Assembly (NCBI GenBank): GCA_012026885.1
Contig: VEPL01000007.1
Span: forward strand, 214,948 to 278,947
Source of the DNA: Betaproteobacteria bacterium
GTDB lineage: Bacteria; Pseudomonadota; Gammaproteobacteria; Burkholderiales; Rhodocyclaceae
DNA: 64,000 bases
Direction: 5' to 3'
The notes beneath the pieces were generated by a model that did not search any database, was not told the origin of the DNA, and worked only from the letters and a program-made list of their open reading frames with translations. Below are positions 1 to 64,000 of this stretch, in pieces. The translations under genes were made by a program, and so were the position numbers. Within the stretch, counting starts at the first letter, position 1; each line of letters begins with the position of its first letter.

Positions 1-55
1 GCGGGGGGCTACCGGGCCGGACGCCCCGGGGGGGGGGCGGGCCGGCCCCCCGCGA
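1..55. other. G/C-only low-complexity edge
   Basis: The first 55 bases consist almost entirely of runs of G and C, including a run of ten G, and then change abruptly to ordinary sequence with the upstream region of the acyl-CoA dehydrogenase gene. This looks like a contig end or base-calling artefact rather than biology, although a GC-rich hairpin cannot be excluded. Confidence 0.5.
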
Positions 56-89
56 CAATTCAACCACAAAGACACTGGAGAACAGCACC

Positions 90-1886
90 ATGGGAGACTA
101 TCGCGCCCCGATCAAGGAAATGCGCTTCGTCATGGACGAACTGGCGGGTTTCCGCGAACTCAGCCAGCTTCCCGACTACGCCGAAGCGACGCCCGACATG
201 GCCGATGCCATCCTCGACGAGGCCGCCAAATTCGCGGCCGAGATTCTCGAGCCGCTGAACCGCGTCGGCGACAAGCAGGGAAGCCGGCTCGGGACGGACG
301 GCGTCGTCACGCCGCCGGGCTGGAAGGAGGCCTACAAGGCATTCTGTGCCGCCGGCTGGAACGGCATCACCTGTCCGGCGGAACATGGCGGCCACGGCCA
401 GCCGGACAGCATCGGCATCGCCGTCAAGGAGATGATCAACTCGGCCAACCTGTCGTTCTCGCTTGGCCCGTTGCTCACCACGGGTGCCGTCGAGGCGCTG
501 GTGACCTGCGCCAGCGACGAGCTGAAGGCGGTCTATCTCGACAAGATGGTTTCCGGCGAATGGACCGGCACCATGAATCTGACCGAGCCGCAGGCCGGTT
601 CCGACCTCGCGCTCATCCGCACCCGGGCCGAACCACAGGCCGACGGCAGCTACAAGGTCTTCGGCCAGAAGATCTTCATCACCTACGGCGACCATGACAT
701 GACGGACAACATCGTCCATCTCGTGCTTGCCCGCCTGCCCGATGCGCCGGCCGGCGTGAAGGGCATCTCGATGTTCCTGGTGCCCAAGTTCCTGGTCAAC
801 GCGGACGGCTCGCTCGGCGCGCGCAACGACGCCTTCTGCGTCTCGCTCGAGCACAAGCTCGGTATCCACGCCAGTCCGACCTGCGTCATGGCCTATGGCG
901 ACAAGGGCGGCGCCGTTGGCTATTTGCTCGGCGAACCGAACCGCGGCCTCGAGTACATGTTCATCATGATGAACGAGGCGCGCATGGGCGTCGGCCTGCA
1001 GGGCGTTGCCCTCGGCGAACGCGCCTACCAGCACGCGCTGGCCTACGCCCGCGAGCGCAAGCAGGGCCGCGATGCGGTGACCGGTGAGGCACTGGTCACC
1101 ATCGACCGGCATCCGGACATCCGGCGCATGCTGATGCTGATGAAGTCGCGCGTCGAGGCCTGTCGTGCCATGACTTACTACACCGCCGGCCTGCTCGACC
1201 GTGCCCACGCAGGCGGCGACGCCGAGACGCGCAAGCGCGCCCTCTATCTCGCCGAGTTCATGATTCCCATCGTCAAGGCGGGCGGCACCGAGATGGCTAT
1301 CGAGGTGACCTCGCTCGGAATCCAGATCCACGGCGGCATGGGCTTCATCGAGGAGACCGGCGCTGCCCAGTACTGGCGTGACTCGCGCATCACCACCATC
1401 TACGAGGGCACGACCGGCATCCAGGCCAATGACCTGGTCTTCCGCAAGCTGATGCGCGATCAGGGCGCCACCGCCCGCGCGCTTTTCGGCGAGATCGCCG
1501 CCACGGCCCGCGCGCTGAACGAGTCGTCACGCAACGACCTGCAGGCCATCGGCAAGCGCCTCGGCGCCGGCCTCAAGGCCTGGGGCGAAGCCACCGAATG
1601 GCTCGCGGCCGATGCGAAAAACGGTCTTTCCGGGCCGTTGACCGCAGCCGTTCCCTATCTCGATGTCGCCATCGCAGTGACCGGCGGCTGGCTGATGGGC
1701 AAGGCGGCGCTTGCCGCCGCCGGCCATGTCGAGCGCGGCGAGGGCGACCTCCCGTTCTACAAGGCCAAGCTCGCCAGCGCCCATTTTTATGCCGACCACG
1801 TGCTGCCGCTGGCCCAGGCCCGGGCGGCGACGGCGATGGCTGGCGATGCCGCCTTCGCAGGCCTGGGCGAAGAACTCTTCGTCTGA
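90..1886 (+). CDS. acyl-CoA dehydrogenase, long bacterial type
   Basis: A 598-residue FAD-dependent acyl-CoA dehydrogenase, expected to introduce the alpha-beta double bond into an acyl-CoA in beta-oxidation or a related acyl-CoA pathway. The order is an N-terminal helical domain, a middle domain with the MNLTEPQAGSDL flavin-binding signature, then a C-terminal domain with YEGTTGIQ near residue 439, whose Glu is the catalytic base in this family. The length of about 600 residues fits the group with an extra C-terminal domain that includes DmdC-like enzymes, longer than the 380-residue short-chain type. The ATG is preceded by GGAGAA at a suitable distance. A strong terminator follows at 1944. 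The chain length of the substrate cannot be read from the sequence; electrons presumably go to ETF. Confidence 0.93.
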   Translation: MGDYRAPIKEMRFVMDELAGFRELSQLPDYAEATPDMADAILDEAAKFAAEILEPLNRVGDKQGSRLGTDGVVTPPGWKEAYKAFCAAGWNGITCPAEHGGHGQPDSIGIAVKEMINSANLSFSLGPLLTTGAVEALVTCASDELKAVYLDKMVSGEWTGTMNLTEPQAGSDLALIRTRAEPQADGSYKVFGQKIFITYGDHDMTDNIVHLVLARLPDAPAGVKGISMFLVPKFLVNADGSLGARNDAFCVSLEHKLGIHASPTCVMAYGDKGGAVGYLLGEPNRGLEYMFIMMNEARMGVGLQGVALGERAYQHALAYARERKQGRDAVTGEALVTIDRHPDIRRMLMLMKSRVEACRAMTYYTAGLLDRAHAGGDAETRKRALYLAEFMIPIVKAGGTEMAIEVTSLGIQIHGGMGFIEETGAAQYWRDSRITTIYEGTTGIQANDLVFRKLMRDQGATARALFGEIAATARALNESSRNDLQAIGKRLGAGLKAWGEATEWLAADAKNGLSGPLTAAVPYLDVAIAVTGGWLMGKAALAAAGHVERGEGDLPFYKAKLASAHFYADHVLPLAQARAATAMAGDAAFAGLGEELFV

Positions 1887-1943
1887 CCATGACTCTGCGG
1901 CAGAGATTCTTGGGAGAACAGCGCCCGATGTCTCTGATCTTCA

Positions 1944-1972
1944 ACGGGGCCTTGGCGGCCCCGTCTTTTTTT
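1944..1972 (+). terminator. rho-independent terminator after acyl-CoA dehydrogenase
   Basis: A perfect 8-bp stem (ACGGGGCC / GGCCCCGT) with a 5-base loop is followed by C and seven T. It lies 57 bases after the acyl-CoA dehydrogenase stop and just before the start of the next gene, so it separates the two transcripts. Confidence 0.9.
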
Positions 1973-1983
1973 GTGGGTGGCGC

Positions 1984-2619
1984 ATGCTGACCGTCGACAT
2001 TGTTTCCGACATCGTTTGCCCTTGGTGCTTCATCGGCACCCGCCGCCTCGCAGCCGCGATCGAACTCGTCCGCCGTGACGACCCCGGCTTCACCTGCCGG
2101 ACGCACTGGCGCCCGTTCTTCCTGAATCCGGATACGCCGCCTGAAGGCGAGCCCTACCTGCCTTTCCTCGAGCGCAAGTTCGGCGGCCGGGCGCCGGTCG
2201 AGGCGCTCTTCGCCCGTGTCCGGGCCGCCGGCGAGGCTTACGGCCTCGACTACACGTTCGGAGCCATCCGCCTGCGCGCGAACACCCTGCGCGCTCACCG
2301 GCTGATCGACTGGGCACAGCGGCAGGGGAGCGCCGATGCCCTGGTCGAACGCCTCTTCGTCGCCCAGTTCCAGCGCGGCGAGCACGTCGGCGATCCCGGG
2401 CTGCTTGCCCGCATCGCCGGCGAGTGCGGCTTCGATGCCGCGGAGGCTGCCCGCTATCTTGCCTCCGGCCAGGGCGAGGCGGAGGTGCGGGCCGATGAAC
2501 GACAGATGCGCGCCCTCGGCGTCCGCATGATTCCGACCTTCCTGTTGCCCGGCGGGCGCGCCGTCGTCGGGGCCGAGGATCCGGCGGTCCTTGCAGCCGC
2601 CTTGCGCAGGGCCGCTTGA
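1984..2619 (+). CDS. DsbA-family (FrnE-like) thiol oxidoreductase
   Basis: A 211-residue cytoplasmic DsbA/2-hydroxychromene isomerase-type thioredoxin fold. The CPWC motif is at residues 12-15 and the cis-proline segment RMIPTF near the C-terminus, which is the FrnE arrangement. There is no signal peptide. Open reading continues upstream of 1984, but the terminator at 1944 and the position of the CxxC motif favour this ATG. FrnE-like proteins are disulfide or glutathione-linked oxidoreductases often tied to oxidative stress; the substrate is unknown here. Confidence 0.85.
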   Translation: MLTVDIVSDIVCPWCFIGTRRLAAAIELVRRDDPGFTCRTHWRPFFLNPDTPPEGEPYLPFLERKFGGRAPVEALFARVRAAGEAYGLDYTFGAIRLRANTLRAHRLIDWAQRQGSADALVERLFVAQFQRGEHVGDPGLLARIAGECGFDAAEAARYLASGQGEAEVRADERQMRALGVRMIPTFLLPGGRAVVGAEDPAVLAAALRRAA

Positions 2620-2700
2620 AACCGCTCGCTGTTCGGCGGAAACTGGGCAGCGATGCAAGTGGTCGCGCAGTGTGGAACCGAACACCCAAGGAGACGAGCG

Positions 2701-3402
2701 ATGGTGACGACAAGGACGAAGAAGGCATCCCGCAGCGGCCCAGGGGCAGGCGGCGTGCGGCGCAGCACGGCACCGGCAAGTGCGGCTGCCACGCCCCTCG
2801 GCGCGGTCGGCGGCCTCGGCCGTTCGTTGCGCACGCTGACCGAGCAGATGGTCGGCATGGCCGGCGCGGCGGTGGATACGTCGCTGGCCGCGGCGACCGG
2901 GCTGTTCCCGCACGGGGTCAAGTCGACCAAGGCCCTGATCAAGGCCGGCGGCTTCCTGCGTGACGTGCGCGAGACGGCCGGCATGCCGCTCGAGGATCTC
3001 GGCCGGGCGATCAACCTCAAGGATGCGACACTCCTCGAACTGGCCGAGAATGGCAAGATGGCGCTGCCGTTCGAGGTCATCCTCCGGCTCGCCGGGGTGC
3101 TCGCGCGCAACGATCCCGTCCCCTTCGTGATGAACCTCGCCAAGGTGCACAGCCCGGCGACCTGGCAGGTCCTCGAGACACTGGGTGTCGGGCGGCTGCT
3201 CGAGCATGCCGGGCGCGAGCACGAGTTCGTCAGCATCTACCGCGCCCGTGACGAGGCGCGCAAGCTGACCGACGAGGAGTTCGCGCGCGTGCGCAAGTTT
3301 GTCGAGACGGCGTTCGACATGGCGCTCGAGTTCAACCGCGAGGCCAAGGCGGCGGCGAAGCCCCGCCAGGCGGCGCGGCGCGGCGCGAAGCTGGAGGACT
3401 GA
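2701..3402 (+). CDS. helix-turn-helix (XRE-like) protein
   Basis: A 233-residue protein. A basic, Ala/Gly-rich N-terminus is followed by a helix-turn-helix of the XRE type (from RDVRETAGMPLEDLGRAINL to about ILRLAGVLAR) and a C-terminal helical region ending in a Lys/Arg/Ala-rich tail. The ATG at 2701 has AGGAGA just upstream; an in-frame ATG at 2653 lacks this. The next gene starts 3 bases after the stop, so the two are probably co-transcribed. It is probably a DNA-binding regulator, with the target unknown. Confidence 0.7.
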   Translation: MVTTRTKKASRSGPGAGGVRRSTAPASAAATPLGAVGGLGRSLRTLTEQMVGMAGAAVDTSLAAATGLFPHGVKSTKALIKAGGFLRDVRETAGMPLEDLGRAINLKDATLLELAENGKMALPFEVILRLAGVLARNDPVPFVMNLAKVHSPATWQVLETLGVGRLLEHAGREHEFVSIYRARDEARKLTDEEFARVRKFVETAFDMALEFNREAKAAAKPRQAARRGAKLED

Positions 3403-3405
3403 TCC

Positions 3406-4023
3406 ATGCGGGCAAGGACTGGCGCGTGGGTGGCGCTGACGCTCGCCGTCGTGTCGGCCGGATGCGGGCAGCGCGGGCCGGTCGCGCCCGAGGAGGCATG
3501 GCTGACCGGCTACACCTGCTGCAACCTGCGCTACGAGGCAGGCGGCGACTGGATCAGCGACGGCAATTACACCGGCAACCCGATGATTCCGGCAGGGTCG
3601 CGCATCCGTGTTGCCAAGCCGGCCTACCAGGCGACCCGCGTGCGGGCCGACATCGAAGGGCGGCCGTGGCGCCTCGGCCAGGATTACAGCCGGCAGGCCG
3701 AATTTTTCGAGGACTGGGTCGGCAAGCTGGTCGACAAGGAAGATCCGCGTGCGCGCATCGCCACTTGGCCGCGCGAGGTCCAGGAGGCGGTGGCGTCCGG
3801 GCGCATCGCCCTGGGCATGACCCGCGAGCAGGTCATCGTCGCGCTCGGCTATCCGCTGCGCAATGCCACCATGTCGCTGAACAACAACGTCTGGCGCTAC
3901 TGGCAATCGAGCTTCGTTCAGTACGACGTGCACTGGACCGACGGGCGCGTCAGCCGCGTGACGCGTGTCGGCAGCGGCCGCGAGCCGCTCGACGTGCTGA
4001 TGCCGGGGAGCGTCTTCCGCTAG
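3406..4023 (+). CDS. lipoprotein with BamE/SmpA-like domain
   Basis: A 205-residue probable lipoprotein. The signal peptide ends in the lipobox VSAGC, so the mature N-terminus would be lipidated Cys. The C-terminal half has the SmpA/OmlA (BamE-like) pattern: ALGMTREQVIVALGYPLRNAT, then NVWRYW and further strands. The N-terminal half, with TCCNLRYE, is not recognised. A GGAGG lies seven bases before the ATG. The BamE-like fold is known from the outer-membrane assembly complex, but it also occurs in unrelated envelope proteins, so a role in BAM is only a possibility. Confidence 0.75.
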   Translation: MRARTGAWVALTLAVVSAGCGQRGPVAPEEAWLTGYTCCNLRYEAGGDWISDGNYTGNPMIPAGSRIRVAKPAYQATRVRADIEGRPWRLGQDYSRQAEFFEDWVGKLVDKEDPRARIATWPREVQEAVASGRIALGMTREQVIVALGYPLRNATMSLNNNVWRYWQSSFVQYDVHWTDGRVSRVTRVGSGREPLDVLMPGSVFR

Positions 4024-4038
4024 TAAGTCGGGCCCGCC

Positions 4039-4542
4039 TCAGGGGCTGCCGATGGCCAGACGCGCGGCGGCCTCGAGGTCGGCCTGGCGCATCAGCCCTG
4101 CCTTGGTCTGCACGACCTTGCCGTTGCGGTCGACGACGATGGTGTAGGGCAGGCCCATCCTGGTGTTGCCGAGCGCCTGCATGAGCGGGATACCCTTTTC
4201 CTTGGCGACGAAGGCCGGGTAATCCATCCTGTTGGCTCTGGCGAATGCCTTCGCCGGTTCCGCCTTGTCCTCGATGGCGATGCCGAGGACCTCGACCTTG
4301 CCCGAGTTGGCATTGCGCACCTTGACCAGCTCCGGAATCTCGGCCCGGCAGGGGGCGCACCAGGTGGCCCAGAAGTTGACGATCAGCGGCTTGCCGCGAA
4401 AGCGCTCGAGGGCTACCGGCTTGTCGTCGAGATCGCTCAGCGTGGCCGCAAAGAGCGGGGCCGATGCGGGTAACTCGACTGCCGCGGTCGACAGCGAAAA
4501 AAGGGCGAAAATCAGGGCGGCAGGGACGCGTAGCATAGACAT
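4039..4542 (-). CDS. TlpA-family thioredoxin-like disulfide reductase
   Basis: A secreted or membrane-anchored thioredoxin-fold protein of about 167 residues with an N-terminal hydrophobic signal and the redox motif WATWCAPCR, typical of TlpA/ResA/CcmG. Such proteins reduce disulfides in periplasmic apo-cytochromes or copper proteins. In-frame Met codons at 4560, 4542 and 4536 are all possible starts; 4542 keeps a compact signal peptide. It is convergent with the lipoprotein gene, 15 bases apart, and no cytochrome maturation genes adjoin it, so the client is unknown. Confidence 0.85.
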   Translation of the reverse strand: MSMLRVPAALIFALFSLSTAAVELPASAPLFAATLSDLDDKPVALERFRGKPLIVNFWATWCAPCRAEIPELVKVRNANSGKVEVLGIAIEDKAEPAKAFARANRMDYPAFVAKEKGIPLMQALGNTRMGLPYTIVVDRNGKVVQTKAGLMRQADLEAAARLAIGSP

Positions 4543-4709
4543 GGCAGTTGTGGCGGCCAAGGAATCTTAGCACCGATTCGATGGCTGGCCTTCCCGCCTC
4601 CGCTAGGGCGATTTCTGTAGAGCGGACGTTCACCTGACGTATGCCGACAGGTATGCTGGCGCCCCGTCGCATGACAATTGAAACCGGATTTGCCCGACAA
4701 AGGAAGAAT

Positions 4710-5567
4710 ATGAAACAGACCAAGGTATTTCTGCTGGCAGTGCTGGCGGCCCTCAACCTGAACGCGTCCGCTTTGGCGGCTGAGTCGGCCCTCGACCAGA
4801 TCAAGAGCAGCAAGACCCTCAAGCTGGGCTATCGCGAGAACTCGATCCCGTTCTCGTTCGTCGGTCCCGACAATCTGCCGCAGGGTTACAGCGTGGACCT
4901 GTGCAAGGTTGTCGCGGATGACATCGCGCGGGAACTCAAGCTCGACAAGCTTGATGTGCGCTGGGTCCCGGTCACCGCCCAGAACCGCTTCGAGATGGTG
5001 AAAAGCGGCAAGATCGATATCGAGTGCGGCAATACCACCCAGACCCTGGCGCGCCGCGCCGAATTCGATTTCAGCGTGATGACCTATGCCGACGGAGCCA
5101 GCCTGCTTTTCCGCAAGGGCGGCATTCCCGCCGGGTCGGATCACCTCAGCGGCCAGCGCATCGCGGTCGTTGCGGGAACTACCACCGAAAAGGCGCTCGA
5201 GGCGCTGGGCGCCTCGGCGCGGCTGGGTGCGACGCTCGTTCATGTGAGCGATCACGATGCCGCCCTCAAGGCGCTGGCCGAAGGCAGGGCGACCGCGTAC
5301 GCAGCCGACCGCACTGTCCTGCTGACCATCGCGCTGGCCAGCGGCAATGCCGATGCCGTCGAGGTGTCCACCGTGCAATTCACCTACGAACCGTACGGCC
5401 TGATGATGCGTCCCGACCAGCAGATGCGCCTCGCAGTGGATCGTGCGCTGGCCCGCCTGTATCGCAGCGGCGCGATCGTGCCCATCTTCCAGCGCTGGTT
5501 CGGCCAGCTGGGTACGCCCGGCGAAGGACTCAAGGTGATGTACCTGCTCAACGCGCTGCCGGAATGA
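4710..5567 (+). CDS. amino acid ABC transporter substrate-binding protein
   Basis: A 285-residue periplasmic binding protein of solute-binding family 3, closest in character to glutamate/aspartate binders. It has a signal peptide ending around SALA, then LKLGYRENSIPFSFV and the family-3 motif DIECGNTTQT. The ATG follows AGGAAG. No permease or ATPase gene adjoins it, so it is an orphan component, with the transporter encoded elsewhere or the protein used for sensing. Confidence 0.88.
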   Translation: MKQTKVFLLAVLAALNLNASALAAESALDQIKSSKTLKLGYRENSIPFSFVGPDNLPQGYSVDLCKVVADDIARELKLDKLDVRWVPVTAQNRFEMVKSGKIDIECGNTTQTLARRAEFDFSVMTYADGASLLFRKGGIPAGSDHLSGQRIAVVAGTTTEKALEALGASARLGATLVHVSDHDAALKALAEGRATAYAADRTVLLTIALASGNADAVEVSTVQFTYEPYGLMMRPDQQMRLAVDRALARLYRSGAIVPIFQRWFGQLGTPGEGLKVMYLLNALPE

Positions 5568-5644
5568 TCCCTCACTGCGCTCAGGTCCGCAGTCTGGAAG
5601 TCGCAGGTGTCGTAGCAGCAGCTGGGTGATGCGGTCATTGTGAG

Positions 5645-5681
5645 AAAGCCGGGCTGGTGCTCAACTGGTCCGGCTTTTTTT
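5645..5681 (+). terminator. rho-independent terminator
   Basis: An AAAGCCGG / CCGGCTTT inverted repeat with a 17-base loop ends in a run of seven T. It lies about 80 bases downstream of the binding-protein gene and upstream of the sensor kinase gene. Any start codon for the kinase should therefore be sought after this point. Confidence 0.8.
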
Positions 5682-5757
5682 GCCGGCAATCTTGCTGGCA
5701 TATGTCTTCTGTGTAAGGATGGGCAGGGAGAGACGAACGGACAATCAGGCCAGCGAC

Positions 5758-6453
5758 ATGGTCATGCCGAAGCACCGAGTTCTAGGAATGTTCGACTACC
5801 GGATCGCGGCATGGGTAGTTTTTGGGCTGGCCCTGCTCATGACGGGTGTTGGCTGGCGAATAGCCGACCAGGCGGTTAACGCACGGAACGAGGAGCAGTT
5901 CGCTGCGCGGGCGGCGGATCTCTCGGAAGCCATCCGCTACCGGATGCGCGAGTACCTGACTATCCTGCGGGCCGGCGCCGGCTTCTTCAACGGTTCGGAG
6001 AGCGTCACCCGCCGCGAGTGGCAGACCTATGTCGCTGCCCTGCGCTTGCGCGAGGATTATCCCGGCGTGCAGGGACTCGGCTTTGCGATGATGCTCCCGG
6101 CGGCTGCCGTTGCGGAACATGTCGCCGATATCCGCAAAGAGGGCTTCCCGGATTACACGGTCCGCCCGCCCGGCGAACGCGACCCCTTGAGCTCGATCAT
6201 CTATCTCGAGCCTTTCGACTGGCGCAACCAGCGGGCCTTCGGTTACGACATGTTCTCCGAGCCGGTGCGCCGCGCGGCGATGACGCAGGCCATGGAGGCC
6301 GGCGAACTGGCGGTTTCGGGGCGGGTGACCCTGGTGCAGGAGACAAGCAAGGATATCCAGCACGGATTCCTCGTCTATGTGCCGGTGTACCGCAAGGGGA
6401 TGCCGCTGGATACCGCCGATCAGCGGCGGGCGGCGATCCATGGCTTCGTCTAA
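5758..6453 (+). pseudogene. N-terminal (CHASE) fragment of a split hybrid sensor kinase
   Basis: About 231 residues: a first transmembrane helix (AAWVVFGLALLMTGVGWRI) and the N-terminal two thirds of a periplasmic CHASE sensing domain. The reading frame stops at TAA 6451-6453 within the conserved CHASE stretch. Translating across the stop gives GFV-stop-SPFRAGDLMQG, where the family normally has Tyr, as in GFVYSPFR. The downstream kinase gene at 6478 is in the same frame, so one base change (TAA from TAC or TAT) explains the split. The start is uncertain: ATG codons lie at 5719, 5758 and 5764, none with a strong ribosome site, and one at 5680 overlaps the terminator. On its own this fragment would be a membrane protein without output. 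Confidence 0.8.
6451..6453 (+). other. in-frame TAA interrupting the CHASE domain
   Basis: This ochre codon sits between codons for GFV and SPFRAG with no frame change on either side. It replaces the aromatic Tyr position of the CHASE motif. It could be a real nonsense mutation, a phase-variable or suppressed stop, or a sequencing error. Confidence 0.85.
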
Positions 6454-6477
6454 AGCCCTTTCCGTGCCGGTGACCTG

Positions 6478-9180
<2,703 letters not shown>

Positions 9181-9337
9181 AGCCGCGGGCGCGCCCCATG
9201 CGCCGGCAGCCCGCTGCGACGATTTGTCGCACGCCGAATGGCGCCGGCCTTGTGAAAATAGCGGGGCACGTTGATACTGCCCGCTCATAGCCGGCGACAA
9301 TGCGCCGATCGAATGCCGGAAAGTTGCTGCTAACAGT

Positions 9338-9808
9338 TTGTCCAGACGAAATTTCCTGATTGACCTCATCGGCTTGCTCCTGATTGCGCTGGTCGTTGTC
9401 GTCGGCTACAAGCTGTCGCCGGTGCTCCTGCCCAAGGCCGATGTCGTCCTGCAACCGGAGCCGGGCTGCGACCTGCAGCGTGCGGCCTGTGCCGCAAATG
9501 TTGCCGGCGGGGGGCGCATCGCGGTCGATAGTTCGCTACGGCCGATTCCGCTGGCGAAGCCGTTCCGCATCGACGTGAACGTCACCGGCCTTGAGGCCAG
9601 GCGCGTCGAGGTCGACTTTGCCGGCGTCGATATGAACATGGGGCTGATCCGGCCGGCTTTGCATGCCGAGGGCGGAGGGCGCTTCGCCGCCGAGCTTTCC
9701 CTGCCGGTCTGCATCACCGGCGCGATGGACTGGCAGGCCACGGTCCTGGTGGAAACGGCGGGCGAGCGGCTGGCGATTCCGCTCCGTTTCCGCGCAGGAC
9801 AAAACTGA
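9338..9808 (+). CDS. membrane-anchored periplasmic protein of unknown function in copper cassette
   Basis: A 156-residue protein with one N-terminal transmembrane segment (LIGLLLIALVVVVGYKL) and an exported beta-rich domain containing three Cys residues (two in the stretch CDLQRAAC, one in LPVC). The start is TTG. It is followed one base later by a SCO gene and then a PCu(A)C gene, so it is probably part of a copper-delivery operon for cytochrome oxidase. I do not recognise a named family; the strand pattern is faintly like FixH or CopC-type domains, but that is only an impression. Confidence 0.7.
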   Translation: MSRRNFLIDLIGLLLIALVVVVGYKLSPVLLPKADVVLQPEPGCDLQRAACAANVAGGGRIAVDSSLRPIPLAKPFRIDVNVTGLEARRVEVDFAGVDMNMGLIRPALHAEGGGRFAAELSLPVCITGAMDWQATVLVETAGERLAIPLRFRAGQN

Positions 9809-9809
9809 G

Positions 9810-10412
9810 ATGGGCGAGACTGCACTGAAGGCACTCGCGGCCGTGCTGGCGGCGCTGGTGATCGGCCTGGCACTGCTCTGGCATCCGGAACTTCCGGAGA
9901 AGCCGCTGCAGGCCGCGGCGTCGCCTGCCGGTGGCGACTTCTCGCTGGCTTCGGCAAGCGGGCCGGTGAAGTTGTCCGATTTCCGCGGGCGCGTCGTCAT
10001 CGTCTATTTCGGTTACACCTATTGTCCCGATGTCTGCCCGACGGCGCTGGCTGCGATCGGCGCCGGGTTGCGCCTCCTGTCGGGCGACGAGGCGGCGCGG
10101 GTGGCGGTCGTGTTCATCTCCGTCGATCCCGAGCGCGACAGCCCCGAGCGACTTAAGGACTACGCCGGGTTCTTCCATCCTGCCATCGTCGGTGTGACCG
10201 GTAACGCCGCTGAACTGGCAGCGATCGCCAGCCGCTACGGTGCCTTCTATGCGAAGCAGAAGGTAGCCACCGCCGGTGGCGGTTATGTCGTGGATCACAC
10301 TGCCGACGCCTTTGTCGTAGACCCGGGCGGCCGCTTGGTCGGCCGCATAGCGCATGCGACTGCGCCGGAAGGCGTGGCCGCAATAATTCGCCAATATCTC
10401 AAGCAACCATGA
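9810..10412 (+). CDS. SCO1/SenC-family copper metallochaperone
   Basis: A 200-residue thioredoxin-fold protein with an N-terminal membrane anchor and the SCO copper-binding motif CPDVCP. The distal His is in YVVDHTADAFVVDP, and FISVDPERDSP is typical of the family. SCO proteins load or reduce the CuA site of cytochrome c oxidase subunit II. This is one of two SCO genes in the window; the other, at 54045, is next to the oxidase operon. The ATG lies one base after the upstream stop, and a PCu(A)C gene follows 13 bases downstream. Confidence 0.92.
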   Translation: MGETALKALAAVLAALVIGLALLWHPELPEKPLQAAASPAGGDFSLASASGPVKLSDFRGRVVIVYFGYTYCPDVCPTALAAIGAGLRLLSGDEAARVAVVFISVDPERDSPERLKDYAGFFHPAIVGVTGNAAELAAIASRYGAFYAKQKVATAGGGYVVDHTADAFVVDPGGRLVGRIAHATAPEGVAAIIRQYLKQP

Positions 10413-10425
10413 GGAGACCCACGCC

Positions 10426-10881
10426 ATGAAACGACTTTCCATCCTGATCGCCGGCCTGCTGGCCTCGGCCGGTGCCCTGGCCGGAGCGGCCGATGCCGTC
10501 AGCGTCGAGCAACCCTATGTGCGCCTGGCGCCGCCGAATGCACTTGCGACCGGCGCCTTCATGGTCATCCGCAATCGAGGCGACAAGGATGTGAGGGTGG
10601 TCAAGGCCGATAACCCCCTATCGCGGGTGACCGAGTTGCATACCCACATCAACGATGCCGGCGTGATGCGCATGCGCCCGGTGCCGGCCATCGATGTCAA
10701 GGCGCGCGGCGAGGCCGTACTGAAGCCTGGCGGCATGCACGTCATGCTGATCGACCTCAAGGGTTCGCTGGCTGAGGGCGATATGGTTCCAATCACGCTG
10801 ACCTTCGACGACGGCAGCAGCAAGAAGGTCGATGCCCGCGTCGTGAAGACGGCACCGCCTGCCCCGGAGCATCGTCACTGA
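10426..10881 (+). CDS. PCu(A)C periplasmic copper chaperone
   Basis: A 151-residue protein with a cleavable signal peptide (ends near LAGAADA). It has the DUF461/PCu(A)C copper-binding pattern: TELHTHINDAGVMRMRPV and later GGMHVMLIDL, giving His and Met ligands. The C-terminus ends in EHRH. PCu(A)C hands Cu(I) to SCO or directly to oxidase subunit II. A ribosome site (GGAG) precedes the ATG. With the two upstream genes it forms a three-gene copper cassette. Confidence 0.93.
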   Translation: MKRLSILIAGLLASAGALAGAADAVSVEQPYVRLAPPNALATGAFMVIRNRGDKDVRVVKADNPLSRVTELHTHINDAGVMRMRPVPAIDVKARGEAVLKPGGMHVMLIDLKGSLAEGDMVPITLTFDDGSSKKVDARVVKTAPPAPEHRH

Positions 10882-10971
10882 ACACGTCCTGCCGGCCTTC
10901 GTGAAATTGTTCATGGACGTCGGCCCATGACCGCGGGATGATGACTACGGTGCTTCATCGAGGATGACGTC

Positions 10972-11160
10972 ATGGCAACCGAGATCCGGGAACTGAAAGT
11001 TGCGCAAGATCAGACGCGCTCGGCCAGATGCACGGAAGAGCCCGATGAGCGGGGCGTGGAATTCGATCTGCACGGTACCCTGAGCGAGACCGTTGTGCAC
11101 GAAGCCGGCTACGCCGAGTTCCTCGCCGCGCTGCGCGCAAGCGGTTACAAACCGGCCTGA
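10972..11160 (+). CDS. small hypothetical protein (62 aa)
   Basis: A 62-residue charged protein without a signal or membrane helix. GAGG lies eight bases before the ATG. I recognise no family. It stands alone between the copper cassette and the storage-lipid region, so its reality rests on the ribosome site and a clean open frame. Confidence 0.45.
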   Translation: MATEIRELKVAQDQTRSARCTEEPDERGVEFDLHGTLSETVVHEAGYAEFLAALRASGYKPA

Positions 11161-11369
11161 GATCCTCTCCGCTTCCTCAGGCGGGCGCCGGGCGCTTGGT
11201 CAACTCGCGTTGCAGCGCACGGCGGCGCTTCTTGAATGGCCTTGCGCGGGAAGCGGGTCAGGTGCTTCCGGGGCATCGTCGCCAAAGCCGGCGATGATCG
11301 CCTCGATCGGCCGGCCTGCGCGACGACGGTTGCTTCCGCAAGGCTCCCGTTCCTCGCTACACTGCGGGC

Positions 11370-11648
11370 ATGAGCGAAATCAGGATAACCCGCAAACACA
11401 AGCTGACGGCCAAGAAGGCGCGGTTGGCTGCGGAGAAGGTTGCCACCGACCTCAAGGAGGAGTTCGACCTCTCGTATGCCTGGGACGATGAGGGGGTCCT
11501 CCATTTCGAGCGCACCGGCCTGCACGGGCAATTGCGGCTGGGCCGCGGGCAGGTCAGCGTGCACGTCCGCCTCGGATTCCTCCTCATCCCGTTCCGGGCG
11601 GCGCTGGAACGGGAAATCCACGACTACTTCGACCAGCGCTTCGTCTGA
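11370..11648 (+). CDS. polyhydroxyalkanoic acid system family protein
   Basis: A 92-residue basic protein with the pattern of the PHA granule-region family (PHA_gran_rgn): an N-terminal MSEIRITRKHKLTAKKAR, then a curved-sheet segment, ending in REIHDYFDQRF. Members are small, often near PHA genes, and of unproven function. It stands at the start of the storage-lipid region, convergent with the acyl-CoA-binding protein gene. Confidence 0.75.
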   Translation: MSEIRITRKHKLTAKKARLAAEKVATDLKEEFDLSYAWDDEGVLHFERTGLHGQLRLGRGQVSVHVRLGFLLIPFRAALEREIHDYFDQRFV

Positions 11649-11665
11649 GTCCGGGCCCCGGCCTT

Positions 11666-11923
11666 TCAGCCGCCGAGGGCGCCGATCAGGTCAATGTAGG
11701 CCTGCATTGCGTCATCTGCCGAAGTTCCCTGCAGTCCGGCCCAGGCATCGTACTTGGCGCGGCCGACCAGGTCGGTGAAGCCCGGGCGGCGACCGCTCAC
11801 GTCACCTTCTGTCGCCTGCTTGTACAACGCGTAGATGCGCAGCAGGGTGGCGTTGTCCGGGCGCTCGGCGAGCGATTTGGATGCGGCAACGGCTGTTTCG
11901 AATGCGGATTTCAGGTCGCTCAT
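11666..11923 (-). CDS. acyl-CoA-binding protein
   Basis: An 85-residue four-helix ACBP with the family signature LRIYALYKQATEGDV and KYDAWAGLQG. It binds long-chain acyl-CoA in the cytoplasm and presents it to acyltransferases and reductases. It is divergent from the wax ester synthase gene 66 bases away, which fits a role in feeding acyl-CoA to it. A TATAAT lies upstream on this strand and AGGAGA precedes the ATG. Confidence 0.93.
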   Translation of the reverse strand: MSDLKSAFETAVAASKSLAERPDNATLLRIYALYKQATEGDVSGRRPGFTDLVGRAKYDAWAGLQGTSADDAMQAYIDLIGALGG

Positions 11924-11955
11924 CGGACTCTCCTCAAGGAGTTTGCGGATTCGGT

Positions 11956-11961
11956 ATTATA
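11956..11961 (-). promoter_or_regulatory. candidate -10 box for the acyl-CoA-binding protein gene
   Basis: A perfect TATAAT on the minus strand, about 33 bases before the ACBP start codon. No convincing -35 box is seen at the usual distance. Confidence 0.35.
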
Positions 11962-11989
11962 GTTACTTCGTTATCCCCGGATTTCCACC

Positions 11990-13450
11990 ATGGCAACGCG
12001 CGAGCCCATTTCCAACGTCGACACCGCCTGGCTGCGAATGGATCGCCCGAGCAACCTGATGCAGATCGTCGGCGTCATGCTCTTCGAGGGGAAGCTCGAT
12101 TTCGTCCGCCTGCGCATTGCCCTTGAAAACGGCCTTCTGCGTTTCCGGCGCTTCCGCCAGCTTGCCGTCGCGGAGGGTGCCGGTTATGTCTGGCAGGACG
12201 ATCCGGATTTCGATCTGGATCATCACCTGCATCACGAATTGCTGCCCGGTCGCGAGGGCAAGGTGGAGTTGCAACGCTTCGTCGCCGATCTTGCCTCGAC
12301 GCCGCTCAACCCGCACCGGCCGCTCTGGGAAATGCACCTCGTCGAGACTTCGCTCGGCGGCCCGGCGCTGGTGATGCGCATCCACCATGCGATCGGCGAC
12401 GGCATCGCGCTGGTCGGCGTCATGATGTCGATGATGGACAGCGGTCCCGAGGCGCCTGCGATGCGCCGGCCATCGCCGCTTGCCAAGGCGCCGGCGGAGG
12501 CCGACGAGGGCGGTCACGATTTCTTCTGGGATACGGTCTGGCGCCCGATGAGCGATGCGATGCTCGCATCGGTCCGCGTATCCACCAACCTGTGGGTCAA
12601 GTATGTCGAACTCCTCGCCAACCCCGGCCGGCTTGGCGACTATGCCCGGCTCGGGGCCGGGTTCGCCAGCGAACTGGGCCGCCTGGCGATCATGCCGGAC
12701 GACAGCAGGACGCGCTTCAAGGGGAAGCCCGGCGTCGCGAAATGCGTTGCCTGGTCCGAGCCGATCGCCCTGCCGGAAGTCAAGGCGGTCGGCAAGGTGC
12801 TCGGCTGCTCGGTCAATGACATGCTGCTCTCTTCAGCCGCGGGCGCCTTGCGCGCCTACCTGGTCGAGCGCGGTGATGCGGTGGATGACGTCGAAATCCG
12901 CGGGCTTATCCCGGTCAACATGCGGCGACCCGAGGATTTCGGCGATCTCGGCAATCGCTTCGGCCTGGTTGCGCTGGAATTGCCGGTCGGCGTCGAGAAC
13001 CCCCTGGCGCGTTTGTACGCGACCAAGGCGAGGATGGACAGGCTCAAGGGATCGCTGCAGGCAGCAGTGACGCTGACCCTGCTCGGCGCCGTCGGCATGG
13101 CGCCCAAGGCCGCCCAGCAGCAGGTTCTCGACCTGCTTGCCAACAAGGCGACCGCGGTGATGACCAATGTGCCGGGCCCGACCGAGGCGCTCTACCTGGC
13201 AGGGGCCCGCCTGCGCCAGCCGCTGTTCTGGGTGCCGCAATCGGGCGACATCGGCATGGGCGTTTCCATCCTCTCCTACGATGGGAAGGTCCAGTTCGGG
13301 CTGATTACCGACAAGGGCCTTGTTCCCGATCCCGAGCGCATCGTCGGCCGCTTCGCCGGGGAGTTCGAAAAACTGCTGCTGCTGGTCCTGATGGAGCCGC
13401 TCGAGCGCCTCGCCGATCCCGAGGCGGTCGAGGCAGCGCTCGCCGGCTGA
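11990..13450 (+). CDS. wax ester synthase / diacylglycerol acyltransferase (WS/DGAT)
   Basis: A 486-residue O-acyltransferase that esterifies fatty alcohols (wax ester) or diacylglycerol (triacylglycerol) with acyl-CoA. The catalytic HHxxxDG motif is HHAIGDG at 132-138. PLW is at 111-113, the conserved ND at 276-277 (SVNDMLL), and NVPGP near the C-terminus. Length and motifs match the bacterial AtfA family. A fatty acyl-CoA reductase is encoded 3.5 kb downstream and an acyl-CoA-binding protein is divergent from it, so wax ester is the likely product, though the enzyme family also accepts diacylglycerol. Confidence 0.93.
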   Translation: MATREPISNVDTAWLRMDRPSNLMQIVGVMLFEGKLDFVRLRIALENGLLRFRRFRQLAVAEGAGYVWQDDPDFDLDHHLHHELLPGREGKVELQRFVADLASTPLNPHRPLWEMHLVETSLGGPALVMRIHHAIGDGIALVGVMMSMMDSGPEAPAMRRPSPLAKAPAEADEGGHDFFWDTVWRPMSDAMLASVRVSTNLWVKYVELLANPGRLGDYARLGAGFASELGRLAIMPDDSRTRFKGKPGVAKCVAWSEPIALPEVKAVGKVLGCSVNDMLLSSAAGALRAYLVERGDAVDDVEIRGLIPVNMRRPEDFGDLGNRFGLVALELPVGVENPLARLYATKARMDRLKGSLQAAVTLTLLGAVGMAPKAAQQQVLDLLANKATAVMTNVPGPTEALYLAGARLRQPLFWVPQSGDIGMGVSILSYDGKVQFGLITDKGLVPDPERIVGRFAGEFEKLLLLVLMEPLERLADPEAVEAALAG

Positions 13451-13481
13451 GGCTCTGGCGGACGAGCGCGCCGGGACGGTT

Positions 13482-14267
13482 TCATTCGTCCAGTTCGGCC
13501 TTGGCAGCTGCGATGTCCAGGCTTTCCATGGCATCCGCCGGCGTGCACGCGGCCGCCTCGCCGTAGAGCTTCTCGGCGTCACGCAGGCGCGAACGGCCGA
13601 ACAGCATGACCAGCCCGCTCGCATACTCGGTGCGGGCGATTGCCGAATCGGGGTTGCACTCGAGCGCTGACTTGAAATGCTTCTCGGCGGCGTCCTTCTT
13701 GGCGCCGTAGGTGAGGCCGCCGACCATGCTGCCGACCTTGTCGATGATCTCGGCATGCCAGGTTCCTAGCGCGATATGGGCATCGGCGTGTTTCGGCTGC
13801 AGTTTGAGGGCACGGTCGAGGCTGGCCTTGATCTTGCCACCGAGGCCCTGGGCCAGTGCCTTCGCCACCGAGATGCCCTGGCTGTAGCGGCCGAGGGCGT
13901 AAGCGTGGAAGTACCAGGCGTTGGCATCCTGCGGGCCGCTTTCCTGCTGGCCGGAACACCGTTCGGCAATTTCCTCGAAGAGCACGAGCTTGGCCGCGGC
14001 GTCGTCCTCGAGGTAATTGGCGTAGATCATCGCGGCCTTGTTGGCGGCGTTGATGCCGCCGGGCGTGCCGGCCTTGAGGCCGAGTTCGACGGCCTTGGCG
14101 AAATCGCCGGCGTGGTATGCCCGCCAAGCGTCCTGCGTCGCGGCATCGGCAGGGAATGGTTCGCAGTCGCCGCGATGCAGACGGGGCCAGTTTTTCTCGA
14201 GCGAAGCGCCCGCATAGGCGAATGACTTGTCCGGGTTGGGAAATTTTTTCCAGTTGCGTTTTGCCAT
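13482..14267 (-). CDS. TPR-like repeat protein
   Basis: About 261 residues, helical throughout, with tetratricopeptide-like units (DAWRAYHAGDFAKAVELGLKA; ALKLQPKHADAHIALGTWHA; HFKSALECNPDSAIARTEYA). There is no signal peptide. The ATG at 14267 follows GGAGACAG; the in-frame ATG at 14279 overlaps the stop of the TetR gene upstream. The gene is probably co-transcribed with that regulator. TPR proteins are scaffolds; the partner is unknown. Confidence 0.75.
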   Translation of the reverse strand: MAKRNWKKFPNPDKSFAYAGASLEKNWPRLHRGDCEPFPADAATQDAWRAYHAGDFAKAVELGLKAGTPGGINAANKAAMIYANYLEDDAAAKLVLFEEIAERCSGQQESGPQDANAWYFHAYALGRYSQGISVAKALAQGLGGKIKASLDRALKLQPKHADAHIALGTWHAEIIDKVGSMVGGLTYGAKKDAAEKHFKSALECNPDSAIARTEYASGLVMLFGRSRLRDAEKLYGEAAACTPADAMESLDIAAAKAELDE

Positions 14268-14278
14268 GTCTGTCTCCA

Positions 14279-14920
14279 TCAGTTCTTGTTGACGTAGGCC
14301 CGCGAGAGCTTCTCCAGCAATTGGCGGGCCTCGCCGGTGAGGAAGGGGGCAGCGAGCGACATCACCTGATAAACACCGTGCCCGATATCGGGCTCGCCAC
14401 GCGGGCGGCGAGCATGTTCGAAGGACAGCCAGAACGTGGCGACCACGCTCATGTTGATCGCCAGCGCACGGATCTCGCCCGCTGTCGCGGTCAACGCCCC
14501 GGAAGCGGCCAATCCCTCGCAGATGCTGACAGCGGTTGCTTCCTTGTGTGCGAGGATGCGCTGGAAGTGGGTCTCGACGAGCCGGTTGCGCATCAGCAGG
14601 TCGTTGATGTCGCGATAGAAGAAGCGGAATTTCCAGATCGTCTCGAACAGCAGGTGCAGGTAAAGCCAGATGTCCTCGGTACCGTGCGGGCGGCTGCCAG
14701 GGGCCGAGAGCAGGCTGTCGATCTCCCGTTCGTAGTCGGCGAACAGCGCGTCGACGATCTCGTCCTTGTTGTGGTAGTGGTAGTAAAGATTGCCCGGACT
14801 GATGCCCATCTCGTCGGCGATGACCGTCGTCGTGACGTTGGGCTCGCCGAAATCGTTGAACAGCTTCAGTGCGGTTTCAAGGATGCGCTCGCGCGTGCGG
14901 CGCTTGGGCTTTCTCTCCAT
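14279..14920 (-). CDS. TetR-family transcriptional regulator
   Basis: A 213-residue regulator with an N-terminal TetR helix-turn-helix (RERILETALKLFNDFGEPNVT, then GISPGNLYYHYHNKDEI) and a helical ligand domain containing WKFRFFYRDINDLL. That C-terminal pattern resembles PhaD-type and fatty-acyl responsive TetR proteins, so acyl-CoA is a plausible ligand. It lies between the wax ester synthase and a patatin-like gene, and is a candidate regulator of the storage-lipid region. Confidence 0.88.
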   Translation of the reverse strand: MERKPKRRTRERILETALKLFNDFGEPNVTTTVIADEMGISPGNLYYHYHNKDEIVDALFADYEREIDSLLSAPGSRPHGTEDIWLYLHLLFETIWKFRFFYRDINDLLMRNRLVETHFQRILAHKEATAVSICEGLAASGALTATAGEIRALAINMSVVATFWLSFEHARRPRGEPDIGHGVYQVMSLAAPFLTGEARQLLEKLSRAYVNKN

Positions 14921-14961
14921 GCGGCCCGTTTTCCGTCAATGTCAGAAGCATCCAGCATACA

Positions 14962-16158
14962 TCAAGCGGGACGGCGCGCCGCGAGCACGCGCTCGAGTTC
15001 CGCAAGCGATTGGTCGAGTGCGACGGTCGCTGCCTGCAGCTTGTGTCGGCGCCCCGTGCGACTCGAGTCGAGCAGGGTGCGGCGGTGATCCTTGAGGACC
15101 GCGAGGTCGAGTGCGAGCCCGTGCCGCTCGAGGATGGGGCGCAGTTCGTGCCGGCGCCGGTAGAGGTCGGTGCGCGTGCGCTGGTAGGCGTGCTCGCACA
15201 AGCGCTGGCGGTCGCGATAGCTGAAGACGTTGGTGAAGAACATCTCGGCATCGTCGCGGCTTGGTTCAAAGAGGATGACGTCGGCGTTCTCGTACTGGTG
15301 TCGGTAACGGTCCATCCCGACCCGCATGCGCGAATGGATGATGGCGCGGAAGGTCTGCGAGAGGACGACGGGAAGACCGCCGTCGTTGAGCGCCTCGCGC
15401 TCGCGGGCATTGCGATGGGCGGCCAGTTCGGCGTCGAACGGAACGAGCGGGTTGATGCAGAGCACCAGCTCGGCGCCTTCCTTGAGCGCGACCGAGGCGT
15501 GCAGCGTCTTGATCAGTGCACCGTCGACGTAATGATGGCCGTTGATGCGGACCGGCGGGAAAAGACCCGGCAGGGCGGTGCTGGCCTGGACGGCGACCGA
15601 TATCGGCACGTCGTCGTGGCCGGGCGATCCGAACTCGATCGATTCACCGGAGTCGAGGTCGGTGGCGACGATGACGAGGCGCTTGCGCAGCTTGCGGAAA
15701 TCGTTGGTGCGACCGTTCTTCGAGAAGAGCTCGCGCATGATGCGGTCGATGCCGCGGTTGTCGAAGAGCCCTGTCGGGATCGCCCGCGACAGGCGCTGGA
15801 AGGATTCGAACAGCCCGTGCCGGAAGGGCGCCGACAGGTAGTCCTGGGTAGCCGAGAAGAGGAGGCCGGGAACCGACAGCGCACGCTGCAGGTATTCGCC
15901 GAAGGCAGGGCGCATGAGGACGTCGGGATCGAAGAATTCCTCGGCGTCGTTGTGGATCAGGATGCGCGCGAGCCTTTCCGGATCGATGCCGTTGGCGAAG
16001 GCCGAGGCGATCAGGCTGCCCGAACTGACGCCGACGAAGATGTCGGCATTCTTGAAGTCGATACCTTCGATCGATTCCGCCAGCGCCACGCTGGCTCCGA
16101 TTTCATATATACCGCCGAGCGGACCGCCGCCGGCGAATGCGATACCGATTTTCGACAA
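14962..16158 (-). CDS. patatin-like phospholipase / lipid acyl hydrolase
   Basis: A 398-residue cytoplasmic patatin-domain hydrolase. It has the oxyanion loop GGGPLGG near residue 10, the nucleophile elbow GVSSGS (about residues 43-48) and the catalytic Asp in YVDGALI. The start is TTG with GGGGGAA seven bases upstream. Patatin-like enzymes hydrolyse ester bonds in phospholipids or neutral lipids, and some act on storage granules. Its position beside a phasin and wax-synthesis genes suggests granule lipid turnover, which is an inference. Confidence 0.88.
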   Translation of the reverse strand: MSKIGIAFAGGGPLGGIYEIGASVALAESIEGIDFKNADIFVGVSSGSLIASAFANGIDPERLARILIHNDAEEFFDPDVLMRPAFGEYLQRALSVPGLLFSATQDYLSAPFRHGLFESFQRLSRAIPTGLFDNRGIDRIMRELFSKNGRTNDFRKLRKRLVIVATDLDSGESIEFGSPGHDDVPISVAVQASTALPGLFPPVRINGHHYVDGALIKTLHASVALKEGAELVLCINPLVPFDAELAAHRNAREREALNDGGLPVVLSQTFRAIIHSRMRVGMDRYRHQYENADVILFEPSRDDAEMFFTNVFSYRDRQRLCEHAYQRTRTDLYRRRHELRPILERHGLALDLAVLKDHRRTLLDSSRTGRRHKLQAATVALDQSLAELERVLAARRPA

Positions 16159-16180
16159 GCTTGCTTCCCCCCGATGTGAC

Positions 16181-16248
16181 GGATGCCCGACTCACGCCGG
16201 GCATCCCGATCATGCCTTGCCACATTATCGGGCATCCAGAATGCCCGA
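16181..16248. repeat. pair of related hairpins (GGGCAT / ATGCCC)
   Basis: Two perfect inverted repeats lie side by side: GGATGCCCG...CGGGCATCC (16181-16206, 9-bp stem) and TCGGGCAT...ATGCCCGA (16228-16248, 8-bp stem). All four arms share the same GGGCAT core. They lie downstream of the phasin gene and upstream of the patatin gene on the minus strand. There is no T run, so they resemble REP-type palindromes or a transcript-stabilising element more than an intrinsic terminator. Confidence 0.65.
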
Positions 16249-16260
16249 CGGAGGGATTAC

Positions 16261-16806
16261 TCAGGCAACAACTGCCGGACCAGCAGGGGCATTAGCAGGC
16301 TGGGACTTGGCAGCGGCGCTTTTCGTCGCGGCCGGCTTCTTGGCCGGCGCTGCCTTGGCGGCAACAGCTTTCGCGGTGACAGGCGTGGCGGCCTTGACCG
16401 GAGCCGGCTTGGCGGCGGGCTTGCGGGCCGGGCGCTCCTGCGCATCGGTCAGTTGCTGGACGACGGCGGTCAACTCGGCAACGCGCTTGGACAGCTTGTC
16501 GATGTCCTTCTTGGTCGGTACGCCGAGGCTCGACAGGGCACGCGCGACGCGGTCCTCGAACACCTGCTCGAGGCGGTCCCAAGTTCCCGCAGCCTTGCCG
16601 GCAACGGCAGCCATCTTTTCATCGGCAACCTTGCGGGTCTTCTTCTGGATCGTCTCGCCTTCCTTCACCAGCGCGTCGAAGACCTTGTTGCCTTCTTCCT
16701 GCGCCTTGGAGTAGGCACCCAACCCGGCCAGCCAGATCTGCTGCGCGGAATCGCGAATGGTTTGGGAAAGCTGGTTATCGGACAGCGACTTGAATTTCTT
16801 GACCAT
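16261..16806 (-). CDS. phasin-family granule-associated protein
   Basis: A 181-residue protein of the poly(hydroxyalkanoate) granule-associated (phasin) family. An amphipathic helical domain (SQTIRDSAQQIWLAGLGAYS, and KEGETIQKKTRKVADEK) is followed by a coiled segment and a long Ala/Lys/Pro-rich C-terminal tail like that of PhaF-type phasins, which can touch DNA. AAGGAG lies before the ATG at 16806. Phasins coat PHA granules, and some bind other lipid inclusions. The divergent gene is a fatty acyl-CoA reductase, so this one may serve wax inclusions as well as PHA. Confidence 0.85.
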   Translation of the reverse strand: MVKKFKSLSDNQLSQTIRDSAQQIWLAGLGAYSKAQEEGNKVFDALVKEGETIQKKTRKVADEKMAAVAGKAAGTWDRLEQVFEDRVARALSSLGVPTKKDIDKLSKRVAELTAVVQQLTDAQERPARKPAAKPAPVKAATPVTAKAVAAKAAPAKKPAATKSAAAKSQPANAPAGPAVVA

Positions 16807-16878
16807 GATGCACTCCTTGAGGAAATTGAACTCGTCCGGCAACACCCTTGTTGCCTCTGGAGTCAGTGTAGGATGGTG

Positions 16879-16920
16879 TCCTAGAGGAAGCACACTAAAA
16901 TCCTAGGCGAGGTCCTCTAG
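16879..16920. promoter_or_regulatory. repeated TCCTAG motif between phasin and acyl-CoA reductase genes
   Basis: The divergent intergenic region holds an 8-bp inverted repeat, CTAGAGGA (16881-16888) and TCCTCTAG (16913-16920). It also holds a direct repeat, TCCTAGAGGAAG (16879) and TCCTAGGCGAGG (16901), whose starts are exactly 22 bases apart. This two-helical-turn spacing is what a regulator controlling both genes would bind. The protein is unknown; the nearby TetR gene is a candidate. Confidence 0.5.
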
Positions 16921-16956
16921 AATTCGCCCATCCAACAATATTCGAGGAGACGGAAC

Positions 16957-18948
16957 ATGCAATATTTCATTACCGGCGCATCGGGTTTCATCGGCAAGCG
17001 GCTCGTCAGGAAGCTGCTCGAGCGGGACGGCAGCGTCGTCTATTTCCTGATCCGCGAGGTCGAGAAGGATGCGCTCGAGCCGCTTTACGAGTATTGGGGT
17101 TGCGACGCCAGCCGCGCCATTCCGGTAGTCGGCGACCTGACGCAGCCACTGCTCGGCGTTTCCGCGGTCGACCGCAAGAAACTGGGGAAAAAGACCACCC
17201 ACTTCTTCCACCTCGCGGCCATCTACGATCTCAAGGCCGATGCCGAGATCCAGCTCAAGGTCAATGTCGCCGGTACGCGCAACACCGTCCAGTTCGCCGA
17301 AGCGATCGGCGCCAAGCATTTCCACCTGTTCAGCTCGATCGCCTCCGCTGGCCTCTTCGAGGGCATCTTCCGCGAGGACATGTTCGAGGAAGCCGAGAAC
17401 CTCGAGCATCCGTACTTCCGGACCAAGCACGACTCCGAGGGCATCGTCCGCCGCGAGTGCAGCATTCCCTGGCGCATCTACCGCCCGGCCCTCGTCGTCG
17501 GCGATTCGCGCACCGGCGAGATGGACAAGATCGATGGTCCTTACTACTTCTTCAAGCTGATCCAGAAGATGCGCACCATGCTGCCGTCGTGGATGCCGAC
17601 CGTCGGCATCGAGGGTGGGCGCATCAATGTCGTCCCGGTCGATTTCGTCGTTGCCGCGGTCGATCATATCGCGCACCAGAAGGGCGAGGATGGCAAGTGT
17701 TTCCACCTGGTCGACCCGACCCCGATGCGCGTCGGCGACCTGCTCAATACCTTCTGCCGGGCCGCGCACGCGCCGCAGATGACCATGCGCGTGAACGCCG
17801 CCCTGTTCAGCTTCATCCCGCCCCGCCTGCTCAAGGGCCTGATGGCGCTGACGCCGGTGCGTCGCATCCGGCACGCGGTGATGAAGGATCTCGGCTTGCC
17901 CGACGACATGTTCCGTTTCGTCAATTACCCGACCCGCTTCGATTGCCGCGAGACGACCCGTGCGCTCAAGGGTACGGACATTGCCGTGCCGCCGCTGGAT
18001 GACTACGCCTGGCGCCTCTGGGATTACTGGGAACGGCATCTGGATCCCGACCTCTTCATCGACCGTAGCCTGCGTGGGCAGGTCGAGGGCAGGGTCGTCC
18101 TCGTTACCGGCGCCTCTTCCGGCATCGGCAAGGCAACGGCATGGAAGCTCGCCGAGGCCGGCGCCCACGTGGTGACCATCGCCCGCGACAAGGAGCAACT
18201 CGATGAGGCAGTCGCCGAATTTGCGGCAGCCGGGTTGAAGCTCCATGCCTATGTCGGCGACCTCGCCGACATGGCGTCGGCCGAGGCGGTGACGCAGCAG
18301 GTCCTGAGCGAGCATGGCGTGGTCGACATCCTGATCAACAATGCCGGCCGCTCGATCCGCCGAGCCATCGAGAATTCCTACGACCGTTTCCACGACTTCG
18401 AGCGGACGATGCAGCTCAACTACTTCGGCTGCCTCAAGGTCACCATGACCGTCCTGCCCAAGATGTCGGCGCAAAAGCGTGGCCACATCATCAACATCTC
18501 GTCGATCGGCGTTTTGACCAACGCGCCGCGCTTCTCGGCCTATGTCGCCTCGAAGTCGGCGCTCGACGCGTGGACGCGCTGCGCGTCGTCCGAGTTTGCC
18601 GACCGCGGCATCCATTTCACGACCATCAACATGCCGCTGGTCAAGACGCCGATGATCGCGCCGACCAAGCTCTACGACTCGGTACCCACCTTGTCCCCGG
18701 AAGAGGCTGCCGACCTGATCTGCGACGCGATCATTCACAAGCACGTGCGTGTCGCCACCCGCCTAGGCATCACCGGCCAGGTCATGCATGCGCTGGTGCC
18801 GCGCATCGCGCAGATCGTCATGAACACGACCTTCCGCATGTTCCCGGATTCGTCGGCTGCCCAGCACAAGGAAAAGAGCGCCCTGCCCAACATGCCTTCG
18901 GCTGACCAGGTCGCCTTCCAGCAATTCATGCGCGGCATCTACTTCTGA
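16957..18948 (+). CDS. two-domain fatty acyl-CoA reductase (alcohol-forming type)
   Basis: A 663-residue protein made of two reductase domains. Residues 1-370 are an extended SDR (TGASGFIG at 6-13; Y153-x3-K157 in HPYFRTKHDSEG). Residues 375-663 are a classical SDR (TGASSGIG 384-391, NNAG 461-464, S515/S516, Y529-x3-K533). Length, domain order and many stretches (GIFREDMFEEAE, PTVGIEGGR, FERTMQLNYFG) match from memory the Marinobacter fatty acyl-CoA reductase Maqu_2507 (661 residues), which reduces acyl-CoA through aldehyde to fatty alcohol with NADPH. GAGGAG precedes the ATG. It would supply the alcohol for the wax ester synthase at 11990. The stop overlaps the next start (TGATG). Activity on acyl-CoA rather than aldehyde alone is inferred from the homologue. 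Confidence 0.87.
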   Translation: MQYFITGASGFIGKRLVRKLLERDGSVVYFLIREVEKDALEPLYEYWGCDASRAIPVVGDLTQPLLGVSAVDRKKLGKKTTHFFHLAAIYDLKADAEIQLKVNVAGTRNTVQFAEAIGAKHFHLFSSIASAGLFEGIFREDMFEEAENLEHPYFRTKHDSEGIVRRECSIPWRIYRPALVVGDSRTGEMDKIDGPYYFFKLIQKMRTMLPSWMPTVGIEGGRINVVPVDFVVAAVDHIAHQKGEDGKCFHLVDPTPMRVGDLLNTFCRAAHAPQMTMRVNAALFSFIPPRLLKGLMALTPVRRIRHAVMKDLGLPDDMFRFVNYPTRFDCRETTRALKGTDIAVPPLDDYAWRLWDYWERHLDPDLFIDRSLRGQVEGRVVLVTGASSGIGKATAWKLAEAGAHVVTIARDKEQLDEAVAEFAAAGLKLHAYVGDLADMASAEAVTQQVLSEHGVVDILINNAGRSIRRAIENSYDRFHDFERTMQLNYFGCLKVTMTVLPKMSAQKRGHIINISSIGVLTNAPRFSAYVASKSALDAWTRCASSEFADRGIHFTTINMPLVKTPMIAPTKLYDSVPTLSPEEAADLICDAIIHKHVRVATRLGITGQVMHALVPRIAQIVMNTTFRMFPDSSAAQHKEKSALPNMPSADQVAFQQFMRGIYF

Positions 18949-19415
18949 TGGGAACCCATCTCAAGCCCGGTGATCCGGCGCCGGATTTCGCGGTGGCGGA
19001 CGGCGACGGCGGTGAGCTTCGCCTCGCCGATTTCCGCGGGCGCAAGCTCGTCCTCTATTTCTACCCGATGGACGATACGCCGGGTTGCACCAAGCAGGCC
19101 TGCAGCCTGCGCGACGCCAATGCCGACATTGCCGCACGCGGAGCGGCGATCGTCGGTATATCGGCACAGGGCGTCGATTCGCACCGCCGCTTCAGCGAAA
19201 AGTACAGCCTGAACTTTCCGCTGCTCGCCGACACCGACCTCGAGATCGCGCGCGCCTACGGCGTCGCCGGCTCGGGGCTCGGCGGACTGTTGCGCAGCGT
19301 GGTCAAGGTTGCCGAGCGGGTCACCTTCCTCATCGACGAGGACGGGCGCATCTTGAAGGTGATCGACGATCCCGACTGCCCGGACCACGGCGAGGAAGTG
19401 CTCGCGCTACTCTGA
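18948..19415 (+). CDS. bcp: thioredoxin-dependent peroxiredoxin, Bcp/PrxQ type
   Basis: A 155-residue atypical 2-Cys peroxiredoxin. The peroxidatic and resolving Cys are in TPGCTKQAC, five residues apart, as in PrxQ/Bcp. It reduces hydrogen peroxide and lipid hydroperoxides using thioredoxin. Its start overlaps the stop of the acyl-CoA reductase by one base, so the two are translationally coupled; protection of unsaturated acyl chains is a possible reason. Confidence 0.92.
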   Translation: MGTHLKPGDPAPDFAVADGDGGELRLADFRGRKLVLYFYPMDDTPGCTKQACSLRDANADIAARGAAIVGISAQGVDSHRRFSEKYSLNFPLLADTDLEIARAYGVAGSGLGGLLRSVVKVAERVTFLIDEDGRILKVIDDPDCPDHGEEVLALL

Positions 19416-19416
19416 A

Positions 19417-20289
19417 TCAGGCCAGCGCCGCGAGCAGGGCGGATCCGGTGCGGTCGGCGTAGAGCACCGCCAGGTGGCCGATGCCGGCCAGTTCGACGTC
19501 GCGCGCCCCGGGCAGGCGCTGGTTGTCCTGCGGCATCACGTAGTTGTCGTGGGCGGTGCGCAGCGATACGGCCGGAACGTGCAGCGGCTCGGCGGCCAAA
19601 TCCGCGAGCCAGCGCGATCCCGGTTCCATCTCGCGGGCGTTGGCGCCGATGCCGATGCGTGCAAGTTGGGTCCCCATGTGCGGCGAGGCGAGCGTCACCA
19701 GGCGCGCGACGTGCTGCGGGCCATTCACGGAAAGGTAGGAACGGCAGACGAGGCCGCCCATGCTGTGGGCGACCAGGATGACTTGGGGGGCACCAGTTGC
19801 GCGACACACTTCGTCGATGCGTTGCCGCAGCTGCGGGACCAGCATGCCGATGTGGGTGTAGGGAGGGGTCAGGCTGACCGTCGCAACCACATGCCCTGCC
19901 GCTTCAAGCTGGCGGCGCAATCGCCACCAGACTCCGCGGCTGCAGCCGTAGCCGTGGACGAGGACGAGCGGCGTGGACGCCGGCCGCAGGCGGTCGGGCG
20001 GCATCCACAGGCGCTCGAAGGGCAGGACGGCGACGAAGGTCAGCAGGAATGCTAGGTACTCGCCGACGACCATGCGCAGCCGCTCGGACATCCGAAGCTC
20101 GGGAGCAGGCGACGGATAGGCGCGCGCGAACGACCAGGTGACGGCAGTGATGACGGCACGAACCGCAAGAACTCCGGCCAGGGCCGCCAGTGCTGCGCCG
20201 ACCAGTGATGCATCGAACAGGGCACGCGCGCCCCAGGCGTAAAGCATTCCCTCGCAGGCGAGCCAGAGGAAGAGGGCGACCGGTACCAT
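19417..20289 (-). CDS. membrane-anchored alpha/beta hydrolase (lipase-like)
   Basis: A 290-residue protein. Residues 1-95 carry two or three hydrophobic helices. The rest is an alpha/beta hydrolase with oxyanion segment VHGYGCSRG, nucleophile elbow AHSMGG (Ala in place of the first Gly of GxSxG), catalytic Asp in the C-terminal third and catalytic His near IGHLAVL. This resembles triacylglycerol lipases of the LipA/esterase type. It is the last gene of a minus-strand cassette with GMC oxidoreductase and aldehyde dehydrogenase, and could release the alcohol they oxidise. It abuts bcp convergently. Confidence 0.85.
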   Translation of the reverse strand: MVPVALFLWLACEGMLYAWGARALFDASLVGAALAALAGVLAVRAVITAVTWSFARAYPSPAPELRMSERLRMVVGEYLAFLLTFVAVLPFERLWMPPDRLRPASTPLVLVHGYGCSRGVWWRLRRQLEAAGHVVATVSLTPPYTHIGMLVPQLRQRIDEVCRATGAPQVILVAHSMGGLVCRSYLSVNGPQHVARLVTLASPHMGTQLARIGIGANAREMEPGSRWLADLAAEPLHVPAVSLRTAHDNYVMPQDNQRLPGARDVELAGIGHLAVLYADRTGSALLAALA

Positions 20290-20292
20290 GGC

Positions 20293-21903
20293 CTAGGCGG
20301 CAGCCGGAGCCATTTTGCCGCCGAGACTTTGCGCCAGCAGAGACGCGTTGCGGGCCACCAGCCCGTAGATCGAAAGTTGGGGATTGGCGCCGATGCTGGT
20401 GGGGAAGACGGATCCGTCATGGATCGACAGGTTATCGATGTGGAAATGGCGGCCGCTGTCATCGACCACGCCCCGCGCCGGGTCGTCCCCCATGGCGCAG
20501 CCGCCCATGACATGCGCGCTGACCACTCTGCAACGGTGGGGCCCGAGCGGCAATGCGGCGATGCCGCGCCGGGCCTCGTCCCAGGTGTCGAAGCCGATGC
20601 CGGCCTCGTGGACCGGCGTCACCCAGCGTGCGCCCGCGGCGAACTGGATCTCGGCCATCGCCAGCAGGGCGCGGCGGGCCGCTTCCCAATAGGCGTCGCG
20701 CAGGGGGTAATCGAGGGACGGCGAGCCGTCGCTGCGGAGCGTAACGCGTCCGCCCGTGCTCTCCGGGTGAAAACCGTCGCGAACCAGGGCGATGATGGTC
20801 TGGCAGTTGGCGAACTGCTGCATCAGGCGGGCGTGGGCCTCGCCCCAGCCGTGCAGGGTCGTCGCGAAAAGAACGGGGTGCAGCGGGGGAACCTCCAGCT
20901 TGAATCCAAGCGGGCCGTCGATCGGCGCCTGCGTCAGGAAATGGTCGCTGTAGACCGATTGCGGCGCCCCGGTATAGGCGCGCACCGGTTCCTGGAAGAG
21001 CGCGGACGAGACGACGGTAGGGTGCAGGAAGGTGCGCTTGCCGACCAGGTTGGCGGGATCCGGAGCCTTGCTGCGCAGGAGCAGGGCCGGCGTGTTGATG
21101 GCGCCGCCGGCCAGCACGAAGTGGGTGGCGTGGACATCGACGCGAGCCCCTGTCGGGGTGCGTCCGTCGGCCCCGAGAGCCACTCCCGAGAGCGCCACGG
21201 CCTTGCGCCCGGCGAACTCGATGCGGTCGGCGCGCAGGCGCGTCACCAACGTGGCGCCGGCGGTCAGGGCGGCGGGAATGGTGGTCAGCAGCATCGACTG
21301 CTTGGCGTTCGTCGGGCAACCCATCCCGCAGTAGCCGATGTTCCAGCACATCTTGACGTTGCGTCGGATCGTCGCGACCGGAATGCCCAGGACCTTGGCG
21401 CCATTGACCAGTGCTGCGTTGTTCTCGTTGGGGGCGACCGGCCACATCCCGATGTGCAGGCGCTCTTCCATGCGGGCGAACCAGGGTGCCAGAGACTCGA
21501 CTGTCAGGTTGCGCAGGCCGTGCGCCGATTGCCACCACTGCAGTGTCGCAGGCGGGGTACGGAAGCTGCTCGTCCAGTTGACGGTGGTCGACCCGCCGAC
21601 GCAACGTCCCTGCAGGATGTTGATCGCCTTGTCGGCCGTCTTGCGGGCAGCGGATTCCTGATACAGGTCCGGATAGGCTTCGGACTCGAGCATGCGGAAA
21701 TCGTCGGATGAGCGCAACGGCCCCTCTTCCAGGATGACGACCTTCAAGCCGGCGCGCGCGAGGATCTCGGCGGTGACGCCGCCCCCGGCACCGCTGCCGA
21801 CGATGGCGACATCGGCCTCGAGCCTGAAGTCGCGTTCCAGTTGCGATGCATCGAGGTGCTTCCAGCCCGATGCGAGTCCGGCGCGGATAGGGTCTTCCAT
21901 CAT
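20293..21903 (-). CDS. GMC-family FAD alcohol oxidoreductase
   Basis: A 536-residue GMC oxidoreductase. The N-terminal FAD-binding fold is VGSGAGGGVTAEILARAGL followed by VVILEEG. The C-terminal segment has HVMGGCAMGDDP and NLSIHDGSVFPTSIGANPQ, the pattern of the cholesterol-oxidase/long-chain alcohol oxidase branch. The ATG at 21903 forms an ATGA overlap with the upstream gene and follows GAGG. GMC enzymes of this branch oxidise primary alcohols to aldehydes; an aldehyde dehydrogenase is encoded two genes upstream. Long-chain fatty alcohol is the attractive substrate in this locus but is not proven. Confidence 0.88.
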   Translation of the reverse strand: MMEDPIRAGLASGWKHLDASQLERDFRLEADVAIVGSGAGGGVTAEILARAGLKVVILEEGPLRSSDDFRMLESEAYPDLYQESAARKTADKAINILQGRCVGGSTTVNWTSSFRTPPATLQWWQSAHGLRNLTVESLAPWFARMEERLHIGMWPVAPNENNAALVNGAKVLGIPVATIRRNVKMCWNIGYCGMGCPTNAKQSMLLTTIPAALTAGATLVTRLRADRIEFAGRKAVALSGVALGADGRTPTGARVDVHATHFVLAGGAINTPALLLRSKAPDPANLVGKRTFLHPTVVSSALFQEPVRAYTGAPQSVYSDHFLTQAPIDGPLGFKLEVPPLHPVLFATTLHGWGEAHARLMQQFANCQTIIALVRDGFHPESTGGRVTLRSDGSPSLDYPLRDAYWEAARRALLAMAEIQFAAGARWVTPVHEAGIGFDTWDEARRGIAALPLGPHRCRVVSAHVMGGCAMGDDPARGVVDDSGRHFHIDNLSIHDGSVFPTSIGANPQLSIYGLVARNASLLAQSLGGKMAPAAA

Positions 21904-22382
21904 CGTATCCTCGGAGGGCCGGGGTAGCCGATCGCCGGCCAGGTGTCGGGGCGCGCGTACCACGCCCCGAAGACCAGGTCGTGCAACGCCGCATAGCCGG
22001 AGTTCAGGAGCGCGAAGCGGCTGTTGCGCCAGCGCTCGAGGAAGGCGGCGATGTCGTCTTTGCCGGCAGAGTCCCAAGGCGACCAGATGCCGGCAACCAG
22101 CATGCGGGTCGGCGGGAAGGCGAGCAGGTCGAAGAGTTCGCCGATCTCGGCCTGCATGTTGGCGGAAAGCCCGGCGATCGCCTTGCCGACGCCGGCGACC
22201 GTACGCTCGACAAGGGCAGGTTGCTGGTCGCCGGCAGGTAGCGCCCCGGCCAGGATGACCGGGATCAGCGCGGCGAGGATGCGCTCGCGGCCGCCGTCAG
22301 CCGATGGGCGCGCACACCCGGCGACGCTGAGGAGAGCGCTGCCGCCCAGACCGGCCTTGAGGAATTCGCGACGGGTGGTCAT
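21900..22382 (-). CDS. Tat-exported small partner of GMC oxidoreductase
   Basis: A 160-residue protein with a twin-arginine signal (MTTRREFLKAGLGGSA) and a Cys at a lipobox-like VAGC. The rest is helical. It sits between aldehyde dehydrogenase and GMC genes with 4-base overlaps on both sides, so all three are translated together. Its size and position recall gluconate-2-dehydrogenase subunit 3-type partners that carry a GMC subunit across the membrane by Tat. The GMC protein itself has no signal, which fits piggy-back export. Confidence 0.75.
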   Translation of the reverse strand: MTTRREFLKAGLGGSALLSVAGCARPSADGGRERILAALIPVILAGALPAGDQQPALVERTVAGVGKAIAGLSANMQAEIGELFDLLAFPPTRMLVAGIWSPWDSAGKDDIAAFLERWRNSRFALLNSGYAALHDLVFGAWYARPDTWPAIGYPGPPRIR

Positions 22383-23806
22383 CGCAGCAGAACCTTGAGC
22401 AGTTTCTCGAAGCGGGCGCCGTAAGGTGGCGAGAAGAGTCCGATGCCGTTGATGCGCGACTGGTAGAAGACGGGCTTCAGCTTCGAGAAGGTCAGGAAGC
22501 CCTCGTGTCCGTGGTAATGGCCCATGCCGCTGGCGCCGATCCCGCCGAAGGGAAGGTCGTCCTGGGCGATGTGAAGGATGGTGTCGTTCACGGTGACGCC
22601 GCCCGCTAGGGTGCGTTCGAGGACGCCGCGTACGCGCCGGCGGTCGCGGTCGAAGAGGTAGAGGGCGAGCGGCCGGTCATGCTCGTTGATGTAGGCGAGC
22701 GCCTCGTCGAGATCGCGGTATGTCAGGATCGGGAGCACGGGCCCGAAGATCTCCTCCTGCATGACCCGCATGGCGTCGGTTGCGCCGAGCACCAGAGTCG
22801 GCGGCAGGCGACGGCTGCGTGCTGCTTCGTTTTCCTCACCGGCAAGCGGGACCAGACGGCCGCCGCGGGCGCGTGCATCCTCCAGATAACCCCTCAGCCG
22901 GGCAAAGTGCCGCGCATCGATGACGGCCGTGTAGTCCGGGTTGCGCTCGAGTGCGGGGTAGCTCCGGGTAACGACACGCCGTGCCGCGGCGATGAAGTCA
23001 TCGACCGAATCCTCGGGCAGGAATACATAATCCGGGGCGATGCAGGTCTGGCCGGCATTCAGGCACTTGCCGGCGAGGATGCGGGCCGCGGCCTTGTCGA
23101 CCGGATAGCCCGGCGCGATGATGGCCGGCGACTTGCCGCCCAGTTCGAGAGTGACCGGCGTCAGGTTCGCTGCTGCGGCCCGCATCACATGCCTTCCGAC
23201 CGCCGTCGATCCGGTGAACAGCAAATGATCGAAGGGCAGCGCGGAGAAGGACTCGGCGAGCCCGACATCACCGCCGACGATGGCGACTTCATCTGCGGCG
23301 AAGTAGCGCGAGGCCAGGTCGGCGAGCAGGCGAGCGGTTGCCGGTGTCAACTCGGACATCTTCACCAGGGCACGGTTGCCGGCTGCGAATGCGGCTGTCA
23401 GCGGTCCGATGGCCAAGTACAGAGGGTAATTCCAAGGCGTCACGATGCCGATGCACCCGACCGGCTGCGGCCTTACCTCGGCGCGCCCCGGTTGGAACCA
23501 GAGCGACACCGGGCGTCGCTGCGGACGGCTCCAGCGGGCGACATGGCGCCGAGCATGGCGGATGCCTTCAAGGCTCGGGAATATCTCGAGCAACTGGGAT
23601 TCATGATGCGAACGCTGGCCGAAATCCGCGGCGATCGCCGTGCAGAAAACACCCTGATTCTCCCGCACCATCGCTTCGAGCCTTGCGAGGCGGTCGCGCC
23701 GGATGGCGATACTCACCGCCGGCTCGGCACGGGAAGCCGCACGAATGCGCTGAAATGACGCCTCGAGTGCTGCAACCTCGGTTATCAGGGGTGTGCTTTC
23801 CGCCAT
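22379..23806 (-). CDS. aldehyde dehydrogenase (coniferyl-aldehyde dehydrogenase-like)
   Basis: A 475-residue NAD(P)-dependent aldehyde dehydrogenase. Active-site Glu is in TLELGGKSPA and catalytic Cys in NAGQTCIAPDY. The C-terminal region HYHGHEGFLTFSKLKPVF is typical of the CalB (coniferyl aldehyde) and fatty-aldehyde group, which has a short hydrophobic C-terminus. It is the first gene of the minus-strand cassette. It would convert the aldehyde made by the GMC enzyme to the acid. The group accepts both aromatic and aliphatic aldehydes, so the name alone does not settle the substrate. Confidence 0.9.
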   Translation of the reverse strand: MAESTPLITEVAALEASFQRIRAASRAEPAVSIAIRRDRLARLEAMVRENQGVFCTAIAADFGQRSHHESQLLEIFPSLEGIRHARRHVARWSRPQRRPVSLWFQPGRAEVRPQPVGCIGIVTPWNYPLYLAIGPLTAAFAAGNRALVKMSELTPATARLLADLASRYFAADEVAIVGGDVGLAESFSALPFDHLLFTGSTAVGRHVMRAAAANLTPVTLELGGKSPAIIAPGYPVDKAAARILAGKCLNAGQTCIAPDYVFLPEDSVDDFIAAARRVVTRSYPALERNPDYTAVIDARHFARLRGYLEDARARGGRLVPLAGEENEAARSRRLPPTLVLGATDAMRVMQEEIFGPVLPILTYRDLDEALAYINEHDRPLALYLFDRDRRRVRGVLERTLAGGVTVNDTILHIAQDDLPFGGIGASGMGHYHGHEGFLTFSKLKPVFYQSRINGIGLFSPPYGARFEKLLKVLLR

Positions 23807-23904
23807 CGGTGACCTCGCTCCTTCATCATGTTTCCAGTCTAAGGAGGGCCTGCCGGGGGGGTTAGGGGTTTGCCTCTAAACGCGGTCGCCACGGTGGTTG
23901 CATA

Positions 23905-24642
23905 ATGACTCCCATGACCGACCGTGATACGCACTCCGGCGAGCGCGAAGCGTGTTGCGCAGCGCTCGTCTCGTTCCTCGGCGAAGCGAGCCAGTTGCGG
24001 CGGGCAGCATCCGCCGATCTCGTGACCGGGGAGCGCCGGCGCAAGCTGCGTGAGTGGCAGGCCGCGCGCCTTGCCCGCACTCATGCCGACCTGCTTGGCA
24101 GCCCGCGCTACGGGACGGCGGCGGCATTTTTCCTCAGCGATCTTTACGGTCCCAAGGACTTCAGCGAGCGCGACGCGGAGGTTGAGCGCATCCTGCCGCT
24201 GATGACCGCCATGCTGCCGGTTTCCGGCTTGCGCACGCTCTTGCTGGCGGTCGAGGTCGATGCACTGTCCGAGCGCTTCGATGCGGCGATGGTGACGGCA
24301 CTCGGCGAGTTGCTCGACGGGGCGGACCTTGATCCGGCTGCCTATGCGGCCGCCTATTGCGCCGTGGGCGACCGCGCCGGGCGCGAGGCGCAGATCCGCC
24401 TGATCGGGGAGACCGGCGAGGCGCTCGACGCTCTGGCGCGCAAGGCATTCGTGCGCGGCGCCCTGAAAATGATGCACGGGCCGGCGCAGATGGCCGGCCT
24501 CGGCGAACTGCATGCCTTCCTGCAGCGCGGTTTCGATGCATTTCGCAGCATGGGCGATGCGATGGAGTTCCTCGATGCGATCACCGGGCGCGAACGCGAC
24601 GTGGCGCGCGCCCTGTTCGCAGGACGTGCCGACCTGCTCTAG
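23905..24642 (+). CDS. conserved hypothetical protein with FFLxDLYGP motif
   Basis: About 245 residues, soluble and helical. It has a recurring proteobacterial signature, FFLSDLYGPKDFSERD, after a basic N-terminal helix. I know of no assigned function. ATG codons lie at 23905 and 23914, and the first has GGTGG upstream. It is divergent from the aldehyde dehydrogenase gene and abuts dnaQ end to end. Confidence 0.65.
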   Translation: MTPMTDRDTHSGEREACCAALVSFLGEASQLRRAASADLVTGERRRKLREWQAARLARTHADLLGSPRYGTAAAFFLSDLYGPKDFSERDAEVERILPLMTAMLPVSGLRTLLLAVEVDALSERFDAAMVTALGELLDGADLDPAAYAAAYCAVGDRAGREAQIRLIGETGEALDALARKAFVRGALKMMHGPAQMAGLGELHAFLQRGFDAFRSMGDAMEFLDAITGRERDVARALFAGRADLL

Positions 24643-25356
24643 TCAGACCGCTGCCTGGCTACCCGCCAGCCAGACGCAGGCGCCCTTGCTTTCCTTGTCG
24701 ATGCCCGCGAGGAGACGTTCGTGCTCCGCCGATTCGGCCGCATCGGCGCGCAGCACCGCGAGCGGCTTGCGCATTCCGCTGCGCGCCGATTCGCTGGCCT
24801 GGGCCGGCGGCGGTGCGACGGACTCGATGATCAGGGTCTCCTGGCCGCGCGTCATCGCCAGATACACCTCGGCGAGGAGTTCCGTGTCGAGGAGTGCCCC
24901 GTGCAGGGTGCGCTGCGAATTGTCGATGGCGTAGCGTTCGCACAATGCATCGAGGCTGTTGCGCTTGCCGGGGTGCAGTTCCTTGGCCATGCGCAGGGTG
25001 TCGATGACCCCGTCGCAGAACGTACGCACAGGCACGCGCCCGAGGCGGTCGAGTTCCGCGTCGAGGAAGCCGATATCGAAAGGGGCGTTGTGGATGACCA
25101 GTTCGGCGCCATTGACGAATTCGAGCAGTTCGTCAGCGACATCGCCGAATTTCGGCTTGTCGGCGAGAAAATCCAGCGTGATCCCATGCACCGCGGCTGC
25201 ACCCTCGTCGATGGCGCGCTCGGGGTTGATGTAGCGATGAAGGTGGCGGCCGGTCAGGCGGCGGTTGACCATTTCGAGGCAGGCGACCTCGATGATGCGG
25301 TGGCCCTGACGCGGGTCGAGGCCGGTGGTTTCGGTGTCGAGAACGATCTGGCGCAT
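24643..25356 (-). CDS. dnaQ: DNA polymerase III epsilon subunit (3'-5' exonuclease)
   Basis: A 237-residue proofreading exonuclease. Exo I is VLDTETTGL, Exo II HNAPFDIGFLDAEL and Exo III HGALLDTELLAEVYL, giving the DEDDh residues. The C-terminal tail binds the polymerase alpha subunit in the family. The ATG at 25356 fits the family start, and the extra upstream open frame is rnhA sequence. It is co-directional with rnhA (4-base gap), as in many proteobacteria. Confidence 0.95.
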   Translation of the reverse strand: MRQIVLDTETTGLDPRQGHRIIEVACLEMVNRRLTGRHLHRYINPERAIDEGAAAVHGITLDFLADKPKFGDVADELLEFVNGAELVIHNAPFDIGFLDAELDRLGRVPVRTFCDGVIDTLRMAKELHPGKRNSLDALCERYAIDNSQRTLHGALLDTELLAEVYLAMTRGQETLIIESVAPPPAQASESARSGMRKPLAVLRADAAESAEHERLLAGIDKESKGACVWLAGSQAAV

Positions 25357-25360
25357 CTGC

Positions 25361-25807
25361 TTATTCCTTGAGTTCGTCGATGCCACGGTTGGCCAGTGCA
25401 TCGGCGCGTTCGTTTTCGGGATGGCCGGCGTGGCCCTTGACCCAGACCCACTCGAGGCGGTGGCGGCCCGCGAGGCGGTCGAGTTCCTGCCACAGGTCGG
25501 CATTCTTGACGGCCTTGCGGTCCGCCGTCTTCCAGCCGTTGCGTTTCCAGCCATGTATCCACTCGCTGATGCCCTTGAGGACATACTGGGAGTCGGTGAA
25601 GACAGTTGCCGAGACCGGCCGCTTGAGTGCCTCGAGGGCGCGGATGGCCGCGGTCAGTTCCATGCGGTTGTTGGTGGTGTCGCGTTCGCCGCCCCACAGC
25701 TCGCGCTCGTGGGCGCCGAGGCGCAGTATCGCCCCCCAGCCGCCGGGGCCGGGATTGCCGCGGCAGGCGCCATCCGTGAAGACCTGGACGTTCTGTTCAG
25801 CGCTCAT
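25361..25807 (-). CDS. rnhA: ribonuclease HI
   Basis: A 148-residue RNase HI that removes RNA from RNA-DNA hybrids. The acidic active site is complete: FTDGAC, RMELTAA, FTDSQYV and NERADALA. The handle region ([15 protein letters not shown]) is present. It overlaps the upstream methyltransferase by 11 bases and is followed by dnaQ. Confidence 0.97.
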
Positions 25808-26534
25808 GGCCTTCTTTCCGGGCGACCGGGCGTAGCGCCTTGGCCGCTACCTTCGTCTTGCGCCATGGTGGTGTGATCAGGCGCATGCCGTGGGTGCGCT
25901 TGATCGCGCGCAGCTGGTAAACGGCCCCGCCGTAGCGCCACCAGCGCTTGCTGACGCCTTCGATGGGATGCCAGCGCCGTAACCAGGGTTCGCTTTCCAG
26001 CGGTGGTGCGAAGCAGCCGAAGCTGCCGCGGTCGACCTCGAATCCAAGCAGTCCCAGCCAGTCGCGCAGGCGGTTGATACCGATGTAGTGGCCGTTCCAG
26101 GGGAACTCGCCGCGCCGGCGGCGCAGGCCCCAGAGCGAATAGGGGTTGAAACCGAGCAGCAGCAGCTGTCCCTCCGGAATCAGGATGCGCTCGACCTCGC
26201 GCAGAACCTGGTGCGGATCGGCGGCAAATTCGAGAACATGGGGCAGCACGACCAGGTCGGTGCTGAGCGCGGCGAAGGGCAGGGCGGTCGGGGCGCAGAG
26301 GACGTCGGCGGCAGCACCGGAGCCGGCCTTCTGGCGCAGCGGGATGCGGTTGGCGCGCAGGAAGTCGCACTGCGGCAGGCCGATCTGCACGGCATTGAAC
26401 CCGAATATGTCGGCGACAGCCGCGTCGGCCTGCTCCTGTTCCCAGGCCAGCACGTAGCTGCCCTGGGGCGAGGCGAGCCAGCGCTCGAGTCCGGGAATTG
26501 ACAACGGCTGATCCGGGTTCGATAGTTCCGCCAT
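25797..26534 (-). CDS. class I SAM-dependent methyltransferase
   Basis: A 245-residue Rossmann-fold methyltransferase of the Methyltransf_11 type ([40 protein letters not shown]). The N-terminal glycine loop is degenerate. The C-terminus is basic. The start is taken at ATG 26534, whose codon overlaps that of divergent gloB (CATG). Earlier in-frame Met codons at 26552 and 26564 are possible. This gene lies between gloB and rnhA in many betaproteobacteria; its substrate is not known. Confidence 0.85.
26498..26526 (+). promoter_or_regulatory. gloB promoter; predicted start site coincides with ATG
   Basis: A perfect -35 TTGACA (26498-26503) and a -10 GATAGT (26521-26526) are separated by exactly 17 bases. 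Seven bases after the -10 box falls on 26533, the A of the gloB ATG, so the mRNA would be leaderless. The promoter lies inside the start of the divergent methyltransferase gene. Confidence 0.55.
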
Positions 26535-27288
26535 GTTCGAGATATCGGCCATTCCTGCCTTCAAGGATAACTACATCTGGCTGCTCACCCGCGGCAACCG
26601 CGCCGCGGTGGTCGACCCCGGCGATGCCGCACCGGTGATTGCGCGTCTCAGCCGGGCCGGCCTCGTGCTCGAGACCGTCCTCGTGACCCATCACCACGCC
26701 GACCACCAGGGCGGCGTGCGCGAACTGCTCACGCGCTGGCCGGCAGCGGTGTTCGGCCCGGCGAGCGAGTCTATCACAGGGCTGACCTGCCCCCTTTCCG
26801 GTGGCGAGCGCATCAGCGTGCTCGATGTCGCGCTGGATGTCATCCCGGTTCCCGGTCACACCCTCGGGCACCTGGCCTATCTCGCGGGTGACGCGCTTTT
26901 TTGCGGCGATACGCTCTTCGGTGCCGGTTGTGGCCGCCTTTTCGAAGGAACACCCGCCCAGATGGCGGCTTCGCTTGCGCTCCTGGCGGCCTTGCCGGCG
27001 ACCAGCAAAGTGTATTGCGCCCATGAATACACCGAGGCGAACCTGCGATTCGCGCGCATGGTCGAGCCGGACAACCCGGCGATCGCCCGGCGGGTCGAGG
27101 AGGTCGCCGCCCGCCGGGGCGCCGGATTGTCCACCGTGCCATCGACGCTGGCGGACGAACTGGCGACGAACCCTTTCTTGCGCTGTGCGGTCCCGGTGGT
27201 GGTCACGGCTGCGGCGGCGCGGGGTGCGGTCGACGCCTCGCCGGAGGCCGTTTTCGCGGCGATCCGCGCCTGGCGCAACGCCTTCTGA
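26533..27288 (+). CDS. gloB: hydroxyacylglutathione hydrolase (glyoxalase II)
   Basis: A 251-residue metallo-beta-lactamase-fold hydrolase that converts S-lactoylglutathione to lactate and glutathione. The metal-binding motif is THHHADHQGG, with GHTLGHLAYL and the later FCGDTLF and AHEYTEANLRF ligands. The C-terminal glyoxalase II domain is complete. Its ATG overlaps the start codon of the divergent methyltransferase, and a good promoter places the transcript start at the ATG. Confidence 0.95.
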   Translation: MFEISAIPAFKDNYIWLLTRGNRAAVVDPGDAAPVIARLSRAGLVLETVLVTHHHADHQGGVRELLTRWPAAVFGPASESITGLTCPLSGGERISVLDVALDVIPVPGHTLGHLAYLAGDALFCGDTLFGAGCGRLFEGTPAQMAASLALLAALPATSKVYCAHEYTEANLRFARMVEPDNPAIARRVEEVAARRGAGLSTVPSTLADELATNPFLRCAVPVVVTAAAARGAVDASPEAVFAAIRAWRNAF

Positions 27289-27363
27289 AGCAGCGGTGCG
27301 GACAGTGGCGGTTGTCCGCTCTGTGCTAAATTGAACGTCATTTAGGGCGCTAGCGGGGGCGAC

Positions 27364-30300
27364 ATGGCAGAGGCGGCGAACAGCGGGACACCGGCATTGG
27401 CGAAGCTGGCCGGGCACTTGCGCGGGGCGCGTGCACGGCGGATCGCGCTCTGGTTTGCCGGCTTCCTGATCGCCTTCGGCCTGTTCGGCTACTTCGTTGG
27501 ACCCCCGCTCGCCAAGTCGTTGCTCCTGAAGCAATTGTCGAAGGAACTCGGGCGCGATGTCGCAGTCGCCTCGATCGACATTAATCCGTATGCGCTGTCG
27601 GCGCGGGTGACGGGCGTTTCAATCTCGGCCGAGGGCGGGCGCGAGGTTGCCGGCTTCGACGAACTGTTCGTCAACCTCTCGTCGTTCTCCCTGTTCCAGA
27701 TGGGAGTGGTCGTCGACGAGATCCGCCTGGCCGGGCCGCGTGTGGCGGTGGCGCGGCTTGCGGAGGGGCGTTACGACATCTCCGACCTGCTCGACAAGTG
27801 GCTGCAGCCCTCGGAACCGTCGCCGACACCGCGATTCTCGCTGAACAACATCGAGGTGACCGGCGGCAAGCTCGTCTTCGACGACAAGCCCGAGGGGCGG
27901 GTGCATAGGGTCGAAGGCCTGGAGCTCAAGCTGCCGTTCATTTCCAGCCTGCCGTACCAGGCCGAGATCGTCGTGCAGCCGAGCTTTTCCGCCACGGTCG
28001 ACGGTGCGCCCCTGGTTCTGCAGGGGAAGAGCAAGGAGATATTCGCGGGGCAACTGGAAAGCGAGCTGGCGGTCGACCTCGACCGCCTCGACCTTGCAGC
28101 CCTGCAGCCCTACGTGCCGGACTGGGTGCCGCTGCGGGTCGCTGGCGGACGCCTCGATACGGAACTGAAGATCGTCTTCAAGGAAGTCACCGACAAGACC
28201 TTTTCGCTGGTTGTGAATGGCGCGGCCCATGTCAGCGACCTCGTGCTATCCGAATCTGGCGGCGCCCACCTCGTTGGCTGGAAGCGGCTCGACGTCGAGA
28301 TCGGCGAGGCGGATATCGTCAATAACCGGTTCCTTGTCCGCAGCGTTGCGGTCGACGGCCTCGATGCGGCAGTTTCCGTGAGCCGCGTCGGGGAATTGAG
28401 CCTCATGCGCCTGAGCGAACGCCTGTTGGCCGGACTGCCTGCCGCCGACCCGAAGGTGGCGCCGGCCAAGCCGGTCGAATGGGCGGTTGAAGGCATCAAG
28501 CTGAGCAACGGGCGTGTGCGCTGGAAGGACGAATCGACGGTGCGCACCGTGGAAGGTGATCTCCTCGACCTCAACGTCGCCATCGGCCGCATCGACCATC
28601 GGCTGGCCGAACCGGTCGAGATTGCCGAGCTTGCCTACAGGATGGATCTCGGCGAGCGTTTCCGTACCCGGGATTCGACCGTCAAGGGCCTGCGCATCGA
28701 TGTGCACGGGCACCGCGTCGAGGTGGACGAAGCAGTGTCGCGCGGCATACGCGCCAGCCTGGTGCGCAACAAGGAGGGTCAGGTCGAGTGGTTGAGCATG
28801 CCCCTGCTCAAGACCGCCCGCAAGGTCGGCAAGGAACTCTCCGACGAGCGCCCCTGGAACGCCGTCATCGGCCGGCTTTCCGTAGTCGATGCCGCGGTGC
28901 GCGTCGAGGATCGCTCGACCTCGCCGGTGGCGGTACAGACCATCGATGGTTTCGAGTTGACCGCCGAGAAGATTTCTACGGAGGCCAACGCCAAGGGGAC
29001 GCTCGCGGTCAAGGCGAAGGTCAACGGCAAGGGCGCCCTCGGGGTCGACGGCAACGTTCAGCTCAACCCGGTGGCGACGGCGCTCCAGGTCGAGACGACC
29101 GCGCTGCCCTTGCTGCCGCTGCAGCCGTATTTCACCGATTTCCTGAACATCCAGCTCAACCGCGGCATCGTTTCGAACAAGGGCGAGGTCCGCCTGCAAA
29201 TCGACAAGGGCAACCTGGCCGGCGGCTACAAGGGATCGCTGACCGTCGGCGACCTGCTCGCGGTCGACAAGGCCAACAGCGCTGATTTCCTGAAGTGGCG
29301 TTCGCTCCACATCGGCGGCATCGACGTCGCCCTGCAGCCGATGAAGGTCGACATCGCCGAGGTTGCCCTGAGCGACTTCTATTCCCGCCTGATCCTCAAC
29401 AAGGATGGCCGCCTCAACCTGCAGGACATCGTGCGGCGGGCGGAGCCAACAGCGGTGGGAAGTGCGGATGCGACGCCCGCGGCGAAGCCTGCCGAAAAAC
29501 CGGTCGAGAATCCTACCGGGAAGGCGGCCGGCGCCTCGCCGCTACCCCTGCGCATCGCGAAAGTGACCCTGCAGGGCGGTACCGTCAATTTCTCCGACTA
29601 CTTTGTCAAACCCAACTACACGGTTAACGTGAATAAGGTGGCCGGCCGGGTCAGCGGACTGTCTTCGGCGGCCGACACGCTGGCCGACCTCGAGTTGCGG
29701 GGCAGCTATGCCAACTCGGCGCCGGTGCAGGTCGTCGCCAGGCTCAACCCGCTCGCGGCCGAATCCTTCCTTGACCTCAAGGCCGACGTGAGCGGTGTCG
29801 ACCTCGTGCCGTTCTCGCCGTATTCCGGCAAGTACGCCGGCTACAACATCGAGAAGGGCAAGCTCTCGCTCAACGTCGCCTACAAGCTCGAGAACCGCAA
29901 GCTCTCTGCCGAGAACAAGGTCTTCATCGACCAGCTGACGTTCGGCGAGAAGGTGGACAGCCCCGATGCGACTTCGCTGCCGGTCAACCTCGCGATCGCG
30001 CTGCTCAAGAACAACCGGGGCGAGATCGACATCAACCTGCCCATCAGCGGTTCGCTCGATGACCCCGAGTTTTCGGTCGGCGGATTGATCGTCAGGGTCA
30101 TCGTCAACCTCTTCGTCAAGGCGGTTTCCTCGCCGTTCGCGCTGCTCGGCTCGATGTTCGGCGGTGGGGAGGAATTGTCGTCGATCGAGTTCCCGCCCGG
30201 GTATGCCAGCATCGATGCCGCATCCCTCAAGCGCCTGGAGGCTATCGCCAAGGCGTTGCTCGAGCGCGAGACGCTCAAGCTGGAAATCACCGGCCGTGCC

Positions 30301-30726
30301 GACCCGGAGAGCGACCGCGAAGGTCTGAAGCGGGCGGCCATGGAACGGGCGGTCAAGTCGGAAAAACTGAAGGATCTCGTCAAGAAGGGTGGCGAAGGGG
30401 TTTCGCTCGACAGCGTGGAGGTGGCGCCCGACGAATATCCCGCTTACCTCAAGCGAGCCTATGGCGCCGCGAAATTCCCCAAGCCGCGCAACCTGGTCGG
30501 ATTGCAGAAGGACCTGCCGGTCGAGGAAATGGAAAAGCTGATGCTCGCCAATGCAGTCGCCGGCGACGACGAGGTGCGCGAACTCGCCCTGCGGCGCGCC
30601 GAGACGGTACAGGCCTGGCTTCTCGAGCAGGGCAAGGTGCCGGCCGCGCGCGTCTTCCTGTTGCCGCCCAAGGTGGGGCCGGACGACAAGGGTCGGGCGA
30701 CCCGCGCCGATTTCTCGTTGCGCTAG
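27364..30726 (+). CDS. large DUF748 (AsmA-like) envelope protein
   Basis: A 1120-residue protein with one N-terminal transmembrane helix (IALWFAGFLIAFGLFGYFVG) and a very long exported beta-rich region typical of DUF748/AsmA-like proteins. This class is now linked to bridge-like lipid transport between membranes. Pro/Ala-rich linkers lie around residues 698-724. The last 250 residues look OmpA-like (SSIEFPPGYASIDAASLKRL, LKLEITGRADPES). It is followed 3 bases later by rmuC. A lipid-transport role is inferred from fold family only. Confidence 0.85.
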   Translation: MAEAANSGTPALAKLAGHLRGARARRIALWFAGFLIAFGLFGYFVGPPLAKSLLLKQLSKELGRDVAVASIDINPYALSARVTGVSISAEGGREVAGFDELFVNLSSFSLFQMGVVVDEIRLAGPRVAVARLAEGRYDISDLLDKWLQPSEPSPTPRFSLNNIEVTGGKLVFDDKPEGRVHRVEGLELKLPFISSLPYQAEIVVQPSFSATVDGAPLVLQGKSKEIFAGQLESELAVDLDRLDLAALQPYVPDWVPLRVAGGRLDTELKIVFKEVTDKTFSLVVNGAAHVSDLVLSESGGAHLVGWKRLDVEIGEADIVNNRFLVRSVAVDGLDAAVSVSRVGELSLMRLSERLLAGLPAADPKVAPAKPVEWAVEGIKLSNGRVRWKDESTVRTVEGDLLDLNVAIGRIDHRLAEPVEIAELAYRMDLGERFRTRDSTVKGLRIDVHGHRVEVDEAVSRGIRASLVRNKEGQVEWLSMPLLKTARKVGKELSDERPWNAVIGRLSVVDAAVRVEDRSTSPVAVQTIDGFELTAEKISTEANAKGTLAVKAKVNGKGALGVDGNVQLNPVATALQVETTALPLLPLQPYFTDFLNIQLNRGIVSNKGEVRLQIDKGNLAGGYKGSLTVGDLLAVDKANSADFLKWRSLHIGGIDVALQPMKVDIAEVALSDFYSRLILNKDGRLNLQDIVRRAEPTAVGSADATPAAKPAEKPVENPTGKAAGASPLPLRIAKVTLQGGTVNFSDYFVKPNYTVNVNKVAGRVSGLSSAADTLADLELRGSYANSAPVQVVARLNPLAAESFLDLKADVSGVDLVPFSPYSGKYAGYNIEKGKLSLNVAYKLENRKLSAENKVFIDQLTFGEKVDSPDATSLPVNLAIALLKNNRGEIDINLPISGSLDDPEFSVGGLIVRVIVNLFVKAVSSPFALLGSMFGGGEELSSIEFPPGYASIDAASLKRLEAIAKALLERETLKLEITGRADPESDREGLKRAAMERAVKSEKLKDLVKKGGEGVSLDSVEVAPDEYPAYLKRAYGAAKFPKPRNLVGLQKDLPVEEMEKLMLANAVAGDDEVRELALRRAETVQAWLLEQGKVPAARVFLLPPKVGPDDKGRATRADFSLR

Positions 30727-30729
30727 GCG

Positions 30730-32061
30730 ATGGGCGATCTTATCGGTTACGGGCTTGCCGGCGGCGTCGCTGTCGCCGTCGTGCTGCTTGTCATCCTGCT
30801 CCTGCGCGGTCGTGACGGTGGCGAGTCCGTGCGTTTGCGCGAACTCGAGGAGACACTGGCACGCGGACTCGAGCGCCTGGAGCGCGAACTGCGCGAGGAA
30901 CTGGCGCGCGGTCGCCGGGAGGATGCCGAGGAATCCCGTCGCGACCGCGAGGAGCGCGCGCTGTCCGCCGACCGGCTCGGCCAGGCGGTCAGCGGACAGA
31001 TCGTGCAGCTGGGCGCGCTCCAGGGCGAGCGCCTCGAGGGCTTCGCGCGCGAGCTCAACCGCTTTTCGTTGGGCCTCGACGAGCGCTTCGAGCGCCTGAA
31101 AACTGGCGTCGAAGGGCGGTTGACTGCAATGCAGGCGGATAACGCGACCAAGCTCGAGGAAATGCGGCGCACGGTCGATGAAAAGCTGCACGCGACCCTC
31201 GAGCAGCGCCTTGGCGAATCCTTCAAGCTGGTCAGCGACCGGCTCGAGCAGGTGCACCGCGGCCTCGGCGAAATGCAGACGCTGGCGGCCGGGGTCGGCG
31301 ACCTCAAGCGGGTTCTGGTCAATGTCAAGACGCGCGGCACGTGGGGCGAAGTCCAGTTGGGAAGCCTGCTCGACCAGGTGCTGACCGGCGAGCAATATGC
31401 CGCCAACGTGGCGACGCGACCCGACAGCGGCGAGCGCGTGGACTATGCCATCCGCCTGCCCGGGCGGGAGGGTGGCGCAATCGTCTGGCTGCCCGTCGAT
31501 GCCAAGTTCCCGATCGAGGACTATCAGCGCCAGCTCGAGGCGCAGGAGCGTGGCGATCCGGTTGCGGTCGAGGAGGCCGCCCGCGCGCTCGAAAACCGGT
31601 TGAAGCTCGAGGCACGCAGCATCCGCGAGAAATACGTGGCGCCCCCGCATACGACCGATTTCGCGTTGCTCTACCTGCCGATCGAGGGGCTCTACGCCGA
31701 AGCGCTGCGCCGGCCCGGGCTGGCCGAGGCCTTGCAGCGCGACTTCCGGGTGAATCTCGCCGGCCCGACGACGCTGGCAGCGATGCTCAATAGCCTGCAG
31801 ATGGGATTCCGCACGCTGGCCATCGAGCAGCGTTCGGCCGAGGTATGGGCCGTGCTCGGCGCGGTCAAGACGGAATTCGGCAAGTTCGGCGAAGCGCTGG
31901 CGCATACCCGCAAGAAGCTCGACGAGGCGAGCAATAGCATCGGCAAGGCCGAGACGCGCACGCGCGTACTTTCGCGCCGCCTGCGCGACGTCGAGGCCCT
32001 GCCGGCGGTTGAGTCCGACCGCCTGCTCGAGGCGGACGCGAGCGATGACGAGGACGCCTGA
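30730..32061 (+). CDS. rmuC: DNA recombination protein RmuC
   Basis: A 443-residue protein with an N-terminal membrane helix (GGVAVAVVLLVILLL), a long coiled coil (about 40-190) and a C-terminal PD-(D/E)XK-like nuclease domain (GTWGEVQLGSLLDQVL, WLPVDAKFPIEDY, FALLYLPIEGLYAEAL). RmuC limits inversions at short repeats and is tied to phage and plasmid defence in some species. It overlaps the next gene by 17 bases. Confidence 0.95.
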   Translation: MGDLIGYGLAGGVAVAVVLLVILLLRGRDGGESVRLRELEETLARGLERLERELREELARGRREDAEESRRDREERALSADRLGQAVSGQIVQLGALQGERLEGFARELNRFSLGLDERFERLKTGVEGRLTAMQADNATKLEEMRRTVDEKLHATLEQRLGESFKLVSDRLEQVHRGLGEMQTLAAGVGDLKRVLVNVKTRGTWGEVQLGSLLDQVLTGEQYAANVATRPDSGERVDYAIRLPGREGGAIVWLPVDAKFPIEDYQRQLEAQERGDPVAVEEAARALENRLKLEARSIREKYVAPPHTTDFALLYLPIEGLYAEALRRPGLAEALQRDFRVNLAGPTTLAAMLNSLQMGFRTLAIEQRSAEVWAVLGAVKTEFGKFGEALAHTRKKLDEASNSIGKAETRTRVLSRRLRDVEALPAVESDRLLEADASDDEDA

Positions 32062-32476
32062 ACTCGAGCGGGCCTACGCGGCGACCGTCTACCGGGTTTT
32101 TCTGCCGGGTGGCATCTCCGACCTGCGCCCGGGAGAGCCATCGGAAGCCCTGCGCTGCTGGCTCGAAAATGCCGGTGTTGACGAATTCGCGGTGCTGACC
32201 GCCTGTAATCCCGGGTCACGGCGCCTGGCGGCGGACGACAATGCTGACAGGCAGGCACGCCTGGAAATCGAATTGCTGGAGGCGGGGTATGAACCCTACG
32301 CCGGCGAGAACCTTTCCGGGACAGATGACTGGCCAGTGGAGGAAACCTGCTTCGTTGCCGGCCTGCCCCTCGCCGATGCCCTCGCGCTGGCCGGAAAGTT
32401 CGGCCAGAACGCCATCCTGCACGGGAGGGCCGACGGCACGCCGGCAGTGATCTGGGTGGAGACGGCGCCGGGCTGA
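32045..32476 (+). CDS. DUF3293 family protein
   Basis: A 143-residue cytoplasmic protein with the DUF3293 pattern (FAVLTACNPGSRRLAADDNADRQARLEIEL, read in pieces; then EETCFVAGL and FGQNAILHG). The ATG at 32045 lies inside the end of rmuC. The function of the family is unknown. Confidence 0.8.
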   Translation: MTRTPELERAYAATVYRVFLPGGISDLRPGEPSEALRCWLENAGVDEFAVLTACNPGSRRLAADDNADRQARLEIELLEAGYEPYAGENLSGTDDWPVEETCFVAGLPLADALALAGKFGQNAILHGRADGTPAVIWVETAPG

Positions 32477-32506
32477 AATGCCCGGGTCAGCGGGGCGGTC
32501 GCCCGC

Positions 32507-33325
32507 TTACCAGAGCTTCCACCAGGCCGACTTCCTTTCCCAGCCTTCCGTGAAGTACTTGCTCTCCGGGAAGTTCTTGCGCAGCACGCGTTCGGCGTCG
32601 GCGCGCAGGTCTTCCATGCCCAGGTTCTCGTAGGCCGCCATGAGGACATACAGCGCTTCCTCAACCGCCGGCGCCTGCGGGTACGTCTTCACCGCCGTCT
32701 GGGCACGATTTGCGGCGGCCAGGTAGGCGCCGCGCCGCATGTAGTAGCGGGCGACGTGCACCTCGTGCGAGGCCATCGCATTGACCAGGTAGTTCATGCG
32801 CTGGATGGCATCCGGCGTGTATTTGCTCTTCGGGAAGCGGGTGGCCAGTTCCTTGAAGGCGTCGAACGCGTCACGCGCCGCCTTGGGGTCACGCTCGGTC
32901 AGGTCCTGCGAGCTGATGTAGCCGGCAAAGCCCTGATTCTCGTTGAAATTGATCAGACCCTTGAGATAGTAAGCGTAATCGACGGCCGGGTGATTCGGGT
33001 GCAGCTTGATGAAGCGGTCGCAGGCGGCCAGCGCCGAACCCGGTTCCTCGGCCTTCCAGTAAACGTAGCCGAGTTCGAGTTGCGCCTGAACCGCATATTG
33101 GCCGTAGGGGAAACGGGCTTCGAGCTTCTCGAGGAATTTCGCGGCCTTGTCCCAGGCGCCGTCGGCCTGCGCGTCCTTGGCTTCGGAATACAGTCGGCTG
33201 GCCGACCAGTTGGCGGTCTCGTCCTTCGGATCCCCGAACATGCCGCAACCGGCCAGTGCAGCGGCCATGGAGAGCAGCGCCAGCAGGCGGAAGAAGGGGC
33301 GGAATGCGGCTACACTTCGGGTCAT
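32507..33325 (-). CDS. bamD: outer membrane assembly lipoprotein BamD
   Basis: A 272-residue lipoprotein of the BAM complex that inserts beta-barrel proteins into the outer membrane. The signal peptide ends in the lipobox LAGC. TPR units follow ([45 protein letters not shown]), together with FEDs typical of YfiO. A minus-strand TATAAT at 33352-33357 would give a leader of about 20 bases. The start codon overlaps that of divergent rluD. Confidence 0.95.
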
Positions 33326-34280
33326 GAATAGTCCTCGGCAAAAGCCAATCGATTATAGCCGAACTCCCGTGCTTCGCCTTGTCGTGCCGGAGGCGGAGGG
33401 TGGCCGCCGTCTCGACCAGGCGCTCGCGGCCCTCCTGCCCGAGCATTCGCGCAACCGGCTGCAGGGCTGGGTGCGCGACGGATGCGTTGCCGTCGATGGC
33501 GAAATCGTCCGCGAGACGAAGCAGCGCGTCGCCGCTTCGGCAAGCATCACGGTCAGCGTCCCCGACGAGGCGGGCGAAGGCGGTGACCGGGCTGAGGACA
33601 TCCCCCTTGCCGTGGTTTTCGAGGACGATGATCTGCTGGTGGTCGACAAGCCGGCCGGGCTGGTGGTCCATCCGGGTAGCGGCAACCGCAGCGGTACCCT
33701 GATGAATGCCCTGTTGCACCATGCGCCGGCGCTCGCCGGGTTGCCGCGTGCCGGCATCGTGCACCGGCTCGACAAGGACACCAGCGGCCTCCTCGTGGTC
33801 GCCAGGACGCTCGCGGCACAGACCGATCTCGTGCGCCAGTTGCAGGCGCGCACAGTCAAGCGCCAATACTTCGCCGTGGTCGCCGGCATCGTGCGGCGGG
33901 ACGCCACCGTCGATGCGCCGGTGGGGCGCCATCCGGTGCACCGGACGCGCATGGCAGTCGTCCCCGAGAGCCGGGGTGGCAAGCCGGCAGTGACACATTT
34001 CCGCGTCCTCGAACAGTTCGCCCGTGCTGCGGCGGTCGAGTGCTCGCTCGAGACCGGCCGCACGCACCAGATCCGCGTGCACATGGCGTCGATCGGTCAT
34101 CCGCTGGTCGGCGATCCGGTCTATGCACGGCCCGACCCGCGCCTGCCGCGCTTCGGCCGCCAGGCCTTGCATGCCCGCCGGCTTGGCCTTGTGCATCCGG
34201 CCAGTGGCCGTGGGCTGAATTGGGAGTCACCGTTGCCGGGCGATCTGCTCTGGCTGCTCGAGGATCTGCGTGGCAACTGA
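33324..34280 (+). CDS. rluD: 23S rRNA pseudouridine synthase RluD
   Basis: A 318-residue synthase with an N-terminal S4 domain ([22 protein letters not shown]) and a catalytic RluA-type domain. The active Asp is in [17 protein letters not shown], with [19 protein letters not shown]. It makes pseudouridines in helix 69 of 23S rRNA. The start is set at ATG 33324, with GTG 33369 as an alternative, because a bamD promoter seems to lie between them. It overlaps pgeF by 11 bases; bamD divergent from rluD-pgeF is a common proteobacterial order. Confidence 0.93.
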
Positions 34281-35019
34281 GCTGATTATTCCCGACTGGC
34301 CGGCGCCGGCCAATGTAGGTGCATTGCAGACAACCCGCGCCGGAGGCGTCAGCGGCGGACCGTGGGCAGCGTTTAACCTTGGCGACCACGTCGGCGACGA
34401 TCCGCAGGCGGTGCGCGCGAACCGTGCCCGCCTGCGCGCCGTGCTGCCGGCGGAACCGGTTTGGTTGCGGCAGGTGCATGGGGCTGTCGCGGTCGACGCC
34501 GCCGGAGCTGGCAAAACCGTCCCCGAGGCCGACGCCGCCTTCGCCAGCGTGCCCGGCGTGGTCTGCGCAGTACTGACGGCGGATTGCCTGCCAGTGCTGT
34601 TCTGCGATCTTGCCGGGACGATTGTCGGAGCTGTCCATGCCGGCTGGCGTGGACTCCGGGCAGGTGTCCTGGAAAACACGGTAGCAGCGCTCCGCAGGCC
34701 CCCCGGGGAGATCATGGCCTGGCTCGGTCCGGCGATCGGGCGAAGCGCCTTCGAGGTTGGTTCGGAGGTGCGCGCGGCCTTCGTCGCCGACGATCCTGGC
34801 GCGGCCGCGGCGTTCGCGCCCGGGGTGGCGGATCGCTGGTGGTGCGACCTTCCGGCTCTCGCACGCCGTCGCCTGGCTGCAAGGGGCGTGACGGCTGTTT
34901 TCGGCGGCGACGCCTGCACCGTCAGCGACCCGGAGCGTTACTTCTCCTACCGGCGCGACGGGGTGACCGGGCGCATGGCCAGCCTGGTCTGGCTGGACCG
35001 GCCGGCATCCGGCGTATAA
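34270..35019 (+). CDS. pgeF: peptidoglycan editing factor PgeF (YfiH, multicopper oxidase fold)
   Basis: A 249-residue DUF152 protein with GTG start inside the end of rluD. The metal-site motifs [12 protein letters not shown] and VHAGWRGL and the C-terminal [20 protein letters not shown] match YfiH/PgeF. The family removes wrongly incorporated amino acids from peptidoglycan precursors; purine-nucleoside phosphorylase and laccase-like activities have also been reported for it. Confidence 0.93.
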
Positions 35020-35020
35020 T
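35015..35020 (+). promoter_or_regulatory. candidate -10 box upstream of ZIP transporter gene
   Basis: A perfect TATAAT in the context GCGTATAATCCGC overlaps the end of pgeF, 30 bases before the GTG start. No good -35 box is seen. Confidence 0.35.
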
Positions 35021-35049
35021 CCGCGGCTTTCCCGAACCTGGCATACCCC

Positions 35050-35817
35050 GTGAGCACACTGACCTGGATTGTCGCCGTCGCATTGGCCGGGGGTGTCCTC
35101 AGCGTCGGCGCGGCAGCCCTGCTGGGCATGGCTGCCGGTGTCCAGCGCGTCGGGGTGCTGATCTCCTTCGCTATCGGCGCGCTCCTCGGCGCGGCTTTCC
35201 TCGAAATCCTGCCGCACGCACTCGAAAACGGCGACCCCCACCGGATGGCGGGTACCGTGCTCTTCGGCATCATGCTCTTCTTCCTGCTCGAGAAGCTGGT
35301 GCTCTGGCGTCATTGCCATCACGACCACTGCGAGGCCCATGACGCCCATTCCCCGGGCCACGACCATGGGCGCTCGGGTCTTCTCATCCTCGTCGGCGAT
35401 ACCTTTCACAATTTCGTCGACGGCATCCTGATTGCGGCTGCCTTCCTCGAGAGCACCGAGCTCGGCATCGTCACCGCACTGGCCATCATCGCCCACGAAA
35501 TCCCGCAGGAAGTCGGCGATTACCTGATCCTCCTGCATTCCGGCTACAGCCGGGCGCGCGCGCTGTTCTTCAACCTGCTTTCCAGCCTGGCTACCCTGGT
35601 CGGCGCGCTGCTGGCCTACGTGGCTCTGTCGGCCTTGCGCGAATGGATTCCGACCCTGCTCGGGCTCGCGGCGGCGAGCATGATCTACGTCGCCGTCGCC
35701 GACCTGATTCCCGGCCTGCACAAGCGCACCGAGTTGCGGGCGACCGTGCAGCAGATGCTACTGATCGGACTAGGTGTCGGCAGCATCGCGCTCGTGCGCG
35801 CGCTGGTCGGCGAGTAG
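35050..35817 (+). CDS. ZIP-family metal transporter
   Basis: A 255-residue membrane protein with about eight helices. The His-rich cytoplasmic loop (HCHHDHCEAHDAHSPGHDHG) precedes the metal-binding helices with GDTFHNFVDGILIAAAF and AIIAHEIPQEVGDY, which are the HNxxDG and HEIPxE signatures of ZIP transporters. It imports zinc or another divalent cation. The start codon is GTG at 35050. Its 3' end overlaps the small antisense-strand gene at 35770. Confidence 0.92.
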   Translation: MSTLTWIVAVALAGGVLSVGAAALLGMAAGVQRVGVLISFAIGALLGAAFLEILPHALENGDPHRMAGTVLFGIMLFFLLEKLVLWRHCHHDHCEAHDAHSPGHDHGRSGLLILVGDTFHNFVDGILIAAAFLESTELGIVTALAIIAHEIPQEVGDYLILLHSGYSRARALFFNLLSSLATLVGALLAYVALSALREWIPTLLGLAAASMIYVAVADLIPGLHKRTELRATVQQMLLIGLGVGSIALVRALVGE

Positions 35818-36003
35818 GCGCCGGCGCTGGCGGCGGGCGCGGGTGCCGCCCAGCCAGAGCAGCAGGCCGCAGGGGAGCAGCCCGTAGAACAGGAACGAGA
35901 TGATGGCGGCGACTAGGCTCGGCTCGCTGGCGGCAACGAGCAGGGTCACGTAGAGCCAACCGATGGCGACGATATACACGCCCGGGATTATGCTGCAATC
36001 CAT
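35770..36003 (-). CDS. small conserved membrane protein
   Basis: About 77 residues with two hydrophobic helices (VYIVAIGWLYVTLLVAA; AIISFLFYGLLPCGLLLWL) and a basic C-terminal tail. Similar short proteins starting with VYVVAIGWL occur in betaproteobacteria, with unknown role. The start is set at 36003, where the upstream Met-rich extension is dropped. It overlaps the end of the ZIP gene by 48 bases, and its start sits beside the phaC promoter. Confidence 0.65.
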   Translation of the reverse strand: MDCSIIPGVYIVAIGWLYVTLLVAASEPSLVAAIISFLFYGLLPCGLLLWLGGTRARRQRRRLLADQRAHERDAADT

Positions 36004-36031
36004 TGACAGTGTTGCGGACGGCATGGAGAAT
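36003..36031 (+). promoter_or_regulatory. phaC promoter
   Basis: A perfect -35 TTGACA (36003-36008) and -10 GAGAAT (36026-36031) are spaced by 17 bases. The predicted transcript start near 36038 leaves a leader of about 39 bases before phaC. A GCTGCAAT just upstream (near 35990) shares GCTGCA with sequence before phaR. Confidence 0.55.
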
Positions 36032-36076
36032 CCATCGGTTCAACCCCCACGCAAAACAAGAGAAAAGAGACCGCCC

Positions 36077-37807
36077 ATGACGCAGCAGGGTTCCGGCGAC
36101 AACAATGCCTTCCTCGGCTCGGCGATGCAGTTCATGCAGGCCGGCCAGAACGTGGCCCAGCAATTCATGGAGTTCATCGGCAAGTCGGGCAATCCGGCAG
36201 CGGCCAGTGTCCCGCCGACCGATCCGCAGGCACTCACGGAACTGCAGCGCCGCTTCACCGAGCAGCAGATGGCGCTCTGGCAGGGCATGCTCGCTAAAGG
36301 CCAGGGGTCCGGATCGGCGTTCCGGGTCGACCCCGAGCCCGGTGACCGCCGTTTCTCGGCCCCCGAGTGGCAGTCCAGCCCGGTGTTCGACTACCTCCGC
36401 CAAGCCTACCTCCTCAACTCGGCCTACCTCAAGGAACTCGTCGAACTGGTCCCGGCAGCCGATGGCAAAGCGCGCAACCGCATGCGTTTCCTGGCCCGCC
36501 AGATGACCGATGCGATGGCGCCGTCCAATTTCGCCGCCACCAACCCCGAATTCATCGCCCGCGCCCTCGAGACGAAGGGCCAAAGCATCACCGACGGCAT
36601 CAACAACCTCCTGAAGGATTTCGAGAAGGGGCGCATCTCGATGACCGACGAGGCTGCCTTCGAGGTCGGCCGCAACCTCGCGACGACCGCCGGTGCCGTG
36701 GTCTTCGAGAACGAGGTGATGCAGCTGGTCCAGTACGCACCGCTGACGGCCAAGGTCGGCACGCGTCCGCTGCTCGTCGTTCCCCCCTGCATCAACAAGT
36801 TCTACATCATGGACCTGCAGCCGGACAATTCGCTGATCCGCTACATGGTCGAGCAGGGCAATACCGTCTTCCTGGTGTCGTGGCGCAATCCCAAGGAAGA
36901 GCAGGGGCGTCTCGGCTGGGATGACTACCTTGAAATGGGGCCGATCACGGCCCTGCGCGTAGTGCGCGACCTTTGCAAGGTCAAGCAGGTCAATGCGCTC
37001 GGCTTCTGCGTCGGCGGCACCATCCTGACCTCGGCGCTCGCCGTGCTCGCTGCCCGTGGCGACAAGGCCGCCGCATCGCTGACCCTGTTGACGACGCTGC
37101 TGGATTTTTCGGATACCGGCGAGATCGGCCTGTTCATTGACGAGCACGCGCTGCTCGCACGCGAATCGTCGATCGGCAAGGGCGGCCTGTTGCCGGCGCG
37201 CGACCTGCAGAGCACCTTTTCCTTCCTGCGCGCCAATGACCTGGTCTGGAACTATGTCACCGGCAACTACCTGAAGGGTCACAAGCCGCAAGCCTTCGAC
37301 CTGCTCTACTGGAATTCCGATTCGACCAACCTGCCGGGGCCGTTCGCCTGCTGGTACATGCGCAATCTCTACCATGACAACAGCCTGCGCGTTCCCGGGC
37401 GGCTGGTCATGTGCGGCGAGAAGGTCGATCTCGGTCGCCTCGACATGCCGGTCTACCTGCTGGCGACGCGCGAGGATCACATCGTGCCCTGGCAGTCGGC
37501 CTACCAGAGCACCCGCCTGCTCGCGGGCGACGTGCGCTTCGTGCTTGGCGCTTCCGGGCACATCGCCGGGGTCATCAACCCGGCAAGCAAGAACAAGCGC
37601 AGCTACTGGGTCAATGCCGATGTGAAGGGCGATCCCGATGCCTGGATAGCCGGGGCCGACGAGAAGGCCGGCAGCTGGTGGAGCGACTGGGCGTCCTGGC
37701 TCAAGCCGCTGGCGGGGACCCAGCGCGCCGGGCGCAAGCCGGGCAGCGCGGATTATCCGCCGCTCGAGCCGGCGCCGGGACGTTATGTCAAGGAACGCGC
37801 CGTCTGA
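36077..37807 (+). CDS. phaC: class I poly(3-hydroxyalkanoate) synthase
   Basis: A 576-residue class I PHA synthase that polymerises (R)-3-hydroxyacyl-CoA on the granule surface. The lipase-like box is LGFCVGGT with nucleophile Cys311. The catalytic Asp is in LATREDHIVPW and His in GASGHIAGVINP. The N-terminal domain (QWQSSPVFDYLRQAYLL-like) is present. The ATG at 36077 fits the family start; upstream in-frame ATGs read through promoter sequence. It heads the phaC-phaB-phaB-phaR cluster. The thiolase gene phaA is not in the window. Confidence 0.96.
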   Translation: MTQQGSGDNNAFLGSAMQFMQAGQNVAQQFMEFIGKSGNPAAASVPPTDPQALTELQRRFTEQQMALWQGMLAKGQGSGSAFRVDPEPGDRRFSAPEWQSSPVFDYLRQAYLLNSAYLKELVELVPAADGKARNRMRFLARQMTDAMAPSNFAATNPEFIARALETKGQSITDGINNLLKDFEKGRISMTDEAAFEVGRNLATTAGAVVFENEVMQLVQYAPLTAKVGTRPLLVVPPCINKFYIMDLQPDNSLIRYMVEQGNTVFLVSWRNPKEEQGRLGWDDYLEMGPITALRVVRDLCKVKQVNALGFCVGGTILTSALAVLAARGDKAAASLTLLTTLLDFSDTGEIGLFIDEHALLARESSIGKGGLLPARDLQSTFSFLRANDLVWNYVTGNYLKGHKPQAFDLLYWNSDSTNLPGPFACWYMRNLYHDNSLRVPGRLVMCGEKVDLGRLDMPVYLLATREDHIVPWQSAYQSTRLLAGDVRFVLGASGHIAGVINPASKNKRSYWVNADVKGDPDAWIAGADEKAGSWWSDWASWLKPLAGTQRAGRKPGSADYPPLEPAPGRYVKERAV

Positions 37808-37833
37808 GCGCCTAGCGAGAGGAGAGGGAAACG

Positions 37834-38574
37834 ATGTCGACAGTAGCACTGGTTACGGGTGGCATGGGCGGCCTCGGGGAAGCTATCTGCATCAAGCTGG
37901 CGGCGCTGGGCTACAAGGTGGTCACCACCTATTCGCCCGGCAACAGCAAGGCGGACGAATGGCTGAAGAACATGAACAACATGGGATACGGCTTCAAGGC
38001 CTTCCCATGTGACGTGACCGACTTCGATTCGGCTAGGGCGTGCATCGAGGCCGTGACCGCCGCGGTCGGGCCGGTCGACGTCCTCGTCAATAACGCCGGC
38101 ATCACCCGCGACATGACCTTCAAGCGGATGACCAAGGCCGACTGGGATGCCGTCATCCACACCAACCTCGACTCCGTTTTCAACATGACCAAGCAGGTGC
38201 TCGACGGCATGACCGAGCGCAAGTGGGGACGGGTCATCAACGTGGCTTCGGTCAACGGGCAGAAGGGGGCCTTCGGGCAGACCAACTACTCGGCGGCCAA
38301 GGCAGGCATGCACGGTTTTACCAAGGCACTCGCGCTGGAAGTCGCCAAGCTCGGCGTGACCGTCAATACCATCTCGCCCGGCTACATCGGTACCAAGATG
38401 GTGACCGCCATTCCGCAGGAAATCCTCGATTCCAAGATCCTGCCGCAGATCCCGGTCAATCGCCTGGGCAAGCCCGAGGAGATCGCCGGCTTGGTCGCCT
38501 ACCTGGCATCGGACGAGGCGGCATTCGTAACCGGTGCCAACATTTCCATCAACGGCGGTCAGCACATGTACTGA
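37834..38574 (+). CDS. phaB: acetoacetyl-CoA reductase, first copy
   Basis: A 246-residue SDR that reduces acetoacetyl-CoA to (R)-3-hydroxybutyryl-CoA with NADPH. It has TGGMGGLG, NNAGITRD, the catalytic Ser in VASVNGQKG and YSAAK. AGGAGAGG lies before the ATG. It is 26 bases after phaC and 51 bases before a second, clearly related phaB; the two differ at many positions, so this is an old duplication. Confidence 0.95.
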   Translation: MSTVALVTGGMGGLGEAICIKLAALGYKVVTTYSPGNSKADEWLKNMNNMGYGFKAFPCDVTDFDSARACIEAVTAAVGPVDVLVNNAGITRDMTFKRMTKADWDAVIHTNLDSVFNMTKQVLDGMTERKWGRVINVASVNGQKGAFGQTNYSAAKAGMHGFTKALALEVAKLGVTVNTISPGYIGTKMVTAIPQEILDSKILPQIPVNRLGKPEEIAGLVAYLASDEAAFVTGANISINGGQHMY

Positions 38575-38589
38575 CCGGCGTGTTTTTTT
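38556..38589 (+). terminator. weak terminator or attenuator between the two phaB genes
   Basis: CGGTCAG and CTGACCG form a 7-bp stem over the stop codon of the first phaB. Five bases later there is a run of seven T. The gap between stem and T run makes it a weak terminator; it may lower the dose of the second phaB or process the mRNA. Confidence 0.45.
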
Positions 38590-38625
38590 ACCCGCAGTCG
38601 ATTTGAAAACCAGGAAGGAAAAACC

Positions 38626-39366
<741 letters not shown>

Positions 39367-39393
39367 TCTGCACCATTTTTGCGCTGCATCAAC

Positions 39394-39422
39394 AACAGGC
39401 ACCCGAAGGTGCCTGTTTTTTT
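39394..39422 (+). terminator. rho-independent terminator of the phaC operon
   Basis: A perfect 10-bp stem (AACAGGCACC / GGTGCCTGTT) with a CGAA tetraloop runs into seven T. It ends the phaC-phaB-phaB transcript, so phaR has its own promoter. Confidence 0.93.
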
Positions 39423-39426
39423 GTTC

Positions 39427-39444
39427 TATAATGGTGCAGTGCAC
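39427..39444 (+). promoter_or_regulatory. phaR promoter with overlapping palindrome
   Basis: A consensus -10 TATAAT (39427-39432) is followed after one base by GTGCAGTGCAC (39434-39444), a perfect GTGCA-N-TGCAC inverted repeat that would cover the transcript start. PhaR represses its own gene in related bacteria, so this palindrome is a candidate PhaR operator. No clear -35 box is seen. Confidence 0.5.
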
Positions 39445-39469
39445 ATAGCCACGCCCGAGGTTTTTCCGG

Positions 39470-40030
39470 ATGACCGAGCCCGTTCGCCTGATCAAGAAGT
39501 ATCCGAATCGCCGTCTCTACGACACCAAGACCAGCGCCTATATCACGCTCGGTGACGTCAAGGACCTTGTCCTCAAGTTCGAGGTGTTCAAGGTCGTCGA
39601 TGCCAAGTCGGCCGAAGACCTGACGCGCAGCATCCTGTTGCAGATCATTCTCGAGGAGGAAACCGGCGGCGTCCCGCTATTTTCGAAGGACCTGCTGTCC
39701 GCCTTCATCCGCTTCTATGGCAGTGCGATGCAGGGCATGCTCGGCAAGTACCTGGAAAACAACATGAAGACCTTCGTTGATTTCCAGAGCAAGTTGCAGG
39801 AACAGTCGCGCACCATGTATGGCGGCGACAACCAGCACATGCAGGCGGATTTCTGGGCGCAGTTCCTCAACTTCCAGCAACCGGCCATGCAGAGCATGAT
39901 GAATGCCTACATGGACCAGTCCAAGAAGATGTTCCAGCAGATGCAGGACCAGTTGCAGAGCCAGACGCGCAACATGTTCACCGGCTTCCAGTTCACCGGT
40001 ACGCCCGACAAGGCCGACAAGCAGCCCTGA
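39470..40030 (+). CDS. phaR: PHA synthesis repressor PhaR
   Basis: A 186-residue regulator. The N-terminal DNA-binding domain is RLIKKYPNRRLYDTKTSAYI, then a PHB-binding accumulation domain (LTRSILLQIILEEE) and a Gln/Met-rich C-terminal tail. PhaR binds nascent PHA; as polymer builds up it leaves phasin and phaR promoters. It lies directly after the phaB genes, and a palindrome overlaps its promoter. Confidence 0.95.
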   Translation: MTEPVRLIKKYPNRRLYDTKTSAYITLGDVKDLVLKFEVFKVVDAKSAEDLTRSILLQIILEEETGGVPLFSKDLLSAFIRFYGSAMQGMLGKYLENNMKTFVDFQSKLQEQSRTMYGGDNQHMQADFWAQFLNFQQPAMQSMMNAYMDQSKKMFQQMQDQLQSQTRNMFTGFQFTGTPDKADKQP

Positions 40031-40040
40031 AGCGGGCGTG

Positions 40041-40850
40041 TCAGCCGGCGATCGAAGCCGGAAGCTTGTCCTGGATGACGCCGAGCAGCGGGGCGAACAC
40101 CTTCGGGGTGCCGGCGACGACGTTGCCGGTGGCGAGATAGTCCGCTTCGCCGCGCAGGTCGCTGATCAGGCCGCCGGCTTCGCTGATCAGCAGAGCGCCG
40201 GCCGCGATATCCCACGGCGACAGCCCGAATTCCCAGAACCCGTCGTAGCGCCCGCAGGCGACATAGGCAAGGTCGAGCGAGGCGGCGCCGGGGCGGCGCT
40301 GGCCGGCGGTGCGGGAAGTCAGTTCCTTGAATATCGCCAGGTAGGTGTCGACGTGGTCGAAGACGCGGTAGGGGAAACCGGTGCCGAGCAGCGCTTCCTG
40401 CAGGCGGGTGCGCCGCGAGACGCGGATGCGGCGGTCGTTGAGGAAGGCGCCGGCGCCCTTGCCGGCGGTGAACAGCTCGTTGCGATTGGGGTCGAAGACC
40501 ACCGCCTGCTCGATGACGCCGCGCCGGGCGAGGGCGATGGAAACCGCGTAGTGCGGCATGCCGTGGATGAAGTTGGTCGTCCCGTCGAGGGGATCGATGA
40601 TCCACTGGTACTCGCCCGCGCTGCCTTCACCCGGGGTGGTGCCGGACTCCTCTGCTAGAATCGCGTAGCCCGGATAGGCATCGCGCAGCGTTTCGATGAT
40701 CGCGGCTTCGGCGGCGCGATCGACTTCGGTGACGAAATCGTTGGGCTGTTTGGTGCCGACCTTGAGCAGGTCCAGCTCGTTGGATGCGCGGTTGATGATC
40801 TGGGCGGCGCGACGCGCCGCCTTGACGGCGATGTTGAGGGCTGGATGCAT
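40041..40850 (-). CDS. suhB: inositol monophosphatase family protein (SuhB)
   Basis: A 269-residue Mg-dependent phosphatase. It has the family motifs EEESG-like [27 protein letters not shown] and, near the C-terminus, [15 protein letters not shown]. In proteobacteria SuhB also takes part in rRNA transcription antitermination. It is divergent from trmJ and convergent with phaR. A GC-rich hairpin (40868-40883) lies in the divergent gap. Confidence 0.94.
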
Positions 40851-40912
40851 GGCTTAAAGAACCGTCCGCGGGCGTTCGCCCGCCGACCGAATTGCAAAGG
40901 CACCATTCTACT

Positions 40913-41674
40913 ATGAACCCGGAAGACCTGCTTTCGCGCATCCGCGTCGTGCTCTGCCGCCCCAGCCATCCCGGCAACATCGGTGCCGCCGCGCGGGCCA
41001 TGAAAACCATGGGACTTTCCGACCTGCACCTGGTCGCGCCGCGCAGTTTTCCCGATGCGGAGGCCGATGCCCGGGCGACTGGCGCGGTCGACGTCCTCCA
41101 GGCGGCGAAAGTTCATGCCGACCTGCCGGCGGCGCTCGCCGGGGTGCGGCTGGCAATCGCCTTGTCGGCGCGCCGCCGCGACCTCGGACCGCCCGTCGGC
41201 GACGTGCGCGCGATGGCCGCGCAGGCGCTGGTCGAGGCGGCGGCCGGCGAGGTGGCACTGGTTTTCGGCAACGAGACGGTCGGCCTGAGCAACGACGAGG
41301 TGCTCTGCTGCCAGGCGGCCGTCAGCATTCCCGCAAAGCCGGAGTTTTCGTCGCTGAACCTTGGCGCGGCGGTACAGATTCTCTGTTACGAACTGCGCAT
41401 GGCGGCCTTCGACGCCGCGCCGCCAACGCCCGACTTCCGGGCGACGCCCTTCGCATCGCCCACGGCGACGGTCGAGGAAGTGGAAGGCTTGTACGCGCAC
41501 CTCGAAGCGGTTGCCCTGGCCAGCGGCTTCCTCAATCCGGCCCAGCCCGGCCGCCTGATGCCCAAGCTGCGCCGCCTGTTCGCGCGGGCGCGCCCGGAGC
41601 GCGACGAGATCAACATCCTGCGCGGCCTGCTGGCTGCGACGCAGCAGCCGACCGGCCACGGGCGCAAGCGCTGA
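40913..41674 (+). CDS. trmJ: tRNA/rRNA methyltransferase TrmJ (SpoU family)
   Basis: A 253-residue SPOUT methyltransferase. It has the motif 1 region RPSHPGNIGAAARAMKTMG, motif 2 VFGNETVGLSNDE and motif 3 SLNLGAAVQILCYELR. TrmJ makes 2'-O-methyl at position 32 of tRNA. The ATG at 40913 is preferred over a TTG at 40892. Confidence 0.92.
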   Translation: MNPEDLLSRIRVVLCRPSHPGNIGAAARAMKTMGLSDLHLVAPRSFPDAEADARATGAVDVLQAAKVHADLPAALAGVRLAIALSARRRDLGPPVGDVRAMAAQALVEAAAGEVALVFGNETVGLSNDEVLCCQAAVSIPAKPEFSSLNLGAAVQILCYELRMAAFDAAPPTPDFRATPFASPTATVEEVEGLYAHLEAVALASGFLNPAQPGRLMPKLRRLFARARPERDEINILRGLLAATQQPTGHGRKR

Positions 41675-41689
41675 TCCGCTGGCGGGATT

Positions 41690-42517
41690 TCAGCAACTGC
41701 CGCGCTCGCTGCGCGCGAAACCGAAGCCGCCACCGCGGCCGGACGGTTCGATGCAGATGGTGATGCCGAGCGATGCGACCGAGCGGTCGAGGTCGCGCGG
41801 GAACGGGGCGAACGGCACGGCCCGTTCGATGACGGCGCGGATGAAGGCGATCTGCGCGGCCTGGTCTGCCTCGTTGAGGATGCGGAAGACGTTCAGGCTG
41901 CCGTCCGGATTGATGCGGAAATGGACCGCGGCGCGCTGCACGCCATGCGCGCGCGGATCGTTGCTGACGAAGGCCGCGCTGCGGTTCAGCTTGCGGATCA
42001 TCCCGTCCATGTAGAGGTCGATGCTGAACGGGTCGGGTGGCGGCGTATCGGGCCGGCGTTCGACGAAGGCCGTGCCGGTGTCCTCGTTGCGTGCCCGTTC
42101 GCGGCCCAATTCCCGCGCCATGGCGAGCGAGCGCTGGGCCAGCGTTGGTGGCGTCTTCGGGGCGGGCTGCGCCTGGAGGCTGTCGAGAAAACGCTTCATT
42201 TCCTCGCGTTCGGCGGGTGTCTCCGGCGGCGCGGAAGCGACTGCGGGCGTGCGCGCCTTGGGCGAGACGAGCTTTGGGGCGGTTTTTGCCGGCGCCGGCT
42301 TGGCCTGGGCTTGCGGCGCTTGTGCCGGGGACGGCCGAAGGGCGGCGGTCGGCGGGGTGCGCGGCGCGAGGCGTGCCTCCATGCGTTGCGGCGGGGCGGG
42401 GGTCAGGCGGCTGGGCTCTTCCTTGTGCGGCAGGAAGGCGAGGACATGCAGGACGATCGAGGCTGCATAGGCCAGCAGCAGCGATCGCTGACCGGCAGGT
42501 TGATCGGAAAGGCGCAT
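41690..42517 (-). CDS. TonB/TolA-like envelope protein
   Basis: A 275-residue protein with one N-terminal transmembrane helix (LLLAYAASIVLHVLAFL), a long Pro/Ala-rich periplasmic stretch and a C-terminal TonB-like domain (AAVHFRINPDGSLNVFRILNE). No exbB or exbD gene is close. It may be a TonB-type energy transducer or a TolA-like structural protein. Confidence 0.78.
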   Translation of the reverse strand: MRLSDQPAGQRSLLLAYAASIVLHVLAFLPHKEEPSRLTPAPPQRMEARLAPRTPPTAALRPSPAQAPQAQAKPAPAKTAPKLVSPKARTPAVASAPPETPAEREEMKRFLDSLQAQPAPKTPPTLAQRSLAMARELGRERARNEDTGTAFVERRPDTPPPDPFSIDLYMDGMIRKLNRSAAFVSNDPRAHGVQRAAVHFRINPDGSLNVFRILNEADQAAQIAFIRAVIERAVPFAPFPRDLDRSVASLGITICIEPSGRGGGFGFARSERGSC

Positions 42518-42547
42518 CGGGCGAATTCTAATTCACCCGGCAGGTGG

Positions 42548-42568
42548 AGCGGGGGCAGTGCCCCCGCT
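42548..42568. other. GC-rich hairpin between TonB-like and YceI genes
   Basis: AGCGGGGGC and GCCCCCGCT form a 9-bp stem with a 3-base loop, just past the end of the first YceI gene on the minus strand. No T run follows, so intrinsic termination is doubtful. Confidence 0.45.
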
Positions 42569-42574
42569 GTTGCA

Positions 42575-43153
42575 TCATTCCTTGATGGCTTCGATCGCGA
42601 TGTCGATGGTCACTTCGTCGCCGACATAAGGCACGTTCTTGCCCATGTTGAAATCGGTGCGCTTGACCTTGGTCGTCGCGTTGGCGCCGATCGCGTCCTT
42701 CTTGAGCATCGGGTGCGGCATGGTGTGGAAGGATGTGACGGTCAGGGTGACCGGCCTTGTGACGCCCTTCAGGGTCAGGTTGCCCTCGACCTTGGCCGGC
42801 CCGTCGCCTTCGAAGATGACCTTGGTGGATTTGAAGGTGGCGGACGGGTACTTGGCGGTGTCCAGGAAGTCTTCGGCCTGGATGTGTTCGTTGAACACGT
42901 CGGAACCGGTGCTCACCGACCTGGTGTCGATGACGATATCGACCGAACCGGTCCTGGCGGCCTTGTCGAAGACGACCTTGCCGGAGGTCTTGTCGAAGCG
43001 GGAGAGCTGCACCGAGTAGCCGAGATGGTTGTACGAGAAGCGCGGGAAGGTGTGGGTCGGTTCGACGACGAAGGTTTCCGGCGCGGCGAGGGCCGGGGCG
43101 GCAACGACGGCAGCGAGGACGAGGGCGGTGGACAGTCGGGAAAGTTTCTGCAT
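42575..43153 (-). CDS. YceI-family periplasmic lipocalin-like protein
   Basis: A 192-residue YceI protein with a signal peptide (ends LAAPE-adjacent). The beta-barrel pattern VEPTHTFPRFSYNHLGYS and SATFKSTKVIFEG is typical; the barrel binds isoprenoid or other hydrophobic ligands. The family is often made next to cytochrome b561 genes, as here. It is the last gene of the four-gene minus operon starting at 45092. Confidence 0.93.
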   Translation of the reverse strand: MQKLSRLSTALVLAAVVAAPALAAPETFVVEPTHTFPRFSYNHLGYSVQLSRFDKTSGKVVFDKAARTGSVDIVIDTRSVSTGSDVFNEHIQAEDFLDTAKYPSATFKSTKVIFEGDGPAKVEGNLTLKGVTRPVTLTVTSFHTMPHPMLKKDAIGANATTKVKRTDFNMGKNVPYVGDEVTIDIAIEAIKE

Positions 43154-43180
43154 GATAGTGCTCCGTGGGTTGGGGTTGGG

Positions 43181-43741
43181 TTACTTGCTAGCGTTGGCGG
43201 TGATGCGGAACTTGATCACGACATCGTTGGCGACGATGTCGAACTTGGCCCACTGGCCTTCGCCGATCGAGAAGTCGGCGCGGCGGATGGTGAAGCTGCC
43301 GTCGAAGACGCCGCTGTTGCCCTGGGCCGTGAAAGTGGCGGGAACGACGACGTCCTGGGTCTTGCCCTTGATGCTGAGCTGACCGGTGACTTCATACTTG
43401 TTGCCGCCCAGCGGCTTGACGCCGGTCGAGACGAATTTTGCAGTCGGGAAGACCTTGGTGTTGAACCACGGCTTGCCGGCGACCTCCTGGTCGCCTTCCG
43501 CGGCGCCGGTATCGACGCTCGCCAGGTCGACATCGAAGGTGGCCCGGGCGGCGGCCGGCTTGGCCGGGTCGAAACTCAGCTGGCTGGAAAAGCGCTTGAA
43601 TTTGCCGTCGACCGCAACATTCATCTGCTTGTAGACGAAGGCGATGCTGCTCTTGTCGGCCTGCACCTGATTGAACTCGAGTGCATGGGCAGCGACGGGC
43701 AGGGCGGCGGCAAGGACGAGTACGCTGACGAATCGTTTCAT
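43181..43741 (-). CDS. YceI-family periplasmic protein, second copy
   Basis: A 186-residue YceI protein with signal peptide (ends AAHA-LEF). Core strands SSIAFVYKQMNVAVDGKFKRF and the C-terminal RRADFSIGEGQW are typical. The ATG at 43741 has AAGGAG eight bases upstream, which excludes the Met two codons earlier. It is only loosely similar to the neighbour at 42575. Confidence 0.92.
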   Translation of the reverse strand: MKRFVSVLVLAAALPVAAHALEFNQVQADKSSIAFVYKQMNVAVDGKFKRFSSQLSFDPAKPAAARATFDVDLASVDTGAAEGDQEVAGKPWFNTKVFPTAKFVSTGVKPLGGNKYEVTGQLSIKGKTQDVVVPATFTAQGNSGVFDGSFTIRRADFSIGEGQWAKFDIVANDVVIKFRITANASK

Positions 43742-43743
43742 GG

Positions 43744-44286
43744 TCATTTCTCCTTGGCGTGGGCGGGCAACATGCGGGTCAGGATGTCGTCCCTGTCGAT
43801 GAAGTGATGCTTTAGGGCGGCGCCGATGTGACCGGCGATGACCAGGCTGAACACAAGGTTGAGGGTCATGTGGACGCTCTGCAGCAGGTCGCCGACTTCC
43901 TTGTTCTTGTCGAGCAGATCGGGGATCGGCAGGACGCCGAACCAGACAGTCTGGAAACCCTTGGCCGAACTCATCAGCCAGCCGCTGAGGGGGATCGCCA
44001 GCATCAGCACGTAGAGCAGGAGGTGGCCGGCGTGGGCCGCGAGCCGTAGCGCCACCGGCATCGTCGCCGGCAGCGGCGGCGGTCGATGGGTGACCCGCCA
44101 GGCGAGACGCACGAGCACGAGCAGGAAGGCGCTGACGCCAGCCCATTTGTGCCAGGAGTAGAGCTGCAGCTTCTCCGGCGAGAGCGGCAGGTCGTGCATG
44201 TAGAAGCCAAGCGCCAGCAAGCCGAAGATGAGGATGGCCATGGTCCAGTGCAGCGCCTTGGCCGTCGCGGTGTAGCGGGTTGTCAC
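43744..44286 (-). CDS. cytochrome b561
   Basis: A 180-residue four-helix cytochrome b561/DUF4405-type protein. Haem-ligand His residues occur in ALHWTMAIL, SWHKWAGV, AHAGHLLLY and QSVHMTLN. The GTG start at 44286 follows GGAGG and overlaps the dioxygenase stop (GTGA). Members pass electrons to periplasmic acceptors; pairing with YceI is common. A partner quinone is likely. Confidence 0.93.
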   Translation of the reverse strand: MTTRYTATAKALHWTMAILIFGLLALGFYMHDLPLSPEKLQLYSWHKWAGVSAFLLVLVRLAWRVTHRPPPLPATMPVALRLAAHAGHLLLYVLMLAIPLSGWLMSSAKGFQTVWFGVLPIPDLLDKNKEVGDLLQSVHMTLNLVFSLVIAGHIGAALKHHFIDRDDILTRMLPAHAKEK

Positions 44287-45092
44287 GGTCGACCTCCAGC
44301 GGCGGGTGAAAATGCATAGGCATCCATGGCGATCACGTAGTCGTCGATGCCGGCGTGGACGCGTTCGGCCCGGGCATCCGTCCCGCCGGCGCCGACTGCC
44401 ACCAGCAGCGGCAAGAGGTGCTCCTCGCTGGGATGGGCGCGAATGGCGCCGGCAGCCTGCCGGCGATAGTCGAGCAGGGCCTCGGTGTCGCCGGCAGCGA
44501 GCGTCGCGGCGATCCATTCGGAAAATTCGCGCACGTAGGCCGGCGTTTGTCCGCCGGCGAAGGCTGCTGTCCGGTAGTCGCCGAGGTTGTGGGTGATGTT
44601 GCCCGAGCCGATGACCAGGAAACCGCGGGCGGCGAGCGGTGCCAGGGCGCGGCCGACGTGCAGCGCGTGCGCGGGGCCGCCACGGCTCTGCAGCGAGAGC
44701 GGAATGACCGGGACGTCGCCATCGGGGAACATCAGGCGCAGCGGCACCCAGGCGCCGTGGTCGAGGCCGCGCTGCGCGTCGCGCTCGACCGGCAGTCCGG
44801 CGGCGGCGAGCGCCGCGACGACCTCCTCGGCGGCCTCGCGGCAGCCGGTGGCCGGGTAGCGCAGAGCGTACAACTCGTCGGGAAAGCCCCAGAAATCGTG
44901 GATCGTTTCCGGGCGTTCGGCGAAGCCGACGGTCGCGACGTCGGTATCCCAGTGCGGGCTGACGATGACGATGGCGCGCGGTGCAGCGAGCGTGCGCGCC
45001 AGCGTCGCCAGGGCGGCGCCGGCGGCACCGGGGCGCAGTGCGAAGGTGGGGGCGCCGTGCGGGACGAACAGCGCGGGTTGGTTCGGCGTCAT
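44283..45092 (-). CDS. DODA/LigB-type extradiol dioxygenase
   Basis: A 269-residue class III ring-opening dioxygenase of the DODA type (4,5-DOPA dioxygenase/YgiD). Metal ligands are in VPHGAPTFAL, VSPHWDTDV and GLDHGAWVPLRLM, with ITHNLGD near the C-terminus. Its start is set at ATG 45092, where GGAA lies eight bases before; an ATG at 45113 is possible. The aromatic substrate is not known. It heads the operon with cytochrome b561 and two YceI genes, and is divergent from a LysR gene. Confidence 0.9.
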   Translation of the reverse strand: MTPNQPALFVPHGAPTFALRPGAAGAALATLARTLAAPRAIVIVSPHWDTDVATVGFAERPETIHDFWGFPDELYALRYPATGCREAAEEVVAALAAAGLPVERDAQRGLDHGAWVPLRLMFPDGDVPVIPLSLQSRGGPAHALHVGRALAPLAARGFLVIGSGNITHNLGDYRTAAFAGGQTPAYVREFSEWIAATLAAGDTEALLDYRRQAAGAIRAHPSEEHLLPLLVAVGAGGTDARAERVHAGIDDYVIAMDAYAFSPAAGGRP

Positions 45093-45138
45093 GGCATGGG
45101 TTCCGTTGAGCATGGTCGCACTGTATCTGGATCGATGG

Positions 45139-45179
45139 TTGCGAAATAGGTGACAATAAGCAAATCACAATTGCGAAAT
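45139..45179. promoter_or_regulatory. candidate LysR operator region
   Basis: In the divergent gap, TTGCGAAAT occurs twice (45139 and 45171), 32 bases apart. An imperfect palindrome GCAA-N7-TTGC (45160-45174) lies between. LysR proteins bind such sites between their own gene and the target. Confidence 0.45.
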
Positions 45180-45187
45180 GAGAAACA

Positions 45188-46072
45188 ATGGACCGGCTCG
45201 ATGCAATGCGTCTCTTTGTGCGCGTAGCGGAACTGGGCAGTTTCGCCGCTGCGGCTCAGCAACTCGGCGTGGCCCGCTCGGTCGTCACCCGGCAGATCGC
45301 CGCGCTCGAAGCCCATCTGCGTGCCAAGCTCATGGTGCGCAGCACCCGCAGCCTGGCGCTGACGCCGGCCGGCACCGCCTATCTGGAGAAATGCCGGGTC
45401 ATCCTCAACCTCGTCGATACGGCCGAATCGGATGTCGCCGAGGAGCGGCTGATTCCGCGCGGGAACATCCGGCTCAGCCTGCCGCTCAGCTACGGCATCA
45501 AGCGCGTGGCGCCGCTGCTCCTCGAGTTCTCGGGGCTCTATCCCGAGGTCGGGCTCGAGATGGATTACAGCGACCGGCGCGTCAACCTGATCGCCGAGGG
45601 CATCGATCTCTCCGTGCGCATCACCCGCCGGCTCGAATCCGGCGACATTGCCCGCCGCATCGGCAGCGGCAGCATGTGCGCCGTCGCCGCGCCCGCCTAT
45701 CTCGCCCGCCACGGCCGTCCGCAGCATCCGCGGGAACTCGGGCATCACGAGTGCCTGGGCTACAGCTACGCCGGCAACAGCCAGGCCTGGCTGTTCATCG
45801 TCGATGGGCACCCGGAATCTTTTGCCGTGCGCAGCCGCATCGTCGCCAACAATGGTGAAGTGCTGACCGAGGCGGCAGCACGCGGACTCGGCATAACCTG
45901 CCAGCCCGATTTCATCGTCGAGGAAGCCCTCGCGGCCGGACGCCTCGAGGTGATTCTTGCCGATTACCCGATGCCGGAACTCGGGGTCTACGCGCTGCTG
46001 CCGAGCAACCGGCACGTACCGCACCGGGTCAGGGTGCTGACGGACTTCCTTGCGGAGCGGCTGGCGGCGTGA
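45188..46072 (+). CDS. LysR-family transcriptional regulator
   Basis: A 294-residue regulator with an N-terminal LysR helix-turn-helix (MRLFVRVAELGSFAAAAQQLG, SVVTRQIAALEAHL) and a substrate-binding domain. It is divergent from the dioxygenase operon and likely controls it. Its last 44 bases overlap the end of ctaA on the other strand. Confidence 0.92.
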   Translation: MDRLDAMRLFVRVAELGSFAAAAQQLGVARSVVTRQIAALEAHLRAKLMVRSTRSLALTPAGTAYLEKCRVILNLVDTAESDVAEERLIPRGNIRLSLPLSYGIKRVAPLLLEFSGLYPEVGLEMDYSDRRVNLIAEGIDLSVRITRRLESGDIARRIGSGSMCAVAAPAYLARHGRPQHPRELGHHECLGYSYAGNSQAWLFIVDGHPESFAVRSRIVANNGEVLTEAAARGLGITCQPDFIVEEALAAGRLEVILADYPMPELGVYALLPSNRHVPHRVRVLTDFLAERLAA

Positions 46073-47105
46073 AATTCGTGCCGGGATTGCGGTCGACCGC
46101 AACTGGCTGGCCGATGCGGGCGGGTTGCGCCCGCAGGCGCAGGGTTGCCGTCAGCGTGGCGGCGAGCAGCAGAGCGGCACCCAGGTTGTGGGCGACGGCA
46201 AGCGGCAGCGGCAATGACAACAGGACATTGGCGATGCCCAGCCCAACCTGCAGCGTCAGGGCGCCCGTCAGCACCAGGCTCCAGGCCCGCCACGGCCAGA
46301 CCGTGGTCCGCCAGAGTGCGAAGGCGAGGCTGCCGACGAGCAGGGTGACCACCAATGCGCCGAGGCGATGGGTCCAGTGGATCGCGGTCAGGGCGGCGAA
46401 CGGCAGAGGATCGCCGGTGGCGGTCTGGCCGAGTTCGCGGAGCATCGCGAAGCCGTGCGCGAAATCGAGCGGTGGCAGCCATGTGCCCTGGCAGGTCGGG
46501 AAATCGGTGCAGGCGAGCGCGGCATAGTTGCTGCTGACCCAGCCGCCGAGGGCGATCTGGGCAAAAACGGCGACCAGGGTGGTGACGGCTAGCGGGAAGA
46601 GGCCCGGCGCCACCAGTGCCGCCGCGGGCTGCGTTTCGCGCAGGCGCAGCGCGACGAGCAGTGCCAGTGTCGTCATGCCGCCGACCAGATGCAGGGTCAC
46701 GATCACCGGCTTGAGCAGCAGGGTGACTGTCCACATACCGAGCGCCGCCTGCACGGCGACGACGCCGAGCAGCGCGCTGGGCAAGGCCGGCGAGTGGCGC
46801 CGGCGTCGGACGGGAATCCAGGCGATGACGGCGATGGCGAGGATAAGCAGGCCGAGGCTGCCGGCCAGATAGCGATGGGCCATTTCCTTCCAGGCCTTGC
46901 CGGTATCGAGTGGGCGCCCCGGGAATGCTTCGCGGGCAAGCGCCAGCTCGTGCGCCTCGTCGGGGACGCCCAGCCAGTGGCCGTAGCAGCCGGGCCAGTC
47001 GGGACAGCCGAGCCCGGCATCGGAGAGGCGGACGTAAGCGCCAAGTGCGATGACCGCGAAGGCGAGGACGATGGCGGCGGCGAGCAGCGGACGGTAGAGG
47101 CGCAT
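46029..47105 (-). CDS. ctaA: heme A synthase (COX15/CtaA)
   Basis: A 358-residue eight-helix membrane protein that oxidises heme O to heme A for cytochrome aa3. It has GAYVRLSDAGLGCPDWPGCYG and a second Cys pair in ACTDFPTCQGTW. The C-terminal tail beyond residue 320 is Pro-rich and overlaps the lysR gene. It is the last gene of the oxidase operon. Confidence 0.95.
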   Translation of the reverse strand: MRLYRPLLAAAIVLAFAVIALGAYVRLSDAGLGCPDWPGCYGHWLGVPDEAHELALAREAFPGRPLDTGKAWKEMAHRYLAGSLGLLILAIAVIAWIPVRRRRHSPALPSALLGVVAVQAALGMWTVTLLLKPVIVTLHLVGGMTTLALLVALRLRETQPAAALVAPGLFPLAVTTLVAVFAQIALGGWVSSNYAALACTDFPTCQGTWLPPLDFAHGFAMLRELGQTATGDPLPFAALTAIHWTHRLGALVVTLLVGSLAFALWRTTVWPWRAWSLVLTGALTLQVGLGIANVLLSLPLPLAVAHNLGAALLLAATLTATLRLRAQPARIGQPVAVDRNPGTNFTPPAAPQGSPSAP

Positions 47106-47114
47106 CGGCAGGAA

Positions 47115-48011
47115 TCAGGCGATCAGCCGGTCGGCGAACAGGGCCGCGAAGAGCAGGGTCAGGTAGAGGATCGAATAGCGGAAGGTACGGCGGGCGAGCG
47201 CGTCGCTGTAGCTGCGGCAGAGGGCGATCGCGTAGGCGAGGAAGACGAGGTCGAGGACGACGATGGCGGCGAGATAGAGCCAACCGCTCATGCCGAGCGA
47301 GACCGGGATCAGGCTGGCGCCGGCCAGCATGACCGTGTACCAGAGGATGTGCTGGCAGGTGAAGGCGACGCCGTGCGTGACCGGCAGCATGGGCAGGCCG
47401 GAGCGCGCATAGTCGTCGCGCCGGTAACAGGCGAGCGCCCAGAAATGCGGCGGTGTCCACAGGAAGATGATCAGGAAGAGAACGAGCGGTTCGGCCGACA
47501 CCTGCCCGGTCATCGCCGTCCAGCCGAGCAGCGGCGGCATGGCGCCGGAGGCGCCGCCGATGACGATGTTCATTGGCGTCGAAGGTTTCAGCACCAGAGT
47601 GTAGAGGATGGCGTAGCCGACGAAGGTGGCGAGCGTCAGCCACATGGTCAGGTCGTTGATCCACGCATGCAGGAGCCAGAGGCCGAAGGCGCCGAGGAGG
47701 CTCGCTAGCGTTACGGTCTCCAGCACGGAGATCTCGCCGCGCGCGGTGGCCCGCCAGGCGGTGCGCGCCATACGCGCGTCGACGGTACGTTCGACCAGGC
47801 AGTTGAGGGCCGCCGCGGCGAAGGCGACCAGCGCGATGCCCAGGGCGGCGACGAGGAAGCGCAGGAGCGGCGGAAACCCGGGCGTCGCGAGGAACATGCC
47901 GATCATCGCGGTGAAAACGATGAGGCTGTTCACGCGCGGCTTGCAAAGTTGCGCGAAGGCGGCCAGGCGTCGGCCGAGGGGCAGGGTCGGGGTGGCAACG
48001 GTGGTGTGCAT
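47115..48011 (-). CDS. ctaB: protoheme IX farnesyltransferase (heme O synthase)
   Basis: A 298-residue UbiA-type prenyltransferase that farnesylates heme B. The Mg-binding motif is [28 protein letters not shown] and [10 protein letters not shown] are family hallmarks. It lies 9 bases before ctaA in the operon. Confidence 0.96.
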
Positions 48012-48020
48012 GGTCTTCTC

Positions 48021-48608
48021 CTAGCCGTTCCAGGCGAACTTGAGCAGTCGTTCGAGATCCGAACGCACCGCGCGGGCATCGGTATCCGGGGCGTACTCCA
48101 TGACCAGGCGCCCCTGCGGGTCGACGACATGAAGGGCCGACGCGCCGGGGGGCGCCACGGGGAGCCAGGCGCGCGGTGCGCTGGCGACGACGAGATCGGG
48201 CTGACTGCCGGCGAGGGATGCCAGTGCAGGGTCGATGCCCGTTGCCAGTACGACACGGCGCAGGCGCGGCATGTTCTTGTAAAGCGACACATGGATGCGG
48301 CGCATCTCGTCGATGCGGGCGAGGCAAGCGGCATTGCAGGAATCGCCGACGGGCAGCAGGAGAAGCCAGCGACCGGCGAGATCGGCGGTGGGCAGCGGGC
48401 GGCCATCCGCAGCGACCAGTCCGGTAGCCGGCAGCGGCACCGGCGGGGTCAGGAGGCGGCCGTGATTGACGGTGCGGGCGGGCTGCCAGCCGGCGACGAA
48501 GAGGCCGCCACCGACCAGGAATGGCAGCGCGAGCAGCGCGGCGACGAGAAGCAGCATGCGCCGGCCGTTGCCCGGCCGCTGAGCGGCGATCGCAGCGCTG
48601 GCGCTCAT
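48021..48608 (-). CDS. SCO-like cytochrome oxidase assembly protein, degenerate
   Basis: A 195-residue protein with one N-terminal membrane helix (MLLLVAALLALPFLVGGGLFV) and a thioredoxin-like exported domain. A CxxxC occurs as SCNAAC but without the Pro that follows it in true SCO proteins, and the distal His of SCO is not evident. Genes of this kind sit between surf1 and ctaA/ctaB in many betaproteobacterial oxidase operons. The ATG at 48608 overlaps the surf1 stop (ATGA). Confidence 0.78.
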   Translation of the reverse strand: MSASAAIAAQRPGNGRRMLLLVAALLALPFLVGGGLFVAGWQPARTVNHGRLLTPPVPLPATGLVAADGRPLPTADLAGRWLLLLPVGDSCNAACLARIDEMRRIHVSLYKNMPRLRRVVLATGIDPALASLAGSQPDLVVASAPRAWLPVAPPGASALHVVDPQGRLVMEYAPDTDARAVRSDLERLLKFAWNG

Positions 48609-49408
48609 GCCCGGCGCAGCACCAGGAACAGCCAGATGCCCACCGTCGAGAGCGCGAAGCCGAACCATTGCAGGGCATAGCTGCGGTGGCGGTCGGCCCG
48701 CTCGTCAGGGCGTGGCCATTCGCGCAGGTAGCCGGCGGGCGCCGCCGGATCGAGCTGCACGACCAGCGGCTGCAGGGGGTAGGGAACCGCGTCGGTGAAG
48801 CGCGACAGGTCGAGGTTTTGCCAGACGGGTGCCCAGCCCGCGGCCGGCTGTGGCGCCAGGTTGAAGAAGCGCTGGCCGGGGAGGACGACGACACCGGTCA
48901 TTTCGACCATGCCATCCGGCACGTCGGCAACGGGCAGGATGCGATGGTCGGGCGGGGCCGGCAGCCAGCCGCGGTTGACCAGCACGTGCATGGCCGACCC
49001 CTCGAGTTGGAGCGGGGTGATGACGTGATAACCGGCTCGTTCGCGGTGCAGGCGATTGTCGATCAGCACCTGGCGGGAGGCATCGAAGCGGCCGCGCAGG
49101 ACGACACGGCGGTGGCGCAGCGATTCGACATCGGCCGGCGTCACCGGCATCGCCACCGGTGCATCGGCGCTGCGGGCATCGCGTTCGGCCTGGGTGGCGG
49201 TCTTGGTTTCCGCCTTGCGCCACTGCCAGAGGCCGAGCGAAACGAAGGCCGGCACGAGCAGCGCGACCAGCAATCCGCCGAGCAGTGCGGTGCGGCGCCG
49301 CGCAGCGCTTGTCGGCCCGCTGCGCGGGGGCGCATACTGGTGCGGTGAAAGCGGGTCTGCGGGGGTGCCGATGCTCAAGATCGTGGTTGTCCTGTTGTTG
49401 TTGGCCAT
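48605..49408 (-). CDS. SURF1-family oxidase assembly protein
   Basis: A 267-residue protein with two transmembrane helices (LLGGLLVALLVPAFVSLGLW; YALQWFGFALSTVGIWLFLVL) flanking a SURF1 domain (LIDNRLHRERAGYHVITPLQ; VLVNRGWLP). It aids heme insertion into subunit I. The start may be ATG 49408 or TTG 49378; both lie inside the small gene on the other strand. Confidence 0.9.
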   Translation of the reverse strand: MANNNRTTTILSIGTPADPLSPHQYAPPRSGPTSAARRRTALLGGLLVALLVPAFVSLGLWQWRKAETKTATQAERDARSADAPVAMPVTPADVESLRHRRVVLRGRFDASRQVLIDNRLHRERAGYHVITPLQLEGSAMHVLVNRGWLPAPPDHRILPVADVPDGMVEMTGVVVLPGQRFFNLAPQPAAGWAPVWQNLDLSRFTDAVPYPLQPLVVQLDPAAPAGYLREWPRPDERADRHRSYALQWFGFALSTVGIWLFLVLRRA

Positions 49409-49571
49409 CGTCGCCAGCCTGTTCTCGGGGCTGGTTTTCCTCTACCGCGACCGCGGCACCGGTGAGCGCACCGTGCGCGCGCTGACCTTGCGAATCGGGC
49501 TCTCGATCGGGTTGTTTCTGCTGCTCCTCGCCGCCTTCCGATTCGGGCTCATTCCCGGCTACACCCAGTAG
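49371..49571 (+). CDS. DUF2909 twin transmembrane protein
   Basis: A 66-residue protein with two membrane helices (KIVVVLLLLAIVASLFSGLVF; IGLSIGLFLLLLAAFRFGL) separated by RDRGTGERT. It is encoded against the direction of the oxidase operon, between coxC and surf1, and overlaps both: 38 bases of the start of surf1 and 13 of the end of coxC. This placement is common in betaproteobacteria. Confidence 0.8.
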   Translation: MLKIVVVLLLLAIVASLFSGLVFLYRDRGTGERTVRALTLRIGLSIGLFLLLLAAFRFGLIPGYTQ

Positions 49572-50431
49572 ACGAAGACGAAGAGCAGCAGCCAGACGAC
49601 ATCGACGAAGTGCCAGTACCAAGCGACGCCCTCGAAGGCGAAGTGGCGCTCGGCGTCGAAATGGCCCTTGAGGCAGCGCAGCAGGATCACGATCAGCATG
49701 ATCGTGCCCAGCGTGACGTGAAAGCCGTGGAAGCCGGTCAGCATGAAGAAAGTCGCGCCATAGGCGCCGGCGCCCATGGTCAGGCCGAGCTCGGTATAGG
49801 CGTGGTGGTATTCCCATGCCTGCAGGCAGAGGAAGATGCTGCCGAGCAGGACGGTGGCGGCGAGCCCGAGGTTCAGGTGCGTGCGGTTGTTGCGCAGCAG
49901 CGCCCAGTGCGCCCAGGTGACCGTCGCGCCGGAACTGAGCAGCAGGGCGGTGTTCACCGCGGGGATGCCCCAGGCGCCCATCGGCGTGAATTGCGGGCCC
50001 TTGGGGCCGCTGGTTGGCCAGTCGCCGGTGAAGTTCGGCCACAGGCTGGTGCCGTGGGCGGCGGTCATGTTGCCGAGTTCGGGCACCGAGATGACGCGGA
50101 CGTAGAACAGGGCGCCGAAGAACGCAGCGAAGAACATCACCTCGGTGGCGATGAACCAGATCATCCCGTAGCGGAAGGAGCGGTCCTCCCAGTCGCGGTA
50201 GGCACCGCCCTGCGATTCCGCGATCACCTTGCCGAACCAGCCGAACAGCACGTAGAGGATGATCGCGGTGCCGGCGAGCATGAACCATTTGCCGGCTGCG
50301 AAATGGTTGATCAACTGCGCGAATCCCAAGGCCAGTGTGAAGACGCCGGCGGACAGGATGAACGGGTAGAGGCTGGGCTGCGGGACGAAATAATGCCCAT
50401 GCGGTGCGTCCGCGGCGGTGTGCGCTTTCAT
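49559..50431 (-). CDS. coxC: cytochrome c oxidase subunit III
   Basis: A 290-residue seven-helix subunit III of the aa3-type oxidase. Hallmarks are RYGMIWFIATEVMFFAAFF and FMLTGFHGFHVTLG, with the final WYWHFVDVVWLLLF. ATG at 50431 overlaps the ctaG stop by one base. Confidence 0.96.
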   Translation of the reverse strand: MKAHTAADAPHGHYFVPQPSLYPFILSAGVFTLALGFAQLINHFAAGKWFMLAGTAIILYVLFGWFGKVIAESQGGAYRDWEDRSFRYGMIWFIATEVMFFAAFFGALFYVRVISVPELGNMTAAHGTSLWPNFTGDWPTSGPKGPQFTPMGAWGIPAVNTALLLSSGATVTWAHWALLRNNRTHLNLGLAATVLLGSIFLCLQAWEYHHAYTELGLTMGAGAYGATFFMLTGFHGFHVTLGTIMLIVILLRCLKGHFDAERHFAFEGVAWYWHFVDVVWLLLFVFVYWV

Positions 50432-51030
50432 CAGTCGGTATCCCCCCGGGTGAGTGTCTGGCGCTGTCCTTCGATGCTGAAGAAGGCATAGGACAACGTG
50501 ATGTGCGTGATGTCGCGATCGACTTCCGGCTTGACAATGAAAGCGAGCGGCATCTCGCGTGCTTCGCCGGGCCCCAACGTCTGCTGTTCGAAACAGAAAC
50601 ACTCGATCTTCTCGAAATGCTGCGCGGCCTGACCCGGGGTCACACTCGGTACCGCCTGGCCGGTTACCGGCCGGTTCGAGGTATTGCGTACCAGGTAGGA
50701 GACCTGCTGCAGTTCGCCGGGATGGATGTCGAGGTCGACCGTCAGCGGGCGCATGTCCCAGGGCAGCCCGGGCATCACGGTGCCGGTGAACTCGACCCGG
50801 ACCCGCCGGCCGGTATCGACGCGCGGGGCGGGTACGTTGCTGCCAGCGAGCCCGCCGACGCCGAATCCCGAGCGCCCGTTGCCCGTGCGGCCGTTGAAGC
50901 CGGTCGCATCGCACAACACGTTGTAGAGTGGTACCAGCGCGAAGGCGAAGGCGAAGGCCGCCGCGAGGAGCACCAGCAGCCGGCGGATCAGGCGGCTGTG
51001 GTCGAGCGGGGCGGGACGCGCCTGTTCCAT
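50431..51030 (-). CDS. ctaG: cytochrome c oxidase assembly protein CtaG/Cox11
   Basis: A 199-residue protein with one N-terminal membrane helix and a Cox11 domain that delivers copper to CuB. The copper-binding motif is IECFCFEQQTL. VPLYNVLCDATGFNG after the helix is typical. Confidence 0.96.
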   Translation of the reverse strand: MEQARPAPLDHSRLIRRLLVLLAAAFAFAFALVPLYNVLCDATGFNGRTGNGRSGFGVGGLAGSNVPAPRVDTGRRVRVEFTGTVMPGLPWDMRPLTVDLDIHPGELQQVSYLVRNTSNRPVTGQAVPSVTPGQAAQHFEKIECFCFEQQTLGPGEAREMPLAFIVKPEVDRDITHITLSYAFFSIEGQRQTLTRGDTD

Positions 51031-51033
51031 CGC

Positions 51034-51156
51034 TCAGCGCTTGATGAAGAAGCCGAGGATGTAGAGCGCCAGCACGGCGAGCCCGATAGCCCAGCCGAGG
51101 CGGCGCGAGGCGGCGCGGCGGCGGGCGAGGTCTTCCGCGGAGAAGGATTCGGTCAT
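51034..51156 (-). CDS. cytochrome oxidase small assembly protein (40 aa)
   Basis: A 40-residue single-helix protein: a charged N-terminus with RRRAASRR, then GLAVLALYILGFFIKR. It lies between coxA and ctaG. Small proteins of this kind are found at this point in many betaproteobacterial oxidase operons. Confidence 0.72.
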   Translation of the reverse strand: MTESFSAEDLARRRAASRRLGWAIGLAVLALYILGFFIKR

Positions 51157-51166
51157 CGCTGCCGCC

Positions 51167-52762
51167 TCACTTGACGACGGGCTGGGTTTCCCAGCTATGG
51201 TGCGGCGGCGGCGACGACAATTCCCATTCCAGCCCCTCGGCGCCTTCCCAGGCGCGTGCCTCGGCCTTCGGTCCGCCGCGCACACAGGACCAGATGTTCC
51301 ATGCGAAGAGTAGCTGGCTGATACCGAGGATGAATGCCCCGACGGTCGAGATGGCGTTGAACTCCGCGAACTGCAGCGCGTAGTCCGGAATGCGGCGCGG
51401 CATGCCGGCCAGCCCGAGGAAGAACTGGGGAATGAAGGTCAGGTTGAAGGAAACCACGGTCAGCCAGAAATGGAGCTTGCCGAGCCGTTCGCTGTACATG
51501 TGCCCGGTCCACTTGGGCAGCCAGTAATAGACGCCGGTCATGACGCCCATGATGCCGCCGGCGAACAGCGCGTAATGGAAGTGGGCGACGACGAAATAGC
51601 TATGGTGGTATTGCGCGTCGGCGGCGACGTCGGCGAGCACCAGCCCGGTCAGCCCGGCGATGCCGAACAGGACGATGAAGCCGACGGCGAACAGCATCGG
51701 CGTCTCGAAGGTCATCGATCCCTTCCACATGGTGGCGATCCAGCAGAAGAACAGGACGGCAAGCGGAACCGAGATCGCCATCGTGCTGAACATGAAATAG
51801 ATCAGCGCCGGCACCGGCATGCCGACCGTGAAGAAATGGTGGGCCCAGACGATGACCGACAGGAGCCCGATGGCGATGAAGCCGTAGACCTGCGCCGTGT
51901 AGCCGTAGGTCGGCTTGCGCGAGAAGGTCGCGAGCACGTGCGGCATCAGGCCCCAGACCGGCAGCAGCAGGATGTAGACCTCGGGGTGGCCGAAGAACCA
52001 GAACAGGTGTTGGAAGAGGATCGGGTCGCCGCCGCCGGCCGCGTCGAAGAAATGGGTGCCGAAATGGCGGTCGGTGAGCAGCATGGTCACCGCACCGGCC
52101 AGCACCGGCAGGGTCGCGATCAGCAGGAAGGCGGTGATCAGCCAGCCCCAGGCGAAGAGCGGCAGCTTCATCATCGTCATGCCGGGGGCGCGCATGTTGA
52201 AGATGGTCACGATGATGTTGATCGAGCCCATGATCGACGAGATACCGAGGATATGCACCGCGAGGATGGCGAAATCGACGCCGAGGCCGCCCTGCACCGA
52301 GAGCGGTGCATAGAAGGTCCAGCCGGTGGCGATGGCACCGTCACCGACACCGAACAGGGCGAGCACGAAGGGCAGGGTGAGCAGGGTGGCGGCTGGTGGC
52401 AGCAGCCAGAAACCCCAGTTGTTGAGGCGTGGCAGCGCCATGTCCGGGGCGCCGATCATCAGCGGGATCATCCAGTTGGCGAAGCCGGTCGCGGCCGGCA
52501 TCAGCGCCGCGAAAATCATCACCAGCGCGTGCACGCCAATCAGCTGGTTGAAGAACTCCGGTTTCATCAACTGCAGGCCGGGCTGGAACAGTTCGGCGCG
52601 CACCAGGAGGATCATCAGGCCGCCGACGAAGAACATGACCAGCGAGAACAGCAGGTACATGGTCCCGATGTCCTTGTGGTTGGTCGTCGTCAGCCAGCGC
52701 AGCAGGCCGCCCGGGTAATGCTCCGCCGGGTGCTCGCCGTGGACGGTAGTCGCGATGCTCAT
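51167..52762 (-). CDS. coxA: cytochrome c oxidase subunit I
   Basis: A 531-residue catalytic subunit of the aa3-type oxidase with 12 helices. CuB and haem ligands are in WFFGHPEVYILLLP, VWAHHFFTVGM and VVAHFHYALF; the D- and K-channel segments are present. The ATG at 52762 overlaps the coxB stop (ATGA). It reduces O2 to water and pumps protons. Confidence 0.97.
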   Translation of the reverse strand: MSIATTVHGEHPAEHYPGGLLRWLTTTNHKDIGTMYLLFSLVMFFVGGLMILLVRAELFQPGLQLMKPEFFNQLIGVHALVMIFAALMPAATGFANWMIPLMIGAPDMALPRLNNWGFWLLPPAATLLTLPFVLALFGVGDGAIATGWTFYAPLSVQGGLGVDFAILAVHILGISSIMGSINIIVTIFNMRAPGMTMMKLPLFAWGWLITAFLLIATLPVLAGAVTMLLTDRHFGTHFFDAAGGGDPILFQHLFWFFGHPEVYILLLPVWGLMPHVLATFSRKPTYGYTAQVYGFIAIGLLSVIVWAHHFFTVGMPVPALIYFMFSTMAISVPLAVLFFCWIATMWKGSMTFETPMLFAVGFIVLFGIAGLTGLVLADVAADAQYHHSYFVVAHFHYALFAGGIMGVMTGVYYWLPKWTGHMYSERLGKLHFWLTVVSFNLTFIPQFFLGLAGMPRRIPDYALQFAEFNAISTVGAFILGISQLLFAWNIWSCVRGGPKAEARAWEGAEGLEWELSSPPPHHSWETQPVVK

Positions 52763-53967
52763 TGCTTGGCCTCCTGGCGCAGGGCCTTGATCTGGGCGGG
52801 CTGGATCATGTCGCCCAGGGTATTGCCGAAACTGTTCCGCTCGTAAGTGATGACTGCGGCCAATTCGACGTCCGAAAGGGTGTTGCGGTAGGCCATCATC
52901 GCCGTGCCCGGCTTGCCGTTGAGCACCCGGTCGACGTGGCTGTCCTTGACGGCGCGGCCGTCCGGCGCGAGGAGCGGGGTACCGACCACCTTGCTGCCGG
53001 CGAGCGGCGGGAAGGCAGGCGGCAAACCCTGGCCATTCGGCTGGTGGCAGGCGACACACTGCTTGGAATAGACATCCTGGCCGGCCGCCATCAGTTCGTC
53101 ACGGCTCCAGGCGCGGTCGGCGCCGCTCGCGGCCGCCTGCGCGGCCGCCTTCTGCTGTTCGACCCAGGCCAGATACTCGGGTTCGGGCACGGCATGGACG
53201 ACGACCGGCATGAATCCGTGATCCTTGCCGCACAACTCGGCACACTGGCCGCGGTAGGTGCCCGGCTTCTCGATCTTGACCCAGGTTTCGCGCAGGAATC
53301 CAGGGATGGCGTCGCGCTTGACACCGAATTGCGGCACCCACCAGGTGTGGATGACATCGGTCGAGGTTAGCAGGATGCGCACTTTCTTGTTGACCGGCAG
53401 GACCACCGGGTTATCGACTTCGAGCAGGTAGTGTTCGCCCTTGGCCTCGGCGTTGGTGATCTGGTCGCGCGGCGTGGACATCGTGCTGACGAAGCGGATG
53501 CCCGAATCCGGATACTCGTACTGCCACTTCCACTGCATGCCCGTGACCTTGAGCACCATGTCGGCTCGGGTCTTGGTGTCTTCCATCTCGACGATGGCCT
53601 TGACTGCCGGGATGCCCATCAGCACGAAATCGATGAAGAGCAGGATGGCGAACGGCACGAGAGCCCAGAACCATTGCGCTGCACCGCGCGGACCGGAGAA
53701 CTTCACGGGCTCGTGACCGACGCTCTTCCGGTGCCTGATCATCGAATAGATCATGATCGCGAACACCGCCACGAAGAGCACGGTGATGATGAGCATGAAC
53801 TCGTTGTGGATGGCCAGGGTTTCCCGCGCGATCGGCGTCACCGGCTCGGGAAAATTGAAACGAATTTCCGCCCCAGCCGGGCCGGAGGCCAACGCAGCAA
53901 GTGTCAAAAGTCCGCGCAGGCGCGGACCGCGTGGTTTTTCCGCCTCGAGGTCGACCGCGTCGAGCAT
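52759..53967 (-). CDS. coxB: cytochrome c oxidase subunit II fused to cytochrome c
   Basis: A 402-residue subunit II with a signal peptide, two helices, a cupredoxin domain carrying CuA ligands (CAELCGKDHGFMP; upstream HTWWVPQFGVK) and a C-terminal cytochrome c domain with CVACH and Met ligand in the final third. The covalent haem domain makes it a caa3-type subunit that accepts electrons directly. AGGGGGGAGGG precedes the ATG at 53967. It heads the operon; sco diverges from it. Confidence 0.96.
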   Translation of the reverse strand: MLDAVDLEAEKPRGPRLRGLLTLAALASGPAGAEIRFNFPEPVTPIARETLAIHNEFMLIITVLFVAVFAIMIYSMIRHRKSVGHEPVKFSGPRGAAQWFWALVPFAILLFIDFVLMGIPAVKAIVEMEDTKTRADMVLKVTGMQWKWQYEYPDSGIRFVSTMSTPRDQITNAEAKGEHYLLEVDNPVVLPVNKKVRILLTSTDVIHTWWVPQFGVKRDAIPGFLRETWVKIEKPGTYRGQCAELCGKDHGFMPVVVHAVPEPEYLAWVEQQKAAAQAAASGADRAWSRDELMAAGQDVYSKQCVACHQPNGQGLPPAFPPLAGSKVVGTPLLAPDGRAVKDSHVDRVLNGKPGTAMMAYRNTLSDVELAAVITYERNSFGNTLGDMIQPAQIKALRQEAKQ

Positions 53968-54044
53968 CCCGTTCCCTCCCCCCTTGTGAGAACCGATTAT
54001 CCGACTCAGAATCCGGCGAGCCGAAAAGGTTCCGGGAAAAATGG

Positions 54045-54653
54045 ATGAATTCTTCGAAAAAATTTGCTGCATTGCAGCAGACGTGGCTGTGGCTGGCGGC
54101 ATTGCTCCTGCTCACCGCCTGCACGCCGCCGCCGGCCGAATTCCGCAATACCGACCTGACCGGGGCCACCTTCGGCCGCCACCTCCAGCTGCAATCCGAG
54201 GACGGCAAGAGGCGAAGCCTCGTCGATTTCCGCGGCAAGGCGGTCGTGGTCTTTTTCGGGTACACCACGTGCCCGGACATCTGCCCGACGACGCTGGCCC
54301 GGTACGCCGAGGTATGGAAGGAACTGGGCGGCCAGGCTGCCTCCGTACAGCTCCTTTTCGTCACTCTCGATCCCGAGCGCGACAACCCGGCGCGGCTCGG
54401 CGAGTACCTGCGCTGGTTCAATCCGGCATTTGTCGGCCTGATCGGCAGCCCGGAAGAACTGAAGGAGGCGACCGGCGAGTTCCGGGTTTTCAGCGCCCGC
54501 AAGGAAATCGGCGGCGGCACCGGCTACGTGATCGACCATTCGACCGGCGCCTATGTTTTCGATCCGGCCGGCCGCCTGCGCCTGTACGTCAAGGACAGCG
54601 CACCGGTGGCCGATATCGTTGCCGACCTGCGCCTGCTGCTCGCCGGCCGCTGA
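54045..54653 (+). CDS. SCO1/SenC copper metallochaperone (oxidase-linked)
   Basis: A 202-residue lipoprotein with lipobox LLTAC. The copper motif is CPDICP and the distal His is in YVIDHSTGAYVFDP. It faces away from coxB, which encodes the CuA subunit that it would load. It differs from the SCO at 9810, which is membrane anchored and paired with PCu(A)C. Confidence 0.93.
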   Translation: MNSSKKFAALQQTWLWLAALLLLTACTPPPAEFRNTDLTGATFGRHLQLQSEDGKRRSLVDFRGKAVVVFFGYTTCPDICPTTLARYAEVWKELGGQAASVQLLFVTLDPERDNPARLGEYLRWFNPAFVGLIGSPEELKEATGEFRVFSARKEIGGGTGYVIDHSTGAYVFDPAGRLRLYVKDSAPVADIVADLRLLLAGR

Positions 54654-54665
54654 GGCAGGCGCGGC

Positions 54666-54671
54666 TATAAT
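54666..54671 (+). promoter_or_regulatory. candidate -10 box upstream of thioesterase gene
   Basis: A perfect TATAAT in the context GGCTATAATCGG, 35 bases before the thioesterase ATG and just after the sco stop. The -35 position is not convincing. Confidence 0.35.
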
Positions 54672-54705
54672 CGGCCCCGCATTCCCGCCTGCCGCCATTG
54701 CCACC

Positions 54706-55131
54706 ATGCCACGCATCCATATCGAACTTCCCGAACGCTTCGCCTTCGCGACCGACCTCGTCGTGCAGATCGGCCACATCAACTACGGCAACCATCTCGA
54801 CAACGCGGCGCTCCTCTCGCTGGTCTCGGAAGCACGCGTCCGCTTCTTCAAGGCGCTCGGCTACAGCGAACTGAATGTCGAGGGCGTCGGCGTCATCGTT
54901 GCCGACCTCGCCGTGCAGTACCGGTCCGAAGCCTTCCATGGCGAAGTACTCAATTTCGCGATGACCGCCCGTGACTTCGGCAGGAAGGGCTGCGACCTGG
55001 TCTGGCAGGTGACCGACACCGCGTCCGGGCGTGAAGTGGCGCGCGGCAAGCACGGCATCGTCTTCTTCGATTACGCCGTGCGCAAGCCCGCGAGCGTCCC
55101 GCCCGCCTTCGCGCAGCGCTTCGCCGAGTGA
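54706..55131 (+). CDS. 4HBT-type acyl-CoA thioesterase
   Basis: A 141-residue hotdog-fold thioesterase. The segment QIGHINYGNHLDNAALLSL holds the residues of the 4-hydroxybenzoyl-CoA thioesterase group (HxNYGxHLDN). It hydrolyses an acyl-CoA whose identity is not clear. Its TGA overlaps the GTG of the radical SAM gene. Confidence 0.87.
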   Translation: MPRIHIELPERFAFATDLVVQIGHINYGNHLDNAALLSLVSEARVRFFKALGYSELNVEGVGVIVADLAVQYRSEAFHGEVLNFAMTARDFGRKGCDLVWQVTDTASGREVARGKHGIVFFDYAVRKPASVPPAFAQRFAE

Positions 55132-56018
55132 TCCCGATCCGCTACGTCGAGCCGGTCTTCCGGCCGCCGAGCGAAGCCGAGTCGCTGATCCTGCCGGTCA
55201 CCGACGGCTGCTCGTGGAACCAGTGCACCTTCTGCGAGATGTACACCGCGCCGCAGAAGCAATTCCGGGCGCGCGACCAGGCCGAGGTGCTCGAGAGCAT
55301 CCGGCTGACCGGTGAGCGCCATGGCGAGCGCATCCAGCGCGTCTTCCTCGCCGATGGCGATGCCACGGTGCTGCCGACGCGCCGCCTGGTGACCTATCTC
55401 GAGGCAATACGGAAGCATATGCCGGCGGTGCGCCGTATCTCCAGCTACTGCCTGCCGCGCAACCTGAAGAAGAAGTCGCAGGCCGAAATCGACGAACTCG
55501 CGGCCGCCGGCCTGAAGATGGTTTACGTGGGCGCCGAATCCGGCGACGACGCGGTACTCGCCGCGGTCGCCAAGGGCGAAACCTTCGAATCCACGCGCGC
55601 GGCGCTCGACAAACTCGGCGCCGCCGGCATCACGCGCTCGGTGATGATCCTCAACGGCCTCGGCGGCAAGGCGCTGTCGGCGCAGCACGCCGACAACTCG
55701 GCGCGCCTGATGAACGCGACGCAGCCGGAATACCTGTCGACGCTGGTCGTCAGTTTCCCGACCGGGGAGGAGCGCCTGCGCGCCGGTTTTCCCGGCTGGG
55801 AGCCGCTGGCGCCGCAGGAACTGTTCGTCGAGATGGAGCGCTTCCTCGCGGCGCTCGACCTCAAGCGCACCGTATTCCGCAGCGACCACGCCTCGAACTG
55901 GCTGGTCCTCAAGGGCACGCTGGGTGCCGACAAGGCGCGCCTGGTGGCGCAGGTTCAGGAAGCCATCGCCGCGCCACAGCGCGCGCACCTGCGCCCGGCC
56001 TGGGCGCGCGGGCTTTGA
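55128..56018 (+). CDS. radical SAM protein with CX4CX2C cluster motif
   Basis: A 296-residue radical SAM protein. The iron-sulfur motif is C28-SWNQ-C33-TF-C36, so CX4CX2C instead of the usual CX3CX2C; the surrounding GCSWNQCTFCEMYT is well formed. An RSSYCLPRN-like stretch and VGAESGDD follow, typical of the SAM-binding barrel. GTG start inside the thioesterase stop. The function is unknown. Confidence 0.82.
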   Translation: MIPIRYVEPVFRPPSEAESLILPVTDGCSWNQCTFCEMYTAPQKQFRARDQAEVLESIRLTGERHGERIQRVFLADGDATVLPTRRLVTYLEAIRKHMPAVRRISSYCLPRNLKKKSQAEIDELAAAGLKMVYVGAESGDDAVLAAVAKGETFESTRAALDKLGAAGITRSVMILNGLGGKALSAQHADNSARLMNATQPEYLSTLVVSFPTGEERLRAGFPGWEPLAPQELFVEMERFLAALDLKRTVFRSDHASNWLVLKGTLGADKARLVAQVQEAIAAPQRAHLRPAWARGL

Positions 56019-56021
56019 ATT

Positions 56022-57226
56022 CTAGGCTGCCCTGCCGACCCGTATCGCCGTGAAAATGGCGAGGGTCTGAAAGACGGCGATTCCAATAAGGACTTCCGCG
56101 AACCGGCGACCGTCCATGAGTCGGCCGAAGACCATTGGTGCCAAGGCCAATCCAATGTCGAGGCCGGAGTACACAAAGCCGTAAACCCGACCGTAGGCCG
56201 CCTTGCCGAAGCGCGCGGTAGCGGCACGGCGCACGAGCAGATCGCGCGAGGGGCCGGCGATTCCGGTGCAGAAGCCGATGCCGGCCATCAGGGGCAATAT
56301 GCTCCACGACGGCAAGGCGGTGCTGGCGAGCACGCCGGCGAGCAGCGCAGCGATGCCCAGGGCTCCGGCGATCAGGCGCTCGTGGTCATCCCGGCGCGCG
56401 AGGAAACCGCCGAGCACGATGCCGAGTGCGCCTCCCACCAGATAGGTCGACAGTGCAAGGGCGCCAGTCGTCAGCGGTAAACCATAGAGTGCCTGGAGGA
56501 TTGGGCTGGCAAAGTTCTGGATCGCGCCGAAGGCACTGGTCACCAGCAAGAAAAACATGAAACAGAGCCAGACTGCGCGTGAGCCGAGAAAGGCGAAGGT
56601 TCCACCGGCGTTGTCGACAGCCGGGACGGACGAAATGTTTGCTGCGTCGGCAATGGTGCTGCGGCGCCAGAGCAGCAGCGCGATGGCCGCGACGGCAACG
56701 AGGCTGGCGGCGAGCGCGGCAGTGCGCCATCCTGATGTCGCCGCGATCCCGGTCATGAATACGGGAGCCGCCGCCCAGCCGAGGTTGCCGGACAAGCCAT
56801 GCACCGAGAAGGCGTGACCGAGCCGTGGCTGAGAGACGTGGCGGTTGAGCACCGTGAAATCCGCGGGATGAAACACGCTGTTGCCAAACCCCGCCAACGC
56901 GGCGGCGCCGAGCAGCATCTCGAAGCCGGTGGCGTAGTGCAGCGTGACACCGGCTAGGGCGAAGCAGGCAATGCCTGTTACGAGGACACGCACGGGACCG
57001 AGGCGGTCGACAAAGAATCCGGCAAGCGCCTGCCCAATTCCCGAAACTACGAAAAATACGGTCATGGTCGTTCCGATCCCGGTAAAGCTCAGGTGGAAAT
57101 CGTCCATCAGCCAGGGGAAGAGCGGCGGCAGGAGCAGATGGAAAAAATGCGAAACGCCGTGAAGGGAGCCGATCAGGGCGATGACCCCGAGATCACCGCG
57201 GCCGTCCGCGGGCAAAGGAGAGTCTT

Positions 57227-57230
<4 letters not shown>
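56022..57230 (-). CDS. MFS transporter, Fsr-like
   Basis: A 402-residue, 12-helix major facilitator. The N-terminus [22 protein letters not shown] and [19 protein letters not shown] resemble fosmidomycin-resistance-type exporters. The TTG start at 57230 follows GAAGG by seven bases and overlaps the msrB stop (TTGA). The substrate is unknown. Confidence 0.84.
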
Positions 57231-57640
<410 letters not shown>

Positions 57641-57721
57641 GGCTATCTCCTCGGGCGGGGCGGGCGCCCGCCGCTGCAATCTCGGCTATCATGGGCGCCT
57701 CGCACGCAAGGATACGCCCGA

Positions 57722-58414
57722 ATGGACCATAGCCCGCTGACCGAAGCCGATTTTGACCGTATCGAAAGCCTGCTCGATGCCGATCTCTTTGCCGGCAACG
57801 CGATGGGCCTGGACGAAGTCCAGGCGATGCTCTGTGCCGTGGTCAGTGCACCGGAGCCGGTGCAGCCTTCGGAGTGGTTGCCCGAGGTGTTCGGCGGAGA
57901 CGACCTGCCTGCCGACGCGCCGGAAATCGCCGAATTGACCCAACTGCTCCTGCGCCTGAACAACGACATCGCAGCCGCGCTGCTCGCCGGCGAGACGGTC
58001 GCCCCCATTCTCTACCCGCTCGATGAATCCTGCGAACGCTACGACTATGCACTGTGGGCGGATGCCTATGTGTTCGGTGCCGGACTCGCCGAAGACTGGT
58101 ACGAACTGGCCGGCAAGCGGGCCGAGGACCTCTCCGAACTGCTCGAGCCCATGTTCATCCTCAACGGCATGCTGCGCGAGGATGCCGAGAAGAACGGCGA
58201 GCGCTGGTTCCCGCCGGCCGAGGAAGCGCGGCTGGTCGCCGACATCGAGGAAAACCTGCCGGTGATCGTGCAGACCATCTACAACTTCTGGCGCCAGCGG
58301 CGGTCGGGGCCGGTGGTCAGCGATTCGCCCAAGGTCGGCCGTAACGATCCCTGTCCCTGCGGCAGCGGCAAGAAGTTCAAGCAGTGCTGCGGTCACCCCG
58401 ACCGCCTGAACTAG
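57722..58414 (+). CDS. UPF0149/YecA-type protein with SEC-C zinc motif
   Basis: A 230-residue protein with an N-terminal UPF0149 helical domain ([29 protein letters not shown], read in pieces) and a C-terminal SEC-C motif ([19 protein letters not shown]) that binds zinc, as in SecA tails. YecA binds ribosomes and SecYEG-related partners in E. coli; a similar role is plausible. Confidence 0.9.
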
Positions 58415-58415
58415 T

Positions 58416-59582
58416 CTAGCGTCCGGCCCGCCACAAGGGCGAAAGCCACAGCAAGCCGAGCAGCGGTCCGGGCAGCAGCAGCCAGGCGATGGCCGGGCCC
58501 CAATCGGCGACCCAGGCGGTGCCGAGATGGATCGACACCATGGTGATCGCGAAGCCCAGCGAATTCTGGAAGGCGAGCGCGCTGCCGACGATCTCGGGCG
58601 GGCAGGCGCGTGCCGACAGCGCGGAAAAATGCGGGGAATCGGCGACCACGGTTGCTCCCCAGGCCAGGAGCAGGACGAGGCGGCCCCATGCCGGCCATTC
58701 CCCGGTCAGCGGAAACACGGTGCAACAGGCGGCCGAGGCGGCCAGTGCGGCGGCGGCGACGCGCGCGCTGCCGAAGGTCCGGCTGGCCAAACCGCCGGCG
58801 ACGCAGCCGAGCGCACCGACGCCGATGACCGCGAAGGCGATGCCGGAGACAACCGGGGAGCCGGCAGGGGCGAGGTCGGCCAGGATGACGAGCGCCGGCA
58901 CCAGGGTCCAGAATGCGTAGAGTTCCCACTGGTGGCCGAAATACCCGAGTGCGGAGGCGCGGAATTCCGGCTGCGCGAAGGCCAGCACGACCCGGCCGAG
59001 GCGCAGCGGCGGGGCGTCGTGGCGGCGCTTGAGGTGCGGCCCGTCGCCGAGGCGCAGGATGATCGCCGCGGCAGCCAGCGCCAGCAGTGACGAGACCAGG
59101 ATGGTCGCCTGCCACGGGGCGTTGCCGCCGAGCAGGCGGATGCCGTGCGGAAGGGAGGTGCCGAGCGTGAGCATGCCGACGAGTTGGGCGAGCGCGCTGC
59201 CAGCCCGGTCGGGAACCCAGCTCACGACCAGCTTCATCCCCAGCGGGTACACGCCGGCGAGGCAGAGGCCGACGGCGAAACGCAGCGGAACGGCGGCCTC
59301 CATGCCGCCGGCAATCAGTGCGAAGGCGGCGTTGCCGGCGGCGCCGAGGACGGCGCAGGTGGCAAAGATGCGGCTGGCGGAAAAGCGGTCGGCGAGGCCC
59401 GTGAGTGCAAAGACCAGGGTGCCGAGGATGAAGCCGAGCTGGACGGCATTGGTCAGCGTCCCGATGTCGGCCGGCGCGATGCCCCAGGCGCGGACGAGGT
59501 CGTCGGCCGCGCTGTTTGCCGAGAACCACAGCGACGTCCCGAACAGCTGGGCGACGACGATGGCGGGGACGGGATTCCTCAC
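58416..59582 (-). CDS. MFS transporter
   Basis: A 388-residue, 12-helix major facilitator ([33 protein letters not shown]). The start is GTG at 59582. It abuts the SEC-C gene at its 3' end. The substrate is not known; the family includes nitrate- and sugar-type exporters, none recognisable here. Confidence 0.83.
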
Positions 59583-59608
59583 GACGGGTCCTTGCCGGCC
59601 GGGTGCGC

Positions 59609-60076
59609 TCAGCGCGCTTCCCAGGGTGCCACCGGGACAGTCGACAGCGCATTGGCCGGGACGCCCTCGATCACACGGCGGCTGACCGCGACATAAACCA
59701 GCACGTTGCGCTTTTCGTCGAACAGACGGGCGACCTTGGTGTCCTTGAAGATCAGCGAGGTCGAATCCGAAAATACGGTCTCATCGCGCGGCAGTTTCGC
59801 CGGCAGCGTGATCGGGCCGACCTGGCGGCAGGCGAGCGAAAACTGCGACGGGTCTTCGGCCAGCCCGAAGCTGCCCTTGACCCCGCCGGTGCGCGCCTGG
59901 CTGATGTGGCAGGTGACGCCGGCGACCCGCGGGTCGTCGAAGGCATAGACGCAAATCCGGTCGTTGGCGCCGACCATCTTCCAGGTCGTGGTTACGCAGC
60001 CGATCTCGTCGGCGATTGCCGGAAGTGAGGCGAAAAGAGGCAGCAGGGCGAGGCGGCGAGCGAGTTTTGCGGTCAT
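59609..60076 (-). CDS. creA: CreA family protein
   Basis: A 155-residue secreted protein with a signal peptide (ends LPAIADE) and the CreA pattern: [25 protein letters not shown], read in pieces, and [47 protein letters not shown]. The function of CreA is not established. It stands next to the efflux two-component genes but seems a separate unit. Confidence 0.92.
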
Positions 60077-60173
60077 TGCGGTAACCGGATGGGCGTCGGG
60101 CAAAGCCCGATGGTATTACAACAAGCGGCGCCGGAAGCAGTTGAGCCCGCAGCAATGCGGCTCGATCAGGTGT

Positions 60174-61520
60174 TCAATCAGGTGTAGTTGGCGGCCACTC
60201 GAGACGTACGCTCAGCCCCTGGCTGCCTATACCGTCCGCGAGTTCCAGCGCGGCACCATGCAATTCCGCGATCCGCGCCACGATCGACAATCCGAGGCCG
60301 CTGCCCGGTTCCTCGTGGCCGCAGGCACGATGGAAGCGGTGCATGACGGCGACGCGCTCGGCTTTGGCAATGCCGGGACCGTTGTCGCTGACCGCGAGGG
60401 TGACGGCGCCATCCTGTCTGGCGATGGTCATCCGGACGGTACCGCCGGCCGGGGTGTAGCGAATGGCGTTGTCCAGCAGATTGCGCAACAGCACACGCAG
60501 CCATTCGGGATGGCCGGCTATCTGGCAGCCGGGGGTGGCATCGAGGTCGAACTCCATGCGGCGCGCGAGGATCATGGGGCCGAGTTCGGCGCAAACCGAT
60601 TCCGCCAACTGGCCGAGATCCACCATGCGGCGCTCGGGGAGTGCGGACTCGGGATCGAGCCGGGCCAGCTGCAGCATCTGGTCGACGAGATGCACTGCTC
60701 GCGCCAGCCCGCTCTGCAACTGCATCAGGGAGCGATTACGTTCGTCCTCGTCGCGGGCGTGCAGGGCAACGTGCAGCTGCGCCAGCAGCGCGGCCAGCGG
60801 GGTACGCAACTCATGGGCGGCATCGGTAGTGAAACGACGCTCGTTCTCGAGCGCGGTGTCGACGCGCTGGAACAAGTCGTTCAGCGCCTCGATGATGGTC
60901 CGGATTTCCTCGGGTGCCGAGGCGGGCGTCAGTCCCTGCAACTGCTGGGGCGCTCGCCTGGCGATCTGACGGGCGATGTCATCCAGCGAGGAGAGCGCCT
61001 GGCGCGTGGCGAGCCAGACCCAGAGGCCGATCAGGGGCAGGCCGAAAAGCGCCGGAAGCAGCAGTCGCCACGCGATATGGCCGATCAGCTCGTCCCGTAT
61101 CTGGTGGTCTTCGCTGACCTGCACCTGCAGGCTGCGTTCGCTGTTCCACTGGCTGAAATGGCGCCAGTGACCGCTTTCGTCACTGGCTTCCGAAAAGCCG
61201 GCTGTTGCGGTCAACGGGGTATCGGGCGCGTTTTTCGAGCGCATCACCAGCTTGCCGTCGCTGCGCCAGATCTGGAAGCGGATGCCGCGCTGGTATTTGT
61301 GGCCGGCGTCCCCAAGGTCCTCGATGGCGTCCCCGGTTTCGTGCCTGGCCAAGGCAAGCAGGCTCTGTGCGACCTGCGCCAGTTGTGCATCGAACAACGC
61401 ATCGACTTCGTGATGGGCATCGACGTAGCTGAAAAGCATCGTCGCCATCCATGCCGCCGTGACCCCGCCGAGCAGCAGGCCGAGCAGGCGGCGGCGCAGC
61501 GAGAACCAGACGGTGGTCAC
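60174..61520 (-). CDS. sensor histidine kinase of the metal efflux locus
   Basis: A 448-residue two-helix sensor kinase (first helix LLGLLLGGVTAAWMATMLF; second ALFGLPLIGLWVWLATRQ) with a HAMP-like linker. H-box TTDAAHELRTPLAAL, N-box NLLDNAIRYTPAGG and DNGPGI, GSGLGLSI are complete. The GTG start overlaps the regulator stop (GTGA). It is a QseC/TctE-type kinase. The neighbouring RND pump suggests metal sensing in the periplasm. Confidence 0.92.
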   Translation of the reverse strand: MTTVWFSLRRRLLGLLLGGVTAAWMATMLFSYVDAHHEVDALFDAQLAQVAQSLLALARHETGDAIEDLGDAGHKYQRGIRFQIWRSDGKLVMRSKNAPDTPLTATAGFSEASDESGHWRHFSQWNSERSLQVQVSEDHQIRDELIGHIAWRLLLPALFGLPLIGLWVWLATRQALSSLDDIARQIARRAPQQLQGLTPASAPEEIRTIIEALNDLFQRVDTALENERRFTTDAAHELRTPLAALLAQLHVALHARDEDERNRSLMQLQSGLARAVHLVDQMLQLARLDPESALPERRMVDLGQLAESVCAELGPMILARRMEFDLDATPGCQIAGHPEWLRVLLRNLLDNAIRYTPAGGTVRMTIARQDGAVTLAVSDNGPGIAKAERVAVMHRFHRACGHEEPGSGLGLSIVARIAELHGAALELADGIGSQGLSVRLEWPPTTPD

Positions 61521-62173
61521 TTGGGGATCGTGAAGCCGACCCCGCGCAGGGTGCGGATCAATTCGCTGCCGAGCTTCCTGCGCAGGTGGTGGATGTGCAC
61601 GTCGAGCGCATTGCTGCCCGGCTCGTCGCCCCAACCATAAAGCGACTGCTCGAGCTCGGTGCGCGTAAGGACGCGGCCGGAATTCTCGAGCAACAGCTGC
61701 AGCAGCGAGAATTCGCGGGTCGACAGCTCGACCGGCGCACCGCACCGCGTCAGCCTGCGGGCAGCCGGGTCGAGGGCGAACTCGCCGTGCACCAGCAGCG
61801 GCGCGGCGCGCCCGACGCTGCGGCGGGCGAGCGCCCGGATGCGCGCGCTCAGTTCGTCGAGGTCGATCGGCTTGACCAGGTAATCGTCGGCGCCGGCATC
61901 GAGGCCGGCAACCTTGTCGCCGGTGGCATCGCGCGCAGTCAGCACAAGAATGGAGAGTGTCTGGCCGCGACTGCGGGCCCGGTTCAGAACCTCCATGCCC
62001 GAAAGCTGCGGCAGGCCGAGATCGAGAACGAGCAGATCGAACGCTTCAGTCTGCAGTGCGAGATCCGCAGATTGTCCATCCCTGACCCAGTCGACCGCGA
62101 AACCGGACTGGCGCAAGCCGACGGCGAGTCCCTCGCCGAGCTGGGGATTGTCTTCCGCGATGAGGATGCGCAT
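61517..62173 (-). CDS. OmpR-family response regulator of the metal efflux locus
   Basis: A 218-residue regulator. The receiver domain has Asp in LLVLDLGLPQLSG and Lys in DDYLVKPIDL, and a winged-helix output (STREFSLLQLLLENSGRVLTR, LDVHIHHLRRKLG). It partners with the kinase downstream and probably activates the efflux genes. Confidence 0.94.
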   Translation of the reverse strand: MRILIAEDNPQLGEGLAVGLRQSGFAVDWVRDGQSADLALQTEAFDLLVLDLGLPQLSGMEVLNRARSRGQTLSILVLTARDATGDKVAGLDAGADDYLVKPIDLDELSARIRALARRSVGRAAPLLVHGEFALDPAARRLTRCGAPVELSTREFSLLQLLLENSGRVLTRTELEQSLYGWGDEPGSNALDVHIHHLRRKLGSELIRTLRGVGFTIPK

Positions 62174-62208
62174 GGCGTGATTCTAGCAGCGGCCATCCTC
62201 CGCTCGCC

Positions 62209-63447
62209 TCAATCGAACTCCCAGATCTGGTGGGCATCCAGCATCAGGCGGTAGCGCAGTTCAAGCGCGTCGAGCTGGGCCATGCGCGCCGAGAGCTGGG
62301 CATCATTGGCCAGTCGGCGTGCGGCGAGCAGGTCGTTGAGGCTGCCTTCGCCGAGCTGGTAGGCGCGGGCAAGCATGTCGGCCGCACTGACCAGGCGGTC
62401 GGCCGCCTTCTGTCCGGCCTGCCAGGATGACCAGCCGGCTGTCGCGGCGTGATAGAGGGATGCTGCCTCGGCGCCGATCTTCTGGCGGACGGCATCGGCC
62501 CGGCGGGCCACCGCCGTGGCATTCGCGGCGGCGGCATCGGAGGCCGCGCGGCGGGCTTCGCCGGGCAAGGGGATGCTGACGAAGGCGCCGACGATGTGCT
62601 CCTCGCCCGAGCGCTCGCTTGCCAGATGCACGCCGAAGGTCGGGTCCGGAAGACGCTCCGCGCGCGACCGGTCACTGGCCAGTTGTGCACGCTCCGCTTC
62701 CCGCAGGGCGATCGCCAGCTCATGGCTGTGCTCGGCAATGCTCCCGGTCCACTCGTCTTCGTCGCCGGTGATCGGCAGCGGTTGCGGCATGGGCTCCGGC
62801 CCGGACTCGGGCAGGCCCGGGTAGCGACGCTGCAGGTCTTCCCTGGCCGTGCGTTGCCGCGCCATGGCCTGGGCGAGTTGTGATTCCGCCTGGGCCAGCG
62901 CAGCCTCGGACTGGACCGACTCGATGCGGGCGGCATCGCCGAGCTGCTGCCGGCGCCGGATCGTGGCAGACTGCTTCTCCAGCAGGGCAACCTGGCTTTT
63001 CCACTGGGCGGCTGCGGCACTTTCCCGCAGCCAGGCGAACCAGGCCTTGAGCAGGCCGCGGCTGGCTTCGTGCAGGGCATCCCCGTAAGCGGCTTCGGCG
63101 AGGCTCACGCTGCGGGCCCCGAGCTCGGCATCGAGCGTGGCCTTTCCTGGCAGGCGCAGCGGTCGCTCGAGGGCCGTTCCCCATTCGCCGTAGCGCTCGT
63201 TGCCACCGACCGGCGGGTAGGTTCGACGCTGCTGGCCGGCCAGGCGCAGCGTCCATTCGTGGCTGCCGGCCTCGAGCCGGCGCCGGTTCGCTTCTTCCAC
63301 CTGCATCTGGCTGCTTGCGGCGAGAACCGACGGATTCGTCCGCAGGGCCCGGGCGACCGCGGCATCGGGCGGCAGCGCCGATGGCTCAGCCACGGCGAGG
63401 GCGGGGATGCTGGCGGCGACAAGCAGCAGGGCGGGAATCCGGATCAC
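62209..63447 (-). CDS. TolC-family outer membrane channel of the efflux pump
   Basis: A 412-residue CusC/CzcC-type outer-membrane factor with a signal peptide (ends ALAVAEPS). The helical repeats QSEAALAQAESQLAQAMARQ and EGSLNDLLAARRLANDAQLS occur in both halves. It would dock on the RND pump and adaptor; the adaptor gene is not in the window and should lie further right. Confidence 0.9.
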   Translation of the reverse strand: MIRIPALLLVAASIPALAVAEPSALPPDAAVARALRTNPSVLAASSQMQVEEANRRRLEAGSHEWTLRLAGQQRRTYPPVGGNERYGEWGTALERPLRLPGKATLDAELGARSVSLAEAAYGDALHEASRGLLKAWFAWLRESAAAAQWKSQVALLEKQSATIRRRQQLGDAARIESVQSEAALAQAESQLAQAMARQRTAREDLQRRYPGLPESGPEPMPQPLPITGDEDEWTGSIAEHSHELAIALREAERAQLASDRSRAERLPDPTFGVHLASERSGEEHIVGAFVSIPLPGEARRAASDAAAANATAVARRADAVRQKIGAEAASLYHAATAGWSSWQAGQKAADRLVSAADMLARAYQLGEGSLNDLLAARRLANDAQLSARMAQLDALELRYRLMLDAHQIWEFD

Positions 63448-63746
63448 AACTTGCCGGCCTCGACCAGCGGCGCCAGCCAGTAGTAAATATTGGCCCCGGG
63501 GAAAGTCGCCCGGATCAGCGCGAGTACCGCGCGCATGGCGTCCTCCGGTCCGATCGTCCGGATCAGGGTGCGCGGCGCATGGCCGGCGACCAGTTCGGCG
63601 GGGTCGTTCAACTGCACGACAGAGCCGTGGCCGTCGGCATGACTGGCAGTGAAGCCGCGCACCAGGTCGGGATTGGCCAGCAGCAGGTCTTCGACATGCT
63701 CGGCGAGGTCGTCGGGCATCACCAGGGTGAGAAGCAGGTCAGTCAA
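63444..63746 (-). CDS. DUF3240 family protein
   Basis: A 100-residue cytoplasmic protein (TDLLLTLVMPDDLAEHVEDLLL ending FPGANIYYW) of the DUF3240 family, found beside heavy-metal RND pumps. It starts at TTG 63746, seven bases after AGGAG that lies inside the end of the pump gene, and its start overlaps the pump stop. Confidence 0.8.
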   Translation of the reverse strand: MTDLLLTLVMPDDLAEHVEDLLLANPDLVRGFTASHADGHGSVVQLNDPAELVAGHAPRTLIRTIGPEDAMRAVLALIRATFPGANIYYWLAPLVEAGKL

Positions 63747-64000
63747 GGCGCATCTCCTGCGGACCGGTTGCGGGGGCGACGCCAAAGCGCCGGAACAGGA
63801 TGGGCAGGAGGACCAGGGTTAGCGCGGTCGAGCTGGCGAGGCCGCCGATGACCACGACCGCCAGCGGGCGCTGAACTTCCGAGCCCGGCCCGCTGGCGAA
63901 CAGCATCGGCAAGAGGCCGAACGCCGCGATGCTGGCGGTCATCAGAACCGGCCGCAGGCGCCGCCTCGCGCCCTCGCTGACAGCCTGGTTCAGGTCGAGT
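63739..64000 (-). CDS. heavy-metal efflux RND pump, C-terminal end (partial)
   Basis: About 86 codons of the C-terminus of a CusA/CzcA-type RND permease: the segment RLRPVLMTASIAAFGLLPMLFASGPGSEVQRPLAVVVIGGL (given as known landmarks) and the terminal FRRFGV. The gene runs off the right edge. It exports Cu, Ag, Zn, Co or Cd. Confidence 0.9.
   Translation of the reverse strand, partial: LDLNQAVSEGARRRLRPVLMTASIAAFGLLPMLFASGPGSEVQRPLAVVVIGGLASSTALTLVLLPILFRRFGVAPATGPQEMRLD

Follow-up and report, generated by a model that had tools for sequence, protein, structure and literature searches.

The closest described counterparts of this locus come from two separate lines of work, one on wax-ester synthesis and the other on storage-granule coats. 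With regard to the former, PMC10351704 (2023) describes Burkholderiales-like scaffolds carrying a WS/DGAT, an acyl-CoA-binding protein (ACBP), a reductase resembling the alcohol-forming Maqu_2507 and a PHA-system protein, with a phasin in one of them; as excerpted, that paper gives no comparison of phasin with PhaC, no catabolic arm and no operator, all three of which are presented here. With regard to the latter, PhaF is described as positioning granules and as having a DNA-binding tail (PMC4117528). Ralstonia PhaP1 binds triacylglycerol (TAG) inclusions when placed there (Hanisch 2006, as described in PMC6273058), a heterologous placement, whereas the pairing of phasin and wax proposed below would be native. 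According to an excerpt of PMC6273058, TAG bodies and similar lipid inclusions of bacteria seem to be without specific abundant associated proteins, and no report of a phasin dedicated to wax esters was found among the titles, abstract openings and excerpts surveyed, mostly from journals outside subscription. The phasin of the window (the whole 64,000-nucleotide stretch analysed) shares the Pfam family PF05597 with Pseudomonas PhaF and PhaI. These coat PHA granules, whereas the phasin considered here follows the wax genes, and not PhaC, across Aeromonas; this behavior is what is new.

Gene content and conservation of the island

An earlier note on this DNA had listed an ACBP, a WS/DGAT, a TetR regulator, a patatin-like lipase, a phasin and a two-domain fatty acyl-CoA reductase (FAR) divergent from it. 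All six are present, phasin and FAR lying on opposite strands (Table 1). The note overlooked the TPR and PHA_gran_rgn proteins, a catabolic arm (19417-23806) and a shared operator. A tRNA scan found no tRNA.

Table 1. Features of the island and of the PHA locus, in window positions
Feature	Coordinates	Strand	Length (aa)	Evidence
PHA_gran_rgn protein (PF09650)	11370..11648	+	92	Pfam 84.7 bits, cut-off 26.6
ACBP	11666..11923	-	85	PF00887 97.3 bits, cut-off 28.3
WS/DGAT	11990..13450	+	486	TIGR02946 371.5 bits, cut-off 309.95
TPR protein	13482..14279	-	265	PF13431 barely over cut-off; conserved in island
TetR regulator	14279..14920	-	213	PF13972 C-terminal domain, 148.8 bits
Patatin-like lipase	14962..16158	-	398	PF01734 106.1 bits
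Phasin (PF05597/TIGR01837, PhaF/PhaI family)	16261..16806	-	181	PF05597 138.7 bits, gathering score 28.8
Predicted operator 1, phasin/FAR divergent promoter	16879..16900			21.2 bits in window scan
Two-domain FAR	16957..18948	+	663	NF005539; PF07993 + PF00106
Peroxiredoxin, presumably BCP-type	18948..19415	+	155	PF00578
Alpha/beta hydrolase (lipase-like)	19417..20289	-	290	PF00561 53.6 bits
GMC oxidoreductase, candidate long-chain alcohol oxidase	20293..21900	-		PF00732 + PF05199
Small protein encoded between GMC and ALDH; Tat-like N-terminus	21900..22382	-		Conserved position; no Pfam match at E<=0.001
Aldehyde dehydrogenase (ALDH)	22379..23806	-	475	PF00171 285.7 bits
Predicted operator 2, ALDH/FFLEELY divergent promoter	23860..23881			16.1 + 15.1 bits, two strands
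FFLEELY motif protein	23905..24642	+	245	NF047641 232 bits, cut-off 55
Class I PhaC	35963-37807
PhaR-like ORF	39470-40030			Presumably PhaR, by N-terminal motif

The arrangement of the island genes is conserved across many genera far beyond chance, and a chance cluster was rejected on the grounds that the same gene order is kept across genera. The earlier note had thought such a set unusual in a betaproteobacterium. This does not hold, as a phasin divergent from FAR and at most 1.5 kb away occurs in 76 of the 79 named loci that were usable, mainly from Betaproteobacteria but also from Aeromonas, in a set of 80 retrieved as the best-scoring of 590 and hence biased to near relatives; moreover, parts of the cluster already feature in PMC10351704. 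No nearby phasin was detected at FAR in the other 3 of these 79 best-scoring loci, in 2 of the 9 FAR-bearing loci with enough flank in a first sample and in 7 of 17 other FAR-bearing genomes in a phylum-wide sample, one genome being common to the latter two samples. Two distant genomes display another layout, in which two PF05597 genes adjoin a distant WS/DGAT near FAR. Three genomes of one genus, which we guess to be Marinobacter, have FARs 60-61% identical to that of the window and no phasin, WS/DGAT or TetR near them; one of the three shows a weak BCP match. Spread of the island by plasmid was considered and rejected: FAR matches six plasmid records at E<=1e-50, none close over both domains, the closest full-length match being 42% (Tsukamurella).

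For the phasin, the most probable start codon is the ATG at 16806, which is preceded by an AAGGAG box, as opposed to the GTG at 16893. The protein ends in a basic tail of 57 residues rich in Lys, Ala and Pro (9 K and 2 R, with neither D nor E), and a basic Ala/Lys/Pro-rich tail is also found in PhaF. The AlphaFold2 model of the PF09650 protein (pLDDT 89) adopts a small alpha/beta fold with no match in the PDB at E<=0.001.

The FAR matches NF005539/PRK07201 with 992 bits (cut-off 549) and combines an N-terminal NAD_binding_4 domain (PF07993, residues 5-234) with a C-terminal SDR domain (PF00106, residues 379-569), the layout of the Maqu_2507 type, from which an alcohol product may be expected. 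Both domains carry the YxxxK motif of SDRs, as Y153/K157 in the first and Y529/K533 in the second, without variation in 10 of 10 cases. The C-terminal half is 54.6% identical to an Acinetobacter SDR, which we take to be Acr1. The AlphaFold2 model of the complete protein is poor (mean pLDDT 59.7). In the WS/DGAT, which aligns to the solved chains 6chj and 7nxg, the active-site motif HHxxxDG reads HHAIGDG (residues 132-138) and is found in all 53 island homologues with enough coverage.

Phasin, reductase and PHA synthase across genomes

Across the window's genome and 59 relatives, a WS/DGAT occurs in 11 of 11 genomes with FAR (one FAR being a contig-edge fragment) as opposed to 0 of 49 without (Fisher 3e-12). 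Within the window's own genus FAR is patchy, being found in 6 of 36 genomes, once as a fragment. Aeromonas presents a comparable pattern, with WS/DGAT in 19/20 FAR-bearing and 0/17 FAR-lacking genomes. A WS/DGAT was not detected upstream of FAR in 30 of the 64 loci with enough upstream sequence; all 22 chosen genomes in which none was detected in the fetched stretch around FAR nevertheless encode one, which, along with the 60-genome table, led to the rejection of a non-wax role for FAR. This co-occurrence lends support to the route from acyl-CoA through alcohol to wax ester predicted in the earlier note.

The window also contains the PHA locus that had been reported for it, with a class I PhaC, two PhaB and the PhaR-like ORF, and PhaC_N is present in 46 of the 50 genomes of the named island loci. 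The 37 Aeromonas genomes compared, 20 with FAR and 17 without, separate the phasin from the PHA synthase. A PF05597 phasin is found in all 20 with FAR, always divergent from it, and in none of the 17 others, whereas PhaC_N occurs in 8/20 and 12/17, respectively; no class III PhaC scored over the cut-off in any of the 37. That leaves 12 of 20 phasin-bearing genomes without PhaC_N, although a FAR gene tree for these 20 shows only three changes of PhaC state, and in three of the PhaC_N-less genomes the contig bearing the island measures 4.2 to 4.6 Mb. Conversely, all 12 genomes with PhaC and without FAR lack the PF05597 phasin. The PHA phasin PhaP, for its part, tracks PhaC (19/20 PhaC-positive versus 0/17 PhaC-negative genomes). 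Further, the omega of the island phasin is 0.105 in the 12 Aeromonas lacking PhaC and 0.097 in the 8 possessing it, and it is thus kept under purifying selection without PhaC.

The co-occurrence of phasin and FAR in Aeromonas is partly one of physical linkage, because the two genes adjoin. Nevertheless, since the phasin follows FAR rather than PhaC and is under purifying selection where PhaC is missing, it most likely coats wax inclusions, which favors the earlier suggestion that a PHA-type coat protein serves them. As the window's genome has a full PHA locus, its own phasin could serve as a coat for PHA and wax alike. A counter-case would be the Zoogloea of PMC5648520 (as excerpted), which has PHA genes, a highly expressed phasin and no predicted wax gene, if its phasin belongs to PF05597.

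A predicted dyad operator shared by two promoters

The phasin/FAR and ALDH promoters contain a dyad with the consensus GTTTAGG-N8-CCTAAAC, of which operator 1 is an imperfect member. Of the 76 phasin/FAR gaps, the same on which the matrix was trained, 68 contain the core of the dyad (score at least 12), as against a mean of 0.85 and a maximum of 4 when the gaps were dinucleotide-shuffled in 20 rounds. When expectation maximization was re-trained on each set, the real gaps reached 1099 and five mononucleotide shuffles 363-412. The operator 2 site was left out of matrix training; of 11 named loci, 10 have a site in the corresponding promoter, as does the window. The presence of the operator largely follows the island TetR, with the dyad in 63 of 63 loci possessing this regulator and 3 of 11 lacking it. 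The ACBP-WS/DGAT promoter of the window yielded no operator, and a scan of the window at a low threshold (at least 9) gave 4 matches versus 4.2 in shuffles, i.e., no excess. In Hydrogenophaga and Pelomonas, similar dyads precede another TetR gene and an acyl-CoA dehydrogenase; therefore, the dyad is not paired exclusively with the island TetR.

Proposed role and alternatives

These observations make it quite probable, in our estimate, that the locus is a wax-ester storage island with phasin-coated inclusions, a mobilising arm and coupling by TetR. The island probably makes a wax-ester storage fat: with acyl-CoA supplied by ACBP, FAR would reduce acyl-CoA to fatty alcohol, which WS/DGAT would join to a second acyl-CoA. 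The divergently transcribed phasin would coat the resulting inclusion, instead of or besides PHA granules, and may use its basic Ala/Lys/Pro tail to anchor inclusions to DNA in the manner proposed for PhaF. The patatin, lipase, GMC oxidase and ALDH could mobilise the wax, converting the ester to fatty acid by way of alcohol and aldehyde. The island TetR, most likely acting on the 22-bp dyad of the phasin/FAR and ALDH promoters, would couple the making of the store to its use.

The product of the pathway could be questioned at either enzyme. The FAR might form aldehyde only, or be an SDR that does something unrelated: NF005539 is named merely SDR family oxidoreductase, and the Acinetobacter enzyme, to which the C-terminal half alone shows resemblance, is aldehyde-only according to an excerpt of PMC3522743. 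We regard this as highly improbable in view of the additional N-terminal male-sterility domain, the strict co-occurrence with WS/DGAT, the approximately 59% identity to Maqu_2507 stated for betaproteobacterial proteins of like clusters in PMC10351704 and the Mycobacterium FCR1, which is only 40% identical to Maqu_2507 and is described as making both aldehyde and alcohol. Alternatively, the store could be mostly TAG or mixed neutral lipid, with FAR furnishing a minor alcohol stream only. Triacylglycerol is also a possible product of WS/DGAT enzymes, a family capable of both reactions, and one structural relative goes by the name diacylglycerol O-acyltransferase; additionally, ACBP is linked to TAG in PMC10351704, as excerpted. 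We consider this rather unlikely, given that FAR and WS/DGAT co-occur strictly and that no Kennedy-pathway family was found among the scanned island proteins.

The phasin, in turn, could be an ordinary PHA-granule coat whose gene lies beside wax genes since both stores serve carbon excess. Its family name and annotation, the class I locus in the window and the prevalence of PhaC_N in island-bearing genomes are all consistent with this. It is nonetheless distinctly unlikely when set against the Aeromonas genomes, in which the phasin persists under selection without PhaC_N, including those with the island on megabase contigs, and is absent wherever PhaC occurs without FAR.

A stronger form of the wax-ester storage reading, which we hold evenly balanced, is that PF05597 island phasins are native, dedicated coats of wax-ester inclusions in Gram-negatives, with a PhaF-like tail tethering them to the nucleoid, that one and the same TetR dyad controls the coat/reductase pair as well as the wax-mobilising arm, and that the PHA labels on island PF05597 and PF09650 proteins are misannotations. 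If so, a match to either family alone would be no evidence of PHA metabolism. The Aeromonas-wide association of the phasin with wax genes and not PHA synthase constitutes a natural double dissociation in strains that are directly testable. Accumulibacter, a PHA storer, also has the island (two loci), and PHA-storing organisms of this kind may, if the above holds, possess a second store.

Gene content of the probable wax-ester island

On the evidence of its gene sequences, the locus in the window belongs to a wax-ester island that is conserved and already described in part, with predicted products. What is new here is the wax-linked phasin, a putative granule coat that may tether inclusions to DNA, together with a predicted operator at two promoters. 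The class I PHA locus, which an earlier note had claimed for the same window, is real.

Genes of the island in the window and its neighbor beyond the aldehyde dehydrogenase, in gene order
Gene	Position	Strand	Remarks
PHA_gran_rgn protein (PF09650)	11370-11648	+	first in the island
Acyl-CoA-binding protein (ACBP)		-	
Wax ester synthase / diacylglycerol acyltransferase (WS/DGAT)		+	curated cut-off exceeded; HHxxxDG present
TPR protein		-	
TetR	14279-14920	-	
Patatin		-	
Phasin (PF05597)	start at 16806	-	start reassigned to this ATG, with an AAGGAG box ahead of it
Fatty acyl-CoA reductase (FAR)	16957-18948	+	male-sterility-type N-domain and SDR C-domain
Peroxiredoxin	18948-19415	+	presumably BCP-type
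Lipase-like hydrolase		-	
GMC oxidoreductase		-	
Small protein, Tat-like N-terminus		-	
Aldehyde dehydrogenase (ALDH)	22379-23806	-	
FFLEELY motif protein	beyond ALDH	+	

The YxxxK of both FAR domains is invariant in 10/10 sequences, and the C-terminal half shares 54.6% identity with an SDR from Acinetobacter baumannii. The peroxiredoxin gene starts on the final base of the FAR stop codon. The structure model of the PF09650 protein shows a small alpha/beta domain, to which no PDB entry gave a confident match; the family, although named for PHA, recurs in the island of 11 of the 12 Aeromonas genomes that have FAR without PhaC, that of the twelfth being cut by its contig. Published work reports that a betaproteobacterial WS/DGAT is accompanied by an ACBP, a Maqu_2507-like reductase (59%) and a PHA-system protein, with a phasin alongside in one scaffold (PMC10351704), and that a related mycobacterial reductase yields aldehyde and alcohol, the Marinobacter enzymes being said to release no aldehyde (PMC3522743).

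Conservation of the island and its phasin

In a set of 60 genomes, made up of the window's own and 59 relatives, FAR exceeds the cut-off in 10, with an eleventh (G022) holding a contig-edge fragment, and WS/DGAT occurs in exactly these 11 and in 0/49 others (Fisher 3e-12, or 1.5e-10 with the fragment counted absent). Further, in 22 chosen genomes with no WS/DGAT detected in the stretch around FAR, a search of the genome found one in 22/22. By this gene distribution, FAR appears to go with wax synthesis. Dechloromonas sp. SSD3, of the window's genus, has seven WS/DGAT matches, as compared with one in the window's genome.

The named loci are the best 80 of 590 confirmed FAR loci, and are therefore biased toward close relatives; gene presence was scored by tblastn with the window proteins, so that diverged copies are missed. 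Among these best 80 of 590, and counting only loci with enough flank, a divergent phasin lies within 1.5 kb of FAR in 76/79 (L114 being left out because its contig ends), patatin is found in 62/77, TetR in 63/76, TPR in 59/73, WS/DGAT in 34/64, ACBP in 26/63, PHA_gran_rgn in 21/61, lipase in 18/69, GMC in 9/61, the peroxiredoxin just downstream of FAR in 7/73 and ALDH in 6/58. The closest companion of FAR in this set is the phasin, not WS/DGAT. The exceptions are L080 and two from Candidatus Competibacter relatives (L115, L120); the latter have, like the window, a BCP-type peroxiredoxin just downstream of FAR, with no phasin detected nearby.

The phasin adjoins FAR in 7/9 FAR-positive loci with enough flank in the first sample, window included, as a partial match only in L032, and none was found beside FAR in L037 and L039. 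In the window's genus, FAR occurs in 6/36 genomes, one a fragment, and in the phylum sample in 18/397. With the window's own set aside, the latter sample leaves 17, of which eight have a PF05597-type phasin near FAR, found by tblastn in seven; that of G309 lies ~2 kb downstream of FAR and passes Pfam. No near-FAR phasin was detected in 7/17 within the stretch fetched, and the remaining two have a different layout: in G279, near FAR, two PF05597 genes sit directly ahead of a hydrolase and a distantly related WS/DGAT, and G466 has the same families plus PF09650 in a similar row. This layout, in which phasin and WS/DGAT show tblastn identities of 22-32%, is a partly independent case of the phasin-wax pairing.

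Phasin and PHA synthase in Aeromonas

PhaC_N was found in 46/50 genomes examined from the best 80 of 590 loci, the four without it being three Aeromonas (L088, L102, L104) and L103. For Aeromonas, to which L102 (Aeromonas sp. RU39B) belongs, 37 genomes were examined. FAR is present in 20/37, and a single PF05597 gene, divergent from FAR, in the same 20; WS/DGAT is present in 19 of these, the exception (G510) sitting on a 4.5-kb contig. Both PF05597 and WS/DGAT are absent from the 17 FAR-negative Aeromonas genomes, the FAR-negative set in which the phasin was scored. PhaC_N occurs in 8/20 FAR-positive versus 12/17 FAR-negative genomes (with the match split into two pieces in G487 and G502), and PF05597 shows no positive association with PhaC in the genus (Fisher 0.10, leaning negative). 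Class III PhaC exceeded the cut-off in 0/37, sub-threshold matches being confined to the 20 PhaC-positive genomes. It is PhaP, a small ORF beside phaC, that follows PhaC (19/20 PhaC-positive versus 0/17 PhaC-negative), the sole exception, G487, having phaC on a 3.5-kb contig.

The phasin frame is open in 20/20 (185-193 residues), with omega at 0.105 in the 12 PhaC-negative versus 0.097 in the eight PhaC-positive genomes, and 0.048 and 0.038, respectively, over the first 125 columns alone. The island-bearing contigs of three PhaC-negative genomes measure 4.2 to 4.6 Mb, and an assembly gap is therefore an unlikely cause of PhaC absence there. Physical linkage ties the phasin to FAR, and the FAR gene tree of the 20 shows only three changes in PhaC state, so that the independent events are few.

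PF05597 and PF09650 are listed among phasin-related families, with PhaF setting granule location (PMC4117528); PhaP1 can bind TAG-type lipid inclusions, and specific abundant proteins are apparently absent from such inclusions (PMC6273058). A Zoogloea with PHA genes and a phasin at high expression, in which no wax gene is predicted (PMC5648520), is a possible counter-case to a wax-linked phasin. PMC2667194, PMC3918157, PMC6355812 and PMC9003127 contribute nothing further, and no earlier report of the phasin/PhaC dissociation was found in the literature searched.

A predicted operator at two promoters

Expectation-maximisation on 76 phasin/FAR gaps from the best 80 of 590 loci, seeded from the window, recovered a conserved dyad, GTTTAGG-N8-CCTAAAC (total score 1099 versus 363-412 for five mononucleotide shuffles). 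Its core scores at least 12 in 68/76 gaps, on which the matrix was itself trained, versus a mean of 0.85 and maximum of 4 over 20 dinucleotide-shuffle rounds. The three best matches in the window are at 16879-16900 and, on both strands, 23860-23881; at 13 bits or more there are 3 versus 0.8 in shuffled windows, and at 9 or more 4 versus 4.2, i.e., no excess. The second site, in the ALDH/FFLEELY promoter, is outside the training set, and 10/11 named loci with this promoter have a site scoring at least 10.6 (exception L107, 6.0; L080 was left out because the partner gene is lacking); by comparison, ~0.5% of 1436 random pieces of 150 bp reach a score of 9. The promoter gaps span 106-316 bp.

Further, among the best 80 of 590 loci the phasin/FAR site is present in 63/63 with the island TetR versus 3/11 without it, uncorrected for relatedness, two loci being left out because their contigs end. 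Hydrogenophaga and Pelomonas loci (L059:16266, L119:16480 and others) carry dyads of the same type, placed upstream of a TetR_C_13 regulator gene and of a gene which we take to be an acyl-CoA dehydrogenase, suggesting that this type of dyad may serve a wider fatty-acid regulon. Only 7/25 ACBP/WS-DGAT promoters score at least 9, that of the window falling below 9. These few sites, along with the Hydrogenophaga/Pelomonas dyads, count against a simple regulatory picture.

L103, from a MAG labelled Bradyrhizobiaceae, has the island with a 66% identical FAR. It lacks the operator and PhaC_N, and no TetR was detected; the MAG may be mislabelled, or its island may have been acquired by transfer.
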